Below, piece after piece: positions 1 through 31,482 of a stretch of 31,482 nucleotides of DNA. Each line of letters begins with the position of its first letter. The stretch's first letter is position 1. The notes beneath the pieces were generated by a model, which was not told the origin of the DNA, did not search any database, and was given only the letters and a program-made list of their open reading frames with translations. Made by a program: the position numbers and the translations under genes. Origin of the DNA: a virus; the IMG/VR virus record IMGVR_UViG_3300041809_000148, positions 1-31,482 of that record; one strand, given 5' to 3'.

Positions 1-2
1 CG

Positions 3-662
3 ACTAAGGATCAGGCCGAAAATGGTGTCTCCCTAAAGGACCAGAAGGCTAAGATCCAGGCCATGTGTGTCGTCAGGGGCGATGAACTCATTGACATTAT
101 TGAGGATGAGGAATCTGGTAAGGATTTGAACCGTCCCGGTTTCCAACAGATTCAGCGGATGGTGGAGGCCCACGAAGTCGATGTCGTCATTATCTGCAAG
201 CTGGACCGGCTGACCCGAAGCGTGGGGGATTTGGCGCACCTCCTATCCTTATTTGATAAGCATGGCGTAGCGCTCGTATCCCTAGCTGAGTCCCTTGACA
301 CACAGAGCGCCGCAGGCCGTCTTGTCATCAACGTCATGGGTGCCGTTGCCCAATGGGAGCGGGAAGTGATTTCCGAGCGGACAAAAGCGGCGCTGGCGTA
401 TAAGAAATCGAAGGGGCAGCGGGTGGGGAACATCCCGTTTGGGTTCAAGATGGGCGAGGGGAAGAATCTGATCCAAGACGTTGGAGAACAGACGATCATA
501 AGGCTTATTGTAAACACAAGAGCCAACGACCAGATGAGCTATCGTGGAATCGCGGCAGCGCTAAACTTTAATGGCTACCGCACTCGCACGGGTGGCAAAT
601 GGCGGCACGAGTCAGTAGAGGACGTGTTCAAGGCAAACCAGATCAAAGCTAGGATAGCGTAG
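3..662 (+). CDS. Serine site-specific recombinase (5' end cut by window)
   Basis: DNA-cutting and rejoining enzyme of the resolvase/invertase family, probably the phage integrase. The frame is open from the window edge and begins T-K-D-Q-A-E-N-G-V-S-L, the stretch that follows the catalytic serine in this family. Bases 1-2 (cg) are the last two bases of the preceding codon, so the Ser codon (TCG) is probably cut by the window boundary. The resolvase domain continues with LDRLTRS, which carries the conserved arginines, and the E-helix region GAVAQWEREVISERT. A short recombinase domain follows (SYRGIAAALNFNGYRTRTGG). No zinc ribbon or long coiled coil follows, so this is shorter than typical large serine integrases. 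It ends 8 nt before the next gene. The ATG at 63 is internal. No attachment site was identified. Confidence 0.9.
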   Translation, partial: TKDQAENGVSLKDQKAKIQAMCVVRGDELIDIIEDEESGKDLNRPGFQQIQRMVEAHEVDVVIICKLDRLTRSVGDLAHLLSLFDKHGVALVSLAESLDTQSAAGRLVINVMGAVAQWEREVISERTKAALAYKKSKGQRVGNIPFGFKMGEGKNLIQDVGEQTIIRLIVNTRANDQMSYRGIAAALNFNGYRTRTGGKWRHESVEDVFKANQIKARIA

Positions 663-670
663 GAGGGACG

Positions 671-1516
671 ATGCTCAAGACAAAGCAGACTTTTAACGGG
701 CTCCTCACCTATCGCACGACAAGCCTCTACATCGGCGACGTGCTAGATCTGTATGAAGAATACTCGCCTGACGAAGTGGATCTTCTTAAGGTGCTGGCGA
801 AGGATCGAAACGTGATCCTAGCCGGGGCGAACATCGGGGCCATCGCGGTTCCGGTTGCGACGGCTGCCAAGATGCTGGTTGCCTTTGAGCCGAACCCAAT
901 AGAATACACCCTACTATGTAAAAACATTGAAATGATGGATGAAATTGTATGCTTGCCAAAGTGCTATGCACTTGGAGAAAGAGAAGGGTGGATGTACTGT
1001 CCGGTCCTTGATCCAGACAAGCCGGGGAACATTGGTGGTGCCTCTTTGCTGGGCTGGACAAGCCAGGATGACACGATCAAAGTAGAGGTGAGGCCCATCG
1101 ACTCTTGTTGGCATCCAAAGGATCAGGTCGGCCTCATCATCGCCGACACTGAAGGCATGGAGATTCACGTTGTCAAAGGGGCGCTGGAAACAATCAAGCG
1201 GGATCAGCCGTACCTCTACCTGGAGAATGCTCTTGACAATATCCCGCCAGACGCGAACAACCCCTATGGACGGCCCTGCCGCGCCGCCGAACTGATGAAA
1301 CTGGTGGAGTCTTTGGGCTACACAATGTACTACCACTTCCCCAAGTTGACGAACAAAGCTAAGGAAGGGGAGTTGGCCTACGGCGTTGTTTCCTTCAACA
1401 TGCTGTGCGTCCACCAATACAAGGGCTACGAGTTTGCGAAACTCGAACAAGCATCGTGGCATCTAAGCCCCGTAGTCAAGAAGGCTGACGGGCAGTATGT
1501 GGTGGCACAGCGATGA
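671..1516 (+). CDS. FkbM-family SAM-dependent methyltransferase
   Basis: 281-residue putative methyltransferase. The SAM-binding loop reads VILAGANIGAIAVPVA (about residues 49-64), followed by an acidic strand end at AFEPNP (about 74-79). The C-terminal half carries the FkbM signature ADTEGMEIHVVKGA (about 158-171). FkbM enzymes O-methylate sugars or small metabolites; the substrate here cannot be told. The start ATG has a strong ribosome binding site (AGGAGGG) directly after the recombinase stop, so the two genes are probably co-transcribed. It overlaps the next small gene by ATGA. A methyltransferase beside an integrase fits a lysogenic-conversion cargo gene that alters host surface glycans, but that role is inference. 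Confidence 0.88.
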   Translation: MLKTKQTFNGLLTYRTTSLYIGDVLDLYEEYSPDEVDLLKVLAKDRNVILAGANIGAIAVPVATAAKMLVAFEPNPIEYTLLCKNIEMMDEIVCLPKCYALGEREGWMYCPVLDPDKPGNIGGASLLGWTSQDDTIKVEVRPIDSCWHPKDQVGLIIADTEGMEIHVVKGALETIKRDQPYLYLENALDNIPPDANNPYGRPCRAAELMKLVESLGYTMYYHFPKLTNKAKEGELAYGVVSFNMLCVHQYKGYEFAKLEQASWHLSPVVKKADGQYVVAQR

Positions 1517-1653
1517 GCATGCAACAATGGATTGGCGTAGTGGTCTTAGTCCAGAACGTGTGGATATTCTGGCTTGGATGGGTAGTTGGCAGGTCGTCGG
1601 GGAGAAAGCAAATCCTGTCGATGATCGAAAAGCGAATCCACGGGGCGAAGTAA
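1513..1653 (+). CDS. Small single-span membrane protein (46 aa)
   Basis: Short gene starting in an ATGA overlap with the methyltransferase stop, which is strong evidence for translational coupling. The product begins MSMQQWIGVVVLVQNVWIFW, one hydrophobic helix of about 20 residues (positions 6-26), then a basic tail with GRSSGRK and EKRIHGAK. This is an inner-membrane topology with a cytoplasmic positive tail. No family is recognised. An overlapping longer frame (1497-1679) is less convincing because it lacks the coupled start. It could assist the methyltransferase at the membrane or be a small toxin or holin-like peptide; nothing in the sequence decides. Confidence 0.6.
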   Translation: MSMQQWIGVVVLVQNVWIFWLGWVVGRSSGRKQILSMIEKRIHGAK

Positions 1654-1706
1654 TTAAAGTCTTGCGTTTTCTTAATTGACAGGCTAGACTTTAATTGAGA
1701 AAGTCT
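1652..1706 (+). promoter_or_regulatory. Competing inverted repeats (AAAGTCT family)
   Basis: AATTAAAGTCT (1652-1662) is a perfect 11-bp inverted repeat of AGACTTTAATT (1686-1696). The second arm can instead pair locally, AGACTTT (1686-1692) with AAAGTCT (1700-1706). The two structures are mutually exclusive, as in attenuators, or the three copies could be operator half-sites. TTGACA lies between the arms at 1676-1681, but no good -10 box sits at the right distance. The site is in the leader of the gene starting at 1717. Confidence 0.5.
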
Positions 1707-1716
1707 GGATGCAGAC

Positions 1717-1965
1717 ATGGAAGCACTAGAACTCAACCCGACCCTCTACCACGGCTACTGTGATGAGCCGCGACGAGTGCTGTGTACGCGCTGTGGATAC
1801 TGGCTGAACTTGAGCGCAGAGGACGGCGGGGTTGGCGACGACTACGCTACGGTTCTAACGAGGAAGCACCTGGAGATCTGTCAAGGGAATGCCGCACAAA
1901 CTACCGAAGCGCTCGGGGAATGGTTCCAGGAACACGTCGGCCAAAGACGATCCCGGTCTGTTTGA
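1717..1965 (+). CDS. Small protein with C2HC zinc-finger-like motif
   Basis: 82-residue protein of unknown role. It contains C-x2-C at residues 23-26 (VLCTRCGYWL) and H-x3-C at residues 51-55 (KHLEIC), a plausible single zinc site. The tail is rich in Arg and Gln. The ATG at 1717 follows the inverted-repeat leader; no strong Shine-Dalgarno sequence is visible. Its 3' end overlaps the next reading frame by 77 nt. That is long for a phage overlap, so one of the two starts may be wrong. Confidence 0.55.
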   Translation: MEALELNPTLYHGYCDEPRRVLCTRCGYWLNLSAEDGGVGDDYATVLTRKHLEICQGNAAQTTEALGEWFQEHVGQRRSRSV

Positions 1966-2236
1966 GGACCATTCCACAGGTAAAGTCAGGTTCTACCGGC
2001 CCACAGGTGACACTGCCGTACCCATTGGCAAATGGCTAATTCGGGTCTCAAAGCCCTATTATAAGGGACTGAAACTGGACGCGATGGATGACTTCATCCT
2101 CAATGAGTATCTTGCAAGCGCTGACAGCGTGACTGGCTATAGGTGTTTTCATTACCACTCCGAGACCCTGAGAATACTGAAGTGCCAGACGTTCGACGCT
2201 TACATGGACGAAGCTGAGGGGGTGCTTGCGCTTTGA
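1889..2236 (+). CDS. Hypothetical protein
   Basis: 115-residue protein without a recognised domain. The part from about residue 25 (GLFEDHSTGKVRFYRPTGD) to the end looks like a folded mixed alpha/beta protein rich in Tyr and Asp. The first 20 residues lie inside the preceding gene and are Ser/Lys/Asn rich. AAGGGA lies immediately before the ATG, too close for an ideal binding site, so the true start is uncertain. The stop overlaps the TTG start of the next gene (TTGA), indicating coupling. Confidence 0.5.
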   Translation: MPHKLPKRSGNGSRNTSAKDDPGLFEDHSTGKVRFYRPTGDTAVPIGKWLIRVSKPYYKGLKLDAMDDFILNEYLASADSVTGYRCFHYHSETLRILKCQTFDAYMDEAEGVLAL

Positions 2237-2445
2237 AGTGGACTGACGAGGGCTGGGACGCTCCTGCCGATGAAAGGGCAGTCCCCTTTGAGAAGTGGCG
2301 GCATGATGCGACTACGGCGACAATAACCGAAGAAGTACGGGCGCGGTCGCAGCCTACCCTTAGTGTGCAACAAGAAAGCAGCGGCCCTCCGGCGAAGGCC
2401 AAGAAAAAACCACAGATGGGGCTTTTGTTCAAGGATAAGACTTGA
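2233..2445 (+). CDS. Small hypothetical protein, TTG start
   Basis: 70 residues, beginning at a TTG whose last bases form the previous stop (TTGA overlap). The N-terminal half is acidic and aromatic (MKWTDEGWDAPADERAVPFE). The C-terminal half is low-complexity and basic (AKAKKKPQMG) and probably disordered. No family is recognised. It ends 28 nt before the sigma-like gene. A small DNA- or polymerase-binding protein is possible but not shown. Confidence 0.5.
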   Translation: MKWTDEGWDAPADERAVPFEKWRHDATTATITEEVRARSQPTLSVQQESSGPPAKAKKKPQMGLLFKDKT

Positions 2446-2473
2446 ATGTATCTTATAGTTCGATGTATGCTTA

Positions 2474-3268
2474 ATGCTGGTGGAGCCCCAAACACTCTTT
2501 GATAGGCATCTGGCGCAAGCCGACAGGGTGGCCGAAAGGCTCTGTTGGAGCTATCGCGTATCGGGAGCGTTGACCTATCAGGAAGAGGCCAGATCTGAGG
2601 CTAGGCTGGCATTGTGGCGCTGTTGCCTATCCTACAATCCTGATCTCCAGGCATTCCAAAAGAAACTTGCCCACGTAGCCGACCTCATCATCTTCTGGTC
2701 GCCAGTGTTGGGGATTGCGGTTACTGAGCCTCGCAAAGACCCCTACGCTTCTTTCTGGATCTGGGCTGTCCAGCGCGTAGGTGGGCGAGTTTTAGACTTT
2801 TTCCGATCCCAACACTTGATAACGCGGCTAGCCCCAGGCGAAACCCATACGATGCTCTACCGAGAGCGCTTCGTTTCAATGGGGACGCCAAAGGGGCAGA
2901 CAGCGAGAGGAAGCTCGAACCCCAGCCTCCGCGACGAATACTTGAGTCAGGACTACACTGACTCTTTTTTTTCGTCTGATCGGGCCGACACGTATAACGA
3001 GTTAGAATCCATACAGTTAGAAATCTCCACCATCATGTCAGACGCTCATCTCACACAGACGGAGCAACAGGCAATTGATCTGGCATATGGGGATGAAGAG
3101 ATGGAGCCTGCGGAAATTGCGGAGATGATGGGGATTGGTACGGCCACAGCCAAGTTGCTATTGAAAACAGCCTTGGGCAAGTTACAGGACGCGGCTCATG
3201 AGTTTTTAGCGAGGAGACCGTCGCCTTCAGGCGGCGGAGGAATCGCATTTCCTCCTTTTTCTTCTTGA
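2474..3268 (+). CDS. Sigma-70-family RNA polymerase sigma factor
   Basis: 264-residue sigma-like protein that should recruit host RNA polymerase to specific promoters. The region 2 pattern is split: YQEEARSEARLALWRCC then YNPD (about residues 35-56), and FWIWAVQRVGGRVLDFFRSQ (about 93-112), matching the usual F-x2-W-A-x2-R-I-x-G-x-I-x-D-x-L-R-S segment. Between them is an extra stretch of about 30 residues. A helix-turn-helix region 4 follows: LTQTEQQAIDLAYG, then EPAEIAEMMGIGTATAKLLL (about 195-235). A linker rich in Ser and Asp lies between. The last 18 residues (from PSPSGGGG) are low complexity because the codons also form terminator-like hairpins. A weak TTGAAT-N18-TATGCT lies just upstream. 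The position ahead of the structural genes fits a late-gene switch, which is inference. Confidence 0.78.
   Translation: MLVEPQTLFDRHLAQADRVAERLCWSYRVSGALTYQEEARSEARLALWRCCLSYNPDLQAFQKKLAHVADLIIFWSPVLGIAVTEPRKDPYASFWIWAVQRVGGRVLDFFRSQHLITRLAPGETHTMLYRERFVSMGTPKGQTARGSSNPSLRDEYLSQDYTDSFFSSDRADTYNELESIQLEISTIMSDAHLTQTEQQAIDLAYGDEEMEPAEIAEMMGIGTATAKLLLKTALGKLQDAAHEFLARRPSPSGGGGIAFPPFSS
3216..3237 (+). terminator. GC-rich hairpin in the 3' end of the sigma gene
   Basis: CCGTCGCC (3218-3225) pairs with GGCGGCGG (3230-3237) through one G-U wobble, with a TTCA loop. It is directly followed by a second hairpin with a T-run. The left arm GACCGTCGCCT recurs at 13595-13605 in another hairpin, so it may be a phage-specific processing or termination signal. 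It might also be the left-end hairpin of the TnpB element. Confidence 0.5.
3236..3265 (+). terminator. Intrinsic terminator overlapping the sigma gene stop
   Basis: GGAGGAA (3236-3242) pairs perfectly with TTCCTCC (3249-3255) around a 6-nt loop, then TTTTTCTTCTT follows. This is a standard Rho-independent terminator, placed inside the last codons of the sigma gene and just before the tnpB promoter. It would isolate tnpB from upstream transcription. Confidence 0.65.
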
Positions 3269-3293
3269 CTTGTGGCTTTAGGAGAGATATACT
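3265..3293 (+). promoter_or_regulatory. Sigma-70 promoter for tnpB
   Basis: TTGACT (3265-3270), a 17-nt spacer, then TATACT (3288-3293). Both boxes are one base from consensus at ideal spacing. Initiation about 7 nt downstream would fall at or beside the GTG at 3301, giving a leaderless or nearly leaderless transcript. This host-type promoter sits directly after an intrinsic terminator. Confidence 0.7.
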
Positions 3294-3300
3294 CCACACA

Positions 3301-4392
3301 GTGAAACTGACTCTCCAACTCCAACTCCTGCCCGACGCTGAACAGCGCCAGCGGCTCTTGTTGACGATGGAGAAGTACAATGAGGCCGCTACATTTGCGG
3401 CGAAATGCGGGTTTGAAGCCAAGGTCTTCTCGCAGCCGAGCATTCACAAACTGGCCTACCGGGAAATCAGAGATCGCTTTGGACTGTCCGCACAGATGGC
3501 CGTTCGTGCTGTTGGTAAGGCCGTAGAGTGCTTCAAGCGGGATAAGTCTGTCTGTCCGACGTTCAAACCACACGGCGCGATCACCTATGATGAACGCATC
3601 ATGGGATTTAGGGGGATGGACAAAGTTAGCATCTGGGCCATGCCCGAGGGCCGCGTGATCCTGCCGTTGATCTACGGAGAGTACCAGGGGAAGCGGTTCG
3701 ACCGAATCAAGGGGCAGGCTGACTTGGTTTATCGCAAGGGGAAGTTCTACCTGTACTGCACCGTGGATCTCCCCGAAGATGCCCCCGTTACGCCCACTGA
3801 TTTTCTCGGAGTCGATCTGGGGATAAACAACATTGCCGCCGATTCCGACGGGGCTATTTACAGCGGGTCGGCCATTAAAGCCGTGCGCCACCGCCACCGC
3901 AAGCTCAGGTCTAAGCTCCAGAGTAAGGGGACCAGAGCGGCCAAGCGGAAACTTAAAGATCTTTCCGGGCGTGAGCGAAGGTTCGCTACCTGGACAAACC
4001 ACAACATCAGTAAGCAGATTATTGCCGAAGCTAAACGCACCGAACGTGGGATCGCAATTGAAGAACTCAAAGGCATCTCCAGTCGGGTTACGGTTGGGCG
4101 AAAGCAACGAGCCATTCTGCATTCCTGGGCCTTCTCCCAATTGCGTCTGTTCTTGGAGTATAAGGCGAAGTTGGCTGGAGTTCCGTTGGTTGCCGTTGAC
4201 CCTCGCAACACCAGCCGGACTTGCGCTAAGTGCGGACACTGCGCAAAGGAGAATCGCTATCAGGCAAAGTTTCGGTGTCGCTCGTGCGGTCACGAAGTTC
4301 ACGCCGATCTCAACGCTGCCCGGAACATCCGGGCGGGGGCTCTTGTAAGCAGCCCAAACTTGACGGGTTTTGGTTGTGTTTCCCATACCTAG
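3301..4392 (+). CDS. tnpB: TnpB RNA-guided endonuclease (OrfB)
   Basis: 363-residue TnpB, an ancestor of Cas12 that uses an omega RNA to cut DNA and helps maintain its transposon. The GTG at 3301 gives the typical N-terminus VKLTLQLQLLPDAEQ; a longer frame from TTG 3265 would start inside the promoter and is rejected. RuvC residues look intact: Asp near 172 (FLGVDLGINNIA), Glu near 254 (IAIEELKGI) and Asp near 336 (HADLNAARNI). A zinc ribbon has Cys at about 308, 311, 326 and 329 (TCAKCG and FRCRSCG). All key residues being present suggests an active nuclease. The C-terminal coding region probably overlaps its guide RNA. A long antisense frame opposite it is a shadow. Confidence 0.93.
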   Translation: MKLTLQLQLLPDAEQRQRLLLTMEKYNEAATFAAKCGFEAKVFSQPSIHKLAYREIRDRFGLSAQMAVRAVGKAVECFKRDKSVCPTFKPHGAITYDERIMGFRGMDKVSIWAMPEGRVILPLIYGEYQGKRFDRIKGQADLVYRKGKFYLYCTVDLPEDAPVTPTDFLGVDLGINNIAADSDGAIYSGSAIKAVRHRHRKLRSKLQSKGTRAAKRKLKDLSGRERRFATWTNHNISKQIIAEAKRTERGIAIEELKGISSRVTVGRKQRAILHSWAFSQLRLFLEYKAKLAGVPLVAVDPRNTSRTCAKCGHCAKENRYQAKFRCRSCGHEVHADLNAARNIRAGALVSSPNLTGFGCVSHT

Positions 4393-4428
4393 TCAAAAGC
4401 CGCCTGCTTTAGCTGGCGGTAGTTTACT
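4300..4428 (+). ncRNA. Putative omega RNA / right-end RNA of TnpB
   Basis: In known TnpB systems the guide scaffold spans the 3' end of tnpB and ends at the element's right end, with the guide being the adjacent flank. Here the 3' terminal hairpin is GCCGCC (4399-4404) with GGCGGT (4415-4420), loop containing CTTTAGC, then TAGTTTAC. The 5' limit is a guess from family sizes. The flank used as guide would begin near 4428. Confidence 0.45.
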
Positions 4429-4441
4429 CGCTTTGTAACGG

Positions 4442-4639
4442 CTATGGGCGCTCAGCCTTGAGCCACGCTTCCGCCACAAAATCAATAACCTTACCCATGC
4501 TGCAACCTTGAACGGCGGTCCTTTCTAATAGGAAAGACATAGTTTGGGGCGAAACCCTGCATCCAATCCTCACTCGTTTCTTATCTTCTGGCAGGGCCTT
4601 ACGGCCTAATTTCTTGGGAGTGGGGATTGTGTTATCCAT
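4442..4639 (-). CDS. Ribbon-helix-helix-like small DNA-binding protein
   Basis: 65 residues from the ATG complementary to 4637-4639 (MDNTIPTPKKLGRKALPEDK). A basic N-terminal tail is followed by a beta-strand-like RVRIGCRVS and two helices (PQTMSFLLERTAV and SMGKVIDFVAEAWLKAE), the pattern of Arc/CopG-type regulators, which bind operators as dimers. A frame extending 12 codons upstream exists but would start inside the opposite gene's ribosome region. A possible minus-strand promoter is TTGCAT (4675-4670), 18 nt, TACTGT (4651-4646). It is divergent from the next gene with only 30 bp between starts, so it may control both. It is the only minus-strand gene I accept here. Confidence 0.65.
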   Translation of the reverse strand: MDNTIPTPKKLGRKALPEDKKRVRIGCRVSPQTMSFLLERTAVQGCSMGKVIDFVAEAWLKAERP

Positions 4640-4669
4640 AAATCCACAGTACACTGATGTTGGGCGAAA

Positions 4670-5122
4670 ATGCAAACAATTCTGTTGGCCATCTTTGGTA
4701 CGTTCTGCTTCTGCCTTTTCCTAGTGGCATTGGCCGTTGGCGGCTATTGGATGTACCGCAGCCGAAAGAAGCAGATCGAAGTCCAGGAGCAGTTCTGCAA
4801 GGCCGTCGAGACTCTTTCCTCTGTCGCTAAGGATCTGAGCGACATCCCCAAACTCATCGCAGGGCATGGCAACGCAGCCGGGGCCATCGCTATTGAAGTG
4901 GCGAAGCTCCGAGACTCGATTGATCGCTTCGTTGGCGTCGTAGTGAAGCCGAGAGAGACTGAAGCGGGCGTGGACTACACCAAAGAAGAGGACGCCAGCC
5001 TGCATTGGGAAGTAGCGCAGGTCCTAGCCGAAGATCCCTCTGTTGGTATCGAGAGGGCTAAGGAGATAGCCGAAGGGCGGATTGCGGAGCAGGCGGCGCT
5101 ACCGCACTTGGGAATGGAGTGA
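4670..5122 (+). CDS. N-terminally membrane-anchored coiled-coil protein
   Basis: 150 residues. One transmembrane helix near residues 4-27 (ILLAIFGTFCFCLFLVALAV) is followed by basic residues (YRSRKK), so the body is probably cytoplasmic. The body is helical and rich in Lys, Glu and Asp with heptad-like hydrophobics (VQEQFCKAVETLSSVAKDLS), and an acidic C-terminal half. No family is recognised. No clear Shine-Dalgarno sequence precedes the ATG at 4670, which may be leaderless from a divergent promoter region. It could be an anchor for a superinfection-exclusion or lysis-timing function; that is only a guess. Confidence 0.6.
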   Translation: MQTILLAIFGTFCFCLFLVALAVGGYWMYRSRKKQIEVQEQFCKAVETLSSVAKDLSDIPKLIAGHGNAAGAIAIEVAKLRDSIDRFVGVVVKPRETEAGVDYTKEEDASLHWEVAQVLAEDPSVGIERAKEIAEGRIAEQAALPHLGME

Positions 5123-5123
5123 C

Positions 5124-5351
5124 ATGGGTGACCTGACCGATCTGAAGATTGTTGAAAACGAATACCTGCCCGAAGGGTTTGTCCAGTTTAATGACGGTCA
5201 TGGCGTGTCTATCTTAGACGTAAAAAGTGGTAACGTGGTCCGTATCCCGCATGGTAGTTTTCAAGTAAGCTATAAACTTTCTCCAATATGCGAGCAGAAG
5301 GAAGACTCGACGGTTTTCTATTTGCTGTGCACGATGAGGTTCTATGAGTGA
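5124..5351 (+). CDS. Hypothetical protein (75 aa)
   Basis: The ATG at 5124 follows GGAG at 5116-5119 and comes 1 nt after the previous stop, so I prefer it to an in-frame ATG at 5082 inside the upstream gene. The product (MGDLTDLKIVENEYLPEG...) looks like a small beta-rich fold with alternating hydrophobics. No motif is recognised. It overlaps the next gene by 8 nt, indicating an operon. Confidence 0.6.
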   Translation: MGDLTDLKIVENEYLPEGFVQFNDGHGVSILDVKSGNVVRIPHGSFQVSYKLSPICEQKEDSTVFYLLCTMRFYE

Positions 5352-5577
5352 GACCGTAGCCACGCGATCCCCGTCTGAGGCTCTGATGACTTGCCTTGAA
5401 GAGTTTGGTAAGGCAGAGCCAACCCATGTCCTAGTGGTTTGGACTGATGAATATGGAGATATTTGTTGGAGTGGCTCTAGGCCAAGTTCAGTTGTGTCCT
5501 TGCTGGGAATGTTGAAATGCGTCGAAGTAGCATTGGAGCAGGATTTTCTAAAGGACCGGGAGAAGCATGACTCCTAA
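5344..5577 (+). CDS. Hypothetical protein (77 aa)
   Basis: Small alpha/beta protein without a recognised family: a helix (SEALMTCLEEFGKA), a strand (THVLVVWTD), a short turn with ICWSGSR, then a C-terminal helix (LLGMLKCVEVALEQDFLK). Starts inside the preceding gene and its last 11 nt overlap the next gene, so it sits in a tightly packed operon. The short helix-strand-helix layout resembles small phage accessory proteins that modulate host factors, but there is no direct evidence for a role. Confidence 0.6.
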   Translation: MSETVATRSPSEALMTCLEEFGKAEPTHVLVVWTDEYGDICWSGSRPSSVVSLLGMLKCVEVALEQDFLKDREKHDS

Positions 5578-6349
5578 GCAGTTCAAGCCCATAATTCTTC
5601 GCACCTTGAAAGCAGGGCAGAAGTTCCAAACCGTAGAAGCCTTTGCGGACCATCTCATAGCAAAGATGGAGGACTTCGCGGATATGTTTGCCATGGCGCT
5701 GGAGGTGGCGGGAACTACTACCAGCCCGGCAATCGAGTCTGTATCCAGACAAGAGCTTCCTCCCGCAGACCCAGCCATCATCCTCCCCACGGCGAGGGAC
5801 GCTGCCGACGTCTCGGAGAGATTCAAGCCCAAACAGCCTACGGTGGGATTCATAGAGAATTTCACTAAAGAGGAGATGTTTGAGCACTACAGCAAGAACC
5901 TCCCGGCTACCCTGCAAGTCCATCCTCCTGGGTGTAAAGCCCCAATCACATTGACCCGAAGCATTCAGAGAGGGCCTGGGGAGAGCTTTGCCGACATGCG
6001 AAATGGCGGCATCTACATGCCGACCGTAAAGATCAGTTACGCACAGCCGGGGGTGTCTGACCCAGCAGAATGCGTTAGTGTGGTAGTGTCCACGTCCGAT
6101 GCGGACATGAACCCGAAGCGAGTACTGGACGAGATTACAGCGCAAGCCAATGCCCGCTACACCTCTGAGCGCCGGAAGATAGAACCGAAGTTCGCCATCC
6201 CCCCACCGCAATCCCTAGACGAGACGATCCGAGGGACGCAGGAGGAGCGCACCCCATGGAACACAACCGACGAGCAGGCTTCAGGCAACGATTTAAGCCA
6301 GTGGGGAGCGCCGGTCGCGGGAGTGGCGGCATCGAAGTTTAGCAAGTGA
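5567..6349 (+). CDS. Hypothetical protein upstream of terminase (260 aa)
   Basis: Starts at ATG 5567 with a good ribosome binding site (GGGAGAAG) and an 11-nt overlap with the upstream gene. The N-terminal 45 residues are helical (QFKPIILRTLKAGQ...DHLIAKMEDFADMF). The middle is a Pro/Thr-rich linker, and about residues 110-205 look folded. The C-terminal 50 residues are polar and Gln/Thr-rich, probably disordered. No family is recognised. Its place directly before the terminase pair is compatible with a DNA-packaging accessory or a late early-region gene. Confidence 0.6.
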   Translation: MTPKQFKPIILRTLKAGQKFQTVEAFADHLIAKMEDFADMFAMALEVAGTTTSPAIESVSRQELPPADPAIILPTARDAADVSERFKPKQPTVGFIENFTKEEMFEHYSKNLPATLQVHPPGCKAPITLTRSIQRGPGESFADMRNGGIYMPTVKISYAQPGVSDPAECVSVVVSTSDADMNPKRVLDEITAQANARYTSERRKIEPKFAIPPPQSLDETIRGTQEERTPWNTTDEQASGNDLSQWGAPVAGVAASKFSK

Positions 6350-6369
6350 TAGGCGATTCCTAACAGTGT

Positions 6370-6774
6370 ATGGCGGATCAGTCCACAAACCCCAGTTTCC
6401 TGGGGATAACGAACCAGGGCGGCGCAACTGAGGCCCTTACACCCCCCATCAGCCGCTCCGCCATCAAGGTTACGCGCAAGAACATCGCCAAGATCCCAGA
6501 GCGCCATCTCATAGAGAACATTGACCCGATGCTCACAGAGGCGTTCATAGGCTTGCGCCAGAAGATCAAAGACGGAAACGTGCGCTGCATCGAGTTGGCC
6601 CTGCAAATTGTGAACCTCATCAAGCCGCCAGGGGGCGTCACCGTCACCAACAACCTGCTCCAGCAGAACAATAACAAAACCGAGAACACCTCCGTCAGCT
6701 TCGAGTCCCTTGTCCGCAAATTGGAGAAAAGAAATCTCTCTGCCACCAACGTCATTGATGTGACCCCAGAGTAA
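6370..6774 (+). CDS. Putative terminase small subunit
   Basis: 134 residues located directly before the large terminase, the usual place of the small subunit, which recognises the packaging site. The sequence is mostly helical in the middle (IPERHLIENIDPMLTEAFIG, then LRQKIKDGN and CIELALQIVNLIKPPGG). A polyAsn/Gln segment (LLQQNNNKTENT) precedes a basic C-terminal helix (LVRKLEKRNL). A clear helix-turn-helix is not obvious, so the assignment rests mainly on size and position. No strong Shine-Dalgarno sequence is seen before ATG 6370. Confidence 0.5.
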   Translation: MADQSTNPSFLGITNQGGATEALTPPISRSAIKVTRKNIAKIPERHLIENIDPMLTEAFIGLRQKIKDGNVRCIELALQIVNLIKPPGGVTVTNNLLQQNNNKTENTSVSFESLVRKLEKRNLSATNVIDVTPE

Positions 6775-6784
6775 GGGCGTGTGT

Positions 6785-9055
6785 ATGGCCGACTCCCGTT
6801 GGCACCAAGATCTTGAGGTTGCTCAGCTTATCGAGCACCTGAATCAAGACGGCAAATTCAATCAATCCGACAACCTCACCCCTTCGGAGGTCAGGGTCAT
6901 CCTCCGCGAACTCGAACACTGCCGGAACGACTTCGTGTATGCGGCCAGAAACTACTTCTGGATCACTACCAAAAAGCTAAGAAATCAATTACTTACGCTG
7001 TTACCGGCCCAGGAACTTATATTGGAAAAAGTTCTTGAAATGAAGGCTAAGAAACAGCCACAAAAGATTATAATCATCAAAGCGAGACAATTGGGATGTT
7101 CGACTTTAATTGAAGCGTTGATAGCTTGGCGTACTATGTTCTTTTCAAACATCAATGCCCTCGTAGTCTCTTACGACAAGGCCCATACTTCGGATGTTTT
7201 GTTCCCTATAATGTGCTTCATTTACGATAATATGCCCTGGTGGATGAAGCCGATGTGCGCCCAGAGGAAGGCTGACGAGCTTCTATACTTCGACAATCCC
7301 AAGCCAGACTTAAGGAGCATAGACCCAGGATTAAACAGCAAGGTGTTCGTTAGGGGAGCGAATTCTTCTGGCGTCGGGCAGGGAATAAGGTTAAGCGCCG
7401 TACACGTTTCTGAGTTCACGGAATATACGGAGGACGTAGCTCGCGGGATTATTGATGAAGACATGGTGAATGCTCTTGTGGAAGATGAGAACACCTTTGC
7501 TATTTTGGAATCAACGGCTAAGGGGGCCAACCGTTACGGGCATAAACTCTGGAAGCGCTGTATGGAATTGCTGGGGAGCGATGAGGCTGAGTGGTATCCA
7601 CTATTCCTTCCGTTCTTTTTTGAGGCAACTAGAGTCCGCCCGGTGCCTGTCAACTGGAGGGTTGAGACGCCGGAGTTTAGAATGAGGGAGAAAGTAGAGT
7701 CGGAGTGGCTTCGCTGCCAGCGAAGTGAATGTTTACAGTATCACTACCGCTACGTTCAAAAGGTAGACAGATCTGGTTTAATTTGCCCAACCTGCGAGAT
7801 TGGGATACTTAACCCATACGTGTTGGCCGACGAGCAACTGGCATGGTATGAGCATCGTAGAAAGAATTCGGACAGAGACGAAGAGAGTTCTAAGTTACTG
7901 AAACAGGAAATGGCCAGCACAGGCGAAGAGGCATTCCAGTTGCAGGGTTATCAGATATTCGGGCAGAAGGCGCAGGACTTCGCCAATATAAACGTGCGGA
8001 ACCCGATAGCAGAGGGAGACTTTGATCTGGCTGGAAGATTCCACGGATGTAATACTACCAATCCAAAGAACGAAGCTGGGTTTTATTCCTGCTACCAGGA
8101 GGATTGCAACCTCGATCACACTTACGACGATGCTCCGCTGAAGATCTGGGAGTGGCCCATGCCGGAGGCTGAATACTGCATAGGCGCTGATCTCTCGGAG
8201 GGGTTGGGCGGCAAGTCGGCCTACAGCGTAGGGGTCGCTATCCGGTTTAGCACGACAGGCGGCGGAGATTATCAGGTAGCAACGTGGAGGGCAAACACGA
8301 TTGATCCTATTGGGTTTGCCTACAAACTGAACCATCTTGGTTTGCTTTACAACAGCGGACTGATGTCTGTCGAATGCAACCGATATGACATTTGCTTAGG
8401 CACGCTGCGCTACCAGTTGGGGTATCCCAATCTATACCGCTGGAAGCACTTAGATTCCCTGAACATCATGTCAAACAAGTTGGGATGGTGGACAAATATG
8501 TCTTCCCGTCCCCGGCTCTGGCAGACGTTTAAGCGATGGCTCCAGCAGGAATTGTTCTTTGTCCGATCCCGCAATCTCGCAGAGGAGATGAAGAATTTTG
8601 TTAAGGACGAGGAAGACTCCTACAGTGCTGGAGGCGACCAGGACGAGTGGGACGATGAGCTTTTAGCGTGTATGATTTCCCTTTATACGGCCCACGAGGG
8701 AGACTGGAACGACGCTTTAGGTATGATCGCGCCGAAGGCGAAGTTAGCAAAAGAAGATGCCGTCTATGTGATAAAGTGCCAGAACTGCCCGAACGAATGG
8801 TGGGCCAACACAGTCGAGGATAAGAACATAGACCCGACAGAGTTTCAGCCGCAGATGGACCCCAATCACAAAGTAGTCCAGTCTGGAGGGATGCGGTGTG
8901 CGGTATGTGGGAGCCGTAGGCTTGAGATTACGCGGAACAATAATGGTGGTGCTCCAGTGTCGCAACAAGGGGAAGATGATCTTATCAATGAAGCGAACCA
9001 GTATTGGGACCCATCGCAGGAGTGGAATAATCCGAACGACATGGAAGTTTTCTAG
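6785..9055 (+). CDS. terL: Terminase large subunit (packaging ATPase/nuclease)
   Basis: 756 residues from ATG 6785, chosen because AAGGG lies 7 nt upstream; GTG 6779 would add two residues. It powers DNA packaging into the procapsid and cuts concatemers. Numbered from the GTG: Walker A-like KARQLGCSTL (101-110), Walker B-like AVHVSEF (207-213), coupling motif ESTAKG (244-249). The RNase H-like nuclease residues are Asp 471 (IGADLSEG), Glu 532 (MSVECNRY) and Asp 625/626 (DEWDDELL). Two extra cysteine clusters are unusual: CQRSEC...CPTC (313-339) inside the linker region and CQNC...CAVC (667-710) near the C-terminus, both likely zinc ribbons. The domain order otherwise matches the family. Confidence 0.93.
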   Translation: MADSRWHQDLEVAQLIEHLNQDGKFNQSDNLTPSEVRVILRELEHCRNDFVYAARNYFWITTKKLRNQLLTLLPAQELILEKVLEMKAKKQPQKIIIIKARQLGCSTLIEALIAWRTMFFSNINALVVSYDKAHTSDVLFPIMCFIYDNMPWWMKPMCAQRKADELLYFDNPKPDLRSIDPGLNSKVFVRGANSSGVGQGIRLSAVHVSEFTEYTEDVARGIIDEDMVNALVEDENTFAILESTAKGANRYGHKLWKRCMELLGSDEAEWYPLFLPFFFEATRVRPVPVNWRVETPEFRMREKVESEWLRCQRSECLQYHYRYVQKVDRSGLICPTCEIGILNPYVLADEQLAWYEHRRKNSDRDEESSKLLKQEMASTGEEAFQLQGYQIFGQKAQDFANINVRNPIAEGDFDLAGRFHGCNTTNPKNEAGFYSCYQEDCNLDHTYDDAPLKIWEWPMPEAEYCIGADLSEGLGGKSAYSVGVAIRFSTTGGGDYQVATWRANTIDPIGFAYKLNHLGLLYNSGLMSVECNRYDICLGTLRYQLGYPNLYRWKHLDSLNIMSNKLGWWTNMSSRPRLWQTFKRWLQQELFFVRSRNLAEEMKNFVKDEEDSYSAGGDQDEWDDELLACMISLYTAHEGDWNDALGMIAPKAKLAKEDAVYVIKCQNCPNEWWANTVEDKNIDPTEFQPQMDPNHKVVQSGGMRCAVCGSRRLEITRNNNGGAPVSQQGEDDLINEANQYWDPSQEWNNPNDMEVF

Positions 9056-9150
9056 GTGGACGAAAATACGATTTCATAGTATCGTAGGGGCGTAAGACGG
9101 CGCTGGCATAGCCCGACCCCCTAAAAGGAATAGGGAAGGAGAAAAATCCC

Positions 9151-9690
9151 GTGTCCTCCTGCAATACAGCGACGACATACACTTCGACTTTGAATTACCG
9201 CCAGGACACTGGTGGGACGGACATCGTATATCAAGGCAAGGGGATCTGTGCGATTCACAGCCAGATGCCAAGCCAGATGACGTTGACTACCAATGCGGGT
9301 AGCGCTGCCGGTACCTATGTCCTGTATTTTCCTTCAACCGCTGGGCTTTATACTGGCGTTTGGGCCAATGCTGCTGGTATCCCAGCCAACACGCATGTCC
9401 ACACAATCCAATCAACCTTTGTCCAGCTTGACACAACGCTAGCCACGACCATCACGACTGGCACGCCGATCATATTTACCCCCGGCCCTATTGGTGTTCC
9501 AACGATCTGGGGGTCAACCCCCGCCAACACCTATGCCATACCAGCCCCAAACAGCGACGGGACTTACGGTCCGCAACACGCTACCGATCCCTTTACCTAT
9601 ACTGTGCAGATGGCCGCTGCTGATTTGGGGTTCGGACAAAGTTTTAAGTTTGCTTACAATGGGCAGATTATCTACGGCGAGGTAGTGTAG
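9151..9690 (+). CDS. Beta-rich hypothetical protein (possible head/fibre accessory)
   Basis: 179 residues from GTG 9151; AAGGAG lies 10 nt upstream. Rich in Thr, Gly, Ala, Asn and Pro, with alternating strands (MTLTTNAGSAAGTYVLYF, TIQSTFVQLDTTLATTITTG). The TTGTPIIFTPGPIG segment looks like a repeat linker of phage surface proteins. No catalytic motif. No signal peptide. It may be a capsid decoration or adsorption accessory; the fold cannot be named from sequence alone. Confidence 0.6.
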   Translation: MSSCNTATTYTSTLNYRQDTGGTDIVYQGKGICAIHSQMPSQMTLTTNAGSAAGTYVLYFPSTAGLYTGVWANAAGIPANTHVHTIQSTFVQLDTTLATTITTGTPIIFTPGPIGVPTIWGSTPANTYAIPAPNSDGTYGPQHATDPFTYTVQMAAADLGFGQSFKFAYNGQIIYGEVV

Positions 9691-9714
9691 ACAGATACGC
9701 GACTAGGGAGCACC

Positions 9715-9978
9715 ATGGACAACCCATCGTTCGACATCGCTCCGGTAACTCGGGCACAGGTAGACAATCTACTCGCTCAACTCACAGCCAATGGCTCAAC
9801 CGTGAAACCGGGCAGCACGCCTGATTCCTGGGACATCAAGGGGCATAAATTCTTCATCGAGGTCGAAGCCGACGCTCGGTATGATGAGTCCCTTCAGATC
9901 CTCGCAGTCGAAGTGGTTCATGGGCCAGCGGGCAGGGTCGAAGCAGAACTCAGGAAGCAACTAGGTTTGCCGTCGTAA
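9715..9978 (+). CDS. Hypothetical protein (87 aa)
   Basis: Small soluble protein with a GGGAG ribosome binding site before ATG 9715. A helix (RAQVDNLLAQLTANG) is followed by strands (DSWDIKGHKFFIEVEADAR and SLQILAVEVVHG) and a terminal helix (VEAELRKQLGL). No known family is recognised. It lies 21 nt before the lipoprotein gene in the same direction. Confidence 0.58.
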   Translation: MDNPSFDIAPVTRAQVDNLLAQLTANGSTVKPGSTPDSWDIKGHKFFIEVEADARYDESLQILAVEVVHGPAGRVEAELRKQLGLPS

Positions 9979-9999
9979 GAAAGTTAAAGGAGATTCCCG

Positions 10000-10539
10000 A
10001 TGAAATTCAAACCATTCCTGGCCGTGTTTGCCGCGGCCGCCATGCTCACCCAGACCGGCTGTACCGGTTCCGACATTCTGCTCACCTTGGAAGCGAGCGT
10101 GGCGGCGTCCGAGATCCTTGTCGCCAGCCTCGCCACGGCGGGCAAGATCCCAGCCGCTGACGCTACGCCCATCGAGGCGGCGATTGCCGATGTCCCGGCT
10201 GCTTACACCCAGACGAGTACGGAACTCGCCTCTTCGGATGCGCCCGCAGTCAAGACGCTGAAGATCACCGCCTACTTCGCCAACGCGCTCCAGAAGTTGA
10301 ATGCGCTCCCTCCGGAGGCGCAGGTGTACGCTATCCCCGTGACACAAGCCATCAACGCCTTCCTGAACGCCATCAACCCGCCGCCAGCGGCTACGGGTGC
10401 GTTTAAGGCGAATGTGCGTACTACGGCGACGGCGTTCCCAGCCACCGGCTGGGCTCACCAGATAGCGCGTCATCACCTCAGCGACGTCAAGACCAGGGCG
10501 CTGAATCTTCAAATCGCCATCGACAACCTCAAGAAGTAG
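10000..10539 (+). CDS. Predicted lipoprotein, Ala-rich
   Basis: 179 residues; strong ribosome binding site AAAGGAG before ATG 10000. N-terminal signal MKFKPFLAVFAAAAMLTQTG then Cys 21, a lipobox-like site (the -3 residue is Gln, not ideal). The mature part is a long Ala/Thr-rich helical chain, probably facing the periplasm. Phage lipoproteins may be outer-membrane spanins or superinfection-exclusion proteins; length and the lack of a short Pro-rich body argue against a classical o-spanin. The following gene also has a signal peptide. Confidence 0.65.
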   Translation: MKFKPFLAVFAAAAMLTQTGCTGSDILLTLEASVAASEILVASLATAGKIPAADATPIEAAIADVPAAYTQTSTELASSDAPAVKTLKITAYFANALQKLNALPPEAQVYAIPVTQAINAFLNAINPPPAATGAFKANVRTTATAFPATGWAHQIARHHLSDVKTRALNLQIAIDNLKK

Positions 10540-10542
10540 CCC

Positions 10543-10998
10543 ATGCGCGCGCTGCTCCTGCTGATGATCGTATCGGGATCGGCCCTCGCTCAAGATAACT
10601 TTGCGGCGGCTGGAGTGAGCTACAACCATACCAGCGCCGCTTCATTGGCTGGTACAGCGGTTTACGCGCACGCTATTGCCGGAAGTTCCTGGTTCTTTTC
10701 CAGCCTGGACGTGCTGTCCGACTCCACTAAGCCGGGAAATGTGTCCACGAACTTCGCCCCTGGCGTGGCGCAGAAGCTATTCACGGTTCACTGGCTGGGC
10801 CTCTATACGGTCACTGGGGCCGGGGTGAGTTGGGCCGGGTCGAACACCGGCTGGACCTGGAGCGGCGGCGAGATGCCCATCATCCATTTGCCGCGCGGGT
10901 TTGTTATCGCACTTCCGGTGCGGTTCGTCAAAAGCAGCGTGAACAACAACTCCAACTATCAAGTGATCGCCACATTCCTGATTGGCAAAGGATGGTAA
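10543..10998 (+). CDS. Exported beta-barrel-like protein
   Basis: 151 residues with a Sec signal peptide MRALLLLMIVSGSALAQ cleaved near residue 17. The mature part has alternating hydrophobic and Gly/Ser residues (SSWFFSSLDVLSDS, VHWLGLYTVTGAGVSWAG, FVIALPVRFVKSS) and ends in a hydrophobic strand with aromatic residue (VIATFLIGKGW). Such a pattern resembles small outer-membrane barrels with a C-terminal aromatic residue. No named family. An outer-membrane protein in a phage could block receptors or aid release; both are inference. Confidence 0.6.
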   Translation: MRALLLLMIVSGSALAQDNFAAAGVSYNHTSAASLAGTAVYAHAIAGSSWFFSSLDVLSDSTKPGNVSTNFAPGVAQKLFTVHWLGLYTVTGAGVSWAGSNTGWTWSGGEMPIIHLPRGFVIALPVRFVKSSVNNNSNYQVIATFLIGKGW

Positions 10999-11005
10999 GT
11001 GGGCT

Positions 11006-11161
11006 ATGCTGATTCTAATCATCATTCTGATTCTGCTGTTCGGCTCGGGCGGAGGTTGGTACGGCTATAACCGCTTCGGCGCAGGGGGCGGGTTCGGTAT
11101 CAGTCTCGGTACCATTCTGCTAATCCTGCTCATAGCCTACCTGTTGGGCGGATTCCGCTAA
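11006..11161 (+). CDS. DUF3309-like tiny membrane protein (51 aa)
   Basis: Starts at ATG 11006, seven nt after the previous stop. Two hydrophobic helices (MLILIIILILLFG and ISLGTILLILLIAYLLGGFR) flank a Gly/Tyr/Trp-rich centre (GSGGGWYGYNRFGAGGG). This layout matches the small DUF3309 family as I know it, whose function is unknown. Its place before a peptidase gene and a holin-like gene suggests membrane action during lysis, but no evidence in the sequence proves it. Confidence 0.65.
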   Translation: MLILIIILILLFGSGGGWYGYNRFGAGGGFGISLGTILLILLIAYLLGGFR

Positions 11162-11171
11162 GGGGCCTACC

Positions 11172-13022
11172 ATGCCAGAATTTACATGGAAGCTCGGTCG
11201 GAACCCGAGTCCGCCCGATGATCGCAATCTGAAGCTCACCAAATACCTAACCATAGGGAAACTGCCGCCCACGCCGCAGAGCGTCCAGTACAGCCCCGCC
11301 GTGATGAAGCAGGGCGGCTACCGGATGCTGCTGAACGACCGATATGGTTGCCACGATGCCACAACTGAGGTGCTGACAGAGAAAGGCTGGCAGCCCTGGC
11401 CGGAATATGACGGCTCCCCGTTGGGGACGATGAACCAAACTACAGGCCTCCTAGAGTTCCAGCAGCCGTCTGCTCTTCAGCGGTGGGACTACGACGGCCC
11501 AATGTACTTTGCCGACCATAGGAGTCTGGACTTTGGCCTAACACCCAATCACCGCATGTTTCACCGGCCCTATGTAATCCCGTACCAAGACGGGCAGTAC
11601 GTTCCTGGGACTTCCGGTTACGGCCACTATCAGTTCTCCCCGATCTCGGAGTTGGGCACGCGGGTTGCTTTACCAGCATCGACTACCGGATTCCTGGGGG
11701 CGGAGTTGCGATCCCTGCGGATTGGAGGCAGGGACTGGGATGGTGACGATTTTCTGGCCATCCTGGCACTGGTCCTTTCCGATGGATACGTCAGTAACGC
11801 CGAGCACCACCGAGATACGATAAGTTTCTGTTGCTTTCGGGAAGATCGGCGCGAGATGGTGGCGGCGCTTGCATGTCGGCTTGGCATCAGCGAGTTCCCC
11901 AAGCGCAGGGGCGTATGGCAGTTCACGGATGGCGCTCTCGCAGAGTGGATGAAGGTGAACTGCTACACGAACCCGACCCTGAAGAGTCCATTCAAGCGGG
12001 TTCCCGACATTGTCAAGGTGGCGTCCGTTTCGCAAGTACAAGGCTTCTTGAAGTTCTACGGAGATCAGCACGTTTCAGGGGAGGGCTCCCGGAGCTTCAG
12101 TTCCACCAGTAGGCGCATGATTGATGACCTACAAGAACTTCTTCTGCGAATTGGCAAACGCGGGGGCATCTATTCTCGCCCAATGCGCGACGGGATAATC
12201 AAAGGCAAGATAGTCACCGGGGCAACGGACCACGACGATCACACATTGACGGAATGGAGAATGCAGGGCCTAGTTACCCTTCAAAGGCTATCAAGCAAGC
12301 CAACCGTTCAGATTGACCACTATCGCGGGGAGGTGTTCTGCGCCACGGTCCCTAACTCAACCCTGGTGACGCGGCGCAATGGACAGGTTCTTATCTCAGG
12401 AAACTGCTGTGTACCCGCGCAGATGTGCCACACTGTTATGCAGCACGCCGCCAATGCGGGACATCCTATGCCGGTGCCGAGCGATGCCGAAGTGATTTCG
12501 CTGTACTCGGCCATCGGCGGCTATGTTCCCGGCGATCCATCAACCGACAACGGATGCGATATGTTGACCGCGTTGAACTACTGGCGCAACACGGGCATCA
12601 CCATCGGCGGCGTTGTGCATAAGATTGGTGCATTCGCGCAGATCAACTTAGCCGATCCCGACGAAATCAACGCGGCCCTTTGGATCTTCGGTTCGACCTT
12701 CGATGGCGTAAACCTTCCTGCCGCCATGCAGAATTCTAACTTCTGGGGTAATATCCCATCCGACCTGAGCGGGGATTGGGAACCCGGTAGTTGGGGCGGG
12801 CACTGCGTCGGTCAGGCAGACGCCACACTGGACCCAAACCTAGACCTCTACCAGACAGTTACGTGGGGCGGATTGATGGCAACCGACGCCACATTCATGA
12901 AGGCCTATTGCGACGAGGCTTATGTGGTCATCTCGCAAGACTGGCTCGCCGACAACGGGCAATGCCCGGCTGGGTTCGACATCGCCGCATTGACGGACGA
13001 TCTGGCTGCGGTGTCCGCATAA
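11172..13022 (+). CDS. Papain-like cysteine peptidase precursor containing an intein
   Basis: 616-residue precursor. Residues 60-411 form an intein (separate entry), so splicing would join 1-59 to 412-616, giving a 264-residue peptidase-like protein. The splice site lies between Gly 59 (LLNDRYG) and Cys 412. The joined motif, LLNDRYGCCVPAQ, is the catalytic-Cys region of a family of papain-like phage and bacterial proteins in which I recall the pattern N-D-x-Y-G-D-C. Here Cys 413 aligns with the nucleophile, and Cys 412 (in place of Asp) serves as the splicing residue. The likely catalytic His is 544 (PGSWGGHCVG); TVTWGG (562-567) follows. Without splicing the catalytic site would be broken. 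The function may be lysis or head maturation; no other head protease was found between portal and coat. Confidence 0.82.
   Translation: MPEFTWKLGRNPSPPDDRNLKLTKYLTIGKLPPTPQSVQYSPAVMKQGGYRMLLNDRYGCHDATTEVLTEKGWQPWPEYDGSPLGTMNQTTGLLEFQQPSALQRWDYDGPMYFADHRSLDFGLTPNHRMFHRPYVIPYQDGQYVPGTSGYGHYQFSPISELGTRVALPASTTGFLGAELRSLRIGGRDWDGDDFLAILALVLSDGYVSNAEHHRDTISFCCFREDRREMVAALACRLGISEFPKRRGVWQFTDGALAEWMKVNCYTNPTLKSPFKRVPDIVKVASVSQVQGFLKFYGDQHVSGEGSRSFSSTSRRMIDDLQELLLRIGKRGGIYSRPMRDGIIKGKIVTGATDHDDHTLTEWRMQGLVTLQRLSSKPTVQIDHYRGEVFCATVPNSTLVTRRNGQVLISGNCCVPAQMCHTVMQHAANAGHPMPVPSDAEVISLYSAIGGYVPGDPSTDNGCDMLTALNYWRNTGITIGGVVHKIGAFAQINLADPDEINAALWIFGSTFDGVNLPAAMQNSNFWGNIPSDLSGDWEPGSWGGHCVGQADATLDPNLDLYQTVTWGGLMATDATFMKAYCDEAYVVISQDWLADNGQCPAGFDIAALTDDLAAVSA
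11349..12404 (+). mobile_element. Intein with LAGLIDADG homing endonuclease (352 aa)
   Basis: In-frame protein intron. Block A begins at Cys 60 (CHDATTEVLTEKGW). Block B holds the Thr-x-x-His motif at LTPNHRMF (123-130). The C-terminal block runs RGEVFCATVPNSTLV and RNGQVLISGN, ending at Asn 411 followed by Cys. The penultimate residue is Gly rather than the common His, seen in some active inteins. Two LAGLIDADG motifs are present: FLAILALVLSDGYVS (194-208) and QGFLKFYGDQHVS (290-302), with Asp 204 and Asp 298 as likely metal ligands. The endonuclease domain therefore looks complete, consistent with a mobile element. Confidence 0.9.
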
Positions 13023-13031
13023 AGGAAAGTC

Positions 13032-13400
13032 ATGCTCTCAACCGAACTTGGAAGTCAGGCGGGCGTCAGCGTCATCCTGGTCTACCTGCTCCAATGGCTC
13101 AAAGGCTCACCGTGGTTTCCCTGGCTCTCAGCGAGAACGGACACCATTAACCGGGTGCTGGCGATTGCCGTTGCCTTCTTCACCTCGGTTGGCTTTCAGG
13201 TCTCAATGACCGGTACCTGGACATCGGGTGGCACGCTGGTCATCCAGATCCCGGCCGCCACCGCCGTCCTCTCCGTAATCCTGCACACCGCCTCACAGAG
13301 CGGGTTCCAGGAACTCTTCTACAAACTGGCGGTCAAGCCGCCACGCGAGCCCCTGCTCAAACTCAGCAAAGACGATTCAGTCTGCGTAACGAAAGGGTGA
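13032..13400 (+). CDS. Holin-like membrane protein
   Basis: 122 residues with about three hydrophobic segments: VSVILVYLLQWLKG (about 12-25), VLAIAVAFFTSVGFQVSM (about 42-59) and IPAATAVLSVILHTA (about 73-87), then a basic cytoplasmic tail. Ribosome binding site AAAGGAAAG precedes ATG 13032. The size and topology fit a class I or III holin, a pore-former that releases the lytic enzyme. Neighbours (peptidase before, small membrane protein after) agree with a lysis cassette. No named holin family is recognised. Confidence 0.58.
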   Translation: MLSTELGSQAGVSVILVYLLQWLKGSPWFPWLSARTDTINRVLAIAVAFFTSVGFQVSMTGTWTSGGTLVIQIPAATAVLSVILHTASQSGFQELFYKLAVKPPREPLLKLSKDDSVCVTKG

Positions 13401-13405
13401 GTTCA

Positions 13406-13567
13406 ATGACCGTTTCAATTCTCTTCCTGGTGATCGCCGTGGTACTGTTCGGTATCGGCGCATGGTCGCGCTGGTGGAACAGCCCACAGCCGTACTATCC
13501 GTCATTCGTCTGCGGCGGCTTGTTCTTCTGGGCACTATCCCAATTGTGGCCCATGATCTCCAAGTAG
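13406..13567 (+). CDS. Small membrane protein (53 aa)
   Basis: Starts at ATG 13406, five nt after the holin-like stop. The product MTVSILFLVIAVVLFGIGAW is one clear transmembrane helix, then WSRWWNSPQPYYP and a second hydrophobic segment (FVCGGLFFWALSQLW). Two short helices with Trp-rich interface suggest a membrane protein acting beside the holin-like product, such as an antiholin or pinholin. No family is known to me. A strong hairpin follows downstream. Confidence 0.58.
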   Translation: MTVSILFLVIAVVLFGIGAWSRWWNSPQPYYPSFVCGGLFFWALSQLWPMISK

Positions 13568-13594
13568 CGGCAGGCCCATAAATTAAGCGCAGGG

Positions 13595-13618
13595 GACCGT
13601 CGCCTAAGGGCGACGGTC
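13595..13618 (+). terminator. Perfect 10-bp hairpin in an intergenic gap
   Basis: GACCGTCGCC (13595-13604) pairs perfectly with GGCGACGGTC (13609-13618) around TAAG. There is no T-run after it, so termination may need Rho, or the hairpin may protect or process the RNA. The left arm is identical to 3216-3225 in the sigma gene's 3' hairpin. Confidence 0.5.
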
Positions 13619-13634
13619 TCCTTGAGAAAATCGT

Positions 13635-13916
13635 ATGATGACAATTCTAAACTTGGTTCACCAGATCATCGCCCTACTGCGAAATGTGCTAACGAACCAA
13701 GCCAATTTGGCCTCACAGGTCAAAGTAGGGCAGTCGGGGCTTTCGGCTCAGATTGCTGCCGTGCGATCCCTCGTCCAGCAGCAAGGCGAGGCTCAAGTTC
13801 TTACGCTGGCTCAGATCACGGACAGTCTCGCAGTCATCGAGAAGGCCGTTTTCTACATACCAGGACCGCCAGTGAAGTTGCAAATCACTCTCGGGAAACC
13901 GCAACCACAGAAATAG
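13635..13916 (+). CDS. Small helical protein with possible coiled coil (93 aa)
   Basis: Start ATG 13635 (a second ATG follows at once). Residues 5-75 are helical with repeated hydrophobic spacing (NLVHQIIALLRNVLTNQANL, then LSAQIAAVRSLVQQQGEAQV), suggesting a coiled coil. The tail is a beta-like FYIPGPPVKLQITLGKPQ. No family. Transcribed with the Ig-like gene 18 nt downstream. It could be an assembly or tail-chaperone-like protein, but evidence is weak. Confidence 0.55.
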   Translation: MMTILNLVHQIIALLRNVLTNQANLASQVKVGQSGLSAQIAAVRSLVQQQGEAQVLTLAQITDSLAVIEKAVFYIPGPPVKLQITLGKPQPQK

Positions 13917-13934
13917 AATCCTATAGGAGTTCAC

Positions 13935-14279
13935 ATGGCTAATTTCCAACTTCAAGATGCACAGAAGGTCTCGTATGCGGTGGCTGTCACCGACGTAGAC
14001 AACAACCCGACAACCCTCCAGCCCGGCGATGTGGTGACTGCCATTTCGTCCATGCCCGCCTCTTTGGCCGTCGTGCCCGACGCGACTCCTGTAGCTGGCA
14101 GCGTGGCCTCCGGCTTCCTGGTGGCTAGCTCGACGCTCGCACTCAGCGTTACGTTCACGGTGACGATCACTCCGGCTGCCACTGGCGCAGCGGCCATCGT
14201 TGCCACCGACCTGATTGATGTGGTCGCTGGTGCCGATACCGGTGTGACCATTACGCTCGGCACGCCCGTCAGCCAGTAA
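13935..14279 (+). CDS. Bacterial Ig-like-domain small protein
   Basis: 114 residues: MANFQLQDAQKVSYAVAVTD, then a single Ig-like beta-sandwich with alternating strands (DVVTAISSMPASLAVVP, LSVTFTVTITPAATGAAAIV) and a closing GVTITLGTPVSQ. Many phages carry short proteins of this look, which bind virions or glycans. No signal peptide. A strong intrinsic terminator follows 19 nt after the stop, so this ends the transcription unit. Good fit to the Ig-like class, though the exact family is not assigned. Confidence 0.65.
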   Translation: MANFQLQDAQKVSYAVAVTDVDNNPTTLQPGDVVTAISSMPASLAVVPDATPVAGSVASGFLVASSTLALSVTFTVTITPAATGAAAIVATDLIDVVAGADTGVTITLGTPVSQ

Positions 14280-14297
14280 CTCTTGCAAGAGTGTAAG

Positions 14298-14324
14298 CCG
14301 GGGGCTTCGGCCCCCGGTATTGTT
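14298..14324 (+). terminator. Intrinsic terminator with TTCG tetraloop
   Basis: CCGGGGGC (14298-14305) pairs perfectly with GCCCCCGG (14310-14317) around TTCG, followed by TATTGTTT. A 12-base palindrome CTCTTGCAAGAG lies just before at 14280-14291. It separates the accessory block from the genes leading to the portal. Confidence 0.85.
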
Positions 14325-14341
14325 TCGTAGAAAGGTCAACC

Positions 14342-14926
14342 ATGCCCGTCCAGCCGTCTATCCATATCCCTTTGACGCTCGTACTTCGGGAGGAAACCGC
14401 GAAGCAATTCCAGGACTCCCTGAAAGATGTCCCCTTCACCGATTGGCTGGCTACCAGAGCACGGCTTTGGTTCGAGAATTATGCTAACGGCGGCGTCATG
14501 CTGTCGCCCGATCAGGTCAAGAAGATCGAGGAAACTGTCGAAAAGCCAGTCAGCAACGGCAGCGATGTTGTGAATGCCGTTGGGGCAAGCCGCAATATCC
14601 AGGACGGCTCCCACACGTTTCTCTTGACGTTGGACCCAACTTGGGTGCAGCCGCTTAAAGATCGCGCTGCCGAGATGGGCCGCACGCCAGAGGAGCTTAT
14701 CGACGATATGTTCTCCATCGGCATGGAGAACAACTGGGCCTATTCGCTAGACCCGGCGTATCAGCCTCCGGTGTATTTCCCGCATCCTGAGATTCTGAAG
14801 GGGCTGACGGGGAAAGATCGCCCAACCGGCGCGGAGGTTGAAAAGGGTATCCAGCAACTCGTTACGGAAGCGCGGAAGGCCGTGGATCGGGCAAAGGCGC
14901 TGGAGGCTCCGGTAGAGGTTGCCTAA
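14342..14926 (+). CDS. Hypothetical protein, possible tandem ribbon-helix-helix
   Basis: 194 residues; AAAGGTC precedes ATG 14342. Two similar strand-helix-helix stretches can be seen: HIPLTLVLREETAKQFQDSL (about 8-27) then WLATRARLWFENY, and TFLLTLDPTWVQPLKDRAAE (about 92-111) then TPEELIDDMFSIGMENNW. Each resembles a ribbon-helix-helix unit, so the protein might be a single-chain DNA-binding dimer. The C-terminal 40 residues are a charged helix. Stop and the next start overlap as TAATG. Confidence 0.5.
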   Translation: MPVQPSIHIPLTLVLREETAKQFQDSLKDVPFTDWLATRARLWFENYANGGVMLSPDQVKKIEETVEKPVSNGSDVVNAVGASRNIQDGSHTFLLTLDPTWVQPLKDRAAEMGRTPEELIDDMFSIGMENNWAYSLDPAYQPPVYFPHPEILKGLTGKDRPTGAEVEKGIQQLVTEARKAVDRAKALEAPVEVA

Positions 14927-15441
14927 TGCCAATTTATGAATTCGCCTGCGCTCACGAAGGATGCTACTTGCAGGGGCGCGTCTGGGAAGCCTACTTCACG
15001 AAGATTGGTGCTACGATGCCCAACTGTGTGGAGTGTGGCAATCCGACGCAGCTTATGCCTTCAATCTCCCACGCCATCTGGTTGGGCACTCTCGACAAGT
15101 ACAACCAGCCGGGATGCGTAACCCAGAACCCCACAGAGGACGGCGGGCACGTCGCCTATCGGGTCAGAAGTAGCCGTATGGTGGATGGCTCCCCTGAGCC
15201 CGTTCGCATCCGCACAGTTCAAGAGCAGAGGGAGTATTGCAAGGCCGAAGGACTGACAATGCCGAGCGACATGCCGCCGCACGCGGAGTATTCGGCTAAG
15301 GGGGCAAGCTGCCAAGGAATGCCGGGGTGCTGGGCCAGTGTCAACGAGGATTTTATTGCAGAGCAGAAAGCAAAGCCCCTACCGCCAGAGGCACCGGCTC
15401 CCATCACTGTGGTTGAGCGGTCTGTGGAGGTTGCGGACTAG
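14926..15441 (+). CDS. FmdB-like zinc-ribbon protein
   Basis: 171 residues. The N-terminus MPIYEFACAHEGCYLQGRVW and then MPNCVECGNPTQLMPS match the FmdB-type zinc ribbon, with Cys at about 8, 13, 34 and 37. The first cysteine pair is spaced by four residues rather than two. FmdB-like ribbons occur in small bacterial and phage proteins of mostly unknown role. A second Cys pair (ASCQGMPGCW, about 127-135) and a Pro-rich tail follow. Coupled by TAATG to the upstream gene. Possibly an assembly or regulatory factor for the portal gene that follows. Confidence 0.68.
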   Translation: MPIYEFACAHEGCYLQGRVWEAYFTKIGATMPNCVECGNPTQLMPSISHAIWLGTLDKYNQPGCVTQNPTEDGGHVAYRVRSSRMVDGSPEPVRIRTVQEQREYCKAEGLTMPSDMPPHAEYSAKGASCQGMPGCWASVNEDFIAEQKAKPLPPEAPAPITVVERSVEVAD

Positions 15442-15495
15442 GGCCTCGATTCAAAGTAACGAGAGCGTTTGTCTGTATCCAGACACGACGAAACT

Positions 15496-17385
15496 ATGGA
15501 TTTTTTGCCAGTTGGCCCACATTACGGCTCTGACTCAGATGGTGAGAACGCGCATTATGCCACCGGGAATCAGGGCGAGGACAGGCAGAAGTACCTGTCA
15601 GGGTTAGAGCATTGGCGCGAATCCGCAAAAGAGGAAGCCTACAAAACAGCAGACCTGAACCCAGAAAAGGAAGCTGCTGCTAGGTACATGCGGGCGCTTG
15701 GCGGGGAGTATTGGGATCGGCGTAGAGCGAAGTACAAGTCAAAGGTTTTCGACAATCGCCTCAACAATTCTCGCATTACCGACCTTTCCCTCCTTACCCA
15801 AACCCGTCCTACGATAGACATCTCTACCAAAATTGACGCCTACAAAGGGGAGGCAGACATCGTTTCTAAGGTCATCCGCTCAGAGTGGCTGACAAGAGAC
15901 ATGGATGCTGAATTCATCCGCGTCAACGACATCACCAAATTGAACGGGACAGGGTTCTGGAAGATTGGCGCGGCGTCTCCAGGGATGATGCAGGCTATTT
16001 CCTGTGGGCCGGATTCTGTATTCCCGATCCAGCCTGGATTCCATTTACAGAATTCCACAGCCATGCTCTACAAGACGTGGAAAGCCCTGTCATATTTCAG
16101 GAACAAGTTTCCTTACGGCTGCGCTGGAATTGAAAAAGAACTGTCCGACGTAGAACAGGGCGCGGGCGGAGCGGCGCAGTTCACGCGGCCTAAAGAATAT
16201 CCAGAGTACACTTGGGAGCGCTTATCGCCAGCAATGCGGCGCTCTGTTGGGATTCGCATAGGATCGGGGGATATTGGCACCAGCGTTTTCAAATCATTGG
16301 AAATGCAAGAGTACTACGTCGATGACCCGCAGGTGAACGAATCCAAGAACAAGGTCTTGATGCGGCATCCCTATCTGCCGCTTACCCTTTACAACTGGTG
16401 GTACTGGGTCAACCCCGGAGAGCGTCTGTATCCACGTAAACGGCTCCTGGTGTTTGCGGGCCGCAGGCTGATGTACGATGGGCCTGCCCCGTTCTGGCAT
16501 GGGCTGTTCCCCTTCGCTACGCTGCGCCTCAATCCAGTCCCGTGGTCCTTCTGGGGCCTGTCGAAGTATCGAGACCTGCTACCTCTTAACGAGGGGATGA
16601 ATGAGATCATCGCTGGCATCCTGGACATGGTGCGGCGGGCTCTCAACCCCACGGTTGTCACCAAAGCGGGCGCTGTGCCCCAAGCAACGTGGCGGGAGTT
16701 CTACCCCGACATGCCAGGGGCAAGACTCTACATGCTGCCGAACAGCAATCCTCAGACGGACGTGAGGTACATAGCTCCCCCAGAGATCCCCGCGTGGGTG
16801 ATGCAGGCCCACCAATACCTGTCGATGGAGTTTGACCGCCTTGCCGGGATTGTCGATCCAGGGGCACTTGGGAAGAAAAAGCAAGTTCCAGGCGGCGACA
16901 CCATCGAACAGATGCGGGAAATGTTGAACACCCCAACTCAATTGGAATCCCGTTACGGGGAATTGTTCCTGCGTGATGTTGGCGTACAGGCTATGTCCAA
17001 CGTTTTCCAATACTTCGAGTTGCCCATGCGGTTGCGACTCTTAGGGAAAGACGGGATCAGCCTGGAGGACTTCAACTACGAAGGGCCGAATCTCATTCCT
17101 GACCACGTAACCCGCGAAGATCACTGGAAGAACTTCTCGATGATGATTACGCCGGGATCGCTGTTAGGATCTAGCCGTGACCGTGAAAAGCAGACAGCCA
17201 TCAATATGGCCGCAAAGGGCCTACTGCCCCTGCAATATCTGTGGAGCGTTTTGGAACTCAACCCGAAACAGCTTATGGAAATGCTCAAGCAGGAACATGA
17301 GATGGGTATTGGGGCCAAAGCGCCTAAGCCGTCAGGGCAGTCTGCTCCCAAGATGACGGGTGGCCAGAAGACGGGGAACGTCTGA
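15496..17385 (+). CDS. Portal protein
   Basis: 629 residues from ATG 15496; an in-frame TTG at 15469 would add nine residues and cannot be ruled out. Forms the dodecameric ring through which DNA enters the head and to which the tail joins. The family-like core is RLNPVPWSFWGLSKYRDLLP then LNEGMNEIIAGILDMVRRA (roughly residues 340-385 of the longer form), typical of portals that turn from the wing into the stem. A long N-terminal wing has many aromatic residues. The C-terminal tail is rich in Lys, Gly and Pro. Lies upstream of the scaffold-like and coat genes, the normal order. Confidence 0.82.
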   Translation: MDFLPVGPHYGSDSDGENAHYATGNQGEDRQKYLSGLEHWRESAKEEAYKTADLNPEKEAAARYMRALGGEYWDRRRAKYKSKVFDNRLNNSRITDLSLLTQTRPTIDISTKIDAYKGEADIVSKVIRSEWLTRDMDAEFIRVNDITKLNGTGFWKIGAASPGMMQAISCGPDSVFPIQPGFHLQNSTAMLYKTWKALSYFRNKFPYGCAGIEKELSDVEQGAGGAAQFTRPKEYPEYTWERLSPAMRRSVGIRIGSGDIGTSVFKSLEMQEYYVDDPQVNESKNKVLMRHPYLPLTLYNWWYWVNPGERLYPRKRLLVFAGRRLMYDGPAPFWHGLFPFATLRLNPVPWSFWGLSKYRDLLPLNEGMNEIIAGILDMVRRALNPTVVTKAGAVPQATWREFYPDMPGARLYMLPNSNPQTDVRYIAPPEIPAWVMQAHQYLSMEFDRLAGIVDPGALGKKKQVPGGDTIEQMREMLNTPTQLESRYGELFLRDVGVQAMSNVFQYFELPMRLRLLGKDGISLEDFNYEGPNLIPDHVTREDHWKNFSMMITPGSLLGSSRDREKQTAINMAAKGLLPLQYLWSVLELNPKQLMEMLKQEHEMGIGAKAPKPSGQSAPKMTGGQKTGNV

Positions 17386-17390
17386 AGTGT

Positions 17391-17467
17391 GCGCCCATGG
17401 CTCAATTGGATAAAGCAACTGACTCTTAATCAGTAGATTGAAGGTTCGACTCCTTCTGGGCGCACCA
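17391..17467 (+). tRNA. tRNA-Lys(CTT)
   Basis: Cloverleaf: acceptor GCGCCCA (17391-17397) pairs with TGGGCGC (17457-17463), then A and an encoded CCA. Anticodon stem ACTGA/TCAGT encloses CTCTTAA, giving anticodon CTT (17425-17427), which reads AAG. T arm GAAGG-TTCGACT-CCTTC is perfect. The D stem is short with one mismatch. It starts five nt after the portal stop. Confidence 0.92.
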
Positions 17468-17540
17468 TCCTAAGCCCCTTAGCCGATTTATTAGTAACGG
17501 TTGGGACTCCAGCCAAAACTGAGAAAGGGGGATCTACATT

Positions 17541-17591
17541 ATGGCACGTAAAAAGGGCCGCAAGGCGAAGCGCGGGCACAAGCGCGCGTAA
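17541..17591 (+). CDS. Lys/Arg-rich micro-ORF (16 aa)
   Basis: Sixteen codons, MARKKGRKAKRGHKRA, with a G-rich binding site (AAAGGGGGAT, 17525-17534) upstream of ATG 17541. Five Lys, four Arg and one His give a strongly cationic peptide. A related 13-residue frame (MARHKKGRKKVRK) occurs at 24455. The shared start and KKGRK core, plus two good binding sites, argue against chance. Four of five lysine codons are AAG, readable by the phage tRNA-Lys(CTT) just upstream. A long hairpin follows. It could be a DNA-condensing virion peptide, a regulatory leader or a host-directed peptide; none is proven. Confidence 0.55.
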   Translation: MARKKGRKAKRGHKRA

Positions 17592-17603
17592 CTCAACGCC
17601 GAT

Positions 17604-17648
17604 AGGGGGTAGTGGAGAACAGGCAGAATCGCTTGGACACTACCCTCT
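17604..17648 (+). promoter_or_regulatory. 11-bp hairpin between micro-ORF and next gene
   Basis: AGGGGGTAGTG (17604-17614) pairs with CACTACCCTCT (17638-17648) with one G-U pair, loop of 23 nt. It lies 12 nt after the micro-ORF stop and ends 25 nt before ATG 17674. Without a T-run it is not a standard terminator. A CAGGCAG / CTGCGCCTG pairing offers an alternative fold. Confidence 0.5.
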
Positions 17649-17673
17649 GCGCCTGCCATAAAAGAGAGACCAC

Positions 17674-17952
17674 ATGGAAAAACAACTTCTTGGATCAGAA
17701 GCCTCGCTTCAGAAGAACAGTCCGCTGAATGTCGAGCACGATGGCAAGACGGGGACTCCTGAAGAGCAGTTGCTTGGCTCCCATGCCCCGACTTCTCGCA
17801 CACCTGTTCCGTTGCAGCAATTCAATAAGGGAGAAAGGGCCGGGACGTTCCAACTCTCCGGTTCAGAAGCTCCCTTGGACCACACGCCGACCAAAGGCTA
17901 TACGTCGTTCAAAACTCCGCTGAGCGACCGTGCGGTGAAACAATCGAAGTAG
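17674..17952 (+). CDS. Protein with three 28-residue repeats
   Basis: 92 residues, no family recognised. The heptad QLLGSEA begins at residue 4, QLLGSHA at 32 and QLSGSEA at 60, an exact 28-residue spacing, each followed by Pro/Ser/Thr-rich polar sequence. The polar linkers suggest a flexible protein with three binding motifs. Located just before the scaffold region, it may bind capsid subunits, as short linear motifs in assembly factors do. It follows the 11-bp hairpin. Confidence 0.6.
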   Translation: MEKQLLGSEASLQKNSPLNVEHDGKTGTPEEQLLGSHAPTSRTPVPLQQFNKGERAGTFQLSGSEAPLDHTPTKGYTSFKTPLSDRAVKQSK

Positions 17953-17963
17953 GTTAGGCGTTT

Positions 17964-18338
17964 ATGGCCACCACAGCCACCCCTCCTCTTTCCCCTGATG
18001 TGACCCAGCAGCAGGCTCCCCCACTCCAGCGATACGCCGAAGGTGCGGCTCAACAGAGTGCGGGGGCTGGCGGTGCGTCCGGTCCCCAGGCGTCCATGCA
18101 ATTTGTTCTGCAAAAGATGCAGTCCATTTCAAAGGACATGATGGACGTGGCGAAGGTGTTGTCGATTGAGAAGCCCGCGCTGATGCCAATCGTGACAAGG
18201 GCGGCGGGCATGATGAAGATGATCGAGAAAGAAGCACAGCAGAGTTTACAAGGCCAGGGGAGCCCAATGTCCACTGGGTCGGAACCGGCGCAAACCGCGA
18301 TGGCGATGCCGGAAGGCCCTGAAGCAATGGGCGCATAA
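17964..18338 (+). CDS. Head-module hypothetical protein (124 aa)
   Basis: Low-complexity ends (Pro/Gln/Gly-rich) flank one helical, Met-rich segment: MQFVLQKMQSISKDMMDVAK then LSIEKPALMPIVTRAAGMMK (about 45-90). Such a layout (disordered tails, amphipathic core) is common in internal capsid or assembly accessory proteins. It sits 24 nt before the scaffold-like gene. No known family is recognised. Confidence 0.55.
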   Translation: MATTATPPLSPDVTQQQAPPLQRYAEGAAQQSAGAGGASGPQASMQFVLQKMQSISKDMMDVAKVLSIEKPALMPIVTRAAGMMKMIEKEAQQSLQGQGSPMSTGSEPAQTAMAMPEGPEAMGA

Positions 18339-18362
18339 CCCTCTGGCTGGAAGGGACGCGCT

Positions 18363-19271
18363 ATGGCTAAGAAGACGAGCAGTGCGTTTGACGCGCTGCT
18401 TGAAACGTTTGGGAACGATGAAGACAAAACCCTCTTCACCCAGTTGGCAGAAAAGAACCCCAAGGTCATGGAGTTCGGGCTTCGCCAGGACGACTACTCA
18501 AGAAAGCTTGACGAACACCGAACAGAGCTAGAGGAGCTTCAGGGCTGGCGCGATTGGCGCACCGCAAACTGGGACCCCGAGGCTAAGATGACCAAGGCGG
18601 AACGAGAAAAACAGACACGGCTCGAAACTCTGGAAGCGGAGAAGGCCGACCTGGAAAGCCGAATTGCACTGGGAGGGGATATGTCATTTGAAGACGTGGA
18701 ACGCTTCGGCAACGAGTGGCTGAAGAAAACGGGGATCGACCCCACCAAGCTAGTCAAAACTGATGTTTTTGACGAGAAGGTTAAGGGATTTGAACAGTGG
18801 ACTAAGAACCTGAACGCCTATACGGCGAAGGCGGCACTGGAGGTTCCTTACCTGAACTCTAAGCATCAACAGGAATTCGGGGAAATGTTCGATCCCGAAG
18901 AGTTCCTGAAGGCGGCGAACGAAGCCGGAACGGTCGATTTGAGGGGTTTCTACAACGACAAGTATGTAGCTTCCAAGCGGATCGACAAGATGAAAGCTGA
19001 CTACGACGCGAAGCTGAAGGAAAAGGATGACGCTCTTGTCGCAGAGAAGAAAGCGGCAGACGAGCGGCTGGCGCGAGTGGCTGGGATGGGGCCGCAAGGC
19101 TCTGGAAGCCCAACCGACATGGAAGGCCCTACGATGGGTCCGCTCCAGAAAAAGTTGCTCGGGATGGAAAAGAAGGACGATTCAAGCGGGGCTCCCGAAG
19201 TCCCACTTGGCGACGGCGGGATTGCCGCCTACGCGGCAAGGGAATTCAACAAGAACGCGGCTGGCCGCTAA
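18363..19271 (+). CDS. Putative capsid scaffolding protein
   Basis: 302 residues, highly charged and mostly helical. Coiled-coil-like segments occur at about 45-100 (KLDEHRTELEELQGWRDWRT, then ETLEAEKADLESRI) and 215-240 (MKADYDAKLKEKDDALVAEK). The end is Gly/Ser-rich with a short basic-aromatic helix (GIAAYAAREFNKNAAGR), like coat-binding tails of scaffolds. Location directly before the coat gene matches scaffolds, which guide coat assembly and then leave. No protease motif is seen within it. Ribosome site AAGGGACGCT precedes ATG 18363. Confidence 0.65.
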   Translation: MAKKTSSAFDALLETFGNDEDKTLFTQLAEKNPKVMEFGLRQDDYSRKLDEHRTELEELQGWRDWRTANWDPEAKMTKAEREKQTRLETLEAEKADLESRIALGGDMSFEDVERFGNEWLKKTGIDPTKLVKTDVFDEKVKGFEQWTKNLNAYTAKAALEVPYLNSKHQQEFGEMFDPEEFLKAANEAGTVDLRGFYNDKYVASKRIDKMKADYDAKLKEKDDALVAEKKAADERLARVAGMGPQGSGSPTDMEGPTMGPLQKKLLGMEKKDDSSGAPEVPLGDGGIAAYAAREFNKNAAGR

Positions 19272-19289
19272 GCTCAAATAGTAGAGCGT

Positions 19290-19337
19290 AGTGCCATAGC
19301 CGCCGATTTGGACTAACGAAGGATTGTCTATGGCACT
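19290..19337 (+). promoter_or_regulatory. Hairpin sequestering the capsid gene start codon
   Basis: AGTGCCATAG (19290-19299) is perfectly complementary to CTATGGCACT (19328-19337), a 10-bp stem containing the ATG at 19330-19332. The 28-nt loop carries the AAGGA ribosome binding site. This would mask the start codon until the structure opens. Confidence 0.75.
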
Positions 19338-21116
19338 GCAATTAAGCGACCTCACTGCATTTACTGATCAGTATATTGTGGAGAGGACGACTGATGTGAT
19401 CTTCAAACAGTCGCCGCTCTTCACACGACTGCTCAATCGTCGGAGAATGCGCTTCCAAGGTGGAACGTACATTAAATAGTTGAGTGTACGATAAATCTGG
19501 CTAAATCGGTGAAACTCTTTGAAAACAAAGACAATACCGAGGAAAGACTGGGCGGTGAGAATCAATCAACTTACGGATACTGAGGCGGCTTACATAGCCG
19601 GGCTGCTCGATGGCGAAGGCACAATCGGGATGAAGAAGGCCTTCAACAAGAGCGGAGACCGCAAGCTTCGGTATCGCCCTTACGTCGTGGTGGCTACGAC
19701 CACTTCCTGCGTTTTGGCTAGTTGGTTGATGTCTGTGCTTGATGTCCAAGTTCATCCGGCCAATCGGAAGGCTGACAACCCAAAGCATAAGAAGGCTCTG
19801 CTTGTCAGGATGTCCGAGAGGCCAGGGGAAGAATTACTGAAACGGATTCTCCCTTATCTGGTGATAAAAAAGCATCAAGCGGAATTGTTCCTTCGATATC
19901 GGGAAATCCAGAAGGCATGTGGTCCTTCCCTCCGATGGTCAAGGAATAGAATGCTGGCGGTTAGAGTGCTTCGGGATTGGTACTGCAAAGAGTTCCACCG
20001 TCTCAACGCCAAAGGCCCAGAATCCGTAGAGGCTAATATGCCAGACGCTATCTCCGAAGCAGAGATAGTAAAGATAGAGTCCGACCTGCACGGTGACGTG
20101 CAGAGGGCAAGTGGTGACACTCGGCCCCGCCTACTGATGTAGCTGTAAGTCAGTAGGTCATAAAAGTAACAGGTTGTCAACGGCCCATCATCTACAGCGA
20201 ACTGAACGGTGACTGGTTCTCGAAGGGTGACAACTTCAACATCAGTTATGTGACCACGGACACGGCCTTCGCGGTCAACATGAAGACCAGCTACGTCAAT
20301 GTCACGCTATATGGAATAGATGACGTTTTGAACCGTGGCCCGCAGGCAGCGTTCTCCATCGTGGAGTCCAAGTTCGCGAACGCTTCGATGAAGATGGCGA
20401 AACTGATCGCCACTGGTCTGTACCAGGACGGTCAGAGTTCAGTATCGCCGCCTTTCACCGGAGCCCTGTCAGGCACCAAGTCGATGGACGGCTTGCTGGC
20501 CTGGGTTGACGACGGCAATTCCAGCGGCACGTATTTGACGGTTGGCGATCAGACGCAGAGCACCGCAGCCATCGGCGGCATTACCCGCATCGATCTGTTT
20601 GCAGCCAGCGCCTATTCCTTCACCACCGGCATTACGCCTGCTGCCGCAGTTGGCGGAGCGAACTCTTACGTGAATCGTGGGTACTCTGCGTACTCCCTGA
20701 TCGACGTGAACACGGCCTATGGTTTCGCGTGGTTCGGCAACGACTACGTGGACCTGATGCCAGGGACGCAGACGGCCTACAACAAGATCTGGAACACCCT
20801 TCAGCCTCAACAGCGCTACAACGACGGTCAGAGCGACGTTGGCAAAGTGGGCTTCCAGGCGTTCCGATTCAACGCCGCCGAAGTCGTCATCGACAAGTAC
20901 ATCCCCTCGGATGGCACGAACGGGCTGCTGCTTGGCCTCAACACCAACTACATCGAACTGTACATCAGCGAGAACAAGAAGTTCCAGTTTGGGTTCACCG
21001 GCTTCAAAGAAGCGCAGAACTCCATCGACATCGCCGGGCAGTTCTTGTTTTCCGGGAACCTCATGGTGCCTAATCCAAGAACCTGCTTCAAGATTGTCGG
21101 CCCAGTCCTCCTGTAA
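19330..21116 (+). CDS. Major capsid protein, interrupted by a group I intron
   Basis: The gene is split: exon 1 19330-19472 (143 nt) and exon 2 20177-21116 (940 nt), total 1083 nt, 360 residues plus stop. Exon 1 ends in GGTY and the first two bases of ATT; exon 2 supplies the last base, giving I-Q-R-P-I-I-Y-S-E-L. Unspliced, translation would stop at TAG 19477-19479. The protein MALQLSDLTAFTDQYIVERT, with FQGGTYI at about 42-48 and further on TAYGFAWFGNDYVDLMPG, is typical of HK97-fold coats of tailed phages. It forms the icosahedral shell. Its start codon is buried in a hairpin. Confidence 0.87.
19473..20176 (+). ncRNA. Group I self-splicing intron (704 nt)
   Basis: P1: exon CGTACAT (19466-19472) pairs with GTGTACG (19484-19490), with a U-G wobble at the splice site. 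P10: exon 2 TCAAC (20177-20181) pairs with GTTGA (19479-19483). P3: TCTGGC (19496-19501) with GCCAGA (20040-20045). P4: TCGGT (19506-19510) with ACCGA (19536-19540). P5: CTTTG-AAAA-CAAAG (19517-19530). P7: GGCT (20031-20034) with AGTC (20078-20081), weak. P8: CTATCTC (20048-20054) with GAGATAG (20062-20068). P9 hairpins are CTGCAC/GTGCAG (20086-20103) and CCTACTGA/TCAGTAGG (20130-20157). The last intron base is G, as required. Confidence 0.92.
19555..20142 (+). CDS. LAGLIDADG homing endonuclease in the intron
   Basis: 195 residues from GTG 19555, preferred because GAGGAAAG lies about ten nt upstream; a TTG at 19519 would start inside the P5 helix. One LAGLIDADG motif is present: TEAAYIAGLLDGEGTIGM (about residues 9-26), so it should act as a homodimer. 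Later helical parts carry KKHQAELFLRYREIQKA. It copies the intron into intronless capsid genes. Its coding sequence includes the P3, P7, P8 and first P9 strands of the intron core (20031-20103), so that DNA is under both protein and RNA constraint. Stop is TAG 20140-20142. Confidence 0.88.
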   Translation: MRINQLTDTEAAYIAGLLDGEGTIGMKKAFNKSGDRKLRYRPYVVVATTTSCVLASWLMSVLDVQVHPANRKADNPKHKKALLVRMSERPGEELLKRILPYLVIKKHQAELFLRYREIQKACGPSLRWSRNRMLAVRVLRDWYCKEFHRLNAKGPESVEANMPDAISEAEIVKIESDLHGDVQRASGDTRPRLLM

Positions 21117-21143
21117 CGAGAAAAGGCGAAAGGAGACACAGAT

Positions 21144-21794
21144 ATGTATAACCCCGTTTCTTACGGTGTGGACTCGCTGACGTTGGTTAGTGGCGTGACT
21201 TTGGGTTTCGGCCCCGGTCAAACCGCCCCGCCTCGTCTGCTTGTCATCGTCCCCACGGCGGCAACAGGAATCGTCCTGCCCGCCATCGCTTCTACTCCCC
21301 CGACCCCTCCCGGCACGCCGGGAACAACTCCAGGCGTGGGTGATGGCTTCTGCATCACCGTCCGCAACGGCGCGGCCTATGCGGTCACGCTGGCAGCGGC
21401 AACTGGCAATACGCTGGCGGATTCGCTCATCCTGAACTATACGGGCGCTATGGAGACCCTTCAGGCGTGTGCGAAAGATACCAAGTGGTATCGCATCGTG
21501 AATCCGCTCGGTGCGGTTGGTTATCGAACCGTTGGCGGGACCGTCACGGTCGCCACTACGGATCGGTATATCAACGTCGCCACGGCCACTACTACGGTCG
21601 TTCTGCAAGCTGCATCGGTCTACCCCGCTGGGGTCGAATTCGTGAGCATCATGAACTACTCTGGCAGCAGCATCAGCATTGCCGCTTCGGGGAACACCAT
21701 CAACACTACGGCGTCCCCATACATCGTCAGCACGAAGGTAAGCACCGGAATTTGCACGGATGGGGTCGCCTTCTACCTCACGCATACAGCGTAA
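21144..21794 (+). CDS. Beta-rich surface protein, paralogue A1
   Basis: 216 residues from ATG 21144 (binding site AAAGGAG). Begins MYNPVSYGVDSLTLVSGVTL, then PRLLVIVPTAAT, a Pro/Thr/Gly-rich linker (TPPTPPGTPGTTPG), and repeated short strands with Asn and Gly (IRN/TVRNGAAYAVTL, ISIAASGNTINTT). Such alternation suits a beta-sandwich or beta-helix capsid decoration or fibre protein. The next gene is a diverged tandem copy. No enzymatic motif. Confidence 0.68.
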   Translation: MYNPVSYGVDSLTLVSGVTLGFGPGQTAPPRLLVIVPTAATGIVLPAIASTPPTPPGTPGTTPGVGDGFCITVRNGAAYAVTLAAATGNTLADSLILNYTGAMETLQACAKDTKWYRIVNPLGAVGYRTVGGTVTVATTDRYINVATATTTVVLQAASVYPAGVEFVSIMNYSGSSISIAASGNTINTTASPYIVSTKVSTGICTDGVAFYLTHTA

Positions 21795-21809
21795 ACAGGA
21801 GAAGCAACT

Positions 21810-22454
21810 ATGATTAACCCTGTCTCTTACGGCGTGGATTCCTTAACGCTCGTGAGTGGCGTGACGCTGGGCTTTGGGCCTGGGATGACGGCTCCACCCC
21901 GTCTACTGGTCATTGTGCCTACGGCGGCTACCGCCATCACTCTGCCTACTATCGGGCCTACTCCCCCGACCCCTCCCGGTACGCCGGGAACGTCGCCGGG
22001 AGTTGGCGACGGGTATCAAATCACCATTCGCAACGGAGCTGCTTACGCAGTTACCGTGTCAGCGGCCAGCGGCAACACCTTAGCCGACTCGCTTGTCATG
22101 AACTACACGGGTTGCCAGGAAACCCTCCAAGCCTGCGAGGCTAACAGCAAGTGGTATAGGATTGTTCCGGTCCTTGGCGCTGCTATGTACCGCAAGGCTG
22201 GCGCTCCGCTGACCATCGCCACCTCAGATCGGTATGTCAACATCGCCACAGCGGGCACCATCACGCTGCTTGCTCCATCGTCCTATCCGCCTGGGGTTGA
22301 GTTCGTCACGTTGCTGGACGGTGCAGGCGTCACCTACACCGTTGCTCCAACTTCCGGCAACATCAACGGAACCGCTGCGCTTACGGTAGCGTCTGCAATT
22401 GCGGTCGGGGTTTTAACTGACGGCTCAAACTTCTTTTTAACGCACAGTGCGTAG
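21810..22454 (+). CDS. Beta-rich surface protein, paralogue A2
   Basis: 214 residues, a tandem duplicate of the upstream gene. The N-termini share NPVSYGVDSLTLVSG and then VTLGFGPG and PPRLLVIVPTAAT at near-identical positions, but many codons differ synonymously, so the duplication is old and the protein is under selection. It includes the same Pro/Gly linker and the strand YTVAPTSGNINGTAAL. The ribosome site AGGAGAAG precedes ATG 21810. Probably forms a hetero-oligomer or alternative copy of the A1 protein on the virion surface. Confidence 0.68.
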   Translation: MINPVSYGVDSLTLVSGVTLGFGPGMTAPPRLLVIVPTAATAITLPTIGPTPPTPPGTPGTSPGVGDGYQITIRNGAAYAVTVSAASGNTLADSLVMNYTGCQETLQACEANSKWYRIVPVLGAAMYRKAGAPLTIATSDRYVNIATAGTITLLAPSSYPPGVEFVTLLDGAGVTYTVAPTSGNINGTAALTVASAIAVGVLTDGSNFFLTHSA

Positions 22455-22469
22455 AAAGCAAAGGACTTT

Positions 22470-22949
22470 ATGGCACTACAGCAAGCAAAAGTTTGGAACA
22501 TCAACCAACAGGCGATCTATTTTGCCACGGCGGGGGTAGCGGACCTCCCTACCACCGCCGACTTCTTTAATGTCGGGGACTGGGTGATTAACATCAACCC
22601 AACGATGGCGACGGGAGAACCCGCAGCCTGGGTTGTCACTACGGTTGCTAGTGGGACGACTCCCTCATTTAGTCCCTTCTCTCGCTCGTTGCAAGCGAAA
22701 ACGGCGGGATCGGCCTATACGGTAAGCACCAATACCGACAGGGTTGTTTTAGCTGGGGCTGTCCCGATTACCCTTCCGGCTGCGACTGCTTGGCCCAAAG
22801 GGCAGGAGATTGCTTTCAGTTGTCTCACGTCTTCGACTACCATTACTCCAGCTTCAGGGAACATCGGAGGGAATGCCTCCGTGACTTTGACAACCGGGCA
22901 ATACGGACGATGGGTTGGAGACGGAACAAATTACTGGCAGATTGGGTAA
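22470..22949 (+). CDS. Beta-repeat surface protein, paralogue B1
   Basis: 159 residues. N-terminal half (VWNINQQAIYFATAGVADLP, then FFNVGDWVININPTM) is shared with the next gene. C-terminal half has one repeat ending in TTITPASGNIGGNASVTL and VGDGTNYWQIG. These repeats (G-N-I-x-G ... N-x-W) appear on phage fibre and decoration proteins. Starts at ATG 22470 with AAAGGAC before it. Coat-adjacent position suggests virion surface. Confidence 0.65.
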   Translation: MALQQAKVWNINQQAIYFATAGVADLPTTADFFNVGDWVININPTMATGEPAAWVVTTVASGTTPSFSPFSRSLQAKTAGSAYTVSTNTDRVVLAGAVPITLPAATAWPKGQEIAFSCLTSSTTITPASGNIGGNASVTLTTGQYGRWVGDGTNYWQIG

Positions 22950-22958
22950 GGGGGATCT

Positions 22959-24047
22959 ATGGCGTGGCTTGAATCAAAAGCATGGGACGTAAACCAGCAC
23001 GCAGTTTACTTTGTGACCGCTGGATCGACGGACCTTCCAACTACCTGCGATTTCCTCAACGTCGGAGATTGGGTTGTCAACGTCAACCCCAGCATGGCGG
23101 TCGGCGATCCGGCTGTTTGGGTTGTGACTTCAATATCAGGCGTCACGCCGACGTTTACAGCCTTTGCTAATGTTGGCTCAAACCCAGTCTCGACGGTTAC
23201 GGCGAACACCACCGTTGCCACCTCAGCTAAGACGCTTTTAGCAAATGCTGTGTCGGCTGGGTTTAAGATCACCCTTCCGGCTATTGCTACCGCGAACAAA
23301 GGGTTCGCTCCCAGAATAATCAAGAGTGATACCTCCACAAACCCTGTCACCGTGACTCCTTCTGGAGCGAACACCATCAACGGGCAGACGGGCGACTACG
23401 TGATGAATACGCCTTATCAAGCCATGGAGATTGCTAGCGATGGGTCTTCCAACTGGGATAGGGTATTAGGATCTGTCCCAAGCAACCAGCGATCTGCTGG
23501 ATCGGCTACGACAGTGACGCCAGCAGACAGCTACATATTAGTTAGCGCTGGTGCGACAGTCACGTTTCAGGCCGCAACGGCGTACCCAGTGGGCCAAGAA
23601 GTCACGATACGAAACATCAGCACCGCGAATGTCACCGTCACTCCAGCGCAGGGGAACATTGACGGATACGCGAGCCTCACGCTTAACCCATATGCTTCTG
23701 TGGGCGTGGTCACGGATGCTTCTAATTGGTGGACCGTCACCCAGTTCGTCAACCACGGGATACGGTTGGCGACTCTCACCACCACGATGTCACCCAGTTC
23801 AACAATCACCACAGCAGACCAGATTGTGATTTTCACCAGCGCCGGTATGGCTAATATCCCCAGTGCTTCTACGTGGCCTTCTGGATACGTCCTGACCCTC
23901 AAGGCCGTGGGAGCGGCTACGGTCAGCACTCCTGGAGGCAACATCTATACCGCCGCCGCGCAAACCACCGTTACTACCTTGGCTGCGTATGCGGCTCTTC
24001 AACTTACGGTCGATCCGGCCCAGACCAACTGGTATTCGGTCGGCTAA
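22959..24047 (+). CDS. Beta-repeat surface protein, paralogue B2, three repeats
   Basis: 362 residues. N-terminal 70 residues match the preceding gene (MAWLESKAWDVNQHAVYF, then FLNVGDWVVNVNPSM). Three modules follow at about 82-170, 183-261 and 283-362, ending with NTINGQTGDYV, GNIDGYASLTL and GNIYTAAAQT respectively, then D-x-x-N-W-x-V/D-type ends (DGSSNWDRV, DASNWWTV, AQTNWYSVG). The gene looks like the product of internal expansion of the B1 repeat. Probably a fibre or decoration protein; fold is beta. Confidence 0.66.
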   Translation: MAWLESKAWDVNQHAVYFVTAGSTDLPTTCDFLNVGDWVVNVNPSMAVGDPAVWVVTSISGVTPTFTAFANVGSNPVSTVTANTTVATSAKTLLANAVSAGFKITLPAIATANKGFAPRIIKSDTSTNPVTVTPSGANTINGQTGDYVMNTPYQAMEIASDGSSNWDRVLGSVPSNQRSAGSATTVTPADSYILVSAGATVTFQAATAYPVGQEVTIRNISTANVTVTPAQGNIDGYASLTLNPYASVGVVTDASNWWTVTQFVNHGIRLATLTTTMSPSSTITTADQIVIFTSAGMANIPSASTWPSGYVLTLKAVGAATVSTPGGNIYTAAAQTTVTTLAAYAALQLTVDPAQTNWYSVG

Positions 24048-24059
24048 TAGTAGGCCCCT

Positions 24060-24428
24060 ATGCCTCAAAGCACATTGAACTACTGGGCTGCAACACTGAC
24101 GGTGCCGACCACCGCGACGAGCTTGTGGACCCTCGCCACTACCTATTTTGCGGCTAATCGCACAACTGATTCCATCGACCAGTCGGCCACGGTAATGTTC
24201 CTGACCGGGGAAGCGGGCAATGGGGCTACGGTCATCTACGTTGGGGACAAGACTCTTAACGTCACAGCTACGCCACCTGTCGGTGTTGGCTTAGAACTTA
24301 CTGCGGGTGCATCGGCGTGGAGTGGGCAGAGCATGACTGGCGGACTAACTACTGATTTGAACTACTTTTATGTTCAAGCGGCTACCACCGTTACGCCGTA
24401 TCTGTGCGTCCTTGTCATGAAAATGTGA
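24060..24428 (+). CDS. Small beta-rich virion-like protein (122 aa)
   Basis: Starts at ATG 24060, 12 nt after the B2 stop. Thr/Ala-rich strands throughout (STLNYWAATLTVPTTATSLW, NGATVIYVGDKTLNVTATPP, LNYFYVQAATTVTPYLCVLV). No motif or signal peptide. It belongs to the same beta-rich cluster as the upstream genes and is probably a surface or fibre component. No family is recognised. Confidence 0.6.
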   Translation: MPQSTLNYWAATLTVPTTATSLWTLATTYFAANRTTDSIDQSATVMFLTGEAGNGATVIYVGDKTLNVTATPPVGVGLELTAGASAWSGQSMTGGLTTDLNYFYVQAATTVTPYLCVLVMKM

Positions 24429-24454
24429 CGGGGCGCAGAAAGGAGGGACTTTCA

Positions 24455-24496
24455 ATGGCGCGTCACAAGAAGGGCCGGAAGAAGGTTCGGAAGTAG
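24455..24496 (+). CDS. Lys/Arg-rich micro-ORF (13 aa)
   Basis: Thirteen codons, MARHKKGRKKVRK, with a textbook binding site (AAAGGAGGG) about eight nt before ATG 24455. Related to the 16-residue frame at 17541: both start MAR and carry KKGRK, and both show AAGGGCCG at the DNA level. All five lysines are AAG. Followed by a terminator-like hairpin. As an independent second copy with a strong binding site, it supports translation of this peptide class. Too short for any database family I could name. Confidence 0.55.
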   Translation: MARHKKGRKKVRK

Positions 24497-24520
24497 GGCA
24501 AGGGCCGGTTTACTGGCTTG

Positions 24521-24558
24521 AGGGGCGGAGGGCGATTGCCCCTGCCCCTTTCGTCTTT
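24521..24558 (+). terminator. Terminator-like hairpin after second micro-ORF
   Basis: AGGGGC (24521-24526) pairs with GCCCCT (24544-24549), with an inner GGGC (24530-24533) and GCCC (24538-24541) around GATT, followed by TTCGTCTTT. The T-run is broken, so efficiency may be modest. It would end the surface-protein transcript before the fibre-like gene at 24589. Confidence 0.6.
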
Positions 24559-24588
24559 GAGGAGTCTTGATCCAGACAGGAAGGTTGC

Positions 24589-25512
24589 ATGAAAACAGCA
24601 ATTTTGTTTCTCTTAACTGCGCTGGGCTGTCTGGCGCAAGGCGTCTCTCCTAAGCCGGGCGGCAGTGCTGCTATCGCTTGCGTTGGCACACCCGGTAATA
24701 CTACGGGGGCCTACCGTCAGCAATGTCAGGACACAAACGGTTTGGTCTACGCCTGTAACAACACAGGCGGCTGCACGTTGTCTGGCCAATGGGTTAAACA
24801 GCAGGGTTCTGGCTCATTCACGGCCTTGAGCGGCGACGCGACCAGTACGGCAACGGGCGGAGCGACGACCGTTGTAAAAATCAACGGAACATCATTTGCT
24901 GGCACCTCCGGTAACATCGTCGCGTTCGGCGCTGCAAACACTCCCGCCGACTCGGGCGTGGTCGCTGCCAACGTCCTAGCCGTCTCCGCCCCGGCCGCTC
25001 ACTCTGTGTTACTTGGGGCTGGGACGCAGGCTCCCGGAACGGCAGGGCCGAATGCCGCAACCACATATCCCCTGTTCTCTGCTGGGTCTTCGGCCGATCC
25101 GGCCTTCCGCGCCATCGCGGCGGCCGACATTCCGTCCGCGCTTAGGGCGCACACAATCGGATACACCTTCTATGGCAACGGAACCGCATTGACGGCGGGT
25201 GCGGCGGTGACAGGCTATCTGCCGGATGTGCCGTTCGCTTGTACGATCTCTTATTGGAGCGCGACGACCGATACCGGGACCGTGACGTTTGATATCTTCC
25301 GTGTGGCAACGGGGGGAACCGCAATTCCATCGGCTAGTATCGTTGGCTCGGGGGGCAAGCCCGCAGTGGCCGCTGGCACCGCCGCTGGGCCTACTGCGCC
25401 ATCCGGGTGGACCTCCGTGGCAATCGCGGCGCATGACCGGCTGGGATTCAATCTTAACGCGGTATCTGGCAGCGCCACAAATGTTTCGGTTTCGCTAGAA
25501 TGCGACCAATGA
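24589..25512 (+). CDS. Fibre-like protein with an N-terminal signal sequence
   Basis: 307 residues. N-terminal MKTAILFLLTALGCLAQG is a Sec-type signal, odd for a virion fibre. Next is a Cys-containing domain (IACVGTPGNTTGAYRQQCQD, then ACNNTGGCTLSGQW, probable disulfides). Then comes a tail-fibre-like linker (ALSGDATSTATGGATTVVKI, then PAFRAIAAADIPSALRAHTI), as in many phage fibres. The C-terminal 140 residues form a beta domain (YTFYGNGTALTAGAAV to VSLECDQ). The binding site AGGAAGG is eight nt before the ATG. Exported fibre-like proteins may act outside the cell rather than on the virion. Confidence 0.68.
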   Translation: MKTAILFLLTALGCLAQGVSPKPGGSAAIACVGTPGNTTGAYRQQCQDTNGLVYACNNTGGCTLSGQWVKQQGSGSFTALSGDATSTATGGATTVVKINGTSFAGTSGNIVAFGAANTPADSGVVAANVLAVSAPAAHSVLLGAGTQAPGTAGPNAATTYPLFSAGSSADPAFRAIAAADIPSALRAHTIGYTFYGNGTALTAGAAVTGYLPDVPFACTISYWSATTDTGTVTFDIFRVATGGTAIPSASIVGSGGKPAVAAGTAAGPTAPSGWTSVAIAAHDRLGFNLNAVSGSATNVSVSLECDQ

Positions 25513-25541
25513 CACAGGACCAACACTGGTGGATATATCTT

Positions 25542-26684
25542 ATGAAGAAACTCATTCTCTCCTTCCTCCTCCTCGCGCTCTCCGCTCCGGCGTGGGGCGC
25601 GTATGCCTACAGTTACCATCCGACGCTCAGCCACACGATGGTGAGCGGATCGTCGGATCTGGCTACCTACACGGTTTACGTGCATTTGTCGGGAACCGAC
25701 TTCAAGGACGTAGCACACGGAGGACTGATTCAAAATTCGACAACCTTTAATGGGCAGACAGTCCCCGCCGATTTTCAGGAAGACACCACTTCCACTTGTA
25801 CTGGATCTCTCGGCAGCACGCGCGACTACTTCGACATTGAGAAGTGGGACAACGTGAATGGCACGATTGACATGTTCGTTGGGCCGATCACTCTTTCTCA
25901 TACGGCTGACTGGACGCCATACTTTTGCATGGATGATAGTGGATCGACGGGCTATAAGGGAGGTGCGGTTGGGCAGGCGTGGAACTCTAACTATGTCTTC
26001 ATCAATCATGCCGCTTCGGGAACGTCTCCAGTAGATTCGTCCAGCAATCAGTACAGCATAACTCCGAGCAATGGTTCATCGACTTCAGGAATTATCGACG
26101 GTGCCAGGGCCTATAGTTATTTCGGGGACTATTATGATACGGTTGCCACCGGGCTGAATGTTACTGGAACGGAAGTTACCGTTGAGGCATGGGTGTATGT
26201 GACTAACTTCTACAATGGCCCATTGTTCATTTATAAGACAAATTCTTGGGCTAGGCCATCGTGGTCGATTAAGACGGCCGGAGGGCCTACTCTGTACTGT
26301 GACTTTTCAAATGGCTCTAACACTGAGGTTTACGCTACCGGGGCTACTACGTTACTGACCTCCACGGTTTACTACCTCGTATGCTCTATGACCTCTGGGC
26401 ATGTTTACGGCTATGTAAATGGGGTGCAAGACGGAACGAGCAGCTCTTCGGTGAACATGATAAGCACATCGTCTGCGACATACCTGAGTGAAACAACCGC
26501 ATCGACTGATGCTTTTGCTGGATGGATGGATGAAGAAAGAATTTCCAAAGTCCACATTTCTCCTGATGCGTTATTGACGAACTTTAGGAACATAAACAAT
26601 TACGGTAGTTACTTCACGCTCGGCAGCAAATCTGCTGTCGGCGGCGGCGCGGCAACCGTGACCATGACTCCGATCATCATGTGA
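25542..26684 (+). CDS. Exported DUF2341-like plus LamG lectin-like protein
   Basis: 380 residues from ATG 25542, chosen because it gives an intact signal peptide MKKLILSFLLLALSAPAWGA; a frame from 25500 would bury it. The first 160 mature residues (SYHPTLSHTMVSGSSDLATY, then DYFDIEKWDNVNGTIDMFVG) resemble a DUF2341-like domain, often found before LamG. The rest is a concanavalin/LamG-type fold: TEVTVEAWVYVTNFYNGPLF, then YYLVCSMTSGHVYGYVNGVQ. Such modules bind sugars. Ends PIIM, then the giant gene starts four nt later. Sugar binding fits host-surface recognition. Confidence 0.7.
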   Translation: MKKLILSFLLLALSAPAWGAYAYSYHPTLSHTMVSGSSDLATYTVYVHLSGTDFKDVAHGGLIQNSTTFNGQTVPADFQEDTTSTCTGSLGSTRDYFDIEKWDNVNGTIDMFVGPITLSHTADWTPYFCMDDSGSTGYKGGAVGQAWNSNYVFINHAASGTSPVDSSSNQYSITPSNGSSTSGIIDGARAYSYFGDYYDTVATGLNVTGTEVTVEAWVYVTNFYNGPLFIYKTNSWARPSWSIKTAGGPTLYCDFSNGSNTEVYATGATTLLTSTVYYLVCSMTSGHVYGYVNGVQDGTSSSSVNMISTSSATYLSETTASTDAFAGWMDEERISKVHISPDALLTNFRNINNYGSYFTLGSKSAVGGGAATVTMTPIIM

Positions 26685-26688
26685 AGCT

Positions 26689-29600
26689 ATGCGGAAACTG
26701 ATCGCTCTCCTCATTCTCTCTGCGTCCGGGTTGCTAGCCCAGACGATGGTGCTAACTCCGAGCTATATCTCCACGCTGAAGGCGCGGGTGAATAACGTCA
26801 ATCCTGTGCCAATGGAGTGGACGAATCTGCGCTCCACTTGTGACTTTGCGGTGCAGTACATCGCTGGCACCCCCGATCACCTTCCGCCCGTCTACGCCAG
26901 TATGGAGGGCCTGTCGGATGGGGATAATGGCGATGGCTACATACGCCTGGGGACAGATGACGACGATTACTATGAGGGGACCGCGATCTCTGGTTATGGA
27001 TTTTCAGCGGCAGAATGCTACCTGATGCTGAAAGACGGCGATGTAACTCCCTATGGCTGGAGCTACTCTTGGAACGGGATCTCGCTCACGCCGCAGCAGT
27101 ACGGCATTCTCGCTGGGATGCAGGCTCTCAAGATCCTAGTCAAGACAACCCCGACGATGGTGCACATGACCCCGGCCTCGCCGCCAGCGCTGTGGCATGG
27201 GATGGCATGGCGACAGGTTGACGGACCGTTCAACGACAGAATGGGCCGAAACAACTGGAATACGTTTTCGATGGTCGGTGGATCTGTTGATGCCTATTTT
27301 CAGAACGCATGCAGTTCTGGGCAGGACCAGGTGTTCGTGGGATCTCTTGCCGCAGGTTCTTATTCCGGATCTCTGCTACCCGCTCACTCAGCGGTAACCC
27401 TCACTAACGTCATGGGGCCGCTTGGAACGCTAGTCAACGGGAACACCTACTATGTCTCTGCAATTGTGAATTACACTAACAGTTACGGGTTCTATTTAGA
27501 TGTCGATGCTGGAGGAGTAACACCTCTCTGCGTCACCCCATTGCAGGGCGTTGACTACAGGGGGAACGTTGTGGGGAGTGGCGAGAACTACAACCATCAG
27601 CCACAAGTGGATAACGAATTCTCCCCCCGCTTCTTTTTGCCTGGCATGGCGTTGCTGTATGACTGGCTGCATCCGCTGCTGAACCAGTCTGTTGCTACCG
27701 CCCTGAATGCCCTCGCCGCTTCGGAATCAACAGCGGTGAAAAACACTTTCACGGCAGGAGGAACCGCATGGAACGCTTCCACAAACCCCTGGACAGATGG
27801 TAGTACCACCGCTCCGGGGAACTATCCGCAAGCGATCCCTACGGCGTTCGCGACCATTAAGGCCCAGGTTCTTGATTCAATGGACTGCTGGACCCGAGAT
27901 GTGCTCTGGGGCTATTACAGCGGGGATGATGTCGGTGCTTTCGTAACCACGATGAACAATTACCATCAGGGGATCTACGCCGGATTGGGGATGGTGGGGA
28001 TCGCGGCCTACAATGACGATGCGCGGGGTGTTGCTTGGTACGATTACTGGCGGAACCACATGCACTTGCTAGTAGATCAGCCATACACTTCTCGATGGCT
28101 TGGGTCAAATGGCGCACCGATGGACAGCTACAACTATGCCCCGACCGCCGTTGAAAACATCTCCCTTCTTTTACAGGCGAATTGGACTGCGATGGGCGAC
28201 AATCTAATAACGAACGCCTCGCAGCCGTTTACCTGGATCGAGGGCGTGGAGTACTACAAACACAATCTCGATCCCGGCGGACTGTCGATGCTTTCGCGCG
28301 GTTACATCTATCATCCGGGGGGAAGTCCTCCGTGCGTAAACTGTGCCAGCACGTCCGAAATGATCGCTGTTCAAGCAGCCGCCGACTTGGGCGGGCATCC
28401 CCTGGCCAACAAGTTCCGATCCTTTGTGCAGAATCAGATCAACCTCTACGGCGAAGGCGGAGACTGGCTTCCATTCTTGATGTGGAACCCGAGCGCCACG
28501 CAGACCGCCTGGAATGATGAGCCCACGGTGCTAGGCAATCTGGCGAATCCGGCAGGCGGGTTCGGCCACGCCTACATGCGAAGCGACTGGACATCAACCG
28601 CCGTGTACGGATCGCTCTACGCGCGGCCAGCCGTTTTCGATTACGGCAATGGGAAAGATACTCTGGATTATGCTGGGTCGCTGATTGTGCAACGCGGCTC
28701 GAATGCGCTTGTCGTAGAGGCTCAGGGAGAATGTGCCAGGAACTTTCCCGTCACGCAAGCTGGGGCCGGGGCCACCATCGCCGCAAATGCTGGAAACTGC
28801 ATGGATACCGCCGATGGCAACAAAGGCTATCATGGTTTGGGAAACTGGGGTGCTGGGTTCTACAAGATCAAGAGCACGGCAGGCAACCCAAGCACGACCA
28901 CCAGCGTTCCATCGGTGACGCTGAGCACCAGCACAGACACGCCCTCGGGTGCGACGCTGACATTCGCTTCCACAACCGGTGTGACTACGGGTATGATCGC
29001 AGTTGCGGCCAACATCCCCGCAAATGCTTTCGTACTGGCTGTCACCTCCACCACGGTCATTCTCGACCAAAGCGTGAGCGCCGACGTGCCCGCCTCTACT
29101 GCTATCACCTTTGCGACATTCGGCTCCTACCCAATGCCTTATTCCGGGTCACAGGATGGCGATGTGCCTGGAATTATGCTCCTCTCAAATGGCACGTACC
29201 TTCAGCCCGGTCAAGCCGACGCTGCGCCGGTTTCGCCGGCAATAGGGGCGACCTGGACAAACAGCCCGTCCTATACGGTTGCGAGCGCTACTCTCACAGT
29301 AAGCCCGACGATCCCGACATCCTTCTCATGGGGCAATGGCACGACGGTTCTTTTCACTTGGGCAACTGGCGCGACTCCACCGACATACTATCTTAGTGGG
29401 AGTTCGGGTGCGACCGAGAGCGTCGTTCGCGGCGATCCCTACGTGATCGTGAACTGGAACTCCAGCGGCACGTTCGGGGTCATCAAGGCTCCTACCTATA
29501 TCGGGAATGGGGGAAGCTACCCCACGACTGGTACCGCACTTGTCTTTGCGACCAGCGGAACGGGGACGCAGTATGTCCAAGGCACGCCCGGAGTGACGAT

Positions 29601-31482
29601 TCCCAAGGGCCATCCGGCGCGAATCGACTTACTGGAATCTACGGCCAACTATGCCTACGCCCGTGGCGTCGGGCTAGAGGCCGATTACATGGGGACGCCG
29701 AATACCACGACCGGCAGCCGGGTGCTCACCAATCAGCGTGAAGTGCTCTACCTTTTGCCCAAGCTGTTCCTGGTCTACGACCGCACGCAGCAGACGCATC
29801 AACTCCAGCAGGCGGTGAGCTTCACGTCGATAATCGATGCGGCGGGCGGGAACCCCATCGCGCTGGTCACGGGCGGCCACACGTTTCACAGCGGGATGCA
29901 GGTTAAGCTCACCAGCGTCGCGGGGACCGGATGCAGCGGCCTGAATAATCAGACCTACACCATCACGGCCCTGGATGGGACGCACTTCAGTCTGAATGGT
30001 CAGACGACGGCGCTTGGGGCAACGGCTTGCACGGGCACGGCAACGGGCAACAAGTGGGGCCAGCAGCTGATCTCCTGGACGACCGGCGCAATTCCCACGG
30101 AAGTCACCACGAGCGGACAGATCGCCGCTGGGATGCGCCAGTGGCACGTCAAAGCACCCGCCGTCAGCATCGCCAGCATCGGCAACACGACGCCCGTGAA
30201 GGTAGTGACGAGCGCTCCGCACCTGATGAACAGCGGCATGAGCACGGTGATTGCCGGACAGAGCGGCGGATGCGCAGGGCTGAATGGCGCATGGTGGATC
30301 ACCGCCGTAGATCTATACACGTTCACGCTCAACGGCTCAACGGCGTGCGGGGCAGTCGGGGCGGTCGGCACCAGCCAGAAGTTCAACGGAGCCATCACCA
30401 CGATCAAGCCGCTCACGCCACCCGCAGTCCTGCAAGATCCAATGCTGACCGTCGGGCAGACCAGCGGCTCGGGCATGATCTATCGGCTAGAGATTCACGA
30501 TCCGCGAAACTGCACCTCGAACGCTTCCTGGTGCTTGGCCTCGGGCGCGGATACTGCCGACTCGCAGAACTGGCTTACGGCCTTGGATGCCAGCGTCTCG
30601 GCGTCCGACACGGCCACCCTGACGCCGCTGACCGCCAGCAATGCCGACATGGTGCAGGTGACTACGGGCATCGTGGCGGGCTTCCAGAACGCGCAGGTGA
30701 GTAGTGGGAATTGCTCGAACTACACCTGCACGCCGCCCGTTCCCGTTCTGCCGATCTCGTACACCTTCACTTACGGCTCTGGCTCGACGGCTCACACACT
30801 CGCGGGCATGGCTGTCTCGACCGCCTACAAGGTGGACACCTCCACGCTGGGCAGCGTCGCCATCACGGCCAGCGGGAGCGGCTCGACGATCACGAGTACC
30901 GCAAACGGCGTCCTGGCTTTCACGAGCGCGGGTTCTAGTAGTCCCCCAGCCCCGACGATCAGCAGCCTCTCGCCGTCCTCCACGACCGCAGGCGGGGCAC
31001 AATTCACGCTTACTGTAAACGGCACGAACCTGGATTCGAGTTGCGCCGTGACGTGGAACTCGACCAGCCTGACCACAACCTACGTGGGCACGACGCAGTG
31101 CACCGCCGTCGTTCCGGCGCTTCTCATCGCCGCACCGGGGACCGCCAGCGTCACGGTGACGACCACGGGCGGCGGGACTTCGAGCCCGAGCACGTTCACG
31201 ATCAACGCCACCAGCGCACCCACCATCTCCAGCCTGAGCCCAGCTACGAAGCTCATGGGCAGCACCGGGTTTACGCTCACGGTGAATGGGGCAAACTATG
31301 ATGCAACCGCCGTGGTCTACTGGAACGGCACTCCGCTCGTGACCACCTACGTCGGCCCCACTCAGGTCACGGCCCCAATCACTGCGGGCATGGTCGTGAG
31401 CGCGGGGACGTTCCCCATCACCGTCTCGACGACTACCAGCGGTGCAACATCTTCGCCCTACAATTTCAGCGTTAATGCACCC
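26689..31482 (+). CDS. Giant exported protein, heparinase-like lyase with TIG domains (3' end cut)
   Basis: At least 1598 codons, open to the window end with no stop. Signal peptide MRKLIALLILSASGLLAQ (1-18). About residues 300-600 look like an alpha/alpha toroid with MALLYDWLHPLL and N-N-Y-H at 423-426 (MNNYHQGIYAGLGM), a motif of heparinase II/III-type lyases. A beta-sandwich then includes GGFGHAYMRSDW. About 1050-1230 carries two FCCH-like repeats (TYTITALDGTHFSLNG and WWITAVDLYTFTLNG). Two IPT/TIG domains begin near 1420 (PTISSLSPSSTTAGG) and 1509 (PTISSLSPATKLMG). It could be a depolymerase that degrades host capsule or extracellular polysaccharide. The lyase call rests on pattern only. 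Confidence 0.65.
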   Translation, partial: MRKLIALLILSASGLLAQTMVLTPSYISTLKARVNNVNPVPMEWTNLRSTCDFAVQYIAGTPDHLPPVYASMEGLSDGDNGDGYIRLGTDDDDYYEGTAISGYGFSAAECYLMLKDGDVTPYGWSYSWNGISLTPQQYGILAGMQALKILVKTTPTMVHMTPASPPALWHGMAWRQVDGPFNDRMGRNNWNTFSMVGGSVDAYFQNACSSGQDQVFVGSLAAGSYSGSLLPAHSAVTLTNVMGPLGTLVNGNTYYVSAIVNYTNSYGFYLDVDAGGVTPLCVTPLQGVDYRGNVVGSGENYNHQPQVDNEFSPRFFLPGMALLYDWLHPLLNQSVATALNALAASESTAVKNTFTAGGTAWNASTNPWTDGSTTAPGNYPQAIPTAFATIKAQVLDSMDCWTRDVLWGYYSGDDVGAFVTTMNNYHQGIYAGLGMVGIAAYNDDARGVAWYDYWRNHMHLLVDQPYTSRWLGSNGAPMDSYNYAPTAVENISLLLQANWTAMGDNLITNASQPFTWIEGVEYYKHNLDPGGLSMLSRGYIYHPGGSPPCVNCASTSEMIAVQAAADLGGHPLANKFRSFVQNQINLYGEGGDWLPFLMWNPSATQTAWNDEPTVLGNLANPAGGFGHAYMRSDWTSTAVYGSLYARPAVFDYGNGKDTLDYAGSLIVQRGSNALVVEAQGECARNFPVTQAGAGATIAANAGNCMDTADGNKGYHGLGNWGAGFYKIKSTAGNPSTTTSVPSVTLSTSTDTPSGATLTFASTTGVTTGMIAVAANIPANAFVLAVTSTTVILDQSVSADVPASTAITFATFGSYPMPYSGSQDGDVPGIMLLSNGTYLQPGQADAAPVSPAIGATWTNSPSYTVASATLTVSPTIPTSFSWGNGTTVLFTWATGATPPTYYLSGSSGATESVVRGDPYVIVNWNSSGTFGVIKAPTYIGNGGSYPTTGTALVFATSGTGTQYVQGTPGVTIPKGHPARIDLLESTANYAYARGVGLEADYMGTPNTTTGSRVLTNQREVLYLLPKLFLVYDRTQQTHQLQQAVSFTSIIDAAGGNPIALVTGGHTFHSGMQVKLTSVAGTGCSGLNNQTYTITALDGTHFSLNGQTTALGATACTGTATGNKWGQQLISWTTGAIPTEVTTSGQIAAGMRQWHVKAPAVSIASIGNTTPVKVVTSAPHLMNSGMSTVIAGQSGGCAGLNGAWWITAVDLYTFTLNGSTACGAVGAVGTSQKFNGAITTIKPLTPPAVLQDPMLTVGQTSGSGMIYRLEIHDPRNCTSNASWCLASGADTADSQNWLTALDASVSASDTATLTPLTASNADMVQVTTGIVAGFQNAQVSSGNCSNYTCTPPVPVLPISYTFTYGSGSTAHTLAGMAVSTAYKVDTSTLGSVAITASGSGSTITSTANGVLAFTSAGSSSPPAPTISSLSPSSTTAGGAQFTLTVNGTNLDSSCAVTWNSTSLTTTYVGTTQCTAVVPALLIAAPGTASVTVTTTGGGTSSPSTFTINATSAPTISSLSPATKLMGSTGFTLTVNGANYDATAVVYWNGTPLVTTYVGPTQVTAPITAGMVVSAGTFPITVSTTTSGATSSPYNFSVNAP

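Follow-up and report, generated by a model that had tools for sequence, protein, structure and literature searches.

A major capsid gene interrupted by a probable mobile group I intron in an uncultured phage

How a phage could make its major capsid protein from a gene that is closed early by an in-frame stop codon is the question raised by the record IMGVR_UViG_3300041809_000148, a 31,482-base virus sequence that is called the window here. The capsid gene follows, in order, a portal-like open reading frame (ORF), a tRNA gene and unassigned ORFs. The tRNA gene (17391-17464) lies directly after the portal-like ORF, and two similar tandem ORFs are found 3′ of the capsid gene (21144-22454), with about 69% DNA identity when cross-matched to the related contig G007. 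The exons, the intron with its helices and the gene inside it are on the plus strand. The first part of the capsid gene (19330-19472, 47 codons plus 2 nt) is separated by 704 nt (19473-20176) from the second part (20177-21116), which matches PHROG 9953, a major head protein family, at 20250-21113 with an E value of 8.2e-12. The insertion starts with TAAATAG, placing a TAG at its nucleotides 5-7 in the frame of exon 1, as originally predicted; the unspliced capsid frame therefore terminates immediately. We propose with high confidence that a mobile group I intron interrupts the gene, that it would be spliced out and that its encoded enzyme would home into intronless alleles. The boundaries, core, ORF and alleles are taken from the sequence, and splicing and cleavage are deduced from the mechanism of the class.

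The original prediction had fixed both ends of the intron to the base, at 19472/20177, and scoring against an intronless relative confirms them. Removal of the 704 nt joins the exons into 360 codons and a stop, and the 3′ terminal base is G20176, both as had been claimed. When cut positions around the junction were scanned, the best protein score was tied between 19472/20177 and 19473/20178, of which only the former has U and G ends. The two exons are contiguous in intronless relatives. Initially, 14 loci containing relatives of exon 2 were retrieved. In the locus L002, whose capsid protein is 97% identical, exons 1 and 2 align with zero room for an insertion between them. The capsid protein runs contiguously across residue 48 in 75 of 79 capsid-relative loci, which are the best 79 of 90 confirmed and come in part from near-identical contigs. 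Two of the other four, L039 and L078, have insertions there, that of L078 being 4 nt off the window site with unsure ends; L080 and L094 lack the junction region because their matches start at residues 117 and 235, respectively.

The identity of the protein was addressed through its relatives. PHROG 9953 (major head protein) was matched by all 41 capsid relatives. An AlphaFold model was built for the intronless relative L017, not for the spliced window protein, and reached a pLDDT of 75 and a pTM of 0.74 with a 41-sequence alignment, which was used instead of an input of five capsid sequences that gave a pLDDT of 27.8. Foldseek aligned this model to phage capsids including Pa223, SU10, T5, and HK97, with low TM-scores of about 0.4-0.5. 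By its family match and the L017 model, the predicted protein of the window is an HK97-fold major capsid protein. Capsid exon 2 had no match in the phage collection, and the capsid alignment had none in genome_contigs, so that no host or provirus was found there.

The RNA fold of the intron largely agrees with the pairings that had been proposed. As claimed, P1 (19466-19490) pairs the exon end CGTACAT (19466-19472) with the guide GTGTACG (19484-19490) through seven pairs with a U-G at the cut, and P10 pairs TCAAC at the start of exon 2 (20177-20181) with GTTGA (19479-19483). At 165 of the 6510 T positions of the window, a flush P1 of at least seven pairs can form within 40 nt, and the joint rate of such a P1 plus a random downstream G with a flush P10 of at least five pairs is about 7e-5. 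Only 5 nt lie between P1 and P3; therefore, there is no P2. P3 is formed by 19496-19501 and 20040-20045, P4 by 19506-19511 and 19535-19540, and P5 by 19516-19521 and 19526-19531, the latter two together occupying 19506-19540. P6 (19541-19543 with 20023-20025) and P6a (19548-19553 with 20015-20020) span 19541-20025, and the ORF of a predicted endonuclease fills the P6a loop. Further 3′ are P8 (20047-20069; 20047-20054 with 20062-20069), P9 (20086-20103; 20086-20092 with 20097-20103) with a GUGA tetraloop, and a P9.2-like hairpin near the 3′ end (20130-20157; 20130-20137 with 20150-20157). The presence of P3, P4, P5, P8, and P9 thus stands, and the earlier description of P7 as weaker is amended: P7 (20029-20082) pairs 20029 and 20031-20034, within a 5′ strand at 20029-20034 that adjoins the 3′ strand of P3, with 20078-20082. 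It contains one G-U pair and, by our own reading of the sequence, an adjoining A-G mismatch.

A comparison with the related intron of L039 provides the first test of this fold. That intron is 734 nt long and lies at the identical position, in a gene whose exon 2 is 57% identical. Over P1 to P10, including P6a and P9.2, the two-sequence alignment has 67 pairs, of which 97.7% of cells are paired and 10 pairs are changed on both sides: two in P1, one each in P5, P6 (A-U to U-A), the outer pair of P7 (G-C to U-A), P9, and P9.2, and three in P8. P3 is unchanged. The unpaired cells belong to P10, with three of five pairs broken in L039, and to one gapped pair of P9.2. When partners were slid by one to three positions, 32-38% of cells were paired (at most 38.3%) with zero to two both-sided changes, and none of 500 shuffles matched the observed values. 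Since the structure was drawn from these same two introns, the pairing percentage is biased upward and the both-sided changes are the evidence; part of the compared region is also protein-coding.

Broader evidence comes from introns that are free of the ORF. Two core patterns conserved between the window and L039 were scanned over viral contigs and matched 3 and 26 stretches, giving the loci L119-L146. A short hairpin in place of the window's ORF was seen by eye in 14 of 17 loci examined, that is, at P6a. Thirteen ORF-less cores were aligned (alignment A5), and their 39 pairs are 92.7% paired, with both-sided changes in 20, compared to maxima of 42.5% and 7 in slid controls. The alignment is poor at P5 (56% paired) and P8 (78%). 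In these relatives, five of six P3 pairs and six of seven P9 pairs covary, the outer P7 pair is G-C in nine and A-U in four, and P4 never varies and therefore carries no covariation information. The Rfam alignment would instead place the P7 5′ strand at 19546-19550 with P6 deleted. This placement was rejected in view of the compensatory changes against L039 at 19543:20023 in P6 and 20029:20082 in P7, and it is also contradicted by the short P6a hairpin that ORF-less relatives have at the position of the window's ORF.

A covariance model (R1) was built from A5 alone, with the window left out. It matches the window at 19491-19652 with 52.8 bits and at 19948-20107 with 50.5 bits (E 7e-10 and 2e-9), as two half-matches because the ORF separates the halves, the far half of each being forced onto ORF sequence. 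The model also finds the introns of L039 (44.4 and 27.3 bits) and L110 (37.8), matches a single L078 intron out of five at 21.0 bits (E 0.009) and L026 weakly (16.0, E 0.12), and has no match to the L072 intron or in the eight intronless capsid loci L002, L003, L011, L012, L053, L057, L030, and L049. A search with a group I model, which had been suggested as a check, was made with Rfam RF00028. It matched 19463-20103 (E 6.1e-8), and the score of 38 bits does not reach the curated cut-off of 50 bits, which is a curation threshold and not a defining feature of group I; at curated cut-offs, Rfam reports only the tRNA in the window. The same model scores 40.5 bits in L010 (L026), 30.3 in L039, and 22.6 (E 0.046) for one L078 intron, all below 50, and has no match in L072. 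Over six records, four matched at E ≤0.01, none above the cut-off, and two with uninterrupted capsid genes were unmatched. The assignment to group I is based on the U-G pair of P1 at the 5′ splice site, the terminal G and a core of P3, P4, P6, P7, and P8 with covariation judged against slide and shuffle controls. Collectively, the intronless alleles, the covariation, the window-free covariance model and the capsid family and fold of the relatives support the reading that the major capsid gene is split by a putative group I intron with the ends proposed. The endonuclease ORF, the assignment of P6, P6a, and P7 and the comparison of alleles are additions to the original prediction.

The intron encodes a protein of 195 aa at 19555-20142, for which a GTG start was chosen by eye. 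The 3′ part of its ORF overlaps the 3′ strands of P6a, P6, and P3 as well as P7, P8, and P9, and its stop lies within P9.2; overlap of an ORF with intron core sequence is described in the excerpted text of a review (PMC3984707). A longer reading frame from 19519 matches PHROG 5046, labelled HNH endonuclease, with an E value of 2e-18. The window's ORF has one LAGLIDADG motif and matches I-MsoI in the PDB at E 1.9e-4 alone and at E 7.8e-6 through a two-sequence profile. Pfam scores are below cut-off, with 12.6 bits against 22.5 for LAGLIDADG_3 (window) and 17.4 against 23.1 for LAGLIDADG_1 (L039). The structures of I-MsoI and I-CreI (PDB 1m5x, 1g9y and others) share with the ORF a single motif, a comparable length and an alignment over residues 4-114; in contrast, its last 80 residues, whose coding overlaps the ribozyme core, are unaligned. 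The Asp of the motif, which we take to be the catalytic residue, is conserved relative to I-MsoI. From these matches, the ORF is predicted to be an I-MsoI/I-CreI-like LAGLIDADG endonuclease. The endonuclease of the L039 intron is 52% identical to it. Searched alone in viral_contigs, the window endonuclease had no match, and the two-sequence profile led back to the L039 contig alone; among named phages, matches were found in 22 records, with identities of at most 35.8% among the best 20 of the 22.

Further introns were found in the same capsid family. They lie after nt 143 of the gene in the window and L039, after 277 in L026 and L072, after 256 in L110, and after 50, 139 (unsure), 207, 234, and 275 in L078. 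Eight positions are thus occupied by 10 introns, and none lies past nt 277 of a gene that is roughly 1 kb long. In a splice-site scan of these 10 introns, including that of the window, nine have exactly one U/G combination among the one to three best-scoring cuts, compared to a background in which U/G-end cuts make up 2-12% of all stop-free combinations. The exception is the second L078 intron, with no U/G combination among its three best cuts and a U/G option 4 points lower, so that its ends are unsure. The P1 helices seen in L026, L072, and L078 introns 1, 2, and 5 were all short or unconvincing. The L078 locus itself (781-3600 of IMGVR_UViG_3300036761_003996) has five apparent introns within the first 275 coding bases of its capsid gene, and the gene is uninterrupted in its relatives L053, L054, and L057. 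By DNA likeness, intron 1 resembles 2, 3 resembles 4, and 4 resembles 5, and this pattern suggests local proliferation.

Is the intron mobile? The most informative comparison is with the contig G007 (L002), where the intron is absent. It has no mismatch to the window in any 250-base bin of 4501-16750 (12.25 kb) and one mismatch over bins 21251-24500, and differs at 69 of 1083 positions of the capsid gene. These dense mismatches define a divergent tract around the intron at 19440-21194, whose end is approximate, and 19 scattered differences upstream of it reach back to 16878. Fifteen of the 69 capsid mismatches lie within 40 nt of the insertion site (hypergeometric p 6.5e-5), a modest clustering in that at least this number is reached in 2.3% of the gene's 80-nt windows. 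The outgroup G006 shares the window/G007 differences both ways, so that gain of the intron cannot be told apart from loss. The tract and the missing intron are what homing with co-conversion of exons would leave, with the direction being either way. Ordinary recombination of capsid genes may also have produced the tract, because of the polarity split in G006 and the 19 scattered differences. In a tree of 48 capsid proteins, the six intron-bearing rows need six changes, at least five of them forced by supported branches, and intron presence takes no fewer changes than it does with shuffled labels. Taken together, the comparisons indicate an element that probably spreads from virus to virus by inserting copies of itself into capsid genes. 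All contigs are metagenome-derived, and assembly errors at a single locus are possible, above all in L078, L140, and G007.

Two side observations concern other parts of the window. An ORF at 11172-13022 of the window matches PHROG 19005 and has a LAGLIDADG_3 match; the segment 11340-12404 is absent from G006 and present in G007. This ORF is likely an intein with an empty-site relative. In addition, a TnpB-like gene (PF07282 and PF01385) at 3199-4425 is carried by a segment of 1,227 nt, and both G007 and G006 lack exactly this segment.

In the mechanism that we propose, the intron would fold in the late transcript and a guanosine bound at P7 would attack after U19472. Exon 1, held by P1, would then attack after G20176, and the exons would join into a continuous capsid message of 360 codons. 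The capsid protein is among the most abundantly made phage proteins, and splicing in its gene must therefore be efficient. The single-motif LAGLIDADG enzyme, acting as a dimer, would cut the uninterrupted capsid allele in a co-infecting relative, and repair from the intron-bearing copy would insert the intron and drag along flanking capsid exon sequence.

The rival that survives best is an intron that is spliced and immobile, its endonuclease being inactive or a maturase only, and the G007 difference being due to ordinary recombination or precise loss. The undecided direction of change with G006, the scattered differences back to 16878 and the intronless state of most relatives, including the nearest, L002 and L003, would all agree with it. 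However, the ORF is intact and keeps the LAGLIDADG aspartate of I-MsoI; L039, with a capsid gene 57% identical, has an intron at the same site with the related endonuclease; the bearers are scattered over the capsid tree; and the insertion site lies only about 33 nt inside the 5′ end of the dense tract. We consider immobility unlikely. Far less probable is that a free-standing endonuclease gene or a transposon broke the gene, leaving a pseudogene or two capsid proteins. The stop that closes exon 1 and a possible GTG start for exon 2 at 20250 could be read in this way, but the 288-aa ORF from 20250 would miss 72 N-terminal residues with many conserved positions, the core and splice sites covary, and the frame is restored when just the predicted 704 nt are excised. 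The joining of the capsid halves by an intein or by programmed frameshifting or read-through is the least credible explanation, almost to the point of dismissal, in spite of the intein-like insertion at 11172-13022, since the reading frame of exon 1 is closed at intron nt 5-7, all three frames have stops at 20100-20180, 704 is not divisible by 3 and no intein domain was found in the ORF of the insertion.

Related introns were also sorted by the gene that they accompany. Among L119-L146, L120 is the L039 contig; the other 27 loci were reduced to 19 by merging four near-identical sets with equal scores (L128/130/131/136/139/141, L142/145, L137/143, and L129/133), and L132 was dropped for having no model match, leaving 18 distinct loci. 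The associated gene is a capsid gene in 15 of these 18, from several PHROG families. Ten have a capsid gene of PHROG 1357 type, assigned by PHROG in L128, L119 (E 0.0019), and L134 and only by tblastn to L128/L119 in L121, L123, L127, L135, L142, L144, and L146, the L146 piece having no PHROG match. Other types are PHROG 267 in L140 and L137, PHROG 2522 in L126 and L138, and PHROG 4523 and others in L129, whose best match is PHROG 29592, of unknown function. The intron of L124 is beside a portal gene, and L122 and L125 appear capsid-like and tail-like, respectively, by eye only. That introns lie inside capsid genes was likewise read by eye from the flanking reading frames. Each locus covers no more than 15 kb around its match, several introns may be orthologous, and R1 has 111 matches in total, so the result is an association and not 15 independent events. 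The search patterns were derived from capsid introns and contain no exon sequence. Several group I model matches each were also observed in L142, L144, L146, L123, L135, L127, and L121, several of them with LAGLIDADG-like ORFs by eye.

The densest case is L140 (2319-10003 of IMGVR_UViG_3300032053_000045): over some 7.7 kb, fragments of a capsid protein are interspersed with 15 R1 matches, one of which is a training sequence of the model. In the relative L148 this protein is a single 306-aa frame; 11 of the fragments can be mapped to it with E ≤0.12, and the best chain includes 16, some of them with E >1. About 15 introns may thus interrupt one capsid gene, a density above that of the capsid-gene examples in the excerpted parts of PMC3706429 and PMC7886860. 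The related introns are associated with capsid genes of five PHROG types (9953, 1357, 267/10, 2522, and 4523, Mu-like head/protease) and one portal gene, and no other gene class was identified with them among the 18 distinct loci. A possible reading, which we hold only tentatively, is that the window's intron is part of a group I lineage of uncultured phages specialised in major capsid genes, whose homing would spread its own capsid alleles, with capsid replacement as a side effect or a benefit. In an open-licence library, the titles and opening lines of abstracts that were listed described no capsid-preferring intron lineage.

Several known systems resemble parts of this picture. In phage T4, the td intron lies in the thymidylate synthase gene, and its ORF, in the P6 region, encodes a GIY-YIG enzyme. 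Like the window's element, td/I-TevI combines a group I intron with an endonuclease gene, and its homing co-converts flanking exons, as outlined in the available extract of PMC2988022. A close counterpart by description is the mycobacteriophage LittleE, where the major capsid gene contains a probable group I intron (an 819 bp insertion) with a LAGLIDADG-like ORF, a U at the exon end, a G at the intron end and intronless relatives; unlike in the window, the LittleE ORF runs antisense to the capsid gene, and its authors call the intron type most likely group I (PMC3706429, in part). The same excerpt reports splicing of the LittleE capsid intron by RT-PCR and N-terminal sequencing and cites a capsid intron in Tuc2009. 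Also likened by description are crAss-like phages, gut phages of Bacteroidetes whose major capsid gene can contain group I introns; one capsid gene of the Zeta group is split into five fragments, and three of its four gaps hold intron domains (PMC7886860, in part). The intron endonuclease gp210 of PhiPA3 acts against a co-infecting relative, as proposed here, although it is an HNH enzyme in an RNA polymerase gene and the interference is experimental there and conjectured here (PMC11620839, in part). For Jug phages, the extracted text of PMC12363816 gives 2,513 predicted group I introns, with RNA reads supporting the splicing of 37 of 76 in three genomes.

Since capsid-gene introns are documented in LittleE and crAss-like phages, the type of the window's intron is already known; what is newly added is the pair of alleles, the evidence of covariation and the lineage's apparent association with capsid genes. 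Because the intron scores below the curated Rfam cut-off, standard annotation would show half a capsid gene, and capsid-based surveys could mis-score such phages. The window and G007 are nearly identical phages with the filled and the empty allele of the same intron site, which would make homing in uncultured phages testable. Should the capsid association hold up, mobile introns would be one of the forces behind the exchange of capsid genes.
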